A stretch of 60,539 bases of DNA. Origin: Saprospiraceae bacterium. GTDB lineage: Bacteria > Bacteroidota > Bacteroidia > Chitinophagales > Saprospiraceae. Positions 1 to 60,539 of this stretch are shown in pieces. The position numbers and the translations under genes are program-made. The stretch covers positions 1 through 60,539 of the forward strand of contig JAHDHU010000002.1 of the NCBI GenBank assembly GCA_020631135.1. The letters are read 5' to 3'. How positions within the stretch are numbered: position 1 is the first letter of the stretch; every line of letters begins with the position of its first letter. The notes beneath the pieces are model-generated. The model was not told the origin of the DNA. It saw only the letters and a list, made by a program, of their open reading frames with translations, and did not search any database.

Positions 1-1310
1 TTTTCCAATTTCAAAACCCCTCTTGGACATACTGCAGAGCAAACCCCACAACCAACGCATGACGCACGGACAATATCCTGTCCTCTTTGAGCATATGCAC
101 GTACGTCTATTCCCATTTCGCAGTAGGTAGAGCAGTTGCCGCAAGAGATGCATTGACCGCCGTTTGTAGTGATTCTAAATCTAGAAAAGAACTTTTGTTG
201 AATTCCTAAAATCGCTGCCATTGGACACCCAAATCTGCACCATACTCTAGAACCTAAAATCGGATAAAATCCGGTGCCTACGACACCTGAAAAAGCAGCT
301 CCAATTAAAAAACCATATAATGATTGAATGGATCCAGTTTGGAGCCCCAATAGAGTTTGTGAGCCACTAAATCTAGAGTAAAGAACATAAGTGGTCATGA
401 TTACTGCGAAAACGAGTACTAAATGAATACTCCAGCGCTCAAATTTCCACGCTTTCAATGATTTATCCGAAAGATGTCGATATGAGTCACCTGCTGTTTC
501 TGCGAGACCGCCACAACCACAAACCCACGAACAATACCATCTTTTACCATAGAAATAGGTAAGTATTGGAGAGATTACAAGGATCATTAATAGACCACTA
601 ATTAGCATGATCATTCCAACAGAACCGGCATTTAAAAAATTACTGATGTTCCAATCATAAAAGAAATAGTAATTAAGCGGCCACATATTTTTAAAATCAT
701 AGTAAGGATAATTTAAACCTTGCATGATTTCTGGTATTAAAAAAGCAAAGCCCAATTGGAAAAACATTACCGAAATGGTTCTTAAAACTTGATACTTGTT
801 ATGCCGGTATTTCCATATAAATCGTACGCCAAAAGCCATTATTGCGACGGTATACAGCGTTCCATAAACGAACCATTCACTAGCAGCTTGACTTTTAAAA
901 AATTGAGATAATGGATCAAACAAAGCGATCAGTCCGGTATTCCCGGCTTGATTTAATCCCAGCAATTGAGGATACCAATACAATAAAATATAGAATCCTG
1001 TTAAGATGATTGCCGACAACCAACCGACTAAACCACGGCTTTTTGCACTACTAAACCAGATGCCGTCATTATGAATACCTTCTGGCTTTAATCGATGACT
1101 ATGATACGCATACCAAATTATTCCAATTGAGATGAGCGACAGACTAACTGTTAAAACTAAAAAGGATGGACCTAAGTTTAGATTTAGGATTTGGACAAAA
1201 AGCATCAAAAGTCCAACGCCTCCCAAGGCGGCAGCAATCTTTTGTTGTATATCTAGTTGGTTTATTCCAGCCTCGGTCAAGGCCATACTATGATTTACTT
1301 GATCACTCAT
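1..1310 (-). CDS. Membrane-bound 4Fe-4S polyferredoxin, NapH/NosR-like (3' end cut by window edge)
   Basis: Translating the minus strand from the ATG at 1310 gives about 436 open codons running off the left edge, so the C-terminus is missing. Several hydrophobic segments lie between residues about 30 and 340. Two cytoplasmic-type cysteine motifs, CSWVCGCGG near residue 260 and CRFGCPM near 357, are typical of NapH/NosR/RdxA-like proteins. Two ferredoxin clusters follow: CISCGNCSTYC near 384 and CVGCGVCSAVCP near 416. The family passes electrons across or along the membrane to a redox partner. The start lies 3 bp after the stop of the upstream FAD oxidoreductase, so the two are almost certainly one transcription unit and may form one electron-transfer module. 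The terminal acceptor is not visible here. Family call is firm; substrate is unknown. Confidence 0.8.
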   Translation of the reverse strand, partial: MSDQVNHSMALTEAGINQLDIQQKIAAALGGVGLLMLFVQILNLNLGPSFLVLTVSLSLISIGIIWYAYHSHRLKPEGIHNDGIWFSSAKSRGLVGWLSAIILTGFYILLYWYPQLLGLNQAGNTGLIALFDPLSQFFKSQAASEWFVYGTLYTVAIMAFGVRFIWKYRHNKYQVLRTISVMFFQLGFAFLIPEIMQGLNYPYYDFKNMWPLNYYFFYDWNISNFLNAGSVGMIMLISGLLMILVISPILTYFYGKRWYCSWVCGCGGLAETAGDSYRHLSDKSLKAWKFERWSIHLVLVFAVIMTTYVLYSRFSGSQTLLGLQTGSIQSLYGFLIGAAFSGVVGTGFYPILGSRVWCRFGCPMAAILGIQQKFFSRFRITTNGGQCISCGNCSTYCEMGIDVRAYAQRGQDIVRASCVGCGVCSAVCPRGVLKLE

Positions 1311-1313
1311 GAC

Positions 1314-2654
1314 TTAAGATTTTAAAAATTTGAAAACACGGTTTAAGCCCTTTTTTGGATTTAATCGGATGTTAGAATTAGATTGAGCGTTATAAGTTTT
1401 CACCAAATCGGATTCGTATTGCTCAAAAAATTCAGGGTCAAAATTGGCAAGAGAAAGATTTTGTAATACCGTTTCTATTTTACTTTTATCCTTGAGCCAT
1501 TTTTCACAAACTTCATGGCGATATCTAATACCCATTAAATTAAAACCCGTAACGTGCTTTTCGGAGGTATTATAATTTATTCTGATACTAAGGTTTTTTT
1601 CAGCATGTTGCCAATACAAACTAGAAATACCTTCTTTAGGTTGATTTGGAACATCTCCATAAACTTGATATTCGATATCCAAAAATTTTGCTGAGTTAAA
1701 CCAAATTCCTGGATCATACTTTATTGGCTTTCCGCAAATATTGTAAGCTGCGGTTTCTCCCATCATACGGCCAGTATACCAAACTGCTTCGATAGGTCTT
1801 CTTCCCTCATTTGGGTTTTTTATTTCTGCACAGTCGCCGATGGCATAAATATTATTAATATTGGTTTGAAGAAAATCGTTTACTAAAATACCTCGATTGG
1901 TCTCTATTTGAGAATCTTTGAGCCAAGCAATATTAGGACTTACCCCGGCCGTAAGGCCTACAAATTGACATTCGATGGATTCACCGGTTTCTTTAATTTT
2001 TACTCCATTGGCTTTTCCATTTCCATCGTCAACAATTGAGTCCAAATTAACACCTAATCTTAAGTCTATGTGATGGTCGCTAATGTGTTTTGAAATCATT
2101 TCAGACTCTTCTTCTGGAAGCACATTATTCCAGTAATTAGATTCTCTGACGAGCATTGTAACATCGATATTTCGGGATCGAAACATCTCTGCCATCTCTA
2201 TCCCTATAAGCCCACCACCTACTATCACAGCTTTTTTCAAACCAGGGCTGTATTTTTCCATATATTCTAAATCTTGCAAATGATACAAACCACCCACTCG
2301 ATCTAGATTTTGACCGGGCCATCCAAATTTATTTGGTTTAGAGCCTAAAGCCAAGATTAAATTGTCATATTGGATTTCTTCATTTGACTGTAGTCGAATG
2401 GCATTCGCCGAATGGCGTATTTCGATGACCTTATCTTCTTTAAGATCAATCCGATTTTTTTCCCAAAACCAATTTTCGTAGGGTTTTATGTCTTCAAAAC
2501 GCATGTGTCCCATATAGACATACATCAAAGCTGTTCTAGAGAAAAAGTGTTTAGTTTCTGATGAAATAATGGTGATTTTATGTTCGCTTAGCTTTCTTAA
2601 CCATTTAGCAGCAGTCACACCACTTATTCCATTTCCTACGATTACAGTATGCAT
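1314..2654 (-). CDS. FAD/NAD(P)-dependent oxidoreductase, nitrite/rubredoxin reductase type
   Basis: A 446-residue protein with the two-dinucleotide-binding pyridine nucleotide-disulfide oxidoreductase fold. The N-terminal FAD motif GNGISG is at residues 7-12, a second GGGLIG motif (NAD(P)H) is near 143, and the FAD-closing motif YAIGDCAE is near 270. There is no CxxxxC redox disulfide, so it is not a lipoamide or glutathione reductase; the pattern fits nitrite reductase/rubredoxin reductase-like flavoproteins that reduce an iron-sulfur partner. The next gene, 3 bp downstream, is a membrane 4Fe-4S protein, the natural candidate partner. The C-terminal 120 residues look like the extra domain of NirB-like reductases but have no iron-sulfur motif. 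Physiological substrate unknown. Confidence 0.8.
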   Translation of the reverse strand: MHTVIVGNGISGVTAAKWLRKLSEHKITIISSETKHFFSRTALMYVYMGHMRFEDIKPYENWFWEKNRIDLKEDKVIEIRHSANAIRLQSNEEIQYDNLILALGSKPNKFGWPGQNLDRVGGLYHLQDLEYMEKYSPGLKKAVIVGGGLIGIEMAEMFRSRNIDVTMLVRESNYWNNVLPEEESEMISKHISDHHIDLRLGVNLDSIVDDGNGKANGVKIKETGESIECQFVGLTAGVSPNIAWLKDSQIETNRGILVNDFLQTNINNIYAIGDCAEIKNPNEGRRPIEAVWYTGRMMGETAAYNICGKPIKYDPGIWFNSAKFLDIEYQVYGDVPNQPKEGISSLYWQHAEKNLSIRINYNTSEKHVTGFNLMGIRYRHEVCEKWLKDKSKIETVLQNLSLANFDPEFFEQYESDLVKTYNAQSNSNIRLNPKKGLNRVFKFLKS

Positions 2655-2834
2655 TGCTTGAATTTATACAATTTTGAGCAAAGAACTTCTAAGTAATTTG
2701 TCAACACCTGTAAAATGAAAACAAGTATTTCTTAAATGTCCTGAGAATGACTATTATCTTTTTGTTTTTGTCATGGAATTGTAATTATATAATTATCTTA
2801 AACTTTTATTCTAAACAGAAAATAATAAGTTAAC

Positions 2835-4763
2835 ATGAAAAAATTTTTACTCTTGATTTGTGTGATGGCATGTGCAGGCATGGCTTTTTCACAAACTCAA
2901 TATTATTCTCAAGATTTTGAAGCTGGCTTACCAACAGATTGGTCATCTGAAGACCAGTGGGCGCATGGTAATAACGCGTCTTTGTCAAGTCAATATTTGG
3001 CTTATGATGGGAATGCAACAAACTTTATGGCTTTCAATGATGACGGTGCTGGTAATGGTCATACGGGAGGTGGAAGTTTACAGTCAGCCATGATTGATTT
3101 GACTGCAGTAAGCGCTCCGTTATTCTTAGAAATGAATGTATTTTTTGCAAATGGAGATTATGGTGGTGCGGATGAAACATTTAAAGTTCAAGTTTCTACT
3201 GATGGTTCGACATGGACTGAAATCGCAGATTTTGGTGGTTTAGCATGGAGTACGGAGTTGGTTGTTTTTGATGATTATGCTGGTCAAAATGTGTGGTTAA
3301 GATTTGATTATGACGATGGTGCTGCTTGGAATTTTGGATGTGCTATCGACGATATAATTATCGCTGACGAACCAATCAATGCAGTAAGAAGAGACTATAC
3401 TGTTACTGCAGATGGTGGATCTCAGTTTACTCAGTGTGCACCAAATGTTGATTACACAGTAGATGGATTGGTTTTAAATAGAGGTTTTGAGGCGATTACT
3501 TCTTTTGATGTAAATGTTTCGACAGGAGGTTCAGTGGTTTCGACTACTACTTTCGATAATGTAAATATTGAGAAAAATGGAGCGTATCGTTACCAGTTAC
3601 CAGAAAAATTAAATACTGGAGAAGCTTTTGCAATTTATGAGGTTTCAATATCAAATGTAAATGGTGAAACTGACGAAGATGAGGTGACAGCTGATAATAC
3701 GGTAAATGTAACATTTAACCCTCAAATGAACTTACACCCAGAGCAGGCTGTCGTAGTTGAAGAAGCAACTGGAACATGGTGTACTTGGTGTCCTAGAGGA
3801 ACTGTTTACATAGGTGAAATGTCAAAACGTTTTCCTAAAAACTTTGTGGGTATAGCAGTGCACAATGGTGATCCGATGGTTTTAGATGAGTATGATTCTG
3901 CAATTACCTCTTTCCCAGGATTTCAAGGATTCCCTTCTGTAGTTTACAATAGAGAGAGTATCCAAGATCCAGCGGACATAGTAACTCCTACTATATCTGA
4001 TGCATCTGCAACTCCTGTTGCTACCATTCAAGTGGGTGCAGAGGAAGATGGATCTACTTTGAGTACTTCAGTTAAAGTGACCTTTAACCAAGCAGTTTCT
4101 GCTAATCATAATGTAGTAGTAATTTTGACAGAAGATGGTTTAACTGGTCCTGCTGCTGATGGTTGGAATCAAGTTTCTGGGGCTTATTCTGGTGGTGGAA
4201 ATGGTCCAATGGGTGGATTTGAATACCTACCTGGTTCAGTTCCTTCTGAATGGTGGCCATATGATCACGTAGGAAGAGCACTTATAGGCGGATATGATGG
4301 TTTAAACGAAATTGTGGGAGATTTTGAAGCTGGTTCAAGTCCAAGTGTATTCATGCCTGATTTTACGCTTCCTGCGGACTGGAATAAAGAAAAATTACAT
4401 GTTATCGCAGTGCTTACAGATGCTTCTGGTCAAGTAGTTAATGCGGTTTCTGGATCTTACCAAGATGCAATTGATGCTGGTAGTGTAACGGATACAGAAG
4501 AGTTATTAGACCAAAGCTTTGCAAGTGTGTATCCGAACCCAGCTGATGACCTTACTGTAATTAGTATGGATATTGAAAAACCTTCTCAAGTGAGTGTTGA
4601 GCTTCTTGATAATTTAGGAAGAGTCGTTGCTACTCAAAATTATGGTGAGCTTTCAGGAAGAAATCAAGTTACTTTAGATGTTTCTGCAGTAAATGCTGGA
4701 ATGTATCTGATGAATATTAGAGTTGATAATCAATTGGTATCTAAGAAGATCTCAATTTTGTAA
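2835..4763 (+). CDS. Secreted Omp28-like protein with T9SS type A sorting domain
   Basis: A 642-residue exported protein. Residues 1-19 form a Sec signal peptide (hydrophobic core ending AFSQ). Residues about 22-180 resemble the choice-of-anchor J/MAM-like beta sandwich (opens YYSQDFEAGLPTDW, closes AIDDIIIADE). The central part from about 300 matches the Omp28 family, with a thioredoxin-like CxxC (Cys316 and Cys319) followed by FVGIAVHNGDPM. The last 75 residues form a T9SS type A sorting domain (VYPNPADD ... GMYLMNIRV ... KKISIL), so it should cross the outer membrane through T9SS and be surface-anchored or released. Omp28 relatives are surface lipoproteins of Porphyromonas; the CxxC suggests redox or metal binding but no activity is established. 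A strong terminator follows at once, so it is probably monocistronic. Confidence 0.85.
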   Translation: MKKFLLLICVMACAGMAFSQTQYYSQDFEAGLPTDWSSEDQWAHGNNASLSSQYLAYDGNATNFMAFNDDGAGNGHTGGGSLQSAMIDLTAVSAPLFLEMNVFFANGDYGGADETFKVQVSTDGSTWTEIADFGGLAWSTELVVFDDYAGQNVWLRFDYDDGAAWNFGCAIDDIIIADEPINAVRRDYTVTADGGSQFTQCAPNVDYTVDGLVLNRGFEAITSFDVNVSTGGSVVSTTTFDNVNIEKNGAYRYQLPEKLNTGEAFAIYEVSISNVNGETDEDEVTADNTVNVTFNPQMNLHPEQAVVVEEATGTWCTWCPRGTVYIGEMSKRFPKNFVGIAVHNGDPMVLDEYDSAITSFPGFQGFPSVVYNRESIQDPADIVTPTISDASATPVATIQVGAEEDGSTLSTSVKVTFNQAVSANHNVVVILTEDGLTGPAADGWNQVSGAYSGGGNGPMGGFEYLPGSVPSEWWPYDHVGRALIGGYDGLNEIVGDFEAGSSPSVFMPDFTLPADWNKEKLHVIAVLTDASGQVVNAVSGSYQDAIDAGSVTDTEELLDQSFASVYPNPADDLTVISMDIEKPSQVSVELLDNLGRVVATQNYGELSGRNQVTLDVSAVNAGMYLMNIRVDNQLVSKKISIL

Positions 4764-4786
4764 TCAAAGATTCTAACAGAATAATA

Positions 4787-4821
4787 AAAAAGCCTCGACG
4801 GTAAACGTCGGGGTTTTTTTT
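4787..4821. terminator. Rho-independent terminator
   Basis: An 8-bp stem (CCTCGACG at 4793-4800 with CGTCGGGG at 4806-4813, one G-T pair) closes a 5-nt loop and is followed by eight T. An A-run precedes it, so it could work in both directions. It lies 24 bp after the Omp28-like gene. Confidence 0.9.
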
Positions 4822-4933
4822 GTCTGGCAACGACATATTTCTTTAAATATTGTTTTTGCTAACAGATTATTAACGATTTCCCCCATCTTTTCAGGTCGAT
4901 TCTTCGTATATTTATCAAACAAATGTTTTAATT

Positions 4934-5632
4934 ATGGTTAGAAAACTACTTAATCTAAGCTTATTACTCGTTATTTCATTGGGCTTAAATGCACAAGTGA
5001 TGACATCTAATCCTGCAGAACCTGCTGGCCAAACAGATGCCTGTGAAAAGGTTACAATACCTCTTACAATTAGAAATGTAAGTTCTAATGATTTGAATGC
5101 CTTATGGAAGGTCGAAAGAGTTGATATGGAAGAAGAATGGACATTAACTATTTGTGATGCTGTGACTTGCTATGCAGAAGGTAAAGAATTTATTGATGAA
5201 CCAGGTCAAGCAAATAACTTTTTGGCAGGTCAAGCAATTGATACATACAGTTTTAAGATAGATCCTAACGATATAGAAGGTGTGGGAGATTTCGATTTCG
5301 TTATGTTTAACGTGGATGATCCAAATGAGGAGTATATTAGAATCCCATTTGTAGTGACAGTGCAAAATTGTACTTCTGCTGTTCATGACATTAATGTTGT
5401 TAACAAAATCAACATTTACCCAAATCCAACTACGGATATGTTTAATGTTGCCAATAATGAGATCGTTGAATCTGTAGTAGTATATAACATAGTTGGAAAA
5501 GAAGTGAAGAGCTTTGGAAAAAATGTTAACGGAAATTATGACGTTTCTAATCTAAGTAATGGAATGTATCTTGTTAGAATGTTTGATGTCGATGGAGATA
5601 TGATTAAAGTTTCTAGATTAAGTAAGAAATAG
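4934..5632 (+). CDS. Small secreted protein with T9SS type A sorting domain
   Basis: A 232-residue protein with a signal peptide (residues 1-21, ending GLNAQ) and a C-terminal type A sorting domain from about residue 152 (NIYPNPTTDMFNV ... NGMYLVRMFDVDG). The roughly 130 residues between form a beta-rich domain with Cys pairs and repeated acidic loops. It resembles the single beta-sandwich modules often found in small Bacteroidota cargo proteins, but I do not recognise a named family. It is flanked on both sides by strong hairpin terminators, so it is transcribed alone. Cargo of the same export system as the gene upstream; the function of the central domain is unknown. Confidence 0.75.
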   Translation: MVRKLLNLSLLLVISLGLNAQVMTSNPAEPAGQTDACEKVTIPLTIRNVSSNDLNALWKVERVDMEEEWTLTICDAVTCYAEGKEFIDEPGQANNFLAGQAIDTYSFKIDPNDIEGVGDFDFVMFNVDDPNEEYIRIPFVVTVQNCTSAVHDINVVNKINIYPNPTTDMFNVANNEIVESVVVYNIVGKEVKSFGKNVNGNYDVSNLSNGMYLVRMFDVDGDMIKVSRLSKK

Positions 5633-5651
5633 TCTTATATACATAAGTAAT

Positions 5652-5687
5652 AAAAAAGGCGAATCAAATTTTTGATTCGCCTTTTTT
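5652..5687. terminator. Bidirectional terminator between convergent genes
   Basis: A perfect 10-bp stem (GGCGAATCAA at 5658-5667 with its complement at 5672-5681) has a 4-nt loop, an A-run before it and a T-run after it. It sits between the plus-strand T9SS gene (stop 5632) and minus-strand queD (stop 5707) and suits both. Confidence 0.9.
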
Positions 5688-5706
5688 GTTTTGGATCTTT
5701 TATAAA

Positions 5707-6117
5707 TTAATCGGCAGGATATTCCACACCGTTTCTAGCGGTTTCCCATATTCGAATTTTTATATCGATGTTGTCATCTATTCTTGCTCTTAACAATTCA
5801 TAAATTATATAAGCAAAATTTTCGGTGGTTGGATTCAATGATTTAAATTCTTCAGTATCGAGATTTAGATTTTTATGATCAAATCGATCCTCAATTTCTT
5901 CTTTAATTATTTCTTTTAGATCTTTCAAATCCATAAGATACCCTGTAATAGGGTTAATTTCTCCGGTTAACTTGACTTCTAAGTCATAATTATGTCCATG
6001 AAAGTTGGGACTATTACATAATCCGAATACTGTTTTATTTTTCTCATCTGACCATTCATTGATGTGCAAACGATGACAAGCATTAAAGTGGGCTTTCCTA
6101 ATTATTGATACTCTCAT
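5707..6117 (-). CDS. queD: 6-carboxy-5,6,7,8-tetrahydropterin synthase
   Basis: A 136-residue member of the 6-pyruvoyl-tetrahydropterin synthase/QueD family, close to the usual length. The zinc ligands appear as His15 (FNACHR), His40 and His42 (FHGHNY), the catalytic cysteine is Cys34 (FGLCNSPNFHGH), and the late glutamate is in IRIWETARNGVEY. In bacteria this enzyme turns dihydroneopterin triphosphate into 6-carboxytetrahydropterin, the first dedicated step of queuosine and 7-deazaguanine synthesis. No other queuosine gene is in the window, so the pathway assignment rests on family only. It is divergent from holB with about 78 bp between them and ends in a shared bidirectional terminator. 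Confidence 0.9.
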   Translation of the reverse strand: MRVSIIRKAHFNACHRLHINEWSDEKNKTVFGLCNSPNFHGHNYDLEVKLTGEINPITGYLMDLKDLKEIIKEEIEDRFDHKNLNLDTEEFKSLNPTTENFAYIIYELLRARIDDNIDIKIRIWETARNGVEYPAD

Positions 6118-6172
6118 ATTGATTTAAACAAACTACAAAGTCTAAGGTTCTATTTAAGGTGTTTTCTTTAAC

Positions 6173-6180
6173 TATCTTTG
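6173..6180 (+). promoter_or_regulatory. Putative Bacteroidota -7 promoter element (TATCTTTG) for holB-ricT-lpdA
   Basis: Exact match to the TAnnTTTG -7 consensus, 16 nt before the TTG start codon of holB. The expected transcription start leaves a leader of about 10 nt. No good -33 TTG lies at the usual distance. Confidence 0.5.
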
Positions 6181-6195
6181 ATACAAAGGTAAAAC

Positions 6196-7323
6196 TTGAA
6201 AAGCAGAGAGTCTATAATATCTGATATTCATAATCAAATAGAGTCGGAACGCATACCGCACGCCACTTTATTTATTGGAAAGATGGGGTACGGAACATTG
6301 GATGTTGCCTTAAATTTTGCGCAATCATTGCTTTGTAAAAACAAAGTTAATGGTGCCTATTGTGGTAATTGTAATTCCTGTCATAAAACAAGTAAGTCTA
6401 TTCACCCTGATTTGCACTTTGCTTTTCCAGTTATAAAGCACGAGAAAAAGAAAAGAGAGGATACCACTAGCAAAGATTTTTTAGCAGAATGGAGAGAAAT
6501 CTTGGCAGAATCTCGATATTTCGATCAAACGGATTGGGCAAACAAATTAAATGCAGAAAACAAAAAACTCAATATCAATACCACAGAATGTAATGAGATA
6601 ATAAAAAAACTCTCATTAAAGTCATTTGAAGGTGGAAAAAAAGTGCTTCTTATTTACCTCGCAGAGTACCTCGCTAAAGAAGGTAATCGTTTATTGAAAA
6701 TTATAGAAGAACCGCCTTCTGATACATACATAATCTTAGTTGCTGAAGATCAACAAAAGATGCTAAACACCATTTTGTCTAGATGTCAGATTATAAATAC
6801 TAGGCCTTTTACAGATGAAGAATTGTTGCTTTTATCTGAAGAAGGACAAATGGGTACTGCTTTCACAGAAGAAGGTCTGTTTATTGCCAATGGAGATTTA
6901 AACCGACTCATAAATCTGGGAAGCTCAGTGGAAGGCCAAGATCATTCTTCCCAAGTATTAAATTGGTTGCGTTATTGTTATGCCCTTAATAGTCAATCAC
7001 GACATTTGATAGACTGGATCGAACAGTTTGCAAAGCTGTCCAAAAATGCACAAAATAATTTTTTAGAATACTTTTTACACTTTTTAAGAGAGTATCAGTT
7101 GTACTTATTTACAAATCAGGAAAAACTAAGATTGAAAAAGTCCGAACTTGAGCTTGTCGAAAAGATGAAAAAGATATTAGATGCAGAAAAATTAGATAAA
7201 TTATCACAAATATGTAATACTTTGTATTACAATTTAGGTAGAAACGTAAATTCCAAAATTGAGATGATGAATGCAAGTATTGAAATTCATAATTTGCTGC
7301 ATCGAAAACTCGTTTTGTCTTAA
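6196..7323 (+). CDS. holB: DNA polymerase III delta' subunit (clamp-loader ATPase-fold), TTG start
   Basis: A 375-residue AAA+ clamp-loader subunit. The N-terminus fits the family (RIPHATLFIGKMG), but the Walker A lysine is missing (GKMGYGTL), as in non-hydrolysing delta' subunits. A four-cysteine zinc module (Cys47, Cys56, Cys59, Cys62) and the SRC sensor motif (ILSRCQIIN) are present. It loads the beta clamp together with DnaX and HolA. The start is read as TTG at 6196: an in-frame TAA lies at 6190 and the next ATG (Met30) would remove the conserved N-terminal strand. It heads a unit with ricT 17 bp downstream, a neighbourhood also seen in Firmicutes (holB-yaaT). Confidence 0.9.
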   Translation: MKSRESIISDIHNQIESERIPHATLFIGKMGYGTLDVALNFAQSLLCKNKVNGAYCGNCNSCHKTSKSIHPDLHFAFPVIKHEKKKREDTTSKDFLAEWREILAESRYFDQTDWANKLNAENKKLNINTTECNEIIKKLSLKSFEGGKKVLLIYLAEYLAKEGNRLLKIIEEPPSDTYIILVAEDQQKMLNTILSRCQIINTRPFTDEELLLLSEEGQMGTAFTEEGLFIANGDLNRLINLGSSVEGQDHSSQVLNWLRYCYALNSQSRHLIDWIEQFAKLSKNAQNNFLEYFLHFLREYQLYLFTNQEKLRLKKSELELVEKMKKILDAEKLDKLSQICNTLYYNLGRNVNSKIEMMNASIEIHNLLHRKLVLS

Positions 7324-7340
7324 TATATAAATACTGAATA

Positions 7341-8648
7341 ATGGGATGCGGAAGTTGTAGCACAACTAAAAATGGTGTGCCTCAGGGTTGCGGAAATAAA
7401 GGGCATTGTAGCTCAGGTTCTTGCAACAAAAAAAATACATATGATTGGTTTACCGATCTGGATCTAAATGACCCTATGCATTTCAAGTATGTTGAAGTGA
7501 GTTTTAAAAAAGGGGCCAATAAGTCTTTTTATATAAATGAGAATCCAGTAGACTTTATCACTGGCGATCTCGTAGTGGTCGAAGCGAAAGGTGGCTATGA
7601 CGTTGGACGCATTAGCTTATCCGGCGAGTTGGTCAGGGCTCAGATGAAAAAGAAAAGAGTAGATACTACGGTAGTTCAAGAAAAAATCGTCCGAATAGCA
7701 AACCATAGAGATATCGAAAAGCTCGAAGAGGGTCGAAAGTTAGAGAGAGATACTATGATTAGAGGTAGAGCGATTGCTCGCACTTTGAATATAGAAATGA
7801 AACTCGGTGATGTTATTTATAGAGGAGATAAAAGAAAAGCCACCTTTTATTACACAGCAAATGGCCGAATAGATTTTCGCGAGTTAGTAAGAAATTATGC
7901 TAAAGAATTTAAGGTTAAAGTGGAGATGCGACAAATTGGAGCAAGACAAGAATCTGCTTTAATAGGTGGAGTAGGAGCCTGTGGACGTGAACTTTGTTGT
8001 TCGACTTGGTTGTCTGATTTTCAATCTGTTTCAACTTCAGCGGCACGATACCAAAATATTTCTATTAATCAATCCAAATTGTCTGGGCAATGCGGAAGAT
8101 TAAAGTGCTGTCTCAATTACGAATTAGACACATATATGGACGCTTTAGAAGATTTTCCTAAGAAGGCGGATTATATTCATACCGAAGTTGGTAAAGCACA
8201 ACTGATTAAGATTGACATCTTTAAAAGATTGATGTACTATTCTTACATTTTAGAAAGAGGCAGGTCACCAATTGTCGCATTGCCTGTCAATAGAGTAAAA
8301 GAAATTATTCGTCTTAACAAACAAGGAGACAAACCACATGAAATGGTCGATAGAGATGATTACGGTGAAATGATAGAAGAGGAAATTACATTTGCTGCGG
8401 ATGAAATGAATGAGGTTATTGAATTGCCAAATGTCAAAAAAAGAGGGAAGGGAAATCGTAATCAAGGTAAGAATTCTAAGGGTCAATCAAGATCTAATAG
8501 AAGTAGAAATTCACGCAACAAAAACCAAAGTAAATCATCTGGGAAGAATTCCAATGGAAAGGGTAATTACCGAAAGAAAAAAAGTAGTGGTCCCAAATCT
8601 GGAAACGTCTCCAATTCTAATAACAAACAGAACAAGAAAGATAAATGA
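7341..8648 (+). CDS. ricT: RicT/PSP1-domain protein with Cys-rich N-terminus and basic C-terminal tail
   Basis: A 435-residue protein containing the PSP1 C-terminal domain. The core motif blocks GACGRELCCSTW and SGQCGRLKCCLNYE (about residues 213-258) are the conserved cysteine pairs of RicT/YaaT. In Bacillus, RicT is part of an iron-sulfur complex that steers RNase Y and mRNA maturation. Two additions flank the core: an N-terminal cysteine cluster (Cys3, 6, 17, 23, 28) and a C-terminal tail of about 75 residues made almost only of K, N, S, R and G, probably disordered and RNA-binding. It follows holB by 17 bp and overlaps lpdA by 4 bp (ATGA), suggesting translational coupling. Family certain; partners RicA and RicF are not visible here. 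Confidence 0.88.
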   Translation: MGCGSCSTTKNGVPQGCGNKGHCSSGSCNKKNTYDWFTDLDLNDPMHFKYVEVSFKKGANKSFYINENPVDFITGDLVVVEAKGGYDVGRISLSGELVRAQMKKKRVDTTVVQEKIVRIANHRDIEKLEEGRKLERDTMIRGRAIARTLNIEMKLGDVIYRGDKRKATFYYTANGRIDFRELVRNYAKEFKVKVEMRQIGARQESALIGGVGACGRELCCSTWLSDFQSVSTSAARYQNISINQSKLSGQCGRLKCCLNYELDTYMDALEDFPKKADYIHTEVGKAQLIKIDIFKRLMYYSYILERGRSPIVALPVNRVKEIIRLNKQGDKPHEMVDRDDYGEMIEEEITFAADEMNEVIELPNVKKRGKGNRNQGKNSKGQSRSNRSRNSRNKNQSKSSGKNSNGKGNYRKKKSSGPKSGNVSNSNNKQNKKDK

Positions 8649-10045
8649 AATTTGATATAGCTGTGATAGGTTCAGGTCCTGGAGGATATGTATGCGCCAT
8701 TAGGGCAGCGCAACTAGGATTTAAAGTTGCCATTATTGAGCGATATAGCACACTTGGAGGTACGTGTCTCAATGTTGGATGTATTCCATCAAAGGCTTTA
8801 TTAGACTCTTCCGAACATTTTCATAATGCGCAGGCAAATTTTTCCGAACACGGAATAGGAGTAGGATCGTTAAAATTAGATCTGAAACAAATGATTAAGC
8901 GCAAGGCAGATGTCGTTTCGCAAACATGTGCAGGGGTAGAGTTTTTGATGAAGAAAAACAAAATCGAAGTTTTTCATGGTCATGGTTCTTTTGTAGATAA
9001 AAGAACGATTAAGATTTCCAATTCAGATGGTGACAAAACAATCGAAGCGGATAAAATTGTAATTGCCACTGGTTCAAAGCCAATAACTCCAGCTAGCTTT
9101 AATTACGATAAAAAAAGAGTGATTACCTCCACAGAAGCTTTGCTCATCGATAAGCTTCCAAAGAGAATGGTTGTTGTTGGCGGAGGTGTAATCGGATTGG
9201 AACTCGGAAGTGTATTTGCTAGGTTAGGTACTGAAGTAGAAGTAGTTGAATTTCAAGATAAGCTCCTTGGCACGATGGATAAAGACCTTGCAAGAGAGCT
9301 TCAAAAATCATTAAAGAAACTTGGAATCAAATTTCATTTAAAACATTCCGTGACTACGGTGAAAGCAACGAAGAACTCAGTAGATGTAGAAGTGCAAAAA
9401 AGAGATTCTGAGGATAAATTTTCTATCAAGGCCGATTATTGTTTGATTTCAATCGGAAGGAGACCTTACACAGATAATCTAGGTCTTGAAAATATCGGTG
9501 TCCAACTCGACGAAAGAGGTAGAATAGTCGTAAACCATAATTTGGAAACTAATGAAGCTGGGATATTTGCTATTGGAGATGTTGTGGTTGGTGCAATGTT
9601 GGCGCATAAAGCTGAAGAAGAAGGTGTTTTTGTTGCCGAATATTTAGCGGGACAAAAACCACATGTAGATCATAACTTGATCCCGGGTGTTGTGTATACT
9701 TGGCCAGAAGTCGCTGCCGTAGGCAAGACTGAACAAGAGTTGAAAGAGGCAGGAGTAGAGTATAAAGTTGGTAAATTTCCCTTCAAGGCATTGGGTAGGG
9801 CGAGAGCTAGTATGGATACTGCAGGTTTTGTGAAGGTTTTGTCTGACAAAAAAACCGATGAACTTTTAGGTGTTCACATGATAGGTGCTAGGGTGGCCGA
9901 TATTATTATGGAAGCAGTTAGTTTGATGGAGTTTCGTGCTTCAGCAGAGGACATGGCTCGAATTTGTCATCCGCATCCAACCTATACTGAGGCCGTCAAA
10001 GAGGCTGCATTGGCTGCAACGGATAATCGACCCTTACATATTTAA
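8645..10045 (+). CDS. lpdA: Dihydrolipoyl dehydrogenase (E3)
   Basis: A 466-residue flavoprotein of usual length. FAD-binding GSGPGG is at residues 9-14, the redox-active disulfide is Cys41/Cys46 in GGTCLNVGCIPSKALL, NAD-binding GGGVIG is near 178, and the C-terminal catalytic His-Glu pair lies in HPHPTYTE near 442-449. It reoxidises dihydrolipoamide in pyruvate, 2-oxoglutarate and branched-chain dehydrogenase complexes or in the glycine cleavage system. The E1/E2 genes are absent here, so which complex it serves cannot be told. Its start overlaps the ricT stop, and its TAA (10043-10045) interlocks with the stop of convergent rsmI. Confidence 0.95.
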   Translation: MKFDIAVIGSGPGGYVCAIRAAQLGFKVAIIERYSTLGGTCLNVGCIPSKALLDSSEHFHNAQANFSEHGIGVGSLKLDLKQMIKRKADVVSQTCAGVEFLMKKNKIEVFHGHGSFVDKRTIKISNSDGDKTIEADKIVIATGSKPITPASFNYDKKRVITSTEALLIDKLPKRMVVVGGGVIGLELGSVFARLGTEVEVVEFQDKLLGTMDKDLARELQKSLKKLGIKFHLKHSVTTVKATKNSVDVEVQKRDSEDKFSIKADYCLISIGRRPYTDNLGLENIGVQLDERGRIVVNHNLETNEAGIFAIGDVVVGAMLAHKAEEEGVFVAEYLAGQKPHVDHNLIPGVVYTWPEVAAVGKTEQELKEAGVEYKVGKFPFKALGRARASMDTAGFVKVLSDKKTDELLGVHMIGARVADIIMEAVSLMEFRASAEDMARICHPHPTYTEAVKEAALAATDNRPLHI

Positions 10046-10701
10046 TTTATAACGAGGACAATTTCTCCTTTTATAGAATTTCTTGATGCCAATTCATCAA
10101 TCACATTTTGAATTGGACCTCGAAGTACTTCTTCGTGAAGCTTCGTAAGCTCTCGACATACAGCGACTTGTTTATGGTCACCTAAATGCTCCTTAATCTG
10201 ATTTAAACATTTTACGATACGATGTGGGGATTCGTATAAGACTATGGTACAATCCATTTTAGCCAAATATTTTAATCTAGTCTGCCTTCCTTTCTTTTGG
10301 GGTAGGAAGCCTTCAAAGTAGAAACGATCACAAGGAAAACCACTCATCACCAATGCTGGAATGGCGGCATTGGGACCCGGTAGACAACTTACTTTAATAT
10401 CATTTTCGTAACAAGCCCTAACCAATAAAAAACCAGGATCAGATAAACCTGGCGTGCCTGCGTCCGAAATTTGAGCAATATTTTGCCCTTCTTTCAAAAC
10501 GTTTATCCATTTTTCTAATTGACTATGTTCATTGTGTGCATGAAACGAAAAAGTTCGGGTTTCTATTCCGAAATGTTTAAGTAGCTTGCCACTTACCCTG
10601 GTATCTTCGCACAACACGACTTCGACCTCTTTTAATATTTCTACAGCACGAAAAGTAATATCTTTTAAATTGCCAATTGGAGTAGGAACTAGATAAAGCA
10701 T
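10042..10701 (-). CDS. rsmI: 16S rRNA (cytidine(1402)-2'-O)-methyltransferase, short form
   Basis: A 219-residue tetrapyrrole-methylase-fold enzyme. Diagnostic motifs are LVPTPIGNLKDIT at the N-terminus, LCEDTRVSGKLL near 30, and SDAGTPGLSDPGFLLV near 80. RsmI methylates the ribose of C1402 in the 30S P site. It is shorter than the E. coli enzyme (286 aa) because the C-terminal helical domain is absent, which is common in Bacteroidota. Its stop codon overlaps that of lpdA on the opposite strand; upstream, purS ends 6 bp before its start, so purS-rsmI is an operon. Confidence 0.93.
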   Translation of the reverse strand: MLYLVPTPIGNLKDITFRAVEILKEVEVVLCEDTRVSGKLLKHFGIETRTFSFHAHNEHSQLEKWINVLKEGQNIAQISDAGTPGLSDPGFLLVRACYENDIKVSCLPGPNAAIPALVMSGFPCDRFYFEGFLPQKKGRQTRLKYLAKMDCTIVLYESPHRIVKCLNQIKEHLGDHKQVAVCRELTKLHEEVLRGPIQNVIDELASRNSIKGEIVLVIN

Positions 10702-10707
10702 CCTAAT

Positions 10708-10959
10708 TTAGCTTGGAGAAACGCTATACTCGTAACTTTCCATGATCATATTGGCTAATAATTTTTTACACGCGGTCTCAACTTTTTGTTTGGCCTCACT
10801 TTCATTATCGGCTTCCAACTCAATGGAAATATGTTTGCCTATTCTTACATCCAAGACTCCGTGGATATCAACATTTTTCATGTTGTTTGCAACTGTTTTT
10901 CCCTGAGGATCTAACAGTTCTTTTTTCGGCATAATATTGATTTTAGCGGCGTATTTCAT
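10708..10959 (-). CDS. purS: Phosphoribosylformylglycinamidine synthase subunit PurS
   Basis: An 83-residue protein matching PurS in size and motifs: LDPQGKTVANNMKN near residue 16, VLDVRIGKHISIELEAD near 36, and CKKLLANMIMESYEY at the end. PurS is the small scaffold that joins PurQ and PurL in the FGAM synthase complex of de novo purine synthesis. The presence of a free PurS implies that this organism has the split PurS/PurQ/PurL enzyme rather than the long fused PurL, although purQ and purL are not in the window. Co-transcribed with rsmI. Confidence 0.9.
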   Translation of the reverse strand: MKYAAKINIMPKKELLDPQGKTVANNMKNVDIHGVLDVRIGKHISIELEADNESEAKQKVETACKKLLANMIMESYEYSVSPS

Positions 10960-10978
10960 GTATATATTTTGAAGAATG

Positions 10979-10986
10979 CAAAAATA
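10979..10986 (-). promoter_or_regulatory. Putative -7 promoter element (TATTTTTG) for purS-rsmI
   Basis: Exact TAnnTTTG match on the minus strand, 19 nt upstream of the purS ATG. Expected leader is about 13 nt. No -33 TTG at proper spacing was found. Confidence 0.45.
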
Positions 10987-11098
10987 TGAATCGTTTTTGT
11001 AATGTATTGGTATTATACCAAAGAATAACGAGACAATTGCTTTAAATAAAAGTCCCTTCAGAAAATTATATTCTCTTTAATTTCGTTGTACAATAGGC

Positions 11099-11106
11099 TA
11101 AGTTTG
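11099..11106 (+). promoter_or_regulatory. Putative -7 element (TAAGTTTG) directly before the type-B T9SS gene
   Basis: Exact TAnnTTTG match ending only 4 nt before the ATG at 11111. If used, the mRNA would be leaderless or nearly so; it may instead be a chance match. Confidence 0.3.
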
Positions 11107-11110
11107 TATT

Positions 11111-13243
11111 ATGAAGCGATTATTTCTTCTTTCTACATTGCTGTTTCTATCAGTAATGTCTATTGCCCAACCTACCAATTCGAGTTGTGCAACGGCAATC
11201 GAAATTTTAGATCCGATTGATTATTGCTCCAGTTTTGGAGAGTTTAATAATTTCAATGCTGGTCCAGGTAATCCCGCAGTTGGCGCAGCGACTTGTTGGA
11301 ATAATTCGAGCAATGATGTTTGGTTTCGAGTCACCGCATTCGCGAATGCTTTAAATATTACAGTCTCAGGAAATGCCAATGGATCAATGGCGGGAGGTTC
11401 TTTAGTGCAGCCAGAAGTAGCTTTATATGAGGATGATGGATGTGTATCATTTAGTGAATTAAAATGTGATTCGGATGATACCAATGGAGGTGCTGCTAAC
11501 ATTTTTAGAGGTGGTTTAACGATCGGTCAATCTTATTTAATTCGTGTTGATTCTCGAGCTGGAGTTACTGGAACTTTTACCCTTTGTATTAAGAATTTTA
11601 ATCCGCCAGTTGAGCCAGGCCAAGATTGTATAACCAATGCTTTGCTTTGCGATAAATCTCCATTCATTGTTCAAGCCATTTCAGGAGGTGGTTCTAATAC
11701 TAATGAGTTTGACGGAATACCATGTGGATTTGATGAACAAGGTAATCCTGTAGGTTTGACAGAGCAACAAACAACATGGTTTTCTTGGACCTGTGATCAA
11801 GCAGGTAGTTTAAGTTTTATTTTGGATCCCATTATTCCAGGTGATGATATCGATTGGGCCTTATTCGAATTGCCAAATGGTTTGGGTGATTGTACGGTCA
11901 AGACACACTTGAGATGTGCATTCAATAGTCCTAATAATGCCAATGGTGGCACCTTGGATTGTGGAGACCTTACGGGAATGCAGGATTCTTCGAATGATAC
12001 CTACGAAGACTTTAATTGTGAATCCAATGAAGATGGTTTTGTCCAATCTATTAATATGACATCCGGCACATCATATTTGTTAGGCATAAATAATTTTACT
12101 GAGAGTGGAGTTGGTTTCGAAATAGAGTTTGGAGGATCAGGAACTTTTAGAGGACCCGATGCTGACTTTATGATCGATCCTTTGGAAGGCCTAAGATGTG
12201 ATACCTTTTTTACGGTTACGGACTTAACTACTTTTGATCCCAATCTCGGAAATATTGTATCATGGGAATGGAATTTTGGTGAAATGGCAAATCCTCCGAC
12301 TGCTTCTGGTCAAGGGCCATGGCAAGTGGAGTACAATGGCTTTGGGGATAAGTTTATCACACTAACTGTAGAAACTGATCAAGGATGTATTTTAACGGAG
12401 GTCTTGCCTCTATTTGCAGAACCTTGTTGTGATGACTTGACGGATATAGAGATTGATATAGTAGATTTACAAAACTTGGTTTGTGCAACTGTACCTGATG
12501 GTTCTGTAACCGTTCAAGGTGCCAATGGATCACCAGATTATGAATATGCAATCGATGGGGGAACATTCAACCCGAATCCATTTTTTGGAAATTTAGATGC
12601 TGGTTCATATCAAATAAATATTCAAGATATAAAAGGATGTACTGATTCTATTGATGTTGTGATTACCTCACCTCCACCGATAGTCGTTGACGCTGGACCG
12701 GATCAAACTGTTGAGTTATGTAGAGAATCTCAACTTGTTGGTTTATATAGTCCTATGAATGCTACAGACTCTATTGTGTGGAACGCACAAGATACTAGTG
12801 ACAATTTTTCATTGGAATGTCAAGATTGTTTAGATCCTATTGTTGTAGCTCCGGGAGAAACCACTTATATATTGACAGTTGTAGACGAAGTAGGGTGTTC
12901 CGCTTCGGATGAAGTCACCATTTTCGTTGATGCTGAATATTTGATTTATGGCCCAAATGCCTTTTCACCGAATGGTGATGGCTTACATGACAGATACACC
13001 ATTTATGGAGGTCCCGCTGCATTAATGGCTACTGAATTTTACATCTATGATCGATGGGGTGAATTGATATTTTTTAGAGAAGATATGCCCTTAAATGATG
13101 ACTTAGTCGGATGGGACGGAAGATTTAAAAATTCTGATTTGAGTAATCAGGTGATGACTTGGTATGCAAAGGTCTTGTTTTGTGATAATGAAGGCCCTGA
13201 CGATACCCAAAATTTCCACGGATCATTTACGATAGTAAGATAA
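11111..13243 (+). CDS. Secreted multidomain protein with gliding-type (T9SS type B) sorting domain
   Basis: A 710-residue exported protein. Signal peptide residues 1-19 (ends SIAQ). Two beta-sandwich domains rich in Cys and Asp occupy about 20-165 and 170-340, resembling pre-peptidase/C-type adhesive modules. A PKD-like domain (SWEWNFGE ... FITLTVETDQGC) lies near 378-430, an SprB-like repeat (ATVPDGSVTVQGANGSPDYEYAIDGG) near 455-520, and the type B sorting domain (PNAFSPNGDGLHDRY ... YDRWGELIF ... GWDGRF) in the last 95 residues. This predicts T9SS export and cell-surface display; an adhesive role is inferred. Its stop shares a base with the lptC start (TAATG), so it heads a five-gene overlapping chain. 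Confidence 0.85.
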   Translation: MKRLFLLSTLLFLSVMSIAQPTNSSCATAIEILDPIDYCSSFGEFNNFNAGPGNPAVGAATCWNNSSNDVWFRVTAFANALNITVSGNANGSMAGGSLVQPEVALYEDDGCVSFSELKCDSDDTNGGAANIFRGGLTIGQSYLIRVDSRAGVTGTFTLCIKNFNPPVEPGQDCITNALLCDKSPFIVQAISGGGSNTNEFDGIPCGFDEQGNPVGLTEQQTTWFSWTCDQAGSLSFILDPIIPGDDIDWALFELPNGLGDCTVKTHLRCAFNSPNNANGGTLDCGDLTGMQDSSNDTYEDFNCESNEDGFVQSINMTSGTSYLLGINNFTESGVGFEIEFGGSGTFRGPDADFMIDPLEGLRCDTFFTVTDLTTFDPNLGNIVSWEWNFGEMANPPTASGQGPWQVEYNGFGDKFITLTVETDQGCILTEVLPLFAEPCCDDLTDIEIDIVDLQNLVCATVPDGSVTVQGANGSPDYEYAIDGGTFNPNPFFGNLDAGSYQINIQDIKGCTDSIDVVITSPPPIVVDAGPDQTVELCRESQLVGLYSPMNATDSIVWNAQDTSDNFSLECQDCLDPIVVAPGETTYILTVVDEVGCSASDEVTIFVDAEYLIYGPNAFSPNGDGLHDRYTIYGGPAALMATEFYIYDRWGELIFFREDMPLNDDLVGWDGRFKNSDLSNQVMTWYAKVLFCDNEGPDDTQNFHGSFTIVR

Positions 13244-13842
13244 TGATCAGATCATTCATCTTCTTTGTACTAATACTAAGTTACTCTTGTTCCAATGACA
13301 TTGAAGCGGTCAATGCGCTTTTGGATAAAGAAGAAATTAAATCTGAAACTGCCGAAAATATTAGTTTGATTTATAGTGATTCTGCTATAGTGAAAATGAA
13401 AATTGAAGCACCTATTCTGAAAAGACAAATCGATCAATACAAGGTGACTGAAATTTTTGAGGATGGAATCAATGCAGAGTTTTATGGACCCAATGGTCAA
13501 ATTTCAGGATGGTTGGATTCGCGATATGCGATTCGCAAAGAAAAAGAAAAACAAATTCTGGTAAGAGATTCGGTTGTACTTTGGAACGCTAAAAAAGAAA
13601 AACTGGAAACCTCTGAATTGATTTGGGATGAAGATTTAGAGATTTTAACTACCAATAAATTTGTCAGGATTTCTCAACCAGAAAAAGGCGATACTAGTTA
13701 CGGTTGGGGGTTTGAAACTAACGCTGACTTTACACGATTTGAAATAAAGAATAAATTTTCTTCCAAAATGAGTGCGGAAGAATTATCTTCTGCATTGGGA
13801 CAGAATAATTCTGATCCGGAAAGAACCAACGAAACTCAATGA
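13243..13842 (+). CDS. lptC: LPS export ABC transporter periplasmic protein LptC (lipoprotein form)
   Basis: A 199-residue lipoprotein with lipobox LSYSC (Cys16). Beyond it the LptC pattern is clear: YSDSAIVKMKIEAPILKR, then IFEDGINAEFYGPNGQISGWLDSRYAI, then EKLETSELIWDEDLEILTTNKFVRI. LptC links the LptB2FG transporter to the LptA bridge and moves LPS across the periplasm. Bacteroidota LptC is commonly a predicted lipoprotein rather than a bitopic membrane protein. It overlaps the preceding gene by one base and the next by 4 bp (ATGA). LptA, LptB, LptF and LptG are not in the window. Confidence 0.85.
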   Translation: MIRSFIFFVLILSYSCSNDIEAVNALLDKEEIKSETAENISLIYSDSAIVKMKIEAPILKRQIDQYKVTEIFEDGINAEFYGPNGQISGWLDSRYAIRKEKEKQILVRDSVVLWNAKKEKLETSELIWDEDLEILTTNKFVRISQPEKGDTSYGWGFETNADFTRFEIKNKFSSKMSAEELSSALGQNNSDPERTNETQ

Positions 13843-15101
13843 TACTATTATTAGGCATAATTATCTTCCTTCTCCTCTCTGCATTTTTTTCTGGATCTGA
13901 AATTGCTTTCGTTTCTTCCAATAAGTTGGGTATTGAAGTATTGAAAGAAAAAGGAACGAGAAAATCTAAAATCATTTCTTCTCTATATGATCGCCCTCAA
14001 AAATTTTTAGGAACTACTCTAGTCGGTAACAATATCGCTCTGGTTGTCTTTACTTTTTTAATGACTAAGTTTTTAGCGCCCTTGTTTTCTGGCTTTAGTG
14101 CAGATTCTCCTTTGGTTTTGTTTTTAAATACGCTTTTGATTACAGTGGTGATTTTGATTTTAGGTGAATTTTTGCCAAAAACCTTTTCGCGAATCTATTC
14201 TACAAGTTTCTTATACCAAGCTGCGTATCCACTAAAATTTTTCCAGTGGCTTTTGAGTTTCCCAACATGGATTATGACACTGCTTTCAGGTTTTATAATA
14301 AAATACATTTTTAGAGCACCTGCCGAAAAAGTTTCTCCAGATTTGACAATGGTTGATTTGCAGCATTACTTGGAAGATGAAATTTCTGAAGAGGATGAAA
14401 ATATTGATAAAGAAATTTTGACCAAAGCAATGAACCTAGGTCAATTAAAGGTTCGGGACTGTATGGTCCCTAGGACTGAAATTGCGCATGTAGATGTTTC
14501 TGCTAGTATAGATGAACTAATTTCAGAATTTAAATTAAGTAAGCATTCGCGAATTATTGTTGTCGAAGGGGATGTCGAAAATGTGATCGGGTATGTACAT
14601 CACCAACAATTGATAGAGAATCCAAAGAATTTAAAGAAAATGGTTTTGATGCTTCCTTATGTTCCAGAAGCCATGAATATTCAGCTTTTGCTCAATAAAT
14701 TTATTGCAGATAAAACCAACATGGCTTGCGTCGTTGATGAGTATGGAGGTACTGCTGGAATTATTACACTAGAAGATATTCTTGAAGAAATATTTGGAGA
14801 GATAGAAGACGAACATGATGTCGAGGAAGAAGAGGATGTGCAAATTTCAGAAACTGAATTTAGGTTCAATGGTAGAGTAGAATTGGATGCCATCAATGAA
14901 AAATATGAAAATATAAACATTCCAGAAGGAGACTATCACACACTTTCAGGATATATTGTGATGACTTCTGGGACCATTCCTGAGCAAGACACAGAGATAG
15001 AATTGGATGGCATTAAATTTATATTGGAACGAGTAAGTGAAAAGAAAATCGAACAAATCAAACTTGTTATTCTTCCCGAAGATGAAGCACTTAAAGACTA
15101 G
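13839..15101 (+). CDS. CNNM/CorC-family transporter (DUF21, CBS pair, CorC_HlyC)
   Basis: A 420-residue membrane protein. The first 150 residues hold the CNNM/DUF21 transmembrane domain (FFSGSEIAFVSSNKLGIE, LGEFLPKTFSRI). A CBS pair follows at about 200-320 (VRDCMVPRTEI, CVVDEYGGTAGIITLEDILEEIFGEI), then an acidic linker and the C-terminal CorC_HlyC domain (FRFNGRVELDAINE ... GDYHTLSGYIV). The family includes Mg2+/Co2+ exporters; the old name hemolysin is misleading. In Bacteroidota one such protein, GldE, supports GldD and gliding/T9SS function, so GldE is a possible identity given the upstream T9SS cargo gene, though gldD is not present. Overlaps lptC by 4 bp. Confidence 0.85.
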   Translation: MILLLGIIIFLLLSAFFSGSEIAFVSSNKLGIEVLKEKGTRKSKIISSLYDRPQKFLGTTLVGNNIALVVFTFLMTKFLAPLFSGFSADSPLVLFLNTLLITVVILILGEFLPKTFSRIYSTSFLYQAAYPLKFFQWLLSFPTWIMTLLSGFIIKYIFRAPAEKVSPDLTMVDLQHYLEDEISEEDENIDKEILTKAMNLGQLKVRDCMVPRTEIAHVDVSASIDELISEFKLSKHSRIIVVEGDVENVIGYVHHQQLIENPKNLKKMVLMLPYVPEAMNIQLLLNKFIADKTNMACVVDEYGGTAGIITLEDILEEIFGEIEDEHDVEEEEDVQISETEFRFNGRVELDAINEKYENINIPEGDYHTLSGYIVMTSGTIPEQDTEIELDGIKFILERVSEKKIEQIKLVILPEDEALKD

Positions 15102-15444
15102 TATCGTTTTTTATTGTTTCTTGTTTTTGATTTCTTGCCATAATCGAAATAAGCTGGATAAACATGAAGGATTTCATTCAAATGGAAATCTGTCATTTTC
15201 TTATTATACCCAAGATGATAAACGTGAAGGTCAGTACCAAGAATTTTATCCTAACGGAAAGCTTCAAATTCAAAGAGAGTACCTTCAAGATACAGTAATT
15301 GCCGAAAAAATTTTAGATATCAATGGTAAGGTGTTGGTTAATTACAGAATTCGAAATGGGGAATATTATGGAATCTTAGGTTCATCTTCTTGTTTCAATG
15401 TTTTTTCTGAAGACAAATCTGAAATTGTAAATGAAGAAGAGTAG
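15082..15444 (+). CDS. Small lipoprotein with MORN_2/YwqK-like repeats
   Basis: A 120-residue protein. The start at 15082 is chosen because it yields a clean lipoprotein signal (MKHLKTSIVFYCFLFLISC, Cys19); the longer open frame from 15037 would put charged residues before it and overlap the CorC-like gene further. Two short repeats follow (EGFHSNGNLSFSYYTQDDKREG and QYQEFYPNGKLQIQREY) with the x-x-x-NGK/NGN-L pattern of MORN_2/YwqK proteins. Their function is unknown; YwqK has been annotated as an antitoxin, but there is no toxin here. It starts 20 bp inside the previous gene and ends 14 bp inside the next, so translation is probably coupled. Confidence 0.7.
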   Translation: MKHLKTSIVFYCFLFLISCHNRNKLDKHEGFHSNGNLSFSYYTQDDKREGQYQEFYPNGKLQIQREYLQDTVIAEKILDINGKVLVNYRIRNGEYYGILGSSSCFNVFSEDKSEIVNEEE

Positions 15445-16069
15445 GATATTTTTTCTTTTGAGTATTCTTTTAGTGCTCTCTTGTTCCACAACTCCGGTAG
15501 ATAATGTTGAACTTCCTTTTTTTAGAACTGCGCAACTTGAACCAGAATGGATTAATAGATCTTCGAGCGAATACGAACAAATCCATACCATCGCTGAATT
15601 CAGTTTTTTAGATCAAGAAGGTAGGGTAGTTAATAAGGAAACTTTCGCTGAAAAGATTTTCATTGCCAACTTTTTTTTCACCATTTGTCCGGGTATTTGT
15701 CCAGTGATGACTGAAAATTTAATTGCTTTGGAAAAAGACCTAAAAAAAAGAGATGACTTATTAATTATTTCTCATACAGTTACACCGTGGATCGATTCTG
15801 TCGCACAATTAAAAAAATACGCAGAAGAGATGGGTGTTAATTCTAGCAAGCATTTTTTGGTAACAGGCAATCAAGAAGAGATATATGAACTAGCGCGAAA
15901 ATCTTACTTTGCAGAAAAAGAAATAGGTTTTGAAAAGGATGTAGATGATTTTCTTCATTCCGAAAATCTTTTCTTGATCGATAAACAATTTAGAATTCGC
16001 GGAATTTATAATGGCACATCTCAAGAAGACATAAAAAGGCTAAAAAAGCACATTTCTAGATTAAAATGA
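15431..16069 (+). CDS. SCO1/SenC-family copper chaperone-like lipoprotein
   Basis: A 212-residue lipoprotein (lipobox VLSC, Cys18) with a thioredoxin fold. The copper-binding residues of Sco proteins are all present: Cys86 and Cys90 in FTICPGICPVMTENL and the distal His176 in DFLHSENLFLIDKQFRIRGIY. Sco proteins deliver copper to, or reduce thiols in, the CuA site of cytochrome c oxidase at the outer face of the inner membrane. It is the last gene of the overlapping chain that begins at 11111. No oxidase genes lie nearby. Confident family call; target inferred. Confidence 0.9.
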   Translation: MKKSRIFFLLSILLVLSCSTTPVDNVELPFFRTAQLEPEWINRSSSEYEQIHTIAEFSFLDQEGRVVNKETFAEKIFIANFFFTICPGICPVMTENLIALEKDLKKRDDLLIISHTVTPWIDSVAQLKKYAEEMGVNSSKHFLVTGNQEEIYELARKSYFAEKEIGFEKDVDDFLHSENLFLIDKQFRIRGIYNGTSQEDIKRLKKHISRLK

Positions 16070-16087
16070 ACATATTAAGATTTTTAT

Positions 16088-16111
16088 TATATTAAAAATA
16101 TATTTAATATA
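16088..16111. repeat. AT-rich inverted repeat upstream of the giant HYR gene
   Basis: A 9-bp perfect inverted repeat (TATATTAAA ... TTTAATATA) with a 6-nt spacer. Its right arm overlaps the TATATTTG -7 candidate by four bases. It could be an operator or a weak 3' hairpin for the SCO gene; no GC pairs support termination. Confidence 0.5.
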
Positions 16112-16115
16112 TTTG
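16108..16115 (+). promoter_or_regulatory. Putative -7 element (TATATTTG) for the giant HYR gene
   Basis: Exact TAnnTTTG match about 120 nt before the chosen ATG at 16236. No -33 TTG at 17-23 bp. The implied leader is about 115 nt, longer than the others in the window, and includes the inverted repeat TCATCGA/TCGATGA (16194-16200 and 16210-16216). Confidence 0.45.
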
Positions 16116-16235
16116 TGATTGATTTAGGACTTCTTCCTTTAATCAACTTACACACAAACCCTTATTGTCAGCCTAGCTTGTCATAGTACCTAATCATCGA
16201 TGCGTTGTGTCGATGAAAACTACAATTTGGTAACT

Positions 16236-19200
16236 ATGAAGACTCCAGGAAGAGAAGCGATCGGGCTTTTCCAGAAAACCACTCTTTGTGTTTGGGCAAT
16301 TATATTGTCTATACTTTTTGTTTCAGAATCATATGCTCACGGCACCCAGACAGCCTATTGTATCACAAATTCTGGAAAAATCCGTGTGTGGATAGAGCAT
16401 TGGCACGGAAATATTAGTCCGGGTAATGTTACAAATGCATTGGTTTCCATTAATGTCACAGATAATTCAACAGGCTTAACTACTAATTTTCAAAGTATTC
16501 CAGATGGTGTCGTTTGGGACACTACGATTGGCAATCTACCAGATTGTAAAGGATCCATGAATGTCCTTTCAACCTGTCCAGGTAGATCCAATGTGTATAA
16601 TGATTGGGTATATTGGGATTTTGTGCCTCCTTCTTGCTTTGTGAGTTTGACCATCGAAATTGTCGAAGTCATTGGTTCTCAATCATGGTATTTTGACGAA
16701 GCTTGTACAGCGTTATATCCTGTGAATTTTACAGATAGTTTTATCGATTGTGTTCCACCTCAAATTACTTGCCCAACTGATCAGATAGTGGAAGTAAACG
16801 CCACTGGTTGTGGCGCTAATGTAACAGGTGGATTTGAGCCTACAATACTATTTGACGATTGTACTCCGACACCGGATATTATTTTGGCATACACCGTAAC
16901 GGGTGCAACTACTGCATCTGGTAATGGTCCTGCAAATATTTTCTTTAATAAAGGGGTTTCAGTTGTCACTTATAGTGCAACAGATGCCGTACCATCAACT
17001 TCCACCTGTAGCTTTACAGTTACTGTTGAGGATAATAACGGTCCAAGTTTAACTTGTCCAAATACTTTAAATATAGAATGTAATCAAAGTGGAAAAGGTG
17101 CAATAATTGCCGATTGGTTAAATCAAGTCAGCGCCACTGATTTATGCGGTGTTTCTATGATTAGCAATAATTATGATCCTGATGGATTCGCCGGAGTTGA
17201 CCAATCTGCAAAGTTTAATTCTTATGGAAATAACTCTGCCCTGACTTTATATGGTAATATGGCATTCGCCAATGTTGATAAGTCTTTATTTTATAAGTCT
17301 ATGTTGGAATGTTCTGAATCTCTCGAATTTTCAATTCAAGAGATGAGCGGATCTAATCTTTTTGATTATTTGGTTAAACTCAGGGTTGAAAAGAATAAAA
17401 TTGAATTAGAAGATTATAATAATATATTATTTCTTGATTCTAAAGACAGAATAATTCCATTTTGGATCGAATCTCAAAACGAAGAATCCATAGACTTTTG
17501 GCTTAAGATTCCCGAAATTCTAGCAAGCGAGAAGTCCAAATTTTTCTTAAAATATGGCAATTGCCAAGGAATACAATTCAATTATGACAATTTGTTCAAT
17601 GATGAAATTACTCCCGCAACGGCTTCATTAGCACAAGCCAAACCTGTTGTCATTGGATATGGTATTTCTAATTTACCTTTTTTAAACGACGCTGTTCAAA
17701 ATGATGATGAAGGAACCATTGCAAATAAAATGATGGATTGTAATTGTACGGCTTCTCAAGGTTCGCAATCATTTGCCATTAATGCTATTCAGAATGCTGA
17801 AGACGATGTTAGTTTTTACCAATATGGTACACCTAATGGTGCTTCAGCCAATACTGGATTAGAAATGAATGATGCAGTTGTGTTATTTCTATATGAAAAT
17901 ATTTTAACTGGAGAAATAAGTCTCTTTATTCTAATTGATGCTGCTGGAGGTGGAAATGGAGGAAAAGGCAGTATAGATTTTTATTGTCTTCCTGCATCCG
18001 CAACATTGGATTTTTCAGATGATCCCGGAGAAATATCTGGTATCTTTCCAACTGTAACTGCTAATTGGGGTTGGGCAAATTGTTGTACAGATGGTGCCCT
18101 AATCGGGAATGTGGGTTGCAATTCGACATTCGACTTTTACCCAAGTTTCAGCTCAGGTATTAGTTCTATGAAATGGGTTTCTGGATCCTTGGCTAGTCCT
18201 GTTTTCACAAATTTTAATAATTTTTCTGATCCGGTTAGAATTCAATGCGGAAGCTCTAATCCAGTTTGCTGTCCCAATGCAAATACGGTTAATGTGACGG
18301 ATGCCACCTGTCCTGGTGATAATGATGGGTCTATTGATTTAATTGTGGATCCAAACGGGGCACCATACACTTATGCATGGTCTACTGGTGCAACCACCCA
18401 AGATGTAAATGGCTTAAGTAATGGAACATACACCGTCACAGTTACAGACACCAATGATTGTGAACAAGAAATACCCGTAGAAGTCGGAGTACAAAATACA
18501 CCTTCGCTTACTTGTGCTGCCAACCAAACAGTTATGACTGATTCAGATATGGTAAGTTTAGTTGCAGGTGACAATGTAATTTATGGAGTAGATTATAATT
18601 GTACTAATGACTACACTGTTACTTGTTCTGGATGTGGAACTTATAATTGTGATGATCAAGGTGAGCCCATTTCGATAACACTAACAGTAACTGACGAGCT
18701 AGGCAATACTGATCAGTGTAATATTCAAGTAACGATTCAAAATAATCCTCCTCAGTTAACATGTCCAGACGATTTAGATTTGGAATGTAACCAAAGTGGC
18801 AAAGATGCCGTTATTTCTGATTGGCTTTCGACGGCTAGCTCATCTTCGCCTGATTTAAACAATATTTCCAACGACTATAATCTTGATGGTTTTGTTTTTA
18901 TGGATGATATTTTCGAGACTAGTGATATCGTCTATCATAGTTCGGGTAAACAATCAATACAGACTTCACCTAGAGATGAATATTATAATCTCAGTTCATT
19001 CGCTTTTGCAGACTCTTCTCCTACTGGTTCGCAAACGGTGACATTCATTGCCACCGATAATTGTGGTAATACTTCTACTTGTACTGCCACGATCAATATT
19101 ATTGATACAACAGATCCAGTCATAAATTGCCCAAGCGATTTAACAATCGAATGCGGTAATCCGAATAATGATGCCATTATTACAAATTGGTTGGATAACG

Positions 19201-22200
19201 TGACAGCAAACGATGCTTGTGACCTCAATCCAATAATTACAAATAATTATGCAGCCAGCTTTGCTGGTGGATGTGATGGTCCAACAGGAAGTAGGCTCGT
19301 GCGGTTTACTGCAACTGATTGTGATGGAAATTCATCTACATGTACGGCAACAATAACAGTTGTTGATACAACTCCTCCTGAATTTTTAATGAAACCTCAG
19401 GATTTAACAGTAGGATGTATTAATACGGAAGGTAACACACCGGAATTAACTGCATGGCTTGCGGCTAATGGCGGTGGAATGGCGGTGGATGATTGTGATC
19501 CAACAGTAACTTGGACTCGTACTGCTGGTGCTACAGTAGATTTGTGTGGCTACACCTTTAGTAGAGAATATACCTTTACCATTACTGATAATTGTGGCAA
19601 TACTAACACAGCAGTAGCAACTTTTACAGTAGAAGATACGACTCCGCCGATTATGAACGCGCCGGTTGATAGATCGATAAACTGTAACCCTGGAAGCAAT
19701 GATGCTTCTCTTGCCATTTACTTAGCTAGTGCTTCGGCTTCAGATGCTTGTAGCCTTAACTCTGATATAGATATTAGTTATGTGCTCAACAGTCACGAGG
19801 ATTTATGTGGAGGAACCTTTATAGAAACTTACATTTTTACTGCAACAGATGAGTGTGGTAATACTGCAACTGATATATTTACTTTCCAGGTAACTGATAC
19901 CACTCCTCCCACTTGGGCATCGCCTCCACCAACACTAATCCTAGAGTGCAATGATCCAGATAATCCTACCTTAATCACTGAGTGGATAGATGCTTTTGAA
20001 GAATCCATTACTGATTTATGCGATGACGATCAAAATATTATCATAGAAAATAATTGGGATGGTAGCCTTGTCGAAGGCTGTAATCGCAACACAGTTATCG
20101 TTTGGACTGTAACTGACGGTTGCGGAAATTCAAGAACTTTGAGTAGAACCATTGCAGTTCGAGATAGAATAAATCCAACGTTTATTAATTGTCCAGATGA
20201 CTTTACGGTAAATGTAGATGTAGATATGTGTGGATCTGTGGTTACGTTTCCGACACCTGTTGCTTATGACCAATGTACGCCACAAGACGAATTGGTAATC
20301 ACTCAAATAAATGGCCCAGCAAGTGGATCAACTTTTCCTGTGGGTACAACCTACGTTAGATTTAGGGTTCAGGATGGTTGTTTGAGACAAGACCTTTGTG
20401 ATTTTTTCATAACAGTAGTTGATTCTGATACACCAGCTATTGCTTGCCCGTCAAACGTAGAGGCATGCGCTAGGCCGGGCTTATGTTTTTGGACTTCCGA
20501 TGCTTCTGTAAATCCAATTACCAATGATAATTGTGCTGGACTAACCATCCAGTTCGAATTGTCAGGTGCAACGACTCTTTCGAGGCGTAATGGAACAGCT
20601 TGGAATAGAAATTTTAATGTTGGGACAACCCAAGTATGTTATTGGCTGACTGATTCTGCTGGTAATGAAACGACTTGCTGCTTTGAGGTAATTGTTTCAG
20701 ATTGTGAAGACCCAATAATTAGTTGTCCTTCAGATATCACGAATGCCGTATGTGGTTCTACTCCGCCTGCCTCATTTATGGCAACCGCTACAGATAATTG
20801 CAGTTCCAATGGAGATATTGTGATAAGTTCTTCTCTTTATAATACAATTTCTGGTTGTGGTAACTCACAAACGGAAGTTTACTTATTTATAGCTACTGAT
20901 GAAGCCGGTAATACTTCTCAATGCTTTGCGAACTTCCAAACTATAGATCTTGTGGCACCTGTGATTTTAACCGCTGCATCAAATGGTAATTCTGATTGTG
21001 TCAGTGCAGATGTGGACTTTTTGGCTTGGTTAAATGATAATGGGGGAGCTGAGGCTTCAGATGCTTGCGGGGAATTAAATTGGTCCTACGAATTTGTAGG
21101 AGGAGCCATGACAGGATGTTCTGGCGCGCCTTCTGCCAATGTTGTTTTTACTGTGACAGATGAATGTGGAAACACCAGTACTACTCAAGCCACATTTGAA
21201 GTTGATGATAATACAAATCCAACAATTACTTGTCCATCTGATATTACCCTTGAATGTGGAGATGTTCTTAACCAATCTGTCATAGAATTGTGGTTGAATT
21301 CAGCGACCGGAGAGGACAATTGTTCTGATGTGGAAATTTCGAATAATTTTCCAGAAGGTACAGTATTGGAATGTGATGAATCAATAACAGTAATTTTTAC
21401 AGCTACTGATGATTGTGGTAATACTGCAACATGTAGTGCCTCCATAAGTATGGAAGATACTTTACCACCAACTTTCACTTTGCTTCCTCAAGATATTACC
21501 CTTGAATGTGGAGCAGGAGATTTAGCTGAAAGCATTACGCTTAATTTAAAAACCGTAAGTGGCGCGGCATATTCAGATCAATGTACTTCTAATTCTGATT
21601 TGACAGTGGATGTGGTGAATTTATCCGATAATGCTCAATGTGGAAATTCTAGTATTCAAGAATATCTGGTGACCATCACAGATGAATGTGATAATTCTGT
21701 ACAGGCTTCATGGTTTATAAATATTGATGACACAATAGATCCGGAATTGACTGTCCCTTCTAATTTGACACTTGAGTGCGATGGTTTAGGAAATCAGGCG
21801 GCAATTGATGCCTGGTTAGCTACGGCAAGTGCTACCGATGATTGTGGTTCAGCTTCGATCGAAAGAGAGTTATACAACTCAAGCAACACTTGTGGAAGTT
21901 TCGAAAATCTAACCTACTTGTTTACAGCAACTGATGAATGTGGAAATGAGTCTACCGGATTGGCAGATGTGATAATTAGTGATACCACTAGTCCAATAAT
22001 TTCATGTCCTCCTAATATTACCTTAAACTGCGGAGACAATAATAATTCTACACTTATTGTTAACTGGTTGGACCAAGTCTCGGCAACTGATAATTGCAGT
22101 AATCTTATTTTTTCAAATAATTATACGGGTTTATTACCTTCAAATTGTGGAGGAAGTATAGTGGTAACTTTTGTGGCAACTGATGATTGTGGCAACACTG

Positions 22201-25200
22201 CCAGTTGTAATTCGACCATTTTCATGGAAGATATGATCTCACCTGATTTTGAAAATTGTCCTGAAGATTTAACAATTAATGTTGACGTTAGTAATTGTGG
22301 TAGTAATCCAATATTCTCAACGCCAATAGCAGTTGACAATTGTGGAGTAACTGTTGCTCAAACTGCAGGACCTGCTTCCGGAACTGAATTTCCGGTAGGG
22401 ACTACTACGGTAGAATTTACTGCAACTGATGAATGTGGGAATACAACTACTTGTGAATTTGATATTACAGTAGTCGATTCTTCAGATCCACTAATCTTGT
22501 GTCCAAGTAATCTGTTTGATAGATGTATTACGGATAATTCGTGCTCTTTGATTATTGAGGATATTGCACCAACGCTAGGATTAGAAAATTGTCCAGGGTT
22601 TACTATAACATATGTGGTTACTGGGGCCACCACAGCAAGTGGAAATAATGATGCTTCCGGTACTTCATTTAATTTAGGTACGAGTACGGTTTGTTACACT
22701 TTGACAGATGCTGCTACCAATACTTCAACTTGTTGTTTCGACATTCAAGTATTAGATTGTGCGCCTCCTCAAATTAGCTGTCCGACAGATTTGATTGTTG
22801 CTTGTGATGGGACTGGTAATTCTACCGATTTAACGACTTGGCTGGCATCCGCATCTGCCAATGATGCTTGTAGCTCGCCGATCACATTTACAAACAAACC
22901 TTACAATACCATTAGCGGATGTGGAGATACAAATACCACAGTTTATGAATTTGTTGCCACAGATGCTGCAGGTAATTCTGCAGTTTGTTATGCATCTTTT
23001 ATGATAGAAGATGTAACTAATCCTGTTATAACAGAAGACGCAGAAGATTTAACAGTTGAATGTGATGGAGCTAACAATAGTAATGATATTCAATCTTGGT
23101 TAAATAATTTTGGAGGTACTCAAGCCAGTGATGGTTGTGGTGCAGTTAGTTATAGCCATGATTTTAGCGGTTCACTTTCAGATGCTTGTGCAGAAACCGG
23201 AAGTATTACAGTCATTTTTACAGCAACAGATGATTGTGGGAATACAGCAACGAGTTCTGCGGTCTTCACAATAGAAGATACCACCGCACCAGTTATTAAC
23301 TGTCCTAATTCTATCTCTTTAGAATGCGGAGATCCTGCTAATGAGGCGATCATAACCAATTGGCTTGCAACCGCGAGTGCTTCAGATGATTGTTCTGAAG
23401 TTGTTTTCACTAATAATTTTGAAACATCTTTTACTGCAGCTTGCGGAGATACGGGGGAGTATTCTGTAACATTTACGGCAACAGATGATTGTGGCAATAG
23501 TTCTACTTGCGAAAAACAAATAACAATTGTAGATCAAACCAATCCTTTGTTTGAAGCAAGCCCGATGGATCTAATTTTGGAATGTTCAAATACCAACAAT
23601 AGCAACCTGTATAATTCATGGTTAGACGCCAATGGTAATGGCGTGGCTTCTGATAATTGTGGCGAAATCACCTGGTCTGTTTCAGTACTTGACGCAATAC
23701 CGTCTTGTGGACAAACTGAAAGCATTCCACATTTGTGGACAATCACTGATGAATGTGGTAATTTTTCCACAGCCATTTCAAACGTAATAACGAATGACAA
23801 CAATTCTCCAGAAATTACTGCTCCCGACATCCTTGTTGTAGAATGTGATGGATTAGGAAATACGAGTCAATTAGATGATTGGTTGGAATCAGTAACGGGT
23901 TCAGATGATTGTGGTGAAGTTAGCTTAAGCTATACCTTAAACAATACAATATCAGCTTGTGGGGGTAGTTTAGTTCGAGAATATATTTTTACTGCTAGTG
24001 ATGCGTGCGGCAATGAGTCCACGGCTACCAGTAGCTTTACTATAGAGGATACTGCTGCTCCAATAATTACCTGTCCATCTGACTTAGAATTGGAATGTGG
24101 AAATATCGGAAATGATCAATTGATCAATGCATGGTTGCTCAGTACAACGTGGACAGATACATGTAGTGATGTGGAAATTACACACAATTATAACGGAACA
24201 TTACCTGCCGATTGTAATGGATCAATTTCGATAACATTCACGGCAACCGATGAATGTGGCAATACAGCAACTTGTGTTTCCAATATATTAATGGATGATA
24301 CTTTAGATCCAATATTTATAAACTGTCCCGAGGATTTAACGATCAATGTGGATGTGGATGAATGTGGCTCCAATCCTATTTTTTCTACGCCAGTGGCGGA
24401 GGATAATTGTCAAGTGAGTGTGACACAAACTGGAGGATTGGCGTCAGGCACGACTTTCCCAGTTGGTACGACTACCATAGAGTTCACCGCTGAAGACGCC
24501 TGTGGTAATACCGCAATTTGCCAATTTGATATCATAGTGATAGATTCGGACGTGCCTCAAGTATTTTGTCCTTCTACTACAGTGAGTCAATGTGTTGATT
24601 TCGGACAGTGTACTTGGACTAGTGATTCATCTATAGCACCCACAACAAGCTTTGAAAATTGTGATGATTATAATATAAGTTATACCATTTCAGGATCTAC
24701 TGTTTCGTCAGGTAACAATAGTGCAACTGGTGAGATTCTTAATTTGGGAGTTTCAACAGTTTGTTATACCATCGAGGATGTTAGTGGCAACAGCTCTAAT
24801 TGTTGTTTTGATGTTTTGGTGCAGGATTGTGAGGCTCCGATCTTAATTTGTCCTAATGATCTAGTTGTCGAATGTGCAAATAATAATGAAGTGCAAAAGA
24901 GTAACTGGTTAAACAGTTCAGTAGCGAGTGACAATTGTGATTTAAGTCCTTCCATAACATACGAATTGTTTAATTCTGTTAGTGCGTGTGGAGGTGGAGA
25001 AACTGAATATTATTTAATTACAGCTACTGATCTCTCAGGGAATATTTCTACATGTATACGTTCTTTTGAGGTAGAAGATAATATTGCACCCGTAATTAAT
25101 AGTACAGTAGCAGATATAACGGTTGAATGTGATGGTAATGGAAATATCGATCAATTAATTTCATGGCTTGACGCCAATGGGAATATTGCCAATTCATCAG

Positions 25201-28200
25201 TTACCGAGTTTTGTAGCGATTATGCTTGGTATAATAATTTTGATCAAGTTTCATTTCAAAATAATCCTTCATGCTCCGATGATATCGGTTTTTATGAAGT
25301 ACAATTTTGGGTCATAGATGAATGTGGAAACGAAAGTAATCGCATAACCAAGCGATTTAACATCGAAGATTCATCTGATCCAATTTTATCGGTTCCAGCT
25401 GATTTAACATTACAATGTGGGAATCCGCTAAATGATGCGATTTTAGCATCGTGGCTTGAAGATATCACCGCGACGGATCTTTGTGATCTTAATGTGTCGG
25501 TGGATATTGCTACCAATGTAATTGATCAATGCGGTGAAACAAATACCACATTATATACAATTACGGCAACTGATCACTGTGGAAACCAGATTCAAGAAAA
25601 CAGGCAAATTGTTATTATTGATAACGAAGCACCTGTAGTGACTATTCAGGCTTCGGATCTTTACTTAGAGTGTGCCGATGTAAGCAATGATGATTTAATC
25701 GATGCATGGGAATCGGCTTTTGGAAACGCAGTGGCAACGGACAATTGTAGTGATGAGGATTTAGAATGGAGTATCGAAAGTCAAATTGAAATTGAATCTT
25801 GTGGTTTGACGACAACTACCTCATATGTCTTTGAAGTTGAAGATAACTGTGGCAACGTATCAACAACCACTGCTTCTGTAATTACTCAGGATACTACAAA
25901 TCCAGAGCTTGTTCTTCCAGAAAATCAGTTAGAAGAATGTGGAAATATTGAGGTAAGTCTTACTCAATGGCAAAATGAAGCAACCGCCACAGATGAATGT
26001 GGTGATGTAGATATTGACGTAATATTGTGGGATACCCAAAGTGATTGTGGAGGCACGTTGACGGAGATTTATCTCTTTACTGCTACCGATGATTGTGGAA
26101 ATAGTACAACTGGTCTTGCCCACTATGAGCTTGAAGACACCGCTTCTCCTACTATTGCCTGCCCGTCTGATCTTTTATTGGAATGTGGAGATGATGACAA
26201 TGATCAAAAAATATTGGCATGGTTAAATGGTGCTATTGCGATAGATGAGAATAATTGTAGTAATGTAATTATTTCACATGATTATCCTGGTGGATTGCCT
26301 CAACCCATGGTTTGCAATGGAGGTACTGGTCTCGTAGTAACATTCACGGCAACGGATGAATGTGGCAATACAGCTACTTGTTCTGCGGTCATAAGAATGG
26401 ATGATATAGAAGTCCCTTACTTTGTTAATTGTCCATCTAATTTGATTGTTAATGTTGATGTCGATCAATGTTCAACAAATGTGGTTTATAGTACTCCAGT
26501 AGCATTAGATGATTGTTCAAATAATCTAACTATCAATCAAATAGCAGGTCCACTTAGTGGTACAGCTTTTCCATTAGGTTCTTCACAGATAACTTTTGAA
26601 GCAATAGATGCTTGTGGAAATAGGACAACTTGTTCTTTCCAAATTACCGTGATAGATACAGATGTTCCAAGTATTCTTTGTCCTACCAATGATGTCGTAA
26701 AATGTGCAGATTCAGATGCGTGCGTTTGGACGCCGGATACAGATGTGGACCCGATTTATAATGATAATTGTGATGGATTTAGCTTGTTGTATACAGTTAG
26801 TGGGGCTACGATTGCTAATTCATCAAACACGGGTGTAAATATAATTTCGGAGGATGGCGTAATCTTTAACCTCGGAACCAGTACTGTCTGTTATACTATA
26901 CTGGATGACTCTGGAAACAATGAAACATGTTGTTTTGATGTGATTGTTGAGGATTGTGAATCTCCTCAGATTACTTGTTCGGATCAAATAGATGTTGCTT
27001 GTGGCGAAGAAGATTTATCATCTTGGTTTGATGCCATTGCGGCAACAGCCACGGACAATTGCGATTCCAATGGTGATTTGGTGGTTGATACTTTATTATT
27101 GACGGATTTTAGTTCATGCGGAAATACTTTTGAAAGGGTTTATCTCTTCACAGTAACTGATCTAGCTGGTAATTCATCAACTTGTACAGCTACGTATGAA
27201 ACGGATGATAATATAGCTCCTCTAATAGTAACTGAAGCTCAAGATTTGACTCTACAATGTAATGGTGGAGAGCTAAGTATTACTTTACAAGCATGGTTAA
27301 ATAATGTTGGTGGTGCTACAGCTAGTGATGCATGTAGTTTGCCTTTGATTTGGTCAAATGACTTTAATGGGGATTTAACAGGAAGCTGTGGATCCAATGG
27401 GGCTGTTATGGTAACTTTTACCGTTAGTGATGATTGTGGAAATACTTCAACGACGCAAGCAATTTTTACAATTGAGGATACAGTTAATCCAGTTATTGTT
27501 TGTCCTGAGGATTTGATTTTGGAATGCGGAAATGATTTAAATGACGAAATCATTAATGCTTGGTTATCCCAAGCTTCGTCTGAAGATGATTGTCAAGGTA
27601 CCTTGACAGTTGTCAATGATTTTAGTATGGCAACACAAAGTGATGAGTGTGGATTGACAGGTGTTACGACGATTACTTTCACCGCCACTGATGCTTGTGG
27701 CAATAGTAGCTCTTGCCAACGGACTATCACTATTATAGATAATACAAGTCCTCAAATTACTACAGCACCCACCGATTTAATCTTGGTTTGTGCGGATGAT
27801 AATAACCCAGATCTCATAGAGAATTGGGCAAATGTCTTTGGTGGTTCTGCAGCGACAGATGATTGTAGTGACGAAGATTTAGTTTGGAGCATATTATCAA
27901 CCACAGAATTCGAAAGTTGTGGCAATACTGGTTCGACTTTATATGTCTTTGTTGTCGAGGATAATTGTGGCAATACTTCAACAACTTCTGCAAGTGTGGT
28001 AATTGTAGATAATGATGCACCAACACTTAATCTTCCTTTAGATCAACTTGAAGAATGTGGAAATGTCCAAGTTAGTTTGGAAGAGTGGAGATCGGAGGTT
28101 ACTGCTTCGGATGAATGTGGAGAAGTGACGACAAGTAGTATTCTTTGGAACTCTATCAGCGCTTGTGGAAGTACATATACTTTAGAATATTTATTTACGG

Positions 28201-31200
28201 CTACCGATGCTTGTGGAAACACTTCGACTGGAATTGCTACTTACTCTACAGAAGATACATCAAACCCAACAATCGCTTGTCCGGCGGATTTAATATTAGA
28301 TTGTGGAAATCCTAATAATGATCAACGAATAGCTTTTTGGTTAGAAAGTGCTTCAGCAACCGATGCATTTGGATGTAACTCAATTGATATTACCTATACA
28401 AATCCAGGTAGCTTGCCGGATATTGACTGTTCAAGTAACGCAGGCATCACAGTGACATTTACGGCAACTGATGCATGTGGTAATGAAGATCAATGCACCG
28501 CAATGATTATTGTTGAAGATAATATAGATCCCACATTCGTGAATTGTCCAGATGATTTAACGATCAATGTAGATGTTGATGCTTGTTCATCTAATCCTAT
28601 CTTTTCAACTCCGATTGCTGAAGACAATTGCTCAGTCAATGTAGAGCAAATTGCCAATGCTGATGGAGAAATATTGGAAAGTGGAACAGCTTTTCCTTTA
28701 GGAGATACTGAAGTGGTTTTCTTAGCCACGGATATTTGTGGAAATACTGCGATTTGTTCTTTTGTGATTACAGTTGAAGACAGTGATGTACCTATTGTAC
28801 TCTGTCCATCAAATACAATCGAGGTTTCAACTGATGATGGAGTTTGTAGCTGGACTTCAGATAGCCAGGTTTCGACTTCATTCTCCGTAGAAAATTGTCC
28901 TGATCAAACTTTAGAATACACGATCACAGGTGCAACAGTTGCTAGTGGAAATGATGATGCAGCGGGAGAAGTGTTTAATCTCGGATTGAGTACAGTTTGT
29001 TATACATTGACGGATGTCGCATTAAACCAATCTATGTGTTGTTTTGATGTTTTTGTCATTGACGAAGAACTGCCACAAATGACTTGTCCTGACAATGTAA
29101 TCCTCGAAACTAGCGATGTGATATTTGGTGACTGTCAGTCAGAATTGGACTGGGTTCATCCTACAGTTTCAGACAACTGTGATCTTACAGATGGAACTCT
29201 TGAATTATTTGTTCAAGCTCCAAATGGAACATTGACAGGACCATTAACGGCCCTGCCGGGCGCTGCTGTAAATATGTCTTTTGACTTAGGTCTAACCAAT
29301 TTGACCTATGTACTTACAGATGCCAACGGAAATGTCACTACTTGTGAATGGACAATAACTGTAGAGGATAACGAAATACCCGAAATCACTTGTCCTGAAG
29401 ATCTTGTTTTCGAGATCAATGATGATTGTCAATACACTGAAATAACTAACGATTTAGATGCGATTACAAATGATAATTGTGAAGTTGATTTTGTAATCCA
29501 CGACTACATATTCGCACCATCATCCAACACGCTTTCTGGAGCAAGCTTTAATGTAGGAAATACAACGGTGGTCTGGACTGTTTTTGATGAAAGCGGAAAC
29601 AGTAACACGTGTGAATTTGTAATTACTGTTGAGGATAATGAAAATCCTGAATTTGTAAACTGCCCGCAAGATACAGTTGTGGTAGGTACTGATGTAGACG
29701 AATGCAGCGCTTTTGTCAATTGGAGTGACCCAATCGCACAGGATGAATGTGGGGTAGCAGTTGAACAAACTTTAGGACCAAACAGTGGAGATGCTTTAGC
29801 TCCGGGTTTCTATGATATTAATTATGTGGCTACCGATAACAATGGAAATACGAGCTTGTGTGAATTTGTCATTCATGTTCAAGATACTCAGATGCCTATC
29901 GTGCTTTGTCCTTCTAATGATGTCGTAGTAGAAACAGACATTGCCGAGTGTACTTGGATCAGCCCGGAAGGATCTTTAACAGCTACTACAGCTTTAACAA
30001 ATTGTCCTTTTGTATTGACTTGGTCTGTGACCAATCCAGATGCATCAGTGACGGAGGGGTCGGAAGATGTTAGTGGATATACATTTGGACTAGGAACTTC
30101 AATAGTTTGCTACGATGTGATTGAAGAGTCAGATCCAGATGGCAATGGTTTAATGTCTGACCAATGTTGTTTTAATGTTATTGTTGAGGACAATGAAAAA
30201 CCTCAAGTAGTATGTCCTGAGGATGCTAGTATAAATACCAGCGCTGGAGGTACAGGTGACTGTCTTGCGAATTTTGCCTGGAATCATCCTTCTCCTGAAG
30301 ATAATTGTGGTATAGCTATGATATTTCTAACCATCAACGAAGCGAATGGTAATGTTGTTGGACCGATCGATGTGGTGGCAGGGAATAATATGATTCATGA
30401 TTTCCAAATTGGAATTTCAACAGTTGTATATGATGTTGAAGATAGCAATGGGAATACATCTAGTTGCTTATTTAGTATAGAGGTATCAGATGATGAAAAT
30501 CCTGAAGTCACTTGTGCTGACGATGTCACAGAAGTAGCAGATGATAATTGTCAATTTGTAGTAACTGATGATACATTGGATCCTGTATACAGTGATAATT
30601 GTGGTGTTGAGTTTAGCTATCACGATTATATATTCGCTCCGAATTCTTCGACTTTAGCTGGGGCTAAATTTGATTTTGGAATCACAGAAATCAACTGGAC
30701 GATTGTTGATGAAGCTGGAAACCAAAGTTCATGTTCACATACCGTAACTGTAATAGATCAATCTGCTCCAGTAATTACTAATTGTCCTGCGAATACAATA
30801 ACTCAGGATAGTGACGGAGGGGCATGTGAAGCTATCGTTAATTTCTCGAATATCTCAGCTGAAGATAATTGTGGAGGGTATATAGAATTGGAATATATGC
30901 TATCGGGTGCGATCGCTCAAGATTGGGCTGTTGGTCAAGCTTCTGGGCTTAGCTATCCAATAGGGATCACTACTGTTAGTTACCGTGCAACGGACCAATA
31001 TGGTAATGTGTCAGATCTTTGCGAATTTGATATCGATGTTGTCGACAATATGGCTCCCACTGCTGTTTGTCAGGATATTGAAATCGGTGTTGATTTCAAT
31101 TGTATGGCTTCGATAGTGCCAGAAGATATTGATTTCGGAAGCACAGATAATTGTGGTATTGCATCTCTGCTAATCAGTGAAAACGGGACTGATTTTTATT

Positions 31201-34200
31201 CAGAACTCGAATTTATGACAGAGGATTTATCAGATCCTTTCGTCGTGGTCACTTTACAAGTAACGGATGTTTATGGAAATACAGCTATTTGTCAGTCAAC
31301 TGTATTTATTGTTGACGAAATAGATCCGATGGTAATTTGTCAAGATGATATCATAGTTTCTACTGAACCAGGTGTTTGTTATGCGATGGTTCCAAATGTT
31401 ATACCACCAATAGATACAACGGATAACTGTATGGGTATTTCGAATGTGAGACAAGAGCCCTTGCCAGGATTGTTGTTTGGTTCAGAAGTTGGTGATTCGA
31501 TGTTTGTAACCGTAATCGTAGAGGACGAAGCAGGAAATGCGGACAGTTGTCAAGTAAAATTGATAATAGAAGACACAGAGCTTCCTCAATTCACCAATTG
31601 TCCAAGACCTCCTGTAGTCGTTGCCGCAGAAACTGATTTATGTTCCGCTGCTGCGAATTTTTCCGTTCCGACAGGAACTGACAATTGTGGTGCTGTAGAA
31701 ATTACAAGGATTGATGAACATGATTTAGATTCTGGAGATTGGTTCCCTATAGGTACAACCATACTGCAATATCAAATTGAAGATGAATCAGGAAACAAAG
31801 ATACCTGTCACATCAAAGTAATTGTCAATGACCTACAACCACCTTCTTTTGCATGCCCTGATGATGTTGTCCAGGTCAATGATCCTGGTTTCTGTGGTGC
31901 GGTAGTTAAGGATATTTCACCAGAAGAAATTATGGATAACTGCACAGATGAGTTGACTGTCACATTTGCAGTGGATTTGGAAGGAGAAAGAGACAACGGT
32001 GGTGTTATCGATGCATCAGGAGAATATTTTCAAGTAGGTAATAATTTGGTAACCTATTGTTTGGAAGATAGACCATCGCTATTAATTTCGGAGGTTACTC
32101 ATGAAATAGGAGCTGATATTGGCACAAATACAATCCCTAGTTACTTTGATCAAGGATTAGAAGAAGATTATATTGAAATCACCAATGTCGGTCCTTCGAC
32201 AGTGGATGTAAGTTGTTTGGTTATTGAAAAATTAGTTGGATCATCTGGTGGTATAGGATCTTTCACGGTACCATTTAATACACTCATGGCACCAGGGGAT
32301 GTTCTTGTATTACACTTGGGTTCAGGAGTTGATAGTCCAGCAGATCTTTATTTTAATGAAGACATTGGAGGAGCTAACTCAGGAGATCCAGCAGGTTATG
32401 CGATCATGTTTGGTGAATGTGTGATAGATGTTGTTGCGCTGAATGGATTTAATCCGATTGGTTCTGGAGACCTTGTCGTGATCGATGGCAATGATTGGTC
32501 AGGTGCGATCGATAATGATACCGGTACAGCAGGAGTATATCGACCATTCTCTTTTGATGGAAATAATAGCAACGATTGGGAAGTCGTTGATGAAGATCAT
32601 CCTGGTTCAATTGGTAAAGTAAATCAAGACTTTGATGTGTATCCAGATACTGGATTAACTAGCACACTTCAATCTAAATGTGGCACGAAGGTATGTTGTT
32701 CGTTTACAGTCGAAATCTTTGACGTTGAGCCACCAACAATCGAATGTCCAGATGATATATCCATCAATACCAGTGATAATGGGTTGGGTGATTGTTTAAG
32801 TTCTACCTCGTGGAAACATCCAGATATCGATGATAATTGTGCGACTAGTATATATTGTATGACCATTGTAGAACCAGATGGTACGGAAGAAGAAAATTGT
32901 TCGATCGCTCCAGGCGTCACTTTTATTGATGAATTTGAGGTAGGGGAGACTACAATAATTTACGAAGTCGAAGACGAGGCCGGAAATAAAACAACTTGTT
33001 CGTTTGTGATCACAGTTGTTGATGATGAAGATCCGCTGTTTACTTGTCCAGGTGATCTTTTTGTTCAGTTGGAACAAGGACAATGTTTTGCTGATATCTT
33101 TTCTGAGATAAATCTGTTCGAAACGGATAACTGTGGAGAAATGGTCATTCTCAGTACACCTGATATGGATGGTCAGTTTAACCCAGGTGAAAATGAAGTA
33201 ACCATAGTCATAACTGATGAAGCAGGAAATGAGAGAGCTTGTTCATTCATGATCACAGTCGAAGCCTATAATCCTGCAAGCACAGAAATGGCTTGTCAGG
33301 GTACAGTCAATGTTTCCTTAAATGGTGATTGTGAAGCGCTTATTACAGCTGATATGATATTGACCACGATGGATATTGGTTGTATCGATGATATCGAACT
33401 TTCTATTTCGGAGACACATGGTGGAGATCCTATTCCTGGTTCGCCATTGGTAACGAGTCAATATCTAAATCAAAGTCTGATTGTTACGCTCTTTAATCCT
33501 GATACTGGAAACTCTTGTTGGGGTACAATTTATATAGAGGACAAATTAAATCCTGTCATCGAGTGTCCTGATGATATGATTGTTTCCTGTGCAGAAGGTG
33601 TAGATCCAGCAAATATTGGTATGCCCGTGGTCACAAGTTGTGAAGAATCTGTCACCATGGTTTTTGCGGATGAAATCATTGATAATGGATTGTGTGGAGT
33701 TCCTCGTGCGATACATACACGAACTTGGATCGTTACAGATGAGTCAGGAAATACAAGTACATGTTCACACACAATCACCGTTGAGCGTTTGGAGGCAAGT
33801 GCGATTACTTATCCTCAAAATTATGATGATGTCGACAATCCCTCGTTTGATTGTGATGCAGTGGCAGATGATCCGTTGTTGATTCATCCAAATAATACAG
33901 GTCGACCAACAATCAATGGGTCAGATGTTTTAGATGCCGAATACTGTCCGCTTAGTATAAACGTGATAGATGAGATTTTTGATCTCTGTGATGGAAGTTA
34001 TGATATATTAAGAACATGGAGGGTTTACGATCCGTGTAAGCCAGTAGATAAAACTGGACCAGATCCAAACCCGGTTCATAGTATCCAAGTAATTAAAGTG
34101 CGTGATATGACAGCACCTGTTGTTAGTTGCCCTGGAGATATGACGGTAAGTGTAGGGGCTAGTTGTGTAGCGGAAATTGACTTTCCTGCTGCAACCATTG

Positions 34201-37052
34201 AAGAAGCTTGTGGTTCGTCGGATATTCAAATAATAACACCATTTGGTTCTCTAAACACCAATGGTGGTGTGATTGGAAATATTGCTGTGGGTACTTTCAC
34301 AGTTAGATATGTTGCTACAGATGGTTGTGGAAATCAGTCAGAGTGTAGTATGGAAGTTACAGTGGTAGACGAAGTACAACCGGTAGTAGTTTGTAATCCA
34401 GATGTTGTAGTTAGCTTAAATGATACAGGAGTCGCTGAAGTGTACGGCGAAGTCTTTGATGCTGGCACTTCAGACAATTGTACACTGGACAGAATTGAAG
34501 TCAGAAGAATGGATACACCTTGTGGTATCGATGCTGATCTTGAATTTGGAGAAACAGTTACTTTCTGTTGTGCAGATGTAGGGAATGTCGTTCTGGTCCA
34601 AATGCGCGCTTATGATGCCGTAGGCAATTTTAACGATTGTATGATAGAGGTTGAAGTAGATGATAAGCAAGATGCAGAAATCACATGTCCTGCTGATATT
34701 GTGGTGGATTGTGGTTCTACTGATTATAAAGACATCACCCTTACGGGAATGGCAACATTTACGGATAATTGTTCAGGAAATTTGAGCATACCAGATCATA
34801 GTGATGAAGAGTTTATCGATCAATGTGGAAATGGCTACGTACTAAGAACATGGTCTGTCGGTACAGTGAGTTGTGTACAACGAATTGATCTTGTAGATCC
34901 AGAACCATTTTATATCAGCGATACGGATTGTGCAAATGTTGATCCAAATGATGGTATAATTTGGCCATGTGATGTAGAGATTGAAAGTTGCTCAGATATG
35001 CAAGACCCATCCGTTACAGGTGAGGTTCAAGTATTTGATGACAATTGTTCTTTAACTGGAATAGATTACGAAGATCAAGTATTCACCTTTGAAGATGGAG
35101 CTTGTTTTAAAATATTGAGAACGTGGAAAATAATTGATTGGTGTACATATGATGCGAATACATTGGAAGGATATTGGGAATATGATCAAGTCATTAAGAT
35201 CATTAATTCATTGCCACCGACAATCACCTCATGTGATGATTTAGATGTTTGTATTTATAGTGATGCTTGCGAAATTGAAGTGACTGCAACAGGTACAGCA
35301 ACCGATGATTGTACCGATCCAGATGATCTGGGTTATAGTTACCAATTGGATATTGGAAACGATGGTATTTATAATATCAATGGCAACGGAAGTACATTGA
35401 CGCATGTCTTACCTATAGGTTCACATTCTATTTTATGGTCTGTGCAAGATGGTTGTGGAAATGTAGAAACGTGTACACAACAAGTAAATGTAAATGATTG
35501 TAAAGCACCGACTGCATATTGTATAAATGGATTGTCTATTTCTTTAGAATCCGGAACTGGCACGGTATCTATTTGGGCCAATGACTTTGATAATGGCTCT
35601 ACTGATAATTGTACAGATCAAAACGACCTGCATGTATCATTTAGCAGCGATGTCACAGATACATCTGTCACTTTCTCTTGCTCTGATTTGCCGAATGGAC
35701 AAGAGGAATACATTCCGATACAAATGTGGGTGACAGACGCTTATGGAAATCAGTCATTCTGTACAACCAATATCTTGGTTCAAGATGTACATGATGCTTG
35801 TCCTGATGTAGTAATGTTGTTTGCCGAAATCGCAGGTAGGGTAGTTACCGAGGATGACCTCGGAGTAAATGAGGTGGAAATTCAAATGGAAAATATGGAT
35901 TCCGGTGAAGATTACGATATGATGAGTGATACACTCGGAACTTATCATTTTCCTGACCCAATGCCTACGGATATTGCGTATGAGCTTATCCCAACTAAAA
36001 ATGATGATCATACAAATGGATTGTCCGCAATGGATTTATTGGCGATACAAAAACATTTGTTGGAAGTTGAATTATTAGATTCTCCGTATAAACTCATTGC
36101 AGCAGATGTCAATAGTTCTGAAAAAGTGAGTTCTGTAGATTTAATTCAATTACAAAAATTGTTATTGGGAGTTTATAATGAGTTTCCAGATAACAGTTCA
36201 TGGAGATTCGTTAGACAAGGATATGTGTTCCCTGATCCAACTGATCCATGGCCTTTTGAAGAGTACAGATCTATAAATCCGTTGGAGCACAATGAAATGG
36301 AAGAAAATTTCATTGGTGTTAAAATTGGAGATGTAAATGGTTCTGTCGATCCAATTAATCTTAATGATACACAACTCACGAAACGAAACGAGTTGAAACT
36401 GAATGCATTGGATATGGAATTAGAAGCAGGTCAAACTTATTCATTACCACTTCTGCTAAATGGAGATCTTGACTTAAATGCATTACAATTTACCTTACAA
36501 AGTATAGATCCAAACTTAGAGATCTTGGATATTGGTTCCGGAAAAATAGAAATCGAAAATTCGGATTATATCATAAGAGAAGAGCGAGGATTAACGACTT
36601 TGGTTTGGTACAATATCGAATCGGCTAAATTGAAAGAAGCTGATGAGTTGATTTGGATAGAAGTTAAAGCCAATGACAATTTAAAATTGAGTAACTCATT
36701 GATCATAAATTCTGAAATCACTCAAGCGCTTGCAGTGGCAAATCAAACAGAGGAAACGAAGGTTTCTCTAAATTGGATTGAACAAAGCAACACATTCGCG
36801 GTATCGCAAAATATGCCTAATCCTTTTGTGGATAAAACAAGCTTTGAGGTATTTATACCTACGAAGAGTGATTTTGAAATAAAAGTTTTTGATGTGTTGG
36901 GACAGCAAGTATATAATTTGGCGTCCGAAGGTCAAGGTCTGATGAGATTTAGTTTGACTGCCGGGGATCTTGGAAATGCTGCAGGCATGTATAGTCTCGA
37001 GGTAAACTATAGAGATCAAAGTGTAAATCGTAATATCATATTAATCAAATAA
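16236..37052 (+). CDS. Giant HYR-repeat surface protein with LTD, dockerin-like, cohesin-like and T9SS type A sorting domains
   Basis: About 6,938 residues. The start at 16236 gives a signal peptide (core LCVWAIILSILFV, cleavage after SYA, residue 34); the open frame reaches back to 16200. Order: N-terminal Cys-rich domain (35-170); HYR-like domains, one broken by a DUF2341-like segment (about 369-446) and an SprB-type repeat (682-752); then some 55 HYR-like beta domains of 80-100 residues, each with Cys pairs and the motif TATDxCGNT. From about 961 to 4277 they follow a fixed eight-type order, then a four-type order. A lamin-tail-like domain (LLISEVTHEIG, about 5277-5485) interrupts one. Towards the end come a carboxypeptidase-regulatory-like fold, a dockerin-like segment (6592-6646), a cohesin-like domain (6718-6848) and a type A sorting domain (from 6852, MPNPFVDKTSFEV). 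Predicted cell-surface or matrix adhesin exported by T9SS; ligand unknown. Monocistronic, with its own terminator. Confidence 0.85.
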   Translation: MKTPGREAIGLFQKTTLCVWAIILSILFVSESYAHGTQTAYCITNSGKIRVWIEHWHGNISPGNVTNALVSINVTDNSTGLTTNFQSIPDGVVWDTTIGNLPDCKGSMNVLSTCPGRSNVYNDWVYWDFVPPSCFVSLTIEIVEVIGSQSWYFDEACTALYPVNFTDSFIDCVPPQITCPTDQIVEVNATGCGANVTGGFEPTILFDDCTPTPDIILAYTVTGATTASGNGPANIFFNKGVSVVTYSATDAVPSTSTCSFTVTVEDNNGPSLTCPNTLNIECNQSGKGAIIADWLNQVSATDLCGVSMISNNYDPDGFAGVDQSAKFNSYGNNSALTLYGNMAFANVDKSLFYKSMLECSESLEFSIQEMSGSNLFDYLVKLRVEKNKIELEDYNNILFLDSKDRIIPFWIESQNEESIDFWLKIPEILASEKSKFFLKYGNCQGIQFNYDNLFNDEITPATASLAQAKPVVIGYGISNLPFLNDAVQNDDEGTIANKMMDCNCTASQGSQSFAINAIQNAEDDVSFYQYGTPNGASANTGLEMNDAVVLFLYENILTGEISLFILIDAAGGGNGGKGSIDFYCLPASATLDFSDDPGEISGIFPTVTANWGWANCCTDGALIGNVGCNSTFDFYPSFSSGISSMKWVSGSLASPVFTNFNNFSDPVRIQCGSSNPVCCPNANTVNVTDATCPGDNDGSIDLIVDPNGAPYTYAWSTGATTQDVNGLSNGTYTVTVTDTNDCEQEIPVEVGVQNTPSLTCAANQTVMTDSDMVSLVAGDNVIYGVDYNCTNDYTVTCSGCGTYNCDDQGEPISITLTVTDELGNTDQCNIQVTIQNNPPQLTCPDDLDLECNQSGKDAVISDWLSTASSSSPDLNNISNDYNLDGFVFMDDIFETSDIVYHSSGKQSIQTSPRDEYYNLSSFAFADSSPTGSQTVTFIATDNCGNTSTCTATINIIDTTDPVINCPSDLTIECGNPNNDAIITNWLDNVTANDACDLNPIITNNYAASFAGGCDGPTGSRLVRFTATDCDGNSSTCTATITVVDTTPPEFLMKPQDLTVGCINTEGNTPELTAWLAANGGGMAVDDCDPTVTWTRTAGATVDLCGYTFSREYTFTITDNCGNTNTAVATFTVEDTTPPIMNAPVDRSINCNPGSNDASLAIYLASASASDACSLNSDIDISYVLNSHEDLCGGTFIETYIFTATDECGNTATDIFTFQVTDTTPPTWASPPPTLILECNDPDNPTLITEWIDAFEESITDLCDDDQNIIIENNWDGSLVEGCNRNTVIVWTVTDGCGNSRTLSRTIAVRDRINPTFINCPDDFTVNVDVDMCGSVVTFPTPVAYDQCTPQDELVITQINGPASGSTFPVGTTYVRFRVQDGCLRQDLCDFFITVVDSDTPAIACPSNVEACARPGLCFWTSDASVNPITNDNCAGLTIQFELSGATTLSRRNGTAWNRNFNVGTTQVCYWLTDSAGNETTCCFEVIVSDCEDPIISCPSDITNAVCGSTPPASFMATATDNCSSNGDIVISSSLYNTISGCGNSQTEVYLFIATDEAGNTSQCFANFQTIDLVAPVILTAASNGNSDCVSADVDFLAWLNDNGGAEASDACGELNWSYEFVGGAMTGCSGAPSANVVFTVTDECGNTSTTQATFEVDDNTNPTITCPSDITLECGDVLNQSVIELWLNSATGEDNCSDVEISNNFPEGTVLECDESITVIFTATDDCGNTATCSASISMEDTLPPTFTLLPQDITLECGAGDLAESITLNLKTVSGAAYSDQCTSNSDLTVDVVNLSDNAQCGNSSIQEYLVTITDECDNSVQASWFINIDDTIDPELTVPSNLTLECDGLGNQAAIDAWLATASATDDCGSASIERELYNSSNTCGSFENLTYLFTATDECGNESTGLADVIISDTTSPIISCPPNITLNCGDNNNSTLIVNWLDQVSATDNCSNLIFSNNYTGLLPSNCGGSIVVTFVATDDCGNTASCNSTIFMEDMISPDFENCPEDLTINVDVSNCGSNPIFSTPIAVDNCGVTVAQTAGPASGTEFPVGTTTVEFTATDECGNTTTCEFDITVVDSSDPLILCPSNLFDRCITDNSCSLIIEDIAPTLGLENCPGFTITYVVTGATTASGNNDASGTSFNLGTSTVCYTLTDAATNTSTCCFDIQVLDCAPPQISCPTDLIVACDGTGNSTDLTTWLASASANDACSSPITFTNKPYNTISGCGDTNTTVYEFVATDAAGNSAVCYASFMIEDVTNPVITEDAEDLTVECDGANNSNDIQSWLNNFGGTQASDGCGAVSYSHDFSGSLSDACAETGSITVIFTATDDCGNTATSSAVFTIEDTTAPVINCPNSISLECGDPANEAIITNWLATASASDDCSEVVFTNNFETSFTAACGDTGEYSVTFTATDDCGNSSTCEKQITIVDQTNPLFEASPMDLILECSNTNNSNLYNSWLDANGNGVASDNCGEITWSVSVLDAIPSCGQTESIPHLWTITDECGNFSTAISNVITNDNNSPEITAPDILVVECDGLGNTSQLDDWLESVTGSDDCGEVSLSYTLNNTISACGGSLVREYIFTASDACGNESTATSSFTIEDTAAPIITCPSDLELECGNIGNDQLINAWLLSTTWTDTCSDVEITHNYNGTLPADCNGSISITFTATDECGNTATCVSNILMDDTLDPIFINCPEDLTINVDVDECGSNPIFSTPVAEDNCQVSVTQTGGLASGTTFPVGTTTIEFTAEDACGNTAICQFDIIVIDSDVPQVFCPSTTVSQCVDFGQCTWTSDSSIAPTTSFENCDDYNISYTISGSTVSSGNNSATGEILNLGVSTVCYTIEDVSGNSSNCCFDVLVQDCEAPILICPNDLVVECANNNEVQKSNWLNSSVASDNCDLSPSITYELFNSVSACGGGETEYYLITATDLSGNISTCIRSFEVEDNIAPVINSTVADITVECDGNGNIDQLISWLDANGNIANSSVTEFCSDYAWYNNFDQVSFQNNPSCSDDIGFYEVQFWVIDECGNESNRITKRFNIEDSSDPILSVPADLTLQCGNPLNDAILASWLEDITATDLCDLNVSVDIATNVIDQCGETNTTLYTITATDHCGNQIQENRQIVIIDNEAPVVTIQASDLYLECADVSNDDLIDAWESAFGNAVATDNCSDEDLEWSIESQIEIESCGLTTTTSYVFEVEDNCGNVSTTTASVITQDTTNPELVLPENQLEECGNIEVSLTQWQNEATATDECGDVDIDVILWDTQSDCGGTLTEIYLFTATDDCGNSTTGLAHYELEDTASPTIACPSDLLLECGDDDNDQKILAWLNGAIAIDENNCSNVIISHDYPGGLPQPMVCNGGTGLVVTFTATDECGNTATCSAVIRMDDIEVPYFVNCPSNLIVNVDVDQCSTNVVYSTPVALDDCSNNLTINQIAGPLSGTAFPLGSSQITFEAIDACGNRTTCSFQITVIDTDVPSILCPTNDVVKCADSDACVWTPDTDVDPIYNDNCDGFSLLYTVSGATIANSSNTGVNIISEDGVIFNLGTSTVCYTILDDSGNNETCCFDVIVEDCESPQITCSDQIDVACGEEDLSSWFDAIAATATDNCDSNGDLVVDTLLLTDFSSCGNTFERVYLFTVTDLAGNSSTCTATYETDDNIAPLIVTEAQDLTLQCNGGELSITLQAWLNNVGGATASDACSLPLIWSNDFNGDLTGSCGSNGAVMVTFTVSDDCGNTSTTQAIFTIEDTVNPVIVCPEDLILECGNDLNDEIINAWLSQASSEDDCQGTLTVVNDFSMATQSDECGLTGVTTITFTATDACGNSSSCQRTITIIDNTSPQITTAPTDLILVCADDNNPDLIENWANVFGGSAATDDCSDEDLVWSILSTTEFESCGNTGSTLYVFVVEDNCGNTSTTSASVVIVDNDAPTLNLPLDQLEECGNVQVSLEEWRSEVTASDECGEVTTSSILWNSISACGSTYTLEYLFTATDACGNTSTGIATYSTEDTSNPTIACPADLILDCGNPNNDQRIAFWLESASATDAFGCNSIDITYTNPGSLPDIDCSSNAGITVTFTATDACGNEDQCTAMIIVEDNIDPTFVNCPDDLTINVDVDACSSNPIFSTPIAEDNCSVNVEQIANADGEILESGTAFPLGDTEVVFLATDICGNTAICSFVITVEDSDVPIVLCPSNTIEVSTDDGVCSWTSDSQVSTSFSVENCPDQTLEYTITGATVASGNDDAAGEVFNLGLSTVCYTLTDVALNQSMCCFDVFVIDEELPQMTCPDNVILETSDVIFGDCQSELDWVHPTVSDNCDLTDGTLELFVQAPNGTLTGPLTALPGAAVNMSFDLGLTNLTYVLTDANGNVTTCEWTITVEDNEIPEITCPEDLVFEINDDCQYTEITNDLDAITNDNCEVDFVIHDYIFAPSSNTLSGASFNVGNTTVVWTVFDESGNSNTCEFVITVEDNENPEFVNCPQDTVVVGTDVDECSAFVNWSDPIAQDECGVAVEQTLGPNSGDALAPGFYDINYVATDNNGNTSLCEFVIHVQDTQMPIVLCPSNDVVVETDIAECTWISPEGSLTATTALTNCPFVLTWSVTNPDASVTEGSEDVSGYTFGLGTSIVCYDVIEESDPDGNGLMSDQCCFNVIVEDNEKPQVVCPEDASINTSAGGTGDCLANFAWNHPSPEDNCGIAMIFLTINEANGNVVGPIDVVAGNNMIHDFQIGISTVVYDVEDSNGNTSSCLFSIEVSDDENPEVTCADDVTEVADDNCQFVVTDDTLDPVYSDNCGVEFSYHDYIFAPNSSTLAGAKFDFGITEINWTIVDEAGNQSSCSHTVTVIDQSAPVITNCPANTITQDSDGGACEAIVNFSNISAEDNCGGYIELEYMLSGAIAQDWAVGQASGLSYPIGITTVSYRATDQYGNVSDLCEFDIDVVDNMAPTAVCQDIEIGVDFNCMASIVPEDIDFGSTDNCGIASLLISENGTDFYSELEFMTEDLSDPFVVVTLQVTDVYGNTAICQSTVFIVDEIDPMVICQDDIIVSTEPGVCYAMVPNVIPPIDTTDNCMGISNVRQEPLPGLLFGSEVGDSMFVTVIVEDEAGNADSCQVKLIIEDTELPQFTNCPRPPVVVAAETDLCSAAANFSVPTGTDNCGAVEITRIDEHDLDSGDWFPIGTTILQYQIEDESGNKDTCHIKVIVNDLQPPSFACPDDVVQVNDPGFCGAVVKDISPEEIMDNCTDELTVTFAVDLEGERDNGGVIDASGEYFQVGNNLVTYCLEDRPSLLISEVTHEIGADIGTNTIPSYFDQGLEEDYIEITNVGPSTVDVSCLVIEKLVGSSGGIGSFTVPFNTLMAPGDVLVLHLGSGVDSPADLYFNEDIGGANSGDPAGYAIMFGECVIDVVALNGFNPIGSGDLVVIDGNDWSGAIDNDTGTAGVYRPFSFDGNNSNDWEVVDEDHPGSIGKVNQDFDVYPDTGLTSTLQSKCGTKVCCSFTVEIFDVEPPTIECPDDISINTSDNGLGDCLSSTSWKHPDIDDNCATSIYCMTIVEPDGTEEENCSIAPGVTFIDEFEVGETTIIYEVEDEAGNKTTCSFVITVVDDEDPLFTCPGDLFVQLEQGQCFADIFSEINLFETDNCGEMVILSTPDMDGQFNPGENEVTIVITDEAGNERACSFMITVEAYNPASTEMACQGTVNVSLNGDCEALITADMILTTMDIGCIDDIELSISETHGGDPIPGSPLVTSQYLNQSLIVTLFNPDTGNSCWGTIYIEDKLNPVIECPDDMIVSCAEGVDPANIGMPVVTSCEESVTMVFADEIIDNGLCGVPRAIHTRTWIVTDESGNTSTCSHTITVERLEASAITYPQNYDDVDNPSFDCDAVADDPLLIHPNNTGRPTINGSDVLDAEYCPLSINVIDEIFDLCDGSYDILRTWRVYDPCKPVDKTGPDPNPVHSIQVIKVRDMTAPVVSCPGDMTVSVGASCVAEIDFPAATIEEACGSSDIQIITPFGSLNTNGGVIGNIAVGTFTVRYVATDGCGNQSECSMEVTVVDEVQPVVVCNPDVVVSLNDTGVAEVYGEVFDAGTSDNCTLDRIEVRRMDTPCGIDADLEFGETVTFCCADVGNVVLVQMRAYDAVGNFNDCMIEVEVDDKQDAEITCPADIVVDCGSTDYKDITLTGMATFTDNCSGNLSIPDHSDEEFIDQCGNGYVLRTWSVGTVSCVQRIDLVDPEPFYISDTDCANVDPNDGIIWPCDVEIESCSDMQDPSVTGEVQVFDDNCSLTGIDYEDQVFTFEDGACFKILRTWKIIDWCTYDANTLEGYWEYDQVIKIINSLPPTITSCDDLDVCIYSDACEIEVTATGTATDDCTDPDDLGYSYQLDIGNDGIYNINGNGSTLTHVLPIGSHSILWSVQDGCGNVETCTQQVNVNDCKAPTAYCINGLSISLESGTGTVSIWANDFDNGSTDNCTDQNDLHVSFSSDVTDTSVTFSCSDLPNGQEEYIPIQMWVTDAYGNQSFCTTNILVQDVHDACPDVVMLFAEIAGRVVTEDDLGVNEVEIQMENMDSGEDYDMMSDTLGTYHFPDPMPTDIAYELIPTKNDDHTNGLSAMDLLAIQKHLLEVELLDSPYKLIAADVNSSEKVSSVDLIQLQKLLLGVYNEFPDNSSWRFVRQGYVFPDPTDPWPFEEYRSINPLEHNEMEENFIGVKIGDVNGSVDPINLNDTQLTKRNELKLNALDMELEAGQTYSLPLLLNGDLDLNALQFTLQSIDPNLEILDIGSGKIEIENSDYIIREERGLTTLVWYNIESAKLKEADELIWIEVKANDNLKLSNSLIINSEITQALAVANQTEETKVSLNWIEQSNTFAVSQNMPNPFVDKTSFEVFIPTKSDFEIKVFDVLGQQVYNLASEGQGLMRFSLTAGDLGNAAGMYSLEVNYRDQSVNRNIILIK
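19116..29066 (+). repeat. Higher-order repeat: eight-domain HYR block (A-H) in register
   Basis: Inside the giant gene, domains follow the order E-F-G-H, then A-B-C-D-E-F-G-H four times, then A-B. A-domain starts (core xNVDV....C....F.TPV) lie near 20176, 22241, 24311, 26413 and 28533, a period of 2,065-2,120 bp. Type B is marked by VCYxLTD...CCFDVxVxD, type C by SxCGxxxTxxYLxxATD, F by an x-x-W-S core and a missing CP start, and H by NNYxGxLP. Boundaries are approximate to about 10 bp. Confidence 0.8.
28533..33265 (+). repeat. Second higher-order repeat: four-domain block A-B-I-J
   Basis: After the eight-domain region the order becomes A-B-I-J. A starts near 28533, 29641 and, after a partial A7 near 30766 and two other domains, again near 31585. 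Type I carries GDCxxxxxWxHP and Type J carries DNCxVxFxxHDYIFAPxSxTL (J1 and J2). The third copy has a lamin-tail-like domain inserted in its B domain (32065-32690). Confidence 0.7.
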
Positions 37053-37070
37053 ACTTTTAATTGTAGTTTT

Positions 37071-37111
37071 AAAAGGCTTGACGAAGTGTGTTCGTTGAGC
37101 CTTTTTTTTTT
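37071..37111 (+). terminator. Rho-independent terminator of the giant HYR gene
   Basis: A 13-bp stem (37073-37085 with 37091-37103, two G-T pairs), 5-nt loop GTGTG and a run of ten T, 20 bp after the stop codon. Confidence 0.92.
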
Positions 37112-37124
37112 GAACAAATACCAA

Positions 37125-37132
37125 TACTTTTG
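37125..37132 (+). promoter_or_regulatory. Putative -7 element (TACTTTTG) for the Fur-family gene
   Basis: Exact TAnnTTTG match 13 nt before the ATG at 37146, just after the upstream terminator's T-run. Predicted leader about 9 nt. Confidence 0.45.
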
Positions 37133-37145
37133 TTTTTATCCATAT

Positions 37146-37562
37146 ATGGAATCTACTGCAAAAGATACACTCCGAAATCACGGTCTGCGACCTACTCCAA
37201 TAAGAGAAAAGGTTTGGGAGCTTTTTAATAATGCTTCCAAAGCCTTGCCAAACAAAGAATTGGAAATGCAGTTCGAAAATATTGATCGAATAACACTTTA
37301 TCGAACTTTAAAAGCATTCGAAGAAAAAGGTTTAATCCACAAAATCGATGATGGTACTGGTGTTCCCAAATATGCATCATGTCACGACGACTGTGCGGAT
37401 GGTCATCATCAGCACGAACATGTACATTTCCATTGCCTTAATTGCCTTTCAACCACCTGTTTGGAAGATGTACAATTTCCTAAAATTGATATACCTCCTG
37501 GATATCTAACAGAGAATACCTCTATTGTCGTAAATGGAAGATGCGCCAATTGCCAAAACTAA
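37146..37562 (+). CDS. Fur-family metalloregulator, probably Zur-like
   Basis: A 138-residue repressor. The start at 37146 is preferred because the longer frame from 37086 begins inside the upstream terminator and adds 20 unconserved residues. The winged helix spans about 5-75 (LRPTPIREKVWELF, DRITLYRTLKAFEEKGLIHKI). A His-rich regulatory metal region follows (HHQHEHVHFH, 87-96), then the structural zinc cysteines in two CxxC pairs (Cys97/Cys100, Cys133/Cys136). Fur proteins bind short palindromes as dimers when metal-loaded. The next gene is a MerC-like membrane protein whose promoter contains a perfect palindrome, so this repressor likely controls it. Zinc rather than iron is inferred from the His-rich loop and neighbours, not proven. 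Confidence 0.85.
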   Translation: MESTAKDTLRNHGLRPTPIREKVWELFNNASKALPNKELEMQFENIDRITLYRTLKAFEEKGLIHKIDDGTGVPKYASCHDDCADGHHQHEHVHFHCLNCLSTTCLEDVQFPKIDIPPGYLTENTSIVVNGRCANCQN

Positions 37563-37577
37563 AATCATAATCATACT

Positions 37578-37592
37578 TGCAACACCGTTGCA
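37578..37592. promoter_or_regulatory. Candidate operator palindrome TGCAACaccGTTGCA
   Basis: Perfect 6-3-6 inverted repeat 16 bp after the Fur-family stop codon. Its right arm contains the TTG (37588-37590) that serves as the predicted -33 element of the merC-like gene, the classic position for a repressor. Binding by the adjacent Fur-family protein is inferred. Confidence 0.6.
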
Positions 37593-37616
37593 TTTATAAA
37601 AATTGTCTTACTTTTG
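37588..37616 (+). promoter_or_regulatory. Promoter of the merC-like gene: TTG-N18-TACTTTTG
   Basis: TTG at 37588-37590 and TACTTTTG at 37609-37616 are separated by 18 bp, matching the Bacteroidota TTG-N17-23-TAnnTTTG pattern. The -7 element ends only 5 nt before the ATG at 37622, so the transcript would have almost no leader. Confidence 0.6.
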
Positions 37617-37621
37617 TATCG

Positions 37622-38005
37622 ATGAAAAATCACGTAGAGCAGAAATTAGATTTTTGGGGCATTGGTGTTGGCATAGCCTGTGCTATACATTGTGCGGTTT
37701 TTCCAATAATTTTTGCTGGAGGCCTTTTTGCTGGAGTAGCATGGTTAGATCATATGTACTTAGATCTTATATTCCTTGCGATCAGTATTTATTTGGGGTT
37801 TAATTCATTGATAAAGTCTTACTTAAATCTTCATAAAAATTTGTTGCCGATTGGAGTGGCTTTTCTTGGTATGACCATAATTTCTTATGTATTGCTAGCG
37901 CACCTATGCGATTACATCGTTTTACCTGCTCTTGGAGGTATTTTATTGGCGGTAGCGCACTTCTTAAACTTCCGATTGGTCTCTAATTTTAAACAAACCA
38001 CTTGA
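37622..38005 (+). CDS. MerC-domain membrane protein
   Basis: A 127-residue protein with four predicted membrane helices. The start at 37622 is chosen over 37577 because the upstream 15 residues lie across the operator and promoter. The first helix carries the MerC cysteine motif (Cys20-AIH-Cys24, in GIACAIHCAVFPI), and a second Cys lies in HLCDY. MerC proteins move Hg2+ in mercury resistance, but in Bacteroidota MerC-domain genes often sit beside Fur/Zur genes without any mer operon, as here, suggesting another soft or transition metal. No merA, merP or merR is present. Likely repressed by the neighbouring Fur-family protein. Confidence 0.8.
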   Translation: MKNHVEQKLDFWGIGVGIACAIHCAVFPIIFAGGLFAGVAWLDHMYLDLIFLAISIYLGFNSLIKSYLNLHKNLLPIGVAFLGMTIISYVLLAHLCDYIVLPALGGILLAVAHFLNFRLVSNFKQTT

Positions 38006-38029
38006 TCTTAATTAGTCCATGTCTTAATT

Positions 38030-38041
38030 ACTTTGCAAAGT
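38030..38041. repeat. 12-bp palindrome ACTTTGCAAAGT
   Basis: Perfect palindrome between the merC-like and HupE/UreJ-like genes. It shares the TTGCAA core with the palindrome at 37578-37592 and may be a second, weaker operator; it is 86 bp upstream of the next -7 element. Confidence 0.4.
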
Positions 38042-38126
38042 ATGCAGTTGGGCTTGGTATCATAAGCAAAATCCTAGAGCTCTAAAATTGGGAAGACACA
38101 AGCGATTTTGAAAATCTTCAAGGTTG

Positions 38127-38134
38127 TAAATTTG
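38127..38134 (+). promoter_or_regulatory. Putative -7 element (TAAATTTG) for the HupE/UreJ-like gene
   Basis: Exact TAnnTTTG match 19 nt before the ATG at 38154, with a TTTG at 38107-38110 (spacing 16, one short of the usual range). Predicted leader about 14 nt. Confidence 0.5.
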
Positions 38135-38153
38135 TATTCATAAAACTATCAAA

Positions 38154-38717
38154 ATGTTTCAGGCTTATCTTGAATTAGGTTTCGATCATATATTAGATCC
38201 AAATGGCTATGATCATATACTTTTTGTAGTGGCTTTGTCAGGAGTTTATCTACTGAGAGACTGGAAAAAGGTCCTGATTTTGGTCACTGCATTTACCTTG
38301 GGTCATTCATTGACCTTAGCGCTTTCAGCCTTAGATGTCGTCTCGATAAACGCTGAGCTTGTGGAGTTTTTAATTCCAGTTACTATAATTTTGACCTGTC
38401 TTTACAATATTTTATTTTATACTTCTTATAGGGAGAAAAATGTTAATCTCAATTATTATTTGGCCGCTGGATTTGGTTTAATTCATGGACTTGGATTCTC
38501 TAATTACTTCAAAGCGATATTGGGAAAGGAAGAAAGTATTGTAATGCCGCTTTTGGCGTTTAATATTGGTGTTGAATTGGGGCAGGTGATTATTGTCATG
38601 ATTAGTTTATTGCTAGGACAATTACTCGTAGGCGTTTTTGGATTGAAACAAAGAACTTGGATTTTAATCGTTTCTGCGACAATTGCCTTATGGGCATTTT
38701 ATTTAATGATCGGTTAG
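38154..38717 (+). CDS. HupE/UreJ-family membrane protein (putative metal transporter)
   Basis: A 187-residue protein with about six membrane helices. Conserved histidine motifs of the HupE/UreJ family are visible: GFDHILDPNGYDHILFV at the N-terminus, FTLGHSLTLALS near 46-58, and GLIHGLGFSNYF near 110. HupE and UreJ proteins carry nickel or cobalt in hydrogenase and urease clusters, but this second subfamily is widespread in Bacteroidota with unknown metal. No hydrogenase or urease genes are here; the neighbours are a Fur-family repressor, a MerC-like protein and an MbnP-like lipoprotein, so a role in metal uptake or efflux is inferred. The MbnP-like gene follows 47 bp later, likely in the same transcript. 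Confidence 0.78.
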   Translation: MFQAYLELGFDHILDPNGYDHILFVVALSGVYLLRDWKKVLILVTAFTLGHSLTLALSALDVVSINAELVEFLIPVTIILTCLYNILFYTSYREKNVNLNYYLAAGFGLIHGLGFSNYFKAILGKEESIVMPLLAFNIGVELGQVIIVMISLLLGQLLVGVFGLKQRTWILIVSATIALWAFYLMIG

Positions 38718-38764
38718 GCCAACAATTATTACTAGTATACGTTACAAACAAACAACTATTAAAG

Positions 38765-39496
38765 ATGAAACGACTTATTGGTTTGAGTTTTTTGATCGTG
38801 TTTCTTGCGATGGGTTGTTGCAATAATGAGGGTACGACCTTAGAATTACATTTTAAGTTAGAATATGGAGGTGAAGACCTTGTCATGTTTGAAGATGTAG
38901 AATACCCCAATGGAATGAGTATGTTCTTTAACCGATTTAGCTTTTATATTTCCGATCTTAATATCCAAAATCAAATACAGGAAACCAGGTACCTTAATTT
39001 AACCGAGTCTCATGCAGATGCAAGTTCAGCAGCTGAAGGGTACGTTTGGTCGATTTCAGGCTTAGAAGGACTCGAAATAAATAATATTTCTTTTAACATA
39101 GGACTTGATTCTGACGTCAATGCCACCTTGCCTTCCGATTACAATTCGCGAAATGACCTTTCTTTATCAAGCGAATATTGGACACCTTGGGATAGCTACA
39201 TTTTTTCTAAAACTGAAGGGAGATTGGATACCGATGGTGATGGACAAAAAGAACTAGGTATCGCTTTGCATCTCGGTTTGGATGAAGCATTCAGATCTGT
39301 TTCTTTGCCGGCGAGTATTAGTCTGACCGAAGGCGAGAGTGCTGACGCTTATATAATTATTGATCTAAAACAATTATTCGAAAGCTCTAATGGCATCTAT
39401 GATATTGTCAGCGTTCCTCAAATTCATCAGACCAATACGATGAATGAGATCAACGAATTGGCGGATAACATGGTAAACGCCATTTCAATTAGATAA
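38765..39496 (+). CDS. MbnP-like lipoprotein
   Basis: A 243-residue lipoprotein. The start at 38765 gives a clean lipobox (LAMGC, Cys18); the longer frame from 38657 overlaps the previous gene. The body resembles the MbnP family: LELHFKLEYGGEDL near the mature N-terminus, FFNRFSFYISDLNI, ISFNIGLDSDVNATLPSDYN, and SSEYWTPWDSYIFSKTEGRL, where tryptophan-rich strands are conserved. MbnP binds copper in methanotrophs and is linked to methanobactin handling; its Bacteroidota relatives are little studied. The usual MbnH di-haem partner is absent here. Cluster context supports a metal-binding role. Confidence 0.7.
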   Translation: MKRLIGLSFLIVFLAMGCCNNEGTTLELHFKLEYGGEDLVMFEDVEYPNGMSMFFNRFSFYISDLNIQNQIQETRYLNLTESHADASSAAEGYVWSISGLEGLEINNISFNIGLDSDVNATLPSDYNSRNDLSLSSEYWTPWDSYIFSKTEGRLDTDGDGQKELGIALHLGLDEAFRSVSLPASISLTEGESADAYIIIDLKQLFESSNGIYDIVSVPQIHQTNTMNEINELADNMVNAISIR

Positions 39497-39554
39497 TTAT
39501 TTGGGCGACTCCCCTCGATCTGTCGATGCATCGGGGTCAGGCTATTCGTTCATA

Positions 39555-39572
39555 TACCGCTGTACAGCGGTA
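39555..39572. repeat. 18-bp perfect palindrome TACCGCTGTACAGCGGTA
   Basis: Self-complementary over all 18 bases and GC-richer than its surroundings. It follows a GC-rich imperfect hairpin by about 18 bp. Looks like part of an extragenic repeat; no second copy is in the window. Confidence 0.7.
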
Positions 39573-39751
39573 ACCCACTTCTATCCTTGTCGCAAATTGG
39601 TTGAGAATCTAGCTTTTATTTAAGTTGAGTTTTGTTATAAATAATCTTCCCAAAATCGTCTCTTGTTTTGTTTTATAAAATATAATTGATTTTCATTTCA
39701 GTAATCCCGATGGCATTTATATATTGGAGCTATTATAGAGTTTAAGTTCCT

Positions 39752-39788
39752 AATCTCTCTTACTGACTAAGTAGGGGAGATTTTTTAT
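39752..39788 (+). terminator. Strong terminator without an adjacent gene
   Basis: A 13-bp stem (39752-39764 with 39770-39782, two G-T pairs), 5-nt loop and T6 tail. Plus-strand orientation only. Nearest plus-strand stop is 255 bp upstream. Confidence 0.85.
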
Positions 39789-39865
39789 TTATGTATTTGG
39801 AACTATTCAACTTATTACTTATTAACAAAATCCCAAATCTCAAATCCCACTATCAGATCTAATTT

Positions 39866-39904
39866 CTAAAAATCTAAAAATCTAAAAATCTAAAAATCTA
39901 AAAT
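39866..39904. repeat. Tandem 8-bp repeat (CTAAAAAT x4 plus a 7-bp partial)
   Basis: Four exact copies at 39866-39897 and a shortened fifth. The array ends directly at the stop codon of the TfoX-like gene (39905). Confidence 0.9.
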
Positions 39905-40243
39905 CTATTTCTTCTTTCCTTTCTTTTTCGCCACTGCTAAATCGTAAGATTTTTGAGCCCACTCCGTTAAAGACTTTTGATTTTCTATAATTTCAATTGG
40001 TACTTCGTAATACGGCATTTTCATTTTTTTGCCGGGTACTTGCCAAGCTTCCATTCCGTACTTTTCATAATCCGCGCGATTAGTATCATCTACTTTAAGT
40101 CTGAATACATTTCCCATCACTCCTCCAAAACAAATTCCATCTTTAAAGATTCCGATGCTTCCAAACATTTTCTTAAACTCACATTCACCGAAAGGTGCCA
40201 TCACTTCTTTGACAAATTCGATGTACTCTTCAGTGTTTTTCAT
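39905..40243 (-). CDS. TfoX/Sxy N-terminal domain protein
   Basis: A 112-residue single-domain protein. The TfoX N-terminal pattern is present: KKMFGSIGIFKDGICFGGVMGNVFRLKVDD, then YEKYGMEAWQVPGKKMKMPYYEVP, and a Lys-rich tail. In gammaproteobacteria TfoX/Sxy activates competence genes, but that needs a C-terminal domain missing here; single-domain relatives are common in Bacteroidota and their role is unknown. Its start overlaps the stop of the upstream sialidase-like gene by 4 bp on the same strand. Confidence 0.8.
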   Translation of the reverse strand: MKNTEEYIEFVKEVMAPFGECEFKKMFGSIGIFKDGICFGGVMGNVFRLKVDDTNRADYEKYGMEAWQVPGKKMKMPYYEVPIEIIENQKSLTEWAQKSYDLAVAKKKGKKK

Positions 40244-41571
40244 TTTTCACTTTTTATATCTATGAGTGCAGTCCAAACACTTAGTTTAAATTTATCTAAC
40301 CGGGTCCAAATAGGTCTGACTTGTCCATCATAGGCTGAAATGTCATTATAATCTCCAAAAAATACGTTAGGATCAGGTATAAAAGGCGATTCACTGATTT
40401 TTAAATTTCTAAAATTCTCACCTCCGTCGGTAGAAACTGCTAAATATACCTCTGTTTCGTTTTTGTTCGAGAGGTCATTTCGTCGATCGTAAAATACGAT
40501 GTAAATATATCCGGTGATTGGATCTACATCCATCCAATTTAAAAACTGGTGTTTTCCGGGTTTATCGTCATTTACTCGCTTAGGTGTACTCCAAGTATTT
40601 CCTTGATCCGTGGATTTAGAAATCCATATATCAGTATCATTTTCACCGTTTCTCTGATCAGACCAATTGACATAAATCGTTCCAGCAAAAGGTCCATCGC
40701 TCAAATCTACTTCTGATACAGTCATGCCATTGCATCTGCTTAGTCCTGGTATATCAAATGTCCAACCTCCGGGCTGATCTGCAATTACGATATCTTCACC
40801 TAACCAGCTTTCTCCTTTGTCAGTGGATCGATCAAAATATAATTTTTCATCATAACACCATGCTACATATAAGTCTCCGTTATTTGAAACTGATGGCACA
40901 GCACCTTCTGTGGTCTGGTCTCCGTCCAAGCAGTCACCTTCAAATTGACTAATTGATTTTGGCTCGGTCCAAGATTCGCCTTGGTCATCTGAGCGAGTAA
41001 ATAAAATTCGGGACTTATCATTTGGACTTTTAGAATTATAGAGATCAAACTCAGTCCATGTCATGTAAAGTGTATTGTCTTTAGGATCGATCGCCATCCA
41101 TTGTTTATCTTGATCTTTTGGACTATCTGGTCGAGTAAAACTACCGTCGGACCAAGTCTTTCCAGCATCAGTAGATTTTTGGATAACGATTCTATCTAAA
41201 AATGACTCATCACGCCAAGCCATATTTTTAGGATTTGACAAATGAGAATAATAGAATGTGCCATTATAATCTGCTCTAATAACAGGATCGCCATAAACTC
41301 CATAAGAAGAAGTGAGTTTGTCAATTGTCCAATTTTTTCCACCATCCATTGATTGGTATACATTATCTAAGACACTGCCAGCGACAATATTTTTTGGATT
41401 AATTGGGTTTATGCATATGGAAGGTTCGCATGGTCCAACAAAGCCAGAGGCTTGTTCTATTTTTACGTTAACAAATTCACTTTCGATCGGGAGTATTATT
41501 TTTTTTGCACTTTCTCGATTGCAGGCAAATCCAAAAAATATCAAACAAGACCAAATCCATAAATTCTTCAT
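40240..41571 (-). CDS. Sialidase-fold (BNR/Asp-box) lipoprotein
   Basis: A 443-residue lipoprotein (lipobox GFAC, Cys17). The mature part is a beta propeller with at least six Asp-box motifs of the form S-x-D-x-G-x-x-W: SMDGGKNW, STDAGKTW, SDDQGESW, STDKGESW, STDQGNTW and STDGGENF. The catalytic Arg triad and Tyr/Glu pair of true sialidases cannot be confirmed from reading alone, and the Asp box also occurs in photosystem assembly factors, glycosidases and plain binding propellers. Probably outer-membrane or periplasmic, binding or cleaving a glycan. Operonic with the TfoX-like gene; divergent from the LytS-type kinase gene with about 40 bp between. Confidence 0.8.
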   Translation of the reverse strand: MKNLWIWSCLIFFGFACNRESAKKIILPIESEFVNVKIEQASGFVGPCEPSICINPINPKNIVAGSVLDNVYQSMDGGKNWTIDKLTSSYGVYGDPVIRADYNGTFYYSHLSNPKNMAWRDESFLDRIVIQKSTDAGKTWSDGSFTRPDSPKDQDKQWMAIDPKDNTLYMTWTEFDLYNSKSPNDKSRILFTRSDDQGESWTEPKSISQFEGDCLDGDQTTEGAVPSVSNNGDLYVAWCYDEKLYFDRSTDKGESWLGEDIVIADQPGGWTFDIPGLSRCNGMTVSEVDLSDGPFAGTIYVNWSDQRNGENDTDIWISKSTDQGNTWSTPKRVNDDKPGKHQFLNWMDVDPITGYIYIVFYDRRNDLSNKNETEVYLAVSTDGGENFRNLKISESPFIPDPNVFFGDYNDISAYDGQVRPIWTRLDKFKLSVWTALIDIKSEK

Positions 41572-41612
41572 GATTAAATTAATTTCTAGAGCTTAAATTT
41601 AGATTTTATTTG

Positions 41613-43271
41613 ATGAGTTACACAAAAGCAGTCTTCTTTATCTTATGCAGTTTTGCTCTCCATGGACAATTGACTATCGAGCCTGTCTGGGAGTTGGCAG
41701 AATGTCAAGTGATCGGTTTAGCCGAAAATAACGCAGACATATTATTTTGGGATCTCGATGGTAATGGCTTTACTTATGACGGTTCGGGAGTGTCCCGATT
41801 TTCGAAGCAAATGCCGCAAAATGTAAATGCACCTTTAAACTTCGATGCCAATGCCTTGACCTTTGAAGAAAAAACCGTGGTTTTACCTTCAATGATAACC
41901 TGTGCGTTAAAGGCAGATTCAAGCATTTATATTGGAACAGAAAATGGCCTTTTTCAATCTACAATTCCTCTTGACGTTGTCGCTCAACAGTTTTATAGGG
42001 ATGATTTACCCAATTTGGGCTTTGTCCAGTCCATATTGAAAGAAAGAGATTATCTCATTTTTAGTGACAGCACGCATATTCTCATTTGGGATGAACTTAG
42101 GAATCAGTTTTTTAGTCTTCCAAATACCATAGGTGTAATCTCTTCAATAAAAATGGATGAATATGGTCAGATGTTTTTTGCTTCCGCAAGTGGTTTACAT
42201 AAATTGAATTTGGACAAGTCAAAAAACTTGAAGGTTCCTTTGTTAGAAATTGAAGAAAACGGTTTTGAAGATCTTAGAAGAAGCATCACCATAGATAGTG
42301 GAGATTTATTGCTTTACACGATAAAAGCTAGACATCCCATATTTCAGGATTCTGTGATGATCCATTCAGAACTCAAAGGCAAAAATATTGATCGACAGCA
42401 ATTGCTCAAGTCCAATACTTTTGTTTTGAAAGATTTGAAAGCAGGTGAATATAATCTTAGATTCTTCACGAGAGTAAAAAATCAAAAGAATGCTAATTTC
42501 TCAGATAGCATTCGAATTGAAGTTAAACCGAAAGCCAGGAGTAGTTTTTGGTGGTATGTCTTTGGAACAATCCTACTACTGTTTTTACTTTATGCTGTGA
42601 GCTATTTAAAAAGCCAACAGTTCAACAAAGATATCATCGCACAAAGAGATAAACTGCTTCTCGAGAATAAGGCTTTAAAATTTGAGCAGAAAGCATTGCA
42701 ACTTCAAATGAATCCTCATTTTTTATTTAATGTTTTAAATTCAATTAATGGTATGATCGCCCTTGAAGACAATCAAAATGCCAGAAAATATATCAACGAA
42801 TTTTCGCAATTAATGCGATCTGTATTAAGTCAATCCAGATCAGAAACAATTAGCTTGGAGCAAGAAATAAATTACCTTAAAAAGTATGTGAGTTTAGAGC
42901 GCATAACGAGAAACGAATCCTTTGAATATGATTTTTCAATTGACTCAAATTTGAATTTAGAAAGTCAAATCAAACCTATGATTGTTCAGCCTTTTCTCGA
43001 AAATGCGATTCTTCATGGCTTTAAACAATTAAAAAGACCAGCCATTTTGAAGGTAGATTTTTTAGAAGATGGTGCTGATTTAAAAATTGTAGTGTGGGAC
43101 AATGGAGTTGGTCGTTCTAATTTAGACTTGAATAAAAAACACAAATCTGTAGGTTTATCTGTAGTTCAAGATCGCTTAGGAAAAAATTATGGTTATACAT
43201 TTGATGACCTTAAAGATGAAAATGGTGAACCGCTTGGAACAAAAGTTAATATAAAAATGCCACTGATATGA
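41613..43271 (+). CDS. LytS-type sensor histidine kinase with reduced propeller sensor
   Basis: A 552-residue kinase. The ATG at 41613 is used; a TTG just before it is in frame but unnecessary. Signal peptide 1-19 (ends LHGQ), then about 200 residues of short propeller-like repeats (IYIGTENGLFQS, MFFASASGLHKL), about half the usual sensor length, then a Y_Y_Y-like domain (LKAGEYNLRFFTRV) and one membrane helix near 312-332. The cytoplasmic part is the His_kinase family: phospho-acceptor His369 in QMNPHFLFNVLNSI and an ATP lid with DNGVG. It overlaps the LytTR regulator by 4 bp; the two form a two-component system. Signal unknown. Confidence 0.88.
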   Translation: MSYTKAVFFILCSFALHGQLTIEPVWELAECQVIGLAENNADILFWDLDGNGFTYDGSGVSRFSKQMPQNVNAPLNFDANALTFEEKTVVLPSMITCALKADSSIYIGTENGLFQSTIPLDVVAQQFYRDDLPNLGFVQSILKERDYLIFSDSTHILIWDELRNQFFSLPNTIGVISSIKMDEYGQMFFASASGLHKLNLDKSKNLKVPLLEIEENGFEDLRRSITIDSGDLLLYTIKARHPIFQDSVMIHSELKGKNIDRQQLLKSNTFVLKDLKAGEYNLRFFTRVKNQKNANFSDSIRIEVKPKARSSFWWYVFGTILLLFLLYAVSYLKSQQFNKDIIAQRDKLLLENKALKFEQKALQLQMNPHFLFNVLNSINGMIALEDNQNARKYINEFSQLMRSVLSQSRSETISLEQEINYLKKYVSLERITRNESFEYDFSIDSNLNLESQIKPMIVQPFLENAILHGFKQLKRPAILKVDFLEDGADLKIVVWDNGVGRSNLDLNKKHKSVGLSVVQDRLGKNYGYTFDDLKDENGEPLGTKVNIKMPLI

Positions 43272-43993
43272 AAGCTGTAATTATTGATGATATGGAATTG
43301 GCCCGGGCAAGTTTACGCGCGGATTTAAAATCTCACTGTCCAGAAATCGAATTGGTTGGTGAGGCAGAAGGAGTAGTGAGTGCAGCTAAAATTTTACGAA
43401 ACACGGAAGTTGATTTGATTTTTCTTGATGTTCACATGGAAGATGGAGAAGGCTTTGATCTGTTGGACATTTTACCTGAATTTCGTACGAAAGTCATTTT
43501 TGTAACAGCTTCTGATGAGCATGCAATAAAGGCTTTTCAGTATGCAGCAATTGATTATTTATTAAAACCGATCGATCCGGATTTGTTAAAAAGTGCGGTA
43601 ACCAAATTAAAAGATACACATAGTTTTTCTGAGCTCAGCTCTTCAGTTCTCAAAGAAAATGATCGACACAATTTAGTTTTAAGTACAGCGGAAGAATTAA
43701 GAGTAGCCGAGATAAAGAGTATTGTGAGATGTCAATCAATGGGAAATTATACTCAGTTTTATTTTGATGATGGTTCAAAACTTTTGATTACTAAAACACT
43801 CAAGGAGTATGATGCCATCCTTTCGGATCATGCTTTTATGCGTGTGCATCAATCTCATCTTGTCAATTGCAGATTTATAAAAGCTTATGTAAAAACTGAA
43901 GGCGGTTATTTATTGTTAAAAGATGATGCTCGAGTACCTGTTAGCGTTCGTAAAAAACCAGAAGTGATAAAAGTGGTAAGTAAATTGAAATAA
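43268..43993 (+). CDS. LytTR-family response regulator
   Basis: A 241-residue regulator: receiver domain with Asp7/Asp8 and phospho-acceptor Asp54 (LIFLDVHMEDGEGF), Lys near 103 in YLLKPID, then a LytTR DNA-binding domain from about 135 (IVRCQSMGNYTQFYFDDG, LKEYDAIL, FMRVHQSHLVNCRFI). LytTR domains bind two direct repeats about one or two helical turns apart. The kinase gene overlaps it by 4 bp. A repeat pair of the right geometry lies 860 bp away at 44852-44880, upstream of the SH3 and OmpA-like genes, a plausible target. Confidence 0.92.
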   Translation: MKAVIIDDMELARASLRADLKSHCPEIELVGEAEGVVSAAKILRNTEVDLIFLDVHMEDGEGFDLLDILPEFRTKVIFVTASDEHAIKAFQYAAIDYLLKPIDPDLLKSAVTKLKDTHSFSELSSSVLKENDRHNLVLSTAEELRVAEIKSIVRCQSMGNYTQFYFDDGSKLLITKTLKEYDAILSDHAFMRVHQSHLVNCRFIKAYVKTEGGYLLLKDDARVPVSVRKKPEVIKVVSKLK

Positions 43994-44024
43994 AAATACC
44001 CCGGCCTAAAAAGACCAGGGTATT
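43990..44024 (-). terminator. Terminator, best on the minus strand
   Basis: Interrupted stem (AATACCC with GGGTATT, inner GG/CC and CT/AG pairs, two mismatches, AAAA loop). Read on the minus strand it is followed by TTTTTATTT, so it ends the SH3-protein transcript; on the plus strand the T-run is missing. Confidence 0.7.
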
Positions 44025-44043
44025 ACCAAAGATCATCGTGCGA

Positions 44044-44769
44044 TTAATTACATCCTCTTTCGGACGTTATAATTCTTAATCTGCTTTGTCCGTTTGGCAT
44101 TCGCCGAATACTTACGAACTCATCTAAGCGGATATTGATTTGTTGTAGGTCATTTTTTTCATCATTGATAAAAACAGTTCTCTTTTTGAAGAAATTTCTT
44201 TTGATAGGATCTTCATACATAGCCATCAAGATTTGATATATATCTGCAGGTCTTGCGTTATCGAGGTAGAGTTCTACTTTATAAATTTCTCCTCTATCTT
44301 CTTTTAAATATTTTCCATTTTTTAAAATGTGGGTTATTCTATCACCGCCTCGATTATTTACAGTTGTATCTACAGAAATAAATTCATTACCCATATTATA
44401 ATCTATCCATCCTTCCACAGGATAAATCAGGTCCATTTCCATTTGATTATGCTCAAAATCTAAGTCAGGAATTGGTAATTCAGTTAGAAAGCCATCATGT
44501 ACATAACCTTGTTGACCTTCAAATTCTACCAAAATCCAATTTCCATCAATCCATTCTACTTTAGTATTTAGGTTTTTATTGTGAGATCCATTGATCACAG
44601 TCACTTGCGCTCCGAAAGGAATAATATCTATTGATGACCCATTTACAGGAGACATCCTAAGATTAAGGCCAGATTTCGCCAAAACTCTCAAACTTTGACC
44701 TTCAACGAATGTTGCATGCGCATTAAATGCGAAAGAAAATATTACGATTAAAATTGCTAAGCGTTTCAT
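44044..44769 (-). CDS. Secreted SH3b-domain protein
   Basis: A 241-residue protein with a signal peptide (residues 1-19, ending AHA). A bacterial SH3 domain occupies about 22-95 (LRVLAKSGLNLRMSPVNGSS ... WILVEFEGQQGYVHDGFL), the pattern of periplasmic ligand- or peptidoglycan-binding modules. The remaining 140 residues are an unrecognised alpha/beta region. No enzyme domain is visible. It is convergent to the LytTR regulator and divergent to the OmpA-like gene; the shared upstream region carries the candidate LytTR repeat. Confidence 0.75.
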   Translation of the reverse strand: MKRLAILIVIFSFAFNAHATFVEGQSLRVLAKSGLNLRMSPVNGSSIDIIPFGAQVTVINGSHNKNLNTKVEWIDGNWILVEFEGQQGYVHDGFLTELPIPDLDFEHNQMEMDLIYPVEGWIDYNMGNEFISVDTTVNNRGGDRITHILKNGKYLKEDRGEIYKVELYLDNARPADIYQILMAMYEDPIKRNFFKKRTVFINDEKNDLQQINIRLDEFVSIRRMPNGQSRLRIITSERGCN

Positions 44770-44851
44770 ATTATTTTAATTTTGTGGTAAGAAATATGAT
44801 TTACACTTACAAGTTGAGTCTTATTTCATTCCAACCTGATTAAGATTTAGA

Positions 44852-44880
44852 ATTCGTTAGAAGAATTCGAATATTCGTTA
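44852..44880. promoter_or_regulatory. Candidate LytTR binding site: direct repeat ATTCGTTA with 21-bp period
   Basis: ATTCGTTA occurs at 44852-44859 and 44873-44880. Read as 9-mers (TTCGTTAGA and TTCGTTAAA) each fits 7 of 9 positions of the described LytTR consensus [TA][AC][CA]GTTN[AG][TG], with a 12-bp spacer. A 10-bp palindrome CGAATATTCG overlaps the second copy. It lies in the divergent region between the SH3 and OmpA-like genes. Confidence 0.5.
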
Positions 44881-44945
44881 AATGCGAAAAAGAGATAGGG
44901 GAGATCATCCTTAAAACTGTCCTCTATTAGTCATTTGAGCTCTTC

Positions 44946-44981
44946 CAGACAAAACAGTTTTCAGACAAAAAACAGTCTTTT
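44946..44981. repeat. Tandem direct repeat CAGACAAAA..CAGT, 16-bp period
   Basis: Two near-identical units (44946-44961 and 44962-44981) lie 27-62 bp before the OmpA-like start. ACAGTTTT in the first also pairs with AAAACTGT at 44913-44920. Could be a regulator site or a leader structure. Confidence 0.6.
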
Positions 44982-45007
44982 AGTACAGATTACAATATTT
45001 AATAACA

Positions 45008-47050
45008 ATGAAACAAATCAACTCTCTTTGTTTTTGCCTTTTCTTAAGTTTTATTTCTTACGCTCAAAATGAAGGAACTCTAGAAATCGTAGAACATTAC
45101 ACCGAAAATGAATCAAGCGAAGTTTCTCCTCAAGCAGTAGAAGGAGACATTATTCGTGTCAAACAAACTAAAGTAAAAAGGAAAAAACTTTCTATAGGTG
45201 CTCATTTGGGACTTAATCAAAGTGGTACCGATACGCATAGCTGGGGAAGACACGGTGAAGGTATATTTTCACATGCTCATTTTACTTACGGCTTAAACGC
45301 TAAATACGCCATTTCTCCAATGCTTGGAATTCGAGCAGATTATTTTGGATCCCAAATTTCTGGAAATGATAAGGACAATACCGGACCATGTACTAACCCA
45401 GACGATTTAGGTGTCGACATTAGTTGTCACAGAGACAGAGGATGGTCATTTGAATCACCTTTGCATGAAATTTCTGCAAGCCTCGAAATAGATCTTTTAG
45501 GCAAAAAAAGATATCCAGAAATGGAATACTTTAATGCTGATGGTCAAAAACTAAAAAAGGAAAGTGTTCGATTAGGATATGGTACCTATTATGACAAAAA
45601 CGGTGATGTGATTCACTTTAACGAAATCAGGAAGTTTAAAAGAAGGTTAAGCCCTTATCTTGGGATTGGAGCAGCCATGACTTATGTTGATCCTAATACT
45701 AATTTTGACCCGATGGGTAATGGTTATCCTAGTGATGAAGATAGACTCACTGATTCTTTAAATCAAGAAAATTGGTACTTCCATATTCCAGTAACTGTCG
45801 GTTTGAGATGGGATCTATCTGAAAAGCTATTTTTAGATGGAGAGTTAAGAGGTGTAATACCTTCAACAGACTTATTAGACGGTATGGCTGAAATCGCCAG
45901 TACTGATGTTTTATTTGATGATAATTATCAGTTTGCGGTTGTAAGATTAGGATACCGAATTGGTACATTTAAAGATAAAGATGGTGATGGTGTGAGTGAC
46001 AAAAGAGATATCTGTCCTGATGTATTTGGAGTGGCAGAACTTAATGGTTGTCCTGACCGAGATGGTGACGGCTTAAGTGATGAAGTAGATGCCTGTCCTG
46101 ATGTAAAAGGACTCCGAAGATTTGCAGGATGTCCAGATACTGATGAAGATGGCGTCCAGGATTTACTTGATGCTTGTCCGGATGTCGCTGGCTCTGTTGA
46201 GACCAAAGGATGTCCAGATTCGGATATGGATGGTATCATTGACGAATTAGATGAATGTCCAAACAAATTTGGTTATGCTGACCTTGGTGGTTGTCCAGAT
46301 AGAGATGGCGATGGCGTTCCAGATCACAGGGATGCTTGTCCAGATGTAAAAGGTGAAGATGCTTACCATGGGTGTAACGAAGGTTACCCTGAATTGAGCG
46401 AAGAAAATAGAAATAATTACATATCACCAGCTGAAGAACCGGTAAAACGTATTGTTAAAGAAGTAGTCAAAGAGGAAAAAGATCTTAACAACACAAGAGC
46501 CGAAACAGAAGAACAAAGAAAATTGAGATTAGAGAGAGAGAAAAAGCAAAGAATGGAAGAACTCAAAAAAGAGAAAGAGCGCTTGGCTCGAGAAAATACA
46601 AAGAGTCAATCGACAAATGATAGAGGAACTTCGAAGATTGTAAACAATACGAGAAGAATGCTCACTGATAAAGAGGAAGAGGAAAGAAGAGTTGAGGTGA
46701 AAAAAGTGTTTAATGCTGCCTTGGAAGGAATTAAATTTAATTCTTCTAAATGGACCTTTAAACAAGCTTCTTATGCACCCATGGACAATGTAGTAGCAGT
46801 CATGAGAACTTATCCAGATCTAAGGGTTGCGATAAATGGACACACAGACTCTACAGGTGATGCTGCTGCAAATCAAATGCTTTCTCAAAATAGAGCAAAT
46901 GCAGTTTTAGAGTATTTGGTAAAAAATGGCATTGACAGAAACAGACTTGTTGCTACTGGATTTGGTGAGGATCAACCTATCGCAGACAATGCAACTTCAC
47001 AGGGAAGATTCCAAAATAGAAGAGTTGAATTTGTTCTGATTCAGAACTAA
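45008..47050 (+). CDS. OmpA-family outer membrane protein with thrombospondin type 3 repeats
   Basis: A 680-residue protein: signal peptide 1-19; beta-barrel-like region about 50-320; five to six thrombospondin type 3 calcium repeats at about 322-458 (D-x-D-x-DG-x-x-D-x-x-D-x-C-P, e.g. DKDGDGVSDKRDICPD); a highly charged coiled region (about 470-545, KLRLEREKKQRMEEL); and an OmpA C-terminal peptidoglycan-binding domain from about 577 (INGHTDSTGDAAANQMLSQNRA). It should tie the outer membrane to the cell wall, with the repeats as a calcium-stiffened spacer. Upstream lie the LytTR-type repeat pair and a 16-bp direct repeat; downstream a terminator reaches into the convergent gene. Confidence 0.9.
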   Translation: MKQINSLCFCLFLSFISYAQNEGTLEIVEHYTENESSEVSPQAVEGDIIRVKQTKVKRKKLSIGAHLGLNQSGTDTHSWGRHGEGIFSHAHFTYGLNAKYAISPMLGIRADYFGSQISGNDKDNTGPCTNPDDLGVDISCHRDRGWSFESPLHEISASLEIDLLGKKRYPEMEYFNADGQKLKKESVRLGYGTYYDKNGDVIHFNEIRKFKRRLSPYLGIGAAMTYVDPNTNFDPMGNGYPSDEDRLTDSLNQENWYFHIPVTVGLRWDLSEKLFLDGELRGVIPSTDLLDGMAEIASTDVLFDDNYQFAVVRLGYRIGTFKDKDGDGVSDKRDICPDVFGVAELNGCPDRDGDGLSDEVDACPDVKGLRRFAGCPDTDEDGVQDLLDACPDVAGSVETKGCPDSDMDGIIDELDECPNKFGYADLGGCPDRDGDGVPDHRDACPDVKGEDAYHGCNEGYPELSEENRNNYISPAEEPVKRIVKEVVKEEKDLNNTRAETEEQRKLRLEREKKQRMEELKKEKERLARENTKSQSTNDRGTSKIVNNTRRMLTDKEEEERRVEVKKVFNAALEGIKFNSSKWTFKQASYAPMDNVVAVMRTYPDLRVAINGHTDSTGDAAANQMLSQNRANAVLEYLVKNGIDRNRLVATGFGEDQPIADNATSQGRFQNRRVEFVLIQN

Positions 47051-47068
47051 TAGTATTATAATAGATTG

Positions 47069-47103
47069 AAGCGGTGTGCTTTTTGTTAAGCCACCGCTTT
47101 TTT
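47069..47103 (+). terminator. Terminator of the OmpA-like gene, overlapping the convergent gene's 3' end
   Basis: Stem AAGCGGTG/CACCGCTT (47069-47076, 47092-47099), one bulged T, then GCTT/AAGC and a 6-nt loop, with a T6 tail. The right arm includes the last codons and stop (47086-47088) of the minus-strand PqiA-like gene. Confidence 0.88.
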
Positions 47104-48378
47104 ATTTTGTCGACGATCTATAATGATACTGGTGATTATTGAAAGCACACAATAGCTTGTAAAGAACAAGGCTCCAGGAGAAAGCCGAGAATAATTTATC
47201 GTATCCACGGAATAAGCATCTCCGGCAGCAATTTGGTTGAGCTGAGAAGAGATGATCCCATAAAATCCTATGTATGCCATAAATATGGCGACCACAAAAA
47301 CATCAGCCATACTCCACTTTCCTAAATAAAATATGACTCCTTTAGCCAATGAGCTGTTTCGTATTCGATCCATAAATAAAAACAAGGAAGAAAGTAAGAG
47401 CTTGAAAAAAGGAAAAATTATACTAAAGAGAAAGACTAAAACCCCTACGATCTTTGTATCAATTCCACGACTTTTGATCAAGGTATCTGTTACATCCAAA
47501 ATAGATTTGCTTTGAAAATATAAGACCTGTTCATCAAAACTCATTTTTTCTCCTAATAACTGAATGTTAAAAGAGTTGAGTCTGGCGTCTATGTCTATCA
47601 TTGGAAGGGTAATTCCAAGTATTAACATTACAACCGAAATCACCGTAAAACTTAATACCAATGCTTTAAACTCAATCCATTTAAAGCTCAAAGCCGCAAT
47701 CAGAAATGCCAAAATCAAGACGATATAAATCAATTTAATTTTATCTGAAATGAAAATTTCCGATTCCGCGATTTCACTTTTCAATTCACTGCTGGCTGAT
47801 TCTATATCTTTTGCAGCATACTTTTTTAGCAGTTCAGTTCTAGGATCTAAGTATTGGGAATCATTTTGATCAAATAGCATTTGATCTAATTCCGCAGTGA
47901 GGTATCCTTTGATCACATGTTCGTTTGATTTTATCTCCTGAGTGAGTTGATCTGCAATCCCAGGAATTTTGCCTTTTAAATCAAAGCCTTTCAACATATC
48001 TTTCGCACTGCCTTTGATCATGTTCGCAAAAAGCTTATTGATTTTTCCACTTTTTTGTGCCTCTTCCAAAAGGTCGTCTACCAAAGTGCCAGAAGCAAAA
48101 TAATCATCATAAACCTGATTTAAGTATACGCGAAGTTGCTTGTTGACATCCTGATACATTTTAGGATCGACCTTAAAGTTTTTGATCTTTTTATCGAATA
48201 TACCAACAGCCTTATCCTTCCACATTTCTATATTAAAAAGACCATGATTAATCATATTAAACTCCGCAAAATCCTCTTTCAATGCAGTTTGTTGTTTTTG
48301 CATTTGAAATAAATCGTACCCTTCTTTACCAGCAAATGCAATCAAAAGAAAAAGGATTATATATATGATATACTTCAT
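47086..48378 (-). CDS. PqiA-domain membrane protein
   Basis: A 430-residue protein. An N-terminal membrane helix (residues 1-20) is followed by about 190 mostly helical, polar residues, then four membrane helices (about 215-425). The last half carries the paraquat-inducible protein A pattern: LGITLPMIDID, KIVGVLVFLFSIIFPFFKLLLSS and LGKWSMADVFVVAIFMAYIGF. PqiA proteins work with MCE-domain PqiB/PqiC in lipid transport between membranes; no MCE gene is here, so this may act alone or with unlinked partners. The long N-terminal extension is unusual compared with E. coli PqiA, which is built of two PqiA membrane modules. Confidence 0.75.
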   Translation of the reverse strand: MKYIIYIILFLLIAFAGKEGYDLFQMQKQQTALKEDFAEFNMINHGLFNIEMWKDKAVGIFDKKIKNFKVDPKMYQDVNKQLRVYLNQVYDDYFASGTLVDDLLEEAQKSGKINKLFANMIKGSAKDMLKGFDLKGKIPGIADQLTQEIKSNEHVIKGYLTAELDQMLFDQNDSQYLDPRTELLKKYAAKDIESASSELKSEIAESEIFISDKIKLIYIVLILAFLIAALSFKWIEFKALVLSFTVISVVMLILGITLPMIDIDARLNSFNIQLLGEKMSFDEQVLYFQSKSILDVTDTLIKSRGIDTKIVGVLVFLFSIIFPFFKLLLSSLFLFMDRIRNSSLAKGVIFYLGKWSMADVFVVAIFMAYIGFYGIISSQLNQIAAGDAYSVDTINYSRLSPGALFFTSYCVLSIITSIIIDRRQNKKAVA

Positions 48379-48523
48379 AATCTTCGTTTATTACCCAATT
48401 AACACGTGAATTTGAGACTTAAGTTTTTGATTTGCAATTTTTTTCGATTAATGTCTTGCTTCAAAATCTTCAATTGACGTATCTTAAAGAGTCTTTCCCA
48501 ATAATTCTATAAACCAATTATCA

Positions 48524-49267
48524 ATGAAAAGATTAGTTTATTTCATTGCGTTTATTTTCTCTACGCAATTGGCTTTCGCCCAATGTTTTCCAGATCGACA
48601 CAATACTTCTTGGAATTCTGCATGGATATCCTGTGAGCAAAGGGAAAATCCGAACCCTCTAAGAGGAAATTCTCATTGGATCCGATACAACACTAATAAT
48701 ATTTATTCATTCGGCAAAATCACCTATTGGAACTTTAATGATCCAGCAAGATTGGACAATGGATTAAATGAAATTATTATTGACTACAGTTTGGATGGAA
48801 TTGAGTGGCAAGAATTTGGAAGTTTCGTACTAGAGAGAGCAGAAGGTTCATCCTTTTATGAAGGAACTGAGGGGCCCGATCTGGCAGGTTTGGAGGCTAA
48901 AGATATTTTAGTCACTGCTGTTAGTAATCATGGTGGAGATTGTTATGCACTCAGTGAGATTAAAATAGAGATTTTAGATTTGGTTAGTTCAGATGAGGAC
49001 TTGGTATTAGATGTACAATTAAAATTATCCCCAGTTCCAACTAGAGATCGACTCAAGGTTGTAATCGATTCTGAAACGGTCAATGGCCGATTGGCTTTTA
49101 AGTTGGTTGATCTTCAGGGTAAAGAATTTTTAAATGGCAGCATTTTTAAAAGCTCAAACCAGCACGAACAAACTTTGGATGTTTCATCATTGCCCTCTGG
49201 CCAGTATCTTTTAGACCTAGTTTCTGAAAACGGCAGTGCTTCTAAAAAATTCACCATTATCCGATAA
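48524..49267 (+). CDS. Secreted protein with T9SS type A sorting domain (discoidin-like)
   Basis: A 247-residue protein: signal peptide 1-19 (ends AFAQ); a beta domain about 22-160 with the shape of a discoidin/F5_F8 module (IYSFGKITYWNFNDPARLDNGLNE, SLDGIEWQEFGSFVLERAEG); and a type A sorting domain from about 165 (LKLSPVPTRDRLKVV ... SLPSGQYLLDLV). Ten bases downstream begins the DUF1800 gene, so this surface protein is likely co-expressed with the DUF1800/DUF1501 pair. Ligand unknown; a sugar-binding role is inferred from the fold only. Confidence 0.75.
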   Translation: MKRLVYFIAFIFSTQLAFAQCFPDRHNTSWNSAWISCEQRENPNPLRGNSHWIRYNTNNIYSFGKITYWNFNDPARLDNGLNEIIIDYSLDGIEWQEFGSFVLERAEGSSFYEGTEGPDLAGLEAKDILVTAVSNHGGDCYALSEIKIEILDLVSSDEDLVLDVQLKLSPVPTRDRLKVVIDSETVNGRLAFKLVDLQGKEFLNGSIFKSSNQHEQTLDVSSLPSGQYLLDLVSENGSASKKFTIIR

Positions 49268-49277
49268 ATTGAAAATC

Positions 49278-51071
49278 ATGACAAGAACAAAAAATATAAT
49301 TTCAATATGTTGGATTTTATTGCTTTGCTTTTCAGCGAATGCGCAAATCTATACAGATTATATTGGTGCCGGAAACAGTGATGGTATCATAGTCACGAGT
49401 AGCAGCAGTTATGAACAAGCCCAAGCCATCAATTCTCTCAACGGGGAAGGTATGGATGCGAAAGCCATGGAAGCCAGTAGGTTTTTGGGTCAAGCAGTAT
49501 TAGGTCATAATATGCAGATGATCGATGAACTAAAAGAGGATCTAAACTTCGAAGCATGGATTGATAATCAAATGAATATTCCTGCTTCCAACTTATTAAA
49601 TCAGTTAGAAGAAACTTGGGACAATGTTTTACAACTTCACATAGCTGCTGGAGAAGATCCAGATGATGTTTTTGGTCCTTACTTTTTGCATTTTAATTAT
49701 GCTTGGTGGCATATGAATATGACAAATTCAGATCTTCTACGACAAAGAGTAGCATTTGCACTCAGTGAAATATTTGTCATTTCAATGAATTCTGATTTAA
49801 GAGATATGGTAGGTGCAGTGGCAAGTTATTATGACATTTTAAGTCGCAACGCTTTTGGCAATTATGAGGATCTGATGATGGAGGTGACACTTCATCCTGC
49901 CATGGGTTATTACCTCAGCCATCTCAATAATCCTAAAGAAGACCTTGCCAATAATATTCATCCTGATGAAAATTATGCAAGAGAAATCATGCAACTTTTT
50001 TCTATTGGACTTTACGAACTTAACCCGGACGGGAGCCGCAAAAAGGATGGCAATGGCAACGATATAGCTACTTATGATAATGATGACATCAAAGAATTTG
50101 CACAAGTCTTCACTGGTTTAGGACCTGGAGATATAAATGACAATGTTACCTGGACTGACGAGCCATATTTTGGTTTAAGTATTTACGGAGCAGATTTGAC
50201 AGTACCTATGAAAATGTACGAGGATTTTCACGAAAAGGACGAAAAGGTACTCCTTAATGGGTTTACGATCGGAGCTAATAATCCTGGAATGAACGATGTG
50301 GAGATGGCCGTCAATCATCTGGCAAATCATTCTAACGTAGGACCATTTTTAGCTTTGAGATTGATCCAACGATTGGTTAAATCAAATCCTAGTCCAGCTT
50401 ACATTTCTAGAATTGCAGAAGTTTTTGATAATAATGGAAACGGTCAGAGAGGAGATCTTGGTGCTGTAATTAAAGCCATTTTATTAGATGAGGAAGCTCG
50501 TAATTGTGAAGCTCAAAATTATTACGAAAGCGGAAAATTAAGAGAACCAGTAATCAAACATATTCAAATAGCGAAGTCGATGCCCTTGGATAATCCAGAT
50601 GGCGTTTTTTGGAATAACGGATACTCTTTACTGATGGAAGAGAAGCAATCTCCAATGTTTGCACCGACTGTGTTCAACTTTTTTAATTATGACCATGCCC
50701 CAGTCGGGGAATTATCCAATGCAGCTTTGTATGCTCCAGAGTTTAAAATTCATGATACAACAACGAGTATGAGAAAGATCAATCGAATTTATGCTTGGCA
50801 TATCTGGGAAACTCCGATTTGGTACAGTTGGCATGGAGATTTAGGAAATCAACATCCATATTTAGTTCGTGATCAATTATTAGATATTGCCTACGATCCC
50901 GAATTACTTTTAAATCATTTCGACATTATTTATACTCATGGACAATTGTCAGATCGTACAAGAAAATTTATTCGCGAAGCCGTTACTCCTATTGATTGGG
51001 ATGACAACGAAAGATTAGGCTCAGCTCTTTACTTGATGATGATCAGTCCTGATTTTAGCATCGTTAAATAA
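49278..51071 (+). CDS. DUF1800 family exported protein
   Basis: A 597-residue protein. The start at 49278 is preferred, since it gives a proper signal peptide (MTRTKNIISICWILLLCFSANAQ) while the frame from 49236 adds 14 residues overlapping the previous gene. The body matches the DUF1800 pattern: RQRVAFALSEIFVIS, YDILSRNAFGNYEDLMMEVTLHPAMGYYLSHLNNPK, and NYAREIMQLFSIGLYELNPDG. DUF1800 has no known biochemical function; it is nearly always next to DUF1501, as here (17 bp downstream), and is often exported. The pair has been linked to polysaccharide or sulfated-glycan handling only by association. Very likely one operon with 48524 and 51089. Confidence 0.88.
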   Translation: MTRTKNIISICWILLLCFSANAQIYTDYIGAGNSDGIIVTSSSSYEQAQAINSLNGEGMDAKAMEASRFLGQAVLGHNMQMIDELKEDLNFEAWIDNQMNIPASNLLNQLEETWDNVLQLHIAAGEDPDDVFGPYFLHFNYAWWHMNMTNSDLLRQRVAFALSEIFVISMNSDLRDMVGAVASYYDILSRNAFGNYEDLMMEVTLHPAMGYYLSHLNNPKEDLANNIHPDENYAREIMQLFSIGLYELNPDGSRKKDGNGNDIATYDNDDIKEFAQVFTGLGPGDINDNVTWTDEPYFGLSIYGADLTVPMKMYEDFHEKDEKVLLNGFTIGANNPGMNDVEMAVNHLANHSNVGPFLALRLIQRLVKSNPSPAYISRIAEVFDNNGNGQRGDLGAVIKAILLDEEARNCEAQNYYESGKLREPVIKHIQIAKSMPLDNPDGVFWNNGYSLLMEEKQSPMFAPTVFNFFNYDHAPVGELSNAALYAPEFKIHDTTTSMRKINRIYAWHIWETPIWYSWHGDLGNQHPYLVRDQLLDIAYDPELLLNHFDIIYTHGQLSDRTRKFIREAVTPIDWDDNERLGSALYLMMISPDFSIVK

Positions 51072-51088
51072 TTTAAAACAAAGAAGAA

Positions 51089-52501
51089 ATGACAAAATCT
51101 AAAATATATAAGGGTCGTAGAGGATTTATTAAGCAAGTAAGTTGTGCGGCAATAGGAAGTACTACTTTCTTTTCTACACTAAACAGTTTAAAGGCAACCA
51201 ATGCAGCGGCAATTGCCAATTCGATGACGATGATGGGAGGAGATTACAAAGCTTTGGTTTGTTTTATGATGTCCGGTGGTAATGATTCATTTAATATGTT
51301 GGTCCCAAGAGGTACTGCAGAGTATAATGATTATGCAAATATCAGAACCAATCAAGCATTGCCACAAAACGAGTTGTTGGCAATAAATCCCAATACTTCA
51401 GATGGAAAGCAATATGGTTTACACCCAACAATGACCAACATGCAAAGCCTTTTTGAAAATGGAGATGCTGCTTTTATTACCAACGTAGGTACTTTGGTAG
51501 AACCTGTTTCTAAAACACAATATGAGCAAGGAACAGCGGCGCTTCCAATCGGCCTTTATTCTCATGCTGATCAAATTCAACATTGGCAAACTGCATTGCC
51601 TCAGGATAGATCTGCCTTAGGATGGGGAGGTAAGATTGCAGACTTAATGAACGAAGCCAACACCAATGAAAATATTTCGATGAATATTTCTTTGGCAGGA
51701 AATAATACTTTCCAAGTTGGAAACAGCATCGCTGAATATTCAATCGACCCCTATGATGGGAGTACTGGCATGTTGGGTTATGGAGATGCTTGGATGAGTG
51801 CACAAATGAGATCTGCAGCAGTGGATAGTTTATTAGATGCACATTATGTTGATATTTTTCAAAAATCATATGTCGATGTCATCAAAAATGCAAAGAATGG
51901 AAACGAACAATTTTCCTCCGCATTAGAGACCATTGATGCATTCAATACTCAGTTTTCTGACAATGATATTTCCCAAAGCTTTCATATGATAGCTAAGACC
52001 ATCGCTGCTAGGGATATTCTTGGTATGAAACGTCAGATATTCTTTGTTGACTTTGGTGGATGGGATCACCATGATGAAGTCCTAAATGCTCAAAATGCTA
52101 TGCTTGATGTAGTCGATAATGCTTTAGGCGAGTTTAAGGCAGCCATGGATGAAATCGATATGCACGATTGTGTTACAACCTTCGCAGTATCAGAATTTGG
52201 AAGAACACTCACTTCTAATGGAAATGGTACTGATCACGGATGGGGAGGAAATGTATTCGTAATGGGCGGATCGGTAAAAGGAAAAGACATTTACGGATCT
52301 TATCCGACCTTACAACTTAATAGCGAGCTGGAAATTGGAGGTGGGGTATTTATACCTACTACAGCCACAGATGCATACTTTGGCGAACTGGCAAAATGGT
52401 ATGGTGTTTCTAATACTGATTTGCCAATCGTTTTTCCCAACGTTGGAAATTTCTTTAACCCTAATTCTGGGAATCTTCCAATTGGATTTATGAACATTTA
52501 G
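51089..52501 (+). CDS. DUF1501 family protein with Tat-type leader
   Basis: A 470-residue protein with an N-terminal twin-arginine motif (GRRGFIKQVSCAAIGSTTFF), so Tat export of a folded, perhaps cofactor-bearing protein is likely. DUF1501 signatures are visible: FMMSGGNDSFNMLVPRG, LHPTMTNMQSLFENGDAAFITNVGTL, and FAVSEFGRTLTSNGNGTDHGWGGNVFVMGG, the last resembling the alkaline-phosphatase/sulfatase fold to which the family is related. The histidines in DHGWGG and WDHHDE could bind metal. Second member of the DUF1800/DUF1501 pair; a terminator follows 30 bp after. Confidence 0.88.
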   Translation: MTKSKIYKGRRGFIKQVSCAAIGSTTFFSTLNSLKATNAAAIANSMTMMGGDYKALVCFMMSGGNDSFNMLVPRGTAEYNDYANIRTNQALPQNELLAINPNTSDGKQYGLHPTMTNMQSLFENGDAAFITNVGTLVEPVSKTQYEQGTAALPIGLYSHADQIQHWQTALPQDRSALGWGGKIADLMNEANTNENISMNISLAGNNTFQVGNSIAEYSIDPYDGSTGMLGYGDAWMSAQMRSAAVDSLLDAHYVDIFQKSYVDVIKNAKNGNEQFSSALETIDAFNTQFSDNDISQSFHMIAKTIAARDILGMKRQIFFVDFGGWDHHDEVLNAQNAMLDVVDNALGEFKAAMDEIDMHDCVTTFAVSEFGRTLTSNGNGTDHGWGGNVFVMGGSVKGKDIYGSYPTLQLNSELEIGGGVFIPTTATDAYFGELAKWYGVSNTDLPIVFPNVGNFFNPNSGNLPIGFMNI

Positions 52502-52527
52502 ATAGATTATTCTTAGGATATAAAAGA

Positions 52528-52566
52528 AAAGCCCAATTGGATTTAATTCTGATTGGGCCTTTCTAT
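52528..52566 (+). terminator. Terminator after the DUF1501 gene
   Basis: Stem GCCCAAT/ATTGGGC (52531-52537, 52552-52558) extended by two wobble pairs, 10-12 nt loop, followed by a pyrimidine run CTTTCTATTT. Confidence 0.75.
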
Positions 52567-52662
52567 TTAAGTGAAATCAAAATGAATGAATCAAAGTAAT
52601 TTTTAAAAATTTTATCAGAATTTTGATCGTTGATTCGTTTAAACTTTTAATAATTAGAAAAT

Positions 52663-53790
52663 ATGAAAGCGGTACATATATTTAGTTGGATAATCGTTTT
52701 TGCTGCAGGGTTTTATTTTGGAACTTCTTTCACCAATGATTCAAATACGCAGGTGGAAGAAATCGAATCAAAAACCGTGGAACCATTGGCAACTGGAAGA
52801 GATATTGCACCCGTCACTGTGATTACCACTCAAGAAAAAGCAACGATTGATTTGTTTGAAAAAGCAGCTCCATCTGTGGCGTTTATAACAACCAAAGGAT
52901 ATAAAGAAGATCGATGGTCCAATAGAGTTTATGAAGTTCCTGCAGGAACTGGTTCTGGATTTATTTGGGATAAAGATGGTCATATAGTCACCAATTTTCA
53001 TGTGGTAAAAGAAGGGCAAAAATGGGAAGTTACCTTATCGGACCAAACCATTTGGGATGCTGAGCTAGTAGGGTATGAGTCAAGAAAGGATTTGGCTGTT
53101 TTGAAAATTGCAGCGCCAGCAGAAAAGCTAACGCCCATTCCGGTAGGTACCTCTTATGATCTAAAAGTTGGGCAGTCTGTTTTTGCAATAGGTAATCCAT
53201 TTGGCTTGGACCAAAGCTTGACTACAGGGATAGTAAGTGCACTTGGGAGAGAGATAGAGTCCATAGCTAGGATACCCATAAGAGATGTAATTCAAACTGA
53301 TGCTGCCATAAATCCAGGCAATTCTGGTGGACCTTTACTAGATTCTTCAGGGCGTCTTATCGGAGTCAATACCGCAATTTACTCTCCATCAGGTGCCAGC
53401 GCGGGAATAGGATTTTCAGTACCCGTAGACATTGTAAATTGGGTTATCCCCGATTTGGTAGAATATGGAAAGGTCCAAAGACCAGTAATAGGTGTAGAAT
53501 TGGTGTCACAAACACATGCAGATCGGTGGGGCATAGAAGGAGCCGTAATCTTAGATCTCACGCCAGGTGGAGGGGCAGAAAAAGCTGGTCTTATACCAAC
53601 CAAACAAAGTAGGCAGGGAAATGTGCGATTGGGAGACGTGATCACGAAAGTAAATTCGAGATCAGTTAAAACGAATCATGATTTGATGCTTGCATTAGAA
53701 AAATTTAAACCAGGAGAAACAATCGAGGTCACCATCATGCGTGAAGAGCAAGAAAAAATTGTGCCTGTAACCTTAGGTTCTTCATTATAG
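52663..53790 (+). CDS. HtrA/DegS-like serine protease with one PDZ domain
   Basis: A 375-residue S1C protease anchored by an N-terminal membrane helix (residues about 4-24, without a cleavage site), with the catalytic triad visible as His113 (VTNFHVV), Asp143 (RKDLAVLKI) and Ser221 (NPGNSGGPLL). A single PDZ domain spans about 270-370 (GGGAEKAGLIPTK, GDVITKVNSRSVK). One PDZ and a membrane anchor suggest a regulatory DegS-like or quality-control role in the periplasm rather than the two-PDZ DegP type. No sigma or anti-sigma gene is adjacent. An A9/T8 run follows the stop codon and may end transcription weakly. Confidence 0.92.
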   Translation: MKAVHIFSWIIVFAAGFYFGTSFTNDSNTQVEEIESKTVEPLATGRDIAPVTVITTQEKATIDLFEKAAPSVAFITTKGYKEDRWSNRVYEVPAGTGSGFIWDKDGHIVTNFHVVKEGQKWEVTLSDQTIWDAELVGYESRKDLAVLKIAAPAEKLTPIPVGTSYDLKVGQSVFAIGNPFGLDQSLTTGIVSALGREIESIARIPIRDVIQTDAAINPGNSGGPLLDSSGRLIGVNTAIYSPSGASAGIGFSVPVDIVNWVIPDLVEYGKVQRPVIGVELVSQTHADRWGIEGAVILDLTPGGGAEKAGLIPTKQSRQGNVRLGDVITKVNSRSVKTNHDLMLALEKFKPGETIEVTIMREEQEKIVPVTLGSSL

Positions 53791-53876
53791 CCGAGATCTT
53801 AAGTTTAAAAAAAAATAGACTTTTTTTTCACTGCAGTAGGGGGTCTTAGTTTTTTGATCATATTGATACTGAACAA

Positions 53877-54578
53877 ATGATTAAAGCTATGAGAAACACT
53901 ATTACAACTGAACAACTTTTGGATGTCGATTTGTTTTCTCCTTTGACTGAACTACAGATTGAAGAGATTGTAAGAAAATCCTCAATTAGTTCTTTCAAAA
54001 AGAATAGAATCATCTATGAAGATGGAGAAGAGATTAAAAATGTATATTTCGTTCTTGAAGGTTCAGTCAAATTAGGAACCAATGCTTCCAATGGCAAAAC
54101 TTTGATTAAAAATATCGCATACGCGAATGAGATATTCGGCGAAAATATTTTTACCTCATTTGTTCAAAGAAAAGAATTTGCTGAAGCCATGAGAGATGCC
54201 ACGGTTTTGATTATTCCAATAAATACTTTTAAGCAAATTGCCGCTTCGAACCACCAATTCGCACAAGCCATTACGAGAGTCATTATAGAACGACTTCAAA
54301 ACTTGGAAGAAAGAATGCAAAGTTTTGTATTCAAGAAAGCCAAAAAACGCATCATTGATTTTATTAGAAAAACTGCTAGCCTAAAAGGCATAAAAATTGG
54401 CCTTGACGAAATATTAATTCATCATGGGATGTCGCACAAGGAAATCGCTTTTTTAACAGATACCTCTAGACAAACCGTTGCAAGAGTTTTAGGCGAACTT
54501 AAAAGAGAAAATATCATTCACTTTAGCGCTCGTAAACCGAGTAAAATCTTAATAAGAGATATCGTTGCATTAGGATAA
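53877..54578 (+). CDS. Crp/Fnr-family transcriptional regulator (no iron-sulfur cysteines)
   Basis: A 233-residue regulator. The effector domain (about 20-130, DGEEIKNVYFVLEGSVKLGT, NEIFGENIF) is followed by a helical linker and a Crp-type HTH at about 160-230 (SHKEIAFLTDTSRQTVARVLGELKRENII). There is no cysteine at all, so it is not an oxygen sensor of the FNR type; the PGE-x-x-G cAMP pocket is also degenerate, so the ligand is unknown. The ATG at 53889 is an alternative start four residues in. Followed by a structured intergenic region and the yebC-like gene. Confidence 0.88.
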   Translation: MIKAMRNTITTEQLLDVDLFSPLTELQIEEIVRKSSISSFKKNRIIYEDGEEIKNVYFVLEGSVKLGTNASNGKTLIKNIAYANEIFGENIFTSFVQRKEFAEAMRDATVLIIPINTFKQIAASNHQFAQAITRVIIERLQNLEERMQSFVFKKAKKRIIDFIRKTASLKGIKIGLDEILIHHGMSHKEIAFLTDTSRQTVARVLGELKRENIIHFSARKPSKILIRDIVALG

Positions 54579-54613
54579 ATTTTTTTCAAATTTTTAAAGG
54601 TTTTTTAATTGTT

Positions 54614-54667
54614 GGCTTTAGCCCTAAGACATCTTCATTGGTGCTTAGGGCTTTAGCCGATTAGCCC
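54614..54667. repeat. Structured element between the Crp/Fnr and YebC genes
   Basis: A 9-bp perfect inverted repeat (AGCCCTAAG at 54620-54628, CTTAGGGCT at 54644-54652) overlaps a direct repeat of GGCTTTAGCC (54614-54623 and 54649-54658), with a third TTAGCCC at 54661. The overlapping repeats allow alternative hairpins. No T-run follows on the plus strand. Confidence 0.6.
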
Positions 54668-54675
54668 TGAAATAT

Positions 54676-54683
54676 TATTTTTG
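54676..54683 (+). promoter_or_regulatory. Putative -7 element (TATTTTTG) for the YebC gene
   Basis: Exact TAnnTTTG match 19 nt before the ATG at 54703, giving a leader of about 13 nt. It lies just after the repeat element at 54614-54667. Confidence 0.5.
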
Positions 54684-54702
54684 TGCAAAAAAGTTTCATC
54701 CT

Positions 54703-55416
54703 ATGGGTAGAGCATTTGAATTTAGAAAGGCTAGAAAATTTAAAAGATGGGATAAAATGGCTAAAACCTTTAGTCGTTTAGGTAAAGACATCGTAATCGC
54801 GGTCAAAGCAGGTGGTTCTGATCCAGAATCTAATTCAGCACTTCGAGCAGTGATTCAAAATTGTCGCGCTGCCAATATGCCAAAGGCCAATTATGAAAAA
54901 GCCATCAAAAATGCCAGCAGTAAGGATACTACAGATTACAAATCTGTAATGTTTGAAGGTTATGCGCCCCATGGCATTGCCATAATTGTAGAAGCGGCTA
55001 CTGACAATAATCAAAGAACTGTCGCCAATGTTCGTTCTTATTTTAATAAATGCAATGGCAGTATGGGTACTTCAGGGAGTGTGGTGTTTATGTTTGATCA
55101 TACCTGTCATTTTAAAATTAAAACTCCCGAAATAGACTTAGAAGAATTGGAGTTCGAGTTGATCGATCATGGTGCGGAAGAGGTTTTCGCAGATGATGAG
55201 GACGAAACTGTAATGATATACGGAAATTTTGAAAATTTTGGTTCACTACAATCAGCCTTGGAAGAAAAGAATTTTGAAATTATATCTAGTGGATTCGAAA
55301 GAATACCACAACAAACGAAAAGCTTGACGGATGCTCAGGTAGAAGATGTGGAAAAACTAATTGAAAAAATTGAGGAAGATGATGATGTACAAAACGTATA
55401 TCACAACATGGGATGA
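54703..55416 (+). CDS. YebC/PmpR-family protein
   Basis: A 237-residue protein of the usual family length. Conserved blocks: ARKFKRWDKMAKTFSRLGKDI at the N-terminus, AGGSDPESNSALRAVIQNCRAANMP, FEGYAPHGIAIIVEAATDNNQRTVANVR, and GSMGTSGSVVFMFD. YebC proteins were called transcriptional regulators; more recent work links some of them to ribosome rescue at proline stretches. Either role is possible. The N-terminus differs from the usual GHSKWANIKHRK, as is common in Bacteroidota (here GRAFEFRKARKFKRWDKMAK). Confidence 0.92.
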   Translation: MGRAFEFRKARKFKRWDKMAKTFSRLGKDIVIAVKAGGSDPESNSALRAVIQNCRAANMPKANYEKAIKNASSKDTTDYKSVMFEGYAPHGIAIIVEAATDNNQRTVANVRSYFNKCNGSMGTSGSVVFMFDHTCHFKIKTPEIDLEELEFELIDHGAEEVFADDEDETVMIYGNFENFGSLQSALEEKNFEIISSGFERIPQQTKSLTDAQVEDVEKLIEKIEEDDDVQNVYHNMG

Positions 55417-55554
55417 TATAGACGTCTGAAGCTATACAGATCGAGTGAGAAAACTGCAATGAGGTCTACTGCGAGGAAATTTTGAAGATTATTTTATACA
55501 TTTTCTGTATCTATAATTAACACATAATCAATCAATAATCTGCATCTTTGCAGC

Positions 55555-56616
55555 ATGACTTTACTTATTGTATTCTTTTTGCTTTCCATTGTATTTTCTT
55601 TTTTATGTTCAATCTGGGAAGCTGTTTTGTTAAGTATCACACCTTCATATGTAACCCGAAAAGTTCAAGAGGGCAGTAGTACAGGAAAACTAATTCAATC
55701 ATTTAAACAAGATATAGATCGACCCCTTTCGGCGATTCTGACCTTAAACACCATCGCGCATACAGTTGGAGCCATTGGAGTTGGTGCTCAAGCTGGAAAA
55801 GTATTCGGAGAGGGCGACCTTTATGGATTAAGTTACGAATCCATTATTGCAGGTGTCATGACTTTGGCAATCTTGATTTTGTCCGAAATCATTCCTAAGA
55901 CTATAGGTGCCAACATGTGGCAAAGTTTAGCTCCATTTACGGCTAAATCCATTAGATTTCTCTTATTGATTTTGGCACCTTTTGTATGGGTAAGTCAATT
56001 GATTACCAAGAGCATGAAAAAGGATAAAAATAAATCAGTATTGAGCCGAGCCGATTTGACCGCCATGGCAGTGGCTGGTGAAGAAAGTGGGGCTATTGAA
56101 AAATCAGAATCTACCATCATCAGCAATTTATTAACTCTTAATAAACTAACTGTTCATGATATCATGACACCACGTACAGTGATCATTTCGTCTGATGAAA
56201 GCATGACTGTAAAAGAATTTTATACCAAAAACGATCCGATACGTTTTTCTAGGATTCCAATTCATAAAGGAACCGCAGATAACCTTACCGGAATGGTTCT
56301 AAAAGATGAAATTTTAACTCAACTCGCGGAAGATAACGATGAAAAATTGTTATCAGAAATTGCGAGACCATTGAGCACCTTTAGAAGTGATGTTTCTTTA
56401 CAAGATCTTTTTGATAAAATGATCGGTGATAAAATTCATCTCGCCGCTGTTTTAGATGATTATGGAAGTTTAGTAGGTATCGTCAGTATGGAGGATTTAT
56501 TTGAAACCATCTTAGGACTTGAGATTACAGATGAGTATGATTCTATTGAAGATTTACAAAAACTTGCTCGTAAGAAATGGAAACAAAGAGCAAAGACCTA
56601 TGGTTTGGTTGATTAA
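55555..56616 (+). CDS. CNNM/CBS-domain membrane protein without CorC_HlyC domain
   Basis: A 353-residue protein, a shorter relative of the one at 13839. The CNNM/DUF21 membrane domain spans about 1-160 (SIWEAVLLSITPSYV, LSEIIPKTIGANMW), then a CBS pair at about 200-325 (VHDIMTPRTVII, AVLDDYGSLVGIVSMEDLFETILG). It ends at residue 353 without the CorC_HlyC domain of the first copy. Likely a divalent-cation transporter; specificity unknown. The SDR gene starts 8 bp after its stop, so the two are probably co-transcribed. Confidence 0.85.
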   Translation: MTLLIVFFLLSIVFSFLCSIWEAVLLSITPSYVTRKVQEGSSTGKLIQSFKQDIDRPLSAILTLNTIAHTVGAIGVGAQAGKVFGEGDLYGLSYESIIAGVMTLAILILSEIIPKTIGANMWQSLAPFTAKSIRFLLLILAPFVWVSQLITKSMKKDKNKSVLSRADLTAMAVAGEESGAIEKSESTIISNLLTLNKLTVHDIMTPRTVIISSDESMTVKEFYTKNDPIRFSRIPIHKGTADNLTGMVLKDEILTQLAEDNDEKLLSEIARPLSTFRSDVSLQDLFDKMIGDKIHLAAVLDDYGSLVGIVSMEDLFETILGLEITDEYDSIEDLQKLARKKWKQRAKTYGLVD

Positions 56617-56624
56617 ATATAGAT

Positions 56625-57335
56625 ATGCTTAAAAATAAGGTAGCTTATATCACAGGAGGATCCAAAGGAATAGGTTTAAAAATAGCAGAAGCACTGTTGG
56701 AAGAAGGCCTTAAAGTAGCTATAACAGGGAGGAGTGAAGAAGTCCTTAAAGTGGCAAATCAACTTGCAAGTCGATATCCGAATTGCGTTTTAGGCCTACA
56801 GTCTGACGTTCGTTCTTATTCTCAAGAACATGAAACGGTCGATAAAATAATGGATCATTGGGGGCAATTGGATATTTTGATTGCGAATGCAGGATTAGGG
56901 CATTTTGCACCGATAGATCAAATGACCGAATCACAGTGGAACCAAATCATTGACGTAAACCTTACCGGTGTATTCAATTCATTGAAGGCAAGTGTGGAAT
57001 GCTTGAAAAAATCGAAAGGCTATTTTATCAGTATTGCAAGTTTGGCCGGAACTAATTTTTTTGCAAAAGGTACTGCCTACAATGCTAGCAAATTTGGTCT
57101 CGTCGGATTTACACAAGCAGCCATGTTGGATCTCAGAGAATATGGGATTAAAACAACGACGCTGATGCCTGGTTCTGTAGCAACTCATTTTAATGGCAAT
57201 GTACCATCTGAAAAGGATGATTGGAAAATTCAACCGGAAGATATTGGGCAAGTAGTAGTGGATATCTTAAAACTACCCGCACGGACTTTACCCAGTAAAA
57301 TCGAAATGAGACCGACAATACCACAAAAAAAATAA
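56625..57335 (+). CDS. SDR-family oxidoreductase
   Basis: A 236-residue classical short-chain dehydrogenase. NAD(P)-binding TGGSKGIG is at 10-17, NAG at 88-90, Asn112 in VNLTG, and the catalytic Ser139, Tyr152 and Lys156 in SIASLAG and AYNASKFG are all present. Length is normal for the class. The substrate cannot be read from the sequence; overall pattern resembles 3-ketoacyl reductase-type SDRs, but no fatty acid genes are near. A hairpin overlaps its stop codon. Confidence 0.88.
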   Translation: MLKNKVAYITGGSKGIGLKIAEALLEEGLKVAITGRSEEVLKVANQLASRYPNCVLGLQSDVRSYSQEHETVDKIMDHWGQLDILIANAGLGHFAPIDQMTESQWNQIIDVNLTGVFNSLKASVECLKKSKGYFISIASLAGTNFFAKGTAYNASKFGLVGFTQAAMLDLREYGIKTTTLMPGSVATHFNGNVPSEKDDWKIQPEDIGQVVVDILKLPARTLPSKIEMRPTIPQKK

Positions 57336-57363
57336 GACGATGTCATTCTCTACATCGTCTTAT
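57324..57363 (-). terminator. Terminator of the CDGSH gene, overlapping the SDR stop codon
   Basis: Perfect 12-bp stem (57332-57343 with 57352-57363) and 8-nt loop. Read on the minus strand it is followed by eight T. The stem includes the SDR stop codon TAA (57333-57335). It lies about 105 bp after the CDGSH stop. Confidence 0.8.
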
Positions 57364-57467
57364 AAATAAGGTACATTACAATTCTCTTCTCTCTAGATCA
57401 TTACTGATCAATAATAAGACACAATTTTTACTTTGGTCCACTTCCAAACTTTTGTAAACTAGACGAC

Positions 57468-57710
57468 TTAATCCAATGATTTATGACTACCGTCGCAAAA
57501 TCCGGGATTGGAGCTTGCTTTACAAGTACAAAGGTGAGCTGTTTTAGTTTCTGTCGCTTCAAATTTCAAAGGAGTAAAAGATGTACCTCTATGTGCTCCA
57601 TCACAAAATGGTTGCTTTTCTGATAGGCCGCAGGTACACCAAGAATATCTTTTTCCTTTTTCCAATTCTACTGCGATCGGGGCTTTTCCAGCTATTTTAG
57701 GCTTTTCCAT
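57468..57710 (-). CDS. Dual CDGSH iron-sulfur protein
   Basis: An 80-residue protein with two CDGSH motifs, each a C-x-C-x-n-C-D-G-x-H set: Cys25, Cys27, Cys36, His40 and Cys61, Cys63, Cys72, His76. Each should hold a 2Fe-2S cluster with three Cys and one His, as in mitoNEET and the Miner2-like class. Such small proteins are thought to pass clusters or electrons; the bacterial role is not settled. Transcribed alone between the SDR and SET genes; the terminator on its far side overlaps the SDR gene. Confidence 0.9.
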   Translation of the reverse strand: MEKPKIAGKAPIAVELEKGKRYSWCTCGLSEKQPFCDGAHRGTSFTPLKFEATETKTAHLCTCKASSNPGFCDGSHKSLD

Positions 57711-57873
57711 TTATATTTTTAATTAGATAGGTCAAAAACTGTACGAAGATTCAAACATTAACAATATTTAAGGAAAGAGGGCAACCGTAAAACAGTCCAC
57801 CCTCAATTAACACCCTTAATGTTGTCAAAAATTACTCATTTTTTCCATATGAAACGATTTGATTTCAACAATT

Positions 57874-57881
57874 TAACTTTG
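57874..57881 (+). promoter_or_regulatory. Putative -7 element (TAACTTTG) for the SET-domain gene
   Basis: Exact TAnnTTTG match 35 nt before the ATG at 57917. No -33 TTG at the usual distance. Confidence 0.4.
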
Positions 57882-57916
57882 AGTATCACTATTGACACTA
57901 AAATCGAAATGATTAG

Positions 57917-58297
57917 ATGCAATCGAACAACCTATTCATATTAGAAACTGAAGACCAAGGCAGAGGTATCTATGCCGGGGTTGATTTTAATCCGGGTGAT
58001 GTCATCGAAATTTGCCCCGTCATAATTATTCCCGAATGGGAAAGAAAAGAGCTAAACAAAATGTCGTTACATGACTATTATTTTGTTTGGGGGAAAGAAG
58101 AGAATAAAGCAGCGATCGCTCTTGGATATGGATCTCTTTACAATCACTCATCTTTTCCCAATGCTCAATTTGTCAATGATTTGATAAGTAAGTCGATCAT
58201 TATAGAATGCATTAAAAAAATAGGGATTGGTGAGCAAATTTGCTTGAATTATATAGATGATGGTAAAAAAGAGAAACTTTGGTTCGATGAAAAATGA
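57917..58297 (+). CDS. SET-domain protein
   Basis: A 126-residue protein that is essentially a bare SET domain: GRGIYAGVDFNPGDVIEICPV at the start, GYGSLYNHSSFPNAQF (matching the NHS motif that binds S-adenosylmethionine and the target lysine), and IGIGEQICLNYID at the end. SET enzymes methylate protein lysine, mostly in eukaryotes; bacterial ones such as in Chlamydia methylate histone-like proteins. The target here is unknown. The next gene, a TPMT-like methyltransferase, overlaps its end by 11 bp, so translation is coupled. Confidence 0.85.
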   Translation: MQSNNLFILETEDQGRGIYAGVDFNPGDVIEICPVIIIPEWERKELNKMSLHDYYFVWGKEENKAAIALGYGSLYNHSSFPNAQFVNDLISKSIIIECIKKIGIGEQICLNYIDDGKKEKLWFDEK

Positions 58298-58913
58298 TTC
58301 GCAATCATATTGGAATCAGCGATATAAGAACGGTCAAACTGGATGGGATATTGGAGCAGTTTCAACCCCTATTAAAGAATATATTGATCAACTCAATTCT
58401 AAGGAATTAAAGATTCTTATACCCGGAGCTGGCAATGCACACGAAGCTCAATATTTGTTCGAAAACGGATTTAACGATGTCCATCTAATCGATATCGCTC
58501 CATTGGCAATTGATAATTTTAGAATGAGATGTCCCGATTTTCCTTCTCAAAATATTATCCAAGGTGATTTTTTCGAAATGACAGGGCAATTTGATCTCAT
58601 ATTAGAACAAACTTTTTTTTGCGCACTTTCGCCTGAAATGCGCGAAAAGTATGTGCTTAAAATGCACGATTTACTTACAGCTGATTCAAAGTTGGTGGGA
58701 TTGTTTTTTAACTGTCAATTCGAAATAAATCCACCCTACGGTGGCGACCAAAAATTATATGAAGCACTATTTCAAACCTTGTTTAAAATAGAACTTATCG
58801 AAAAATGCCACAACTCTATCAAACCTCGCGTAGGTAAAGAACTTTTCATGATCATAAAAAAAGAAACAATCGAGCAGCAATTTGACAAATCGAATCGTAT
58901 TAATAAAGCATAG
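58287..58913 (+). CDS. TPMT-like SAM-dependent methyltransferase
   Basis: A 208-residue class I methyltransferase. The start at 58287 (MKNDSQSYWNQRYKNGQTGWD) is preferred over 58257, which would overlap the SET gene more and is not conserved in type. The thiopurine S-methyltransferase pattern is clear: WNQRYKNGQTGWDIGAVSTPIKEYI, motif I LIPGAGNAHEAQYLFENGF, and ILEQTFFCALSPEMREKYV. Bacterial relatives methylate selenium and tellurium compounds or thiols. Overlap with the SET gene suggests related use of SAM or a shared stress role. An inverted repeat follows the stop codon. Confidence 0.85.
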   Translation: MKNDSQSYWNQRYKNGQTGWDIGAVSTPIKEYIDQLNSKELKILIPGAGNAHEAQYLFENGFNDVHLIDIAPLAIDNFRMRCPDFPSQNIIQGDFFEMTGQFDLILEQTFFCALSPEMREKYVLKMHDLLTADSKLVGLFFNCQFEINPPYGGDQKLYEALFQTLFKIELIEKCHNSIKPRVGKELFMIIKKETIEQQFDKSNRINKA

Positions 58914-58941
58914 TAGTTTTAAAGAACTCAACAGATTTATT

Positions 58942-59018
58942 AGGACTGAAATTATTGCCTTTATATCAGCAATGATGTATGAAAAAACTATTCAATGAAA
59001 AGGCAGAATTTCAGTCCT
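58942..59018. repeat. 77-bp element with 19-21 bp inverted ends
   Basis: Left arm 58942-58962 and right arm 58999-59018 pair over 12 bp (AGGACTGAAATT) plus 7 bp (TGCCTTT) with a small internal loop; the interior is 36 nt. A T-rich stretch follows. It may be a long terminator hairpin for the TPMT gene or a small MITE-like remnant. Confidence 0.65.
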
Positions 59019-59122
59019 ATTTTTATACGCAAGTGTAAGCAATGAGTGGCAAAAAATCTTGTCCAAAATTTCGAAGATGTAATCCTTTCATTTTTGTTAA
59101 TGATGCCCACATCATTCCGGTT

Positions 59123-60539
59123 TTATTTCCCTAAAGTATATCTAAAGCCTAAATAGATATTCGTTCCAAATAATGGAGCGAAAACTATCGAAGCATCAAA
59201 GTGCTCATCAAAAGCATTGTCTGCGGAAATTATCGCAGTGTCTTGCTTAAAATTTAATAGATTTTCACCTCCTAAATAAACGTCCCACTTGTCTTTCCAT
59301 CTTTTCATAATCTGTGCATTCAACAAAAAGAAACTTGGGCTATTGGCTTCAAATCTATATTCTAATGGATTGGAAGAAGTGTCAGGTAATCTCTTTTGAC
59401 CATTCCAATTAAGCGTTGCATCAAAATGCCAATCACTTTTAGTTTTATATGCAGCATTGATAAAGGCCCGATGTTTTGCAACTAAAGGAACTTGCAATTC
59501 TCCTTTTCCTTTATATCCTCTTCTTACATCGAATAATCTATACGCTGCCCGTAGATCCAGTCTTTCAGAAATATTCACTTCTAACTTACTTTGAAAACTG
59601 TTTGAAAAAGAGTTTCCATTGAGGTTATAGAAATGGACTTCTTTGGGGGTTTCATAATCAACCACAATTTGGTTTTCAAAATGAGTTCGGTAAAAATCAA
59701 CACTAAGTATAGCGTCTCTTGTTCCAATTTTTATTGCATGAGTTAGACTAGCACCATAATTCCAAGCAATTTCTGGATTTAGTCCATATGGATTTTCGTT
59801 ATTTTCATTTTCTATATAGACATTTCGATTACTACTGAAGACTCCTAAGTTTTCTGCAAAAATGCTAGCGGTTCGCCAACCTTTACCTCCAACTAATCGA
59901 AAAATGGAGTTTTCCGAAAAATTATATTTGGCATGAATTCGTGGACTAACAATCGCTCCATATTGATTATGAAGATCAGCCCTGATACCAGGAATGATAG
60001 CAAATTTATTTTCTTTCGAAAAAGTGTATTCAAAATACGCCCCAGGCACTGATTCCATTCGATCATAAATGCCTGATTTTTGTACAAATTCATTTATATC
60101 ATCAAGTTGATAGGTCAGACCTGTACGAATTGTATTTTTTCCAACAATTCTTTGAAAGATCAAATTTGCCATCAGATAATTTTGAACTGCATCGTAGGCT
60201 TCAAACCCGTATTCAGAATTTTGGTCGTGTCGCGCAACACTCATTTGAAGTGCTAAACTGTTTTCAGGTTTTTGTTGGTTAATGTATCCTATTTTCGTCC
60301 ATGCTTCATATCTCCTAATCCCCTTCTTCATGGTCCAATGATTTTGATGATCCGGGCTGTCTCCAGAAAAATGATCATGAAATCCACCTTCGTGATTAAA
60401 TGAACTCACCTTTATACCAAACTGTCCTTGTAGGTTGTTCTTGCCAGAAAATTTCCAACGATTAGCAATTACAAAATCCTTTTCTAAAGGCATATCAGTA
60501 AAACCATCATTATTGTTATCATGACCATGACGCATTTGC
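59123..60539 (-). CDS. TonB-dependent receptor, C-terminal barrel (5' end cut by window edge)
   Basis: The minus-strand frame is open through the right edge, so the N-terminal plug and signal peptide lie outside; about 471 residues are visible. It is all amphipathic beta strands ending in an aromatic residue region (NIYLGFRYTLGK), as in outer-membrane barrels. Loop motifs such as HGHDNNNDGFTDMP and several His/Asp clusters (GGFHDHFSGDSPDHQNHW) resemble Bacteroidota receptors found next to metal genes. Import of a metal complex is possible, but the substrate and partners are outside the window. Confidence 0.85.
   Translation of the reverse strand, partial: QMRHGHDNNNDGFTDMPLEKDFVIANRWKFSGKNNLQGQFGIKVSSFNHEGGFHDHFSGDSPDHQNHWTMKKGIRRYEAWTKIGYINQQKPENSLALQMSVARHDQNSEYGFEAYDAVQNYLMANLIFQRIVGKNTIRTGLTYQLDDINEFVQKSGIYDRMESVPGAYFEYTFSKENKFAIIPGIRADLHNQYGAIVSPRIHAKYNFSENSIFRLVGGKGWRTASIFAENLGVFSSNRNVYIENENNENPYGLNPEIAWNYGASLTHAIKIGTRDAILSVDFYRTHFENQIVVDYETPKEVHFYNLNGNSFSNSFQSKLEVNISERLDLRAAYRLFDVRRGYKGKGELQVPLVAKHRAFINAAYKTKSDWHFDATLNWNGQKRLPDTSSNPLEYRFEANSPSFFLLNAQIMKRWKDKWDVYLGGENLLNFKQDTAIISADNAFDEHFDASIVFAPLFGTNIYLGFRYTLGK

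Follow-up and report, generated by a model that had tools for sequence, protein, structure and literature searches.

The window, a 60,539-nt stretch of contig JAHDHU010000002.1 from a Saprospiraceae bacterium (assembly GCA_020631135.1), carries a giant ORF at 16200–37052 on the forward strand. The ORF encodes 6950 aa in a single uninterrupted frame, and HYR-type Ig-like domains make up most of it. The HYR model PF02494 matched two overlapping halves of the protein with 276 and 383.7 bits, above Pfam's cut-off of 21.7; by these profile matches, the product is a member of the HYR-domain proteins. The N-terminus was hydrophobic as judged by eye. An alternative start is possible at residue 13 (16236), ahead of a stretch that by eye resembles a signal peptide. 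The features of the ORF are listed in Table 1.

Table 1. Features within the giant ORF (positions in nucleotides of the window).
Feature	Position	Strand	Remark
N-terminal head with DUF2341 and SprB matches	17226–18737	+	HYR-like flanks on either side
Half unit E0-F0-G0-H0	19104–20162	+	
Unit 1, A1–H1	20163–22229	+	Clusters with first units of five other proteins
Unit 2, A2–H2	22230–24296	+	
Unit 3, A3–H3	24297–26402	+	
Unit 4, A4–H4	26403–28517	+	
A5-B5	28518–29060	+	Last of the eight-domain register
X5-Y5	29061–29633	+	Closes the first A-B-X-Y unit
A6-B6-X6-Y6	29634–30755	+	Second A-B-X-Y unit
A7, Z1, Z2	30756–31571	+	Z1 and Z2 are divergent HYR-like domains
A8, B8, X8, Y8	31572–33266	+	Third A-B-X-Y unit, decorated
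Dockerin-like stretch	36024–36167	+	Below Pfam's cut-off
T9SS type A sorting domain	36816–37040	+	NCBIfam TIGR04183, 31.6 bits, cut-off 23

Orthologues of the N-terminal head were found in seven other loci with 49–54% identity. The structure prediction of the head was poor (mean pLDDT 63), too poor for its fold to be read. On the C-terminus that matched the NCBIfam sorting domain, Pfam's model of the type IX secretion system (T9SS) sorting domain reached 22.9 bits, under its cut-off of 27. The sorting domain marks the protein as a putative T9SS cargo, and export itself is predicted.

The earlier note on this DNA described eight domain types (A–H) in the order E-F-G-H, four times A–H, then A-B. 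This order was borne out inside the ORF. The array measured 19104–29060, against the 19116–29066 given before, and A1–A5 started at 20163, 22230, 24297, 26403, and 28518, 10–15 nt ahead of the earlier values. The period, put at about 2.07–2.12 kb, was 2067, 2067, 2106, and 2115 nt (689, 689, 702, and 705 aa). Diagonals had been expected at about 690–705 residues, and the top offsets of an ungapped self-comparison were 689, 706, 1412, 690, and 1402. The earlier note overlooked the continuation of A-B into a second, four-domain unit, A-B-X-Y. The order A-B-X-Y was also present in locus L052 of G001, a genome of the same genus. Domain B8 is 297 aa long, with a lamin-tail-like stretch within it that scored below Pfam's cut-off.

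Identity within the array was investigated with 38 domains, E0 to B5; B8 was left out of the matrix and the trees. Same-type domains had been said to look more alike than neighbours, and the mean identity was 44.8% for 72 same-type pairs against 34.3% for 37 neighbour pairs. The 631 different-type pairs had a mean of 33.4%. Mean identity was 45.6, 44.8, 44.3, and 41.8% at lags of 8, 16, 24, and 32 domains, and 29.9–35.6% at all remaining lags from 1 to 31. The best match was of the same type for 36 of the 38 domains, and none of 20,000 label shuffles reached the observed difference. The similarity peak sits at the unit length and not at lag 1, as in super-repeats of the titin and nebulin kind. 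The results confirmed the eight-type superrepeat.

The tree built from these 38 domains gave A (99/95) and B (100/99) as well-supported clades, and C (89/79) and D (72/86) were also recovered. E, F, G, and H formed no clades in the window-only domain trees; the monophyly of each was not rejected (AU p 0.33–0.52, 38-domain tree). The expectation of eight clean clades, one per type, was therefore borne out for four types, A–D. Grouping of domains by chain position had been named as the pattern that would refute the superrepeat; forcing block 2 together, the sole block tested, was rejected (p 6e-7). A 4+4 origin, with A–D copied to E–H, was unsupported by a quick tree of 80 A–H domains and five X/Y domains, in which many forks were open. 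In this tree, A and B lay beside X and Y, away from C–H, while C was placed next to G, and H joined three of ten E domains.

The order of domains was then compared between 32 superrepeat loci (Saprospiraceae, 22 assemblies) and 37 other HYR loci, a split made by eye from the domain-type strings. The control of 37 loci was not purely foreign, because 11 were titled Saprospiraceae and one Saprospirales. With domain profiles built from the window alone, 51 exact ABCDEFGH strings were found, spread over 20 of the 32 superrepeat loci and 16 of the 22 assemblies, and none in the 37 other HYR loci; each contig stretch was counted once, although L059 and L111 overlap on one contig. The average over 2000 shuffles was 0.0005 strings. 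At E ≤ 1e-100, a profile of 39 units matched 26 of 248 family genomes, the window's own included, and these belonged to 16 of 112 genera. The comparison genomes were almost all MAGs, and the array of same-genus G001 was truncated at the contig end; copy numbers are therefore minimum values, and recent copies may reflect assembly errors.

Units entered the trees if they satisfied set criteria for length and gaps; the larger tree had 81, and the tested tree 28 of these. Exactly ABCDEFGH was read in 55 of the 81 units; the other 26 deviated, mostly by E/H and C/G interchanges. In the 28-unit tree, the first units of six proteins formed one clade (98/97), as did first and second units together (100/99). 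The window's four units fell in four separate places, and their placement in one clade was rejected (log-likelihood 232.8 lower, p 2e-51). Because first units group over six proteins and the window clade is rejected, the units are older than the divergence of at least two genera of Saprospiraceae. Second units alone had no supported clade (52/14) in the 28-unit tree; in the 81-unit tree, they had support of 84 in an eight-row group including L060_1 and two L063 units. The first full unit of L072, from the same-genus genome G002, grouped with the third of L062, so positions do not correspond everywhere, through either loss of units or a paralogous gene. The window's units are old, with 51–55% DNA identity in three neighbouring pairs and synonymous sites between neighbouring units near saturation.

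Recent copies were investigated as high-identity internal DNA repeats, for which a segment had to score 80 or more and include a 100-nt window with no fewer than 88 matches. The lag was the domain index in superrepeat loci (frames with at least eight domains) and the offset divided by the median spacing in control loci (frames with at least five domains). The 32 superrepeat loci gave 39 segments of 79–99.8% identity, from 16 loci. Thirty-eight of the 39 were at lags of 8, 16, 24, or 32, as were 15 of the 16 segments with at least 95% identity. The 39 segments are not independent, since 19 came from L064 and L073, and eight run up to the limit of the sequence that was searched (in L061, L068, L073, L082, and L085). 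The single repeat of L083 was not clearly at a multiple of eight, and apart from this ambiguous case, no high-identity repeat at lag 1–7 was listed in superrepeat loci.

In L078, a 2174-bp copy with 99.8% identity lay exactly eight domains away, and L064 had a 5053-bp copy with 99.7% identity at a sixteen-domain offset. The L078 segment, at offset 2154, exceeds one unit by only 20 bp, which is what a crossover at the same B/C boundary would produce. The copied block spans C to B; a copied block need not begin at A. Short in-register stretches of high identity, such as 541 bp with 98.9% identity in L069, suggest some homogenisation too. Stretches in L068 and L082 were dropped as gene-conversion patches, as both run into the contig end. 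The claim that whole units were duplicated and then diverged was supported by these segments and seen directly in the relatives; for the window's own units, we infer it from their divergence.

The best explanation is probably a T9SS-exported HYR stalk with an N-terminal head that grows by same-type recombination between neighbouring units. The protein would be a very long Ig-like stalk, leaving the cell through the type IX secretion system, and the stalk may be surface-exposed with an adhesive or matrix-fibre role. The eight-domain unit arose first, ahead of the separation of at least two genera of Saprospiraceae. After the eight types had diverged, domains of one type in adjacent units would be the main pairs still similar enough in DNA to recombine. 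Unequal exchange would then gain or lose whole units; with recombination mainly same-type, length would change mostly by whole units and the A–H order would be maintained. The short in-register stretches would probably be gene conversion.

The eight-domain order may itself be functionless, a neutral by-product of diverged types that let recombination move chiefly whole units, and the chance of this is only a little short of even. The route described above predicts a kept order without selection on order. Four-domain rearrangements were present in the domain strings of L062, L067, and L079 (three assemblies), and copy number varies. Against this, dN/dS was 0.04–0.46 between copies inside relatives' proteins (15 pairs, own NG86 script), values by which the amino-acid sequence of the units is judged to be under purifying selection, but this bears on amino acids and not on order. 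Cysteine sets stay type-specific across assemblies, which likewise bears on types and not on order.

Lineage-by-lineage expansion of units, or concerted evolution homogenising the units of one protein, is improbable as the origin of the window's array. Clear cases of lineage-specific expansion were observed in the 81-unit tree (L064_1-4, L061_3-5, L073_1-4, and L078_2-3), those of L061 and L078 recurring in a second unit tree, and the process holds as a second one for some middle units of relatives. For the window, it was refuted by the unit-tree clade test and by the grouping of first units over six proteins.

Simple tandem growth by one domain each time, with types as local drift, is very improbable. 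Such growth fits the control, where 27 of the 37 loci had high-identity repeats and 24 of these 27 had some one domain apart, and where many type strings were runs (DDDDDD, AAAAADDDD). Unlike the controls, the superrepeat loci did not show repeats one domain apart, the ambiguous L083 aside. The lag profile of the window, with peaks only at multiples of eight, refuted tandem growth; on this profile, the repeat lags, and the tree test, both tandem growth and clustering by block were rejected. An assembly artefact, with a chimeric or wrongly repeated contig, can be dismissed for the window even though its genome is incomplete (73% complete, 105 contigs) and contigs of several relatives stop inside the array, since almost every second base differs between neighbouring units, a single frame crosses them, and another 16 assemblies contain exact ABCDEFGH units.

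Super-repeats are already known from titin and nebulin, and the giant HYR stalk is a bacterial variant. The Ig/FnIII super-repeats of the titin A-band, as described in PMC10665226, conserve residues by position in the unit; titin is likewise a giant protein with distinct Ig-like types in fixed order and a duplicated super-repeat. In contrast to titin, the window protein is a bacterial, T9SS-type HYR protein with a unit of eight, for which neither a filament partner nor a role as a ruler is known. Nebulin expands mainly by seven domains at once according to PMC1553488, a multi-domain expansion found by a similar lag analysis; the bacterial HYR array differs in that its units were traced to counterparts in other genera and the offsets of fresh copies are exact multiples of the unit. 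The giant bacterial adhesins SiiE, MpAFP, and that of Mobiluncus are described as having tandem Ig-like domains over thousands of residues. However, SiiE is described as a T1SS substrate, whereas the window protein has a T9SS sorting domain, and region II of MpAFP is reported to contain an identical repeat about 120 times over, whereas the window's array consists of ordered unlike domains. Other HYR arrays (Flavobacteriales, Saprospiraceae) share the domain family, but 24 of the 27 loci with high-identity repeats had some one domain apart, and a five-domain step was present in some loci (L099, L102, L104, and L119).

The only solved chains matched by the unit profile were of the binding region of SraP, the serine-rich adhesin for platelets (4m03, E 6.5e-8; 4m00, E 7.5e-8). 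These matches span 72 and 126 of 695 profile positions and imply no eight-domain unit. The predicted unit had strands throughout (mean pLDDT 86.6), with one helix in each of C–H and none in A and B. A T9SS-secreted protein forms the hook of Aureispira, as reported in PMC11205867, and Aureispira is a genus of Saprospiraceae, the family of the window bacterium. In Foldseek, the neck of this grappling-hook protein, GhpA, ranked 6 for the predicted unit (E 7e-12, TM about 0.2, among cadherins) and 1 for the head model. The fold match appears generic, because TM-scores were about 0.2 or less and cadherins scored alike. No GhpA PDB chain was matched by residues 1–1321 and 4107–6950 at E ≤ 5 or by the unit profile at E ≤ 0.01, and GhpA membership was rejected on these sequence searches.

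Cysteine parity was odd in A, and C was left with one cysteine after its first was assigned to B. A disulfide between A and B, considered from the parity counts, was rejected, because B has an even number when the next domain's first cysteine is included with it. It is a conjecture, and rather an unlikely one, that the unit serves as the register module in a cable outside the cell, with A and C cross-linking neighbouring chains once per unit. If true, steps of eight domains would determine how long the fibre is and how it is spaced, and titin's periodic scaffold would have a counterpart in bacteria.

No joint paper for 'Saprospiraceae' and 'HYR' as whole words was found in the literature searched, which covers few subscription journals. 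Such an eight-domain unit was undescribed among the matches listed, judged by titles and abstract openings. The arrays make the growth of super-repeats traceable in bacteria, from old units with counterparts in other genera to fresh exact-multiple copies. Related HYR arrays growing by single domains are a natural contrast, and why arrays duplicate in multi-domain units becomes testable by comparison.

The HYR-like domains of the giant protein fall into eight types (A–H), ordered as E0–H0, four A–H units (WIN_1 to WIN_4), and A5–B5. The array was cut at domain starts, and all domains except B8 were compared with each other by identity. Over the 38 domains E0–B5, mean identity was 44.8% within types vs. 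33.4% between types, and the best match in the set was of the same type for 36 of them; the exceptions were E1 (closest to H2) and F1 (closest to G0). Mean identity was 45.6, 44.8, 44.3, and 41.8% at lags of 8, 16, 24, and 32 domains and 29.9–35.6% at the rest of lags 1–31. Only the multiples of eight stood out, consistent with the claim of the earlier note that same-type domains are more alike than neighbouring ones. Its coordinates agreed with the domain starts to within 15 nt. The diagonals it expected at about 690–705 residues were found as whole-protein self-offsets peaking at about 689 and 706 residues, with further peaks near twice those values. Its eight domain clades were obtained in part: a domain tree of 90 columns, with power limited by the shortness of the domains, recovered A, B, C, and D and neither recovered nor rejected E, F, G, and H. 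The test on this tree rejected block 2, the sole block tested, as a clade. The favoured block pair varied by type (A2–A3, 72%; F3–F4, 59%; G3–G4, 57%; B3–B5, 57%; D2–D4, 48%), which makes it likely that the units of the window are mosaics.

The three neighbouring unit pairs of the window had a DNA identity of 51–55%, with synonymous sites nearly saturated. Exact direct repeats found in the array were at most 22 bp long. In a 28-unit tree covering six proteins, every protein's first unit fell into one clade (98/97), and first and second units jointly made up another (100/99); second units alone were not a supported clade (52/14). In a separate tree with units of G035, a genome of a different genus, WIN_1 paired with the first G035 unit (100/100) and WIN_2 with the second (95/95). 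A single clade of the window's four units was rejected on the 28-unit tree (p = 2e-51). A quick 81-unit tree agreed on the first-unit grouping and joined the last units of loci L062, L067, L070, and L072. A counter-example to a simple positional rule was L072, of the window's genus, whose first full unit grouped with unit three of L062.

With unit 2 as the query, 100 relatives were searched, and full-length matches turned up in other genera. Five units of G035 matched it at 47–54%, equal to or above the window's own other units (44–46%). Domain profiles built from the window only were run on 18 stretches from relatives and the window's own genome, then on 69 HYR loci of named records, divided by eye into 32 superrepeat loci and 37 others. 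With these profiles, 51 exact ABCDEFGH strings were found in 20 of the 32 superrepeat loci (16 of 22 assemblies, each titled as a Saprospiraceae MAG) and none in the 37 other loci; shuffling gave a mean of 0.0005 (2000 shuffles). Next-letter steps made up 817 of 1044 adjacent pairs in superrepeat loci vs. 24 of 583 in the others. At E ≤ 1e-100, a 39-unit profile matched 26 of 248 family genomes, a count that includes the genome of the window; the matches cover 16 of 112 genera. One Saprospiraceae MAG carried L087, a long and homogeneous HYR array in which 34 D-type domains stand in a row, and another locus of the same assembly (L083) had A–H-like stretches.

Near-identical copies in relatives bear out the proposal that whole eight-domain units were duplicated. 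In L078, a 2174-bp segment was repeated at 99.8% identity and an offset of 2154 nt, spanning from a C-domain start to just inside the C domain eight further along. In L064, a 5053-bp segment (within 4952–14219) was duplicated at 99.7% at sixteen domains; units L064_1 and L064_3 were identical. In L061, a 3058-bp segment was copied at 96.2% at eight domains and is cut off by the contig end. High-identity internal repeats (at least 88 matches in some 100-nt window, segment score at least 80) lay at lags of 8, 16, 24, or 32 in 38 of 39 segments (79–99.8%; 16 of the 32 superrepeat loci) and in 15 of the 16 at 95% identity or more, counts that are not independent since 19 of the 39 came from L064 and L073. 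The lag of the L083 repeat was ambiguous because the array is interrupted. Among the 37 control loci, 27 had high-identity repeats, and in 24 of these a one-domain lag occurred alongside other lags. The best internal repeat lay at about five domains in three Mangrovimonas loci (L099, L102, L119) and one of Hyunsoonleella (L104).

In-register stretches below unit length (L069, 541 bp at 98.9%; L105, 1457 bp at 98.8%) resemble the outcome of gene conversion or of partial replacement. Four-domain steps, EFGH-like or ABC plus an E- or H-like domain, occurred inside otherwise eight-domain arrays in L062, L067, and L079, and perhaps arise through the resemblance of types E and H.

Two further types, X and Y, not reported in the earlier note, continue the array past A5–B5. 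The A–B–X–Y order returns as A6–B6–X6–Y6, then as A8–B8–X8–Y8 beyond A7 and two divergent domains. Y8 was only weakly like Y5 and fell outside the Y5–Y6 group in another domain tree. ABXYABXY was also found in the same-genus genome G001 (L052), whose contig stops there.

Features located in the window
Feature	Position	Strand	Details
T9SS-type proteins near the giant ORF, two	2835–4763 and 11111–13243		one with Omp28 domain and Por_Secre_tail, one with PKD-like matches and CHU_C domain
Single long open frame	16200–37052	+	6950 aa
Four-domain A–B–X–Y unit	28518–30755		twice in tandem
Four-domain A–B–X–Y unit	31572–33266		once, after three other domains
Domain B8	31830–32720		297 aa; lamin-tail-like stretch (below Pfam cut-off) flanked by two B-like parts
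Short tandem repeat	39865–39907		unit TCTAAAAA, 5.5 copies

Pfam gave HYR matches spread along the giant protein, SprB and DUF2341 matches, and a T9SS tail at its end, where the NCBIfam T9SS type A model scored above its cut-off; lamin-tail and dockerin matches were below the Pfam cut-off. The N-terminus was judged by eye to be hydrophobic, and the N-terminal head was kept at 49–54% identity in seven other loci. The sorting domain, hydrophobic N-terminus, conserved head, and Ig-like domains by the dozen are in keeping with an exported stalk that bears a head and may serve as an adhesin or matrix fibre. In sequence comparison, just two solved chains matched the unit profile, both of the platelet adhesin SraP (E 6.5e-8 and 7.5e-8), which is consistent with an adhesin stalk without proving it. 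Fold-search matches of the modelled stalk unit and head to cadherins and the GhpA neck were generic.

Unit 2 was predicted to be strand-rich throughout (mean pLDDT 86.6), and each domain from C to H has a predicted helix, which A and B lack; relative domain orientation is uncertain because pTM was 0.40. Each type retained its own cysteine set. Among 120 distinct B-type domains, the cysteines at alignment column 18 and at the next domain start were both present in 105, both missing in 15, and discordant in 0, and those at columns 99 and 122 were both present in 42 and both missing in 78; these counts are not independent evidence, given the relatedness of the sequences and the presence of N-terminal B-like domains among the 15. 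This pairing suggests two disulfides, one linking B to its linker. An odd number of mapped cysteines was seen in 125 of the 130 distinct A domains.

Duplication in multi-domain units has precedents in nebulin, by sevens (PMC1553488), and in the titin A-band super-repeats (PMC10665226). The present case is the same kind of multi-domain duplication in a bacterial HYR family. It adds the combination of single-unit counterparts in other genera and recent copies at exact unit multiples, with related arrays growing by one domain as a contrast.
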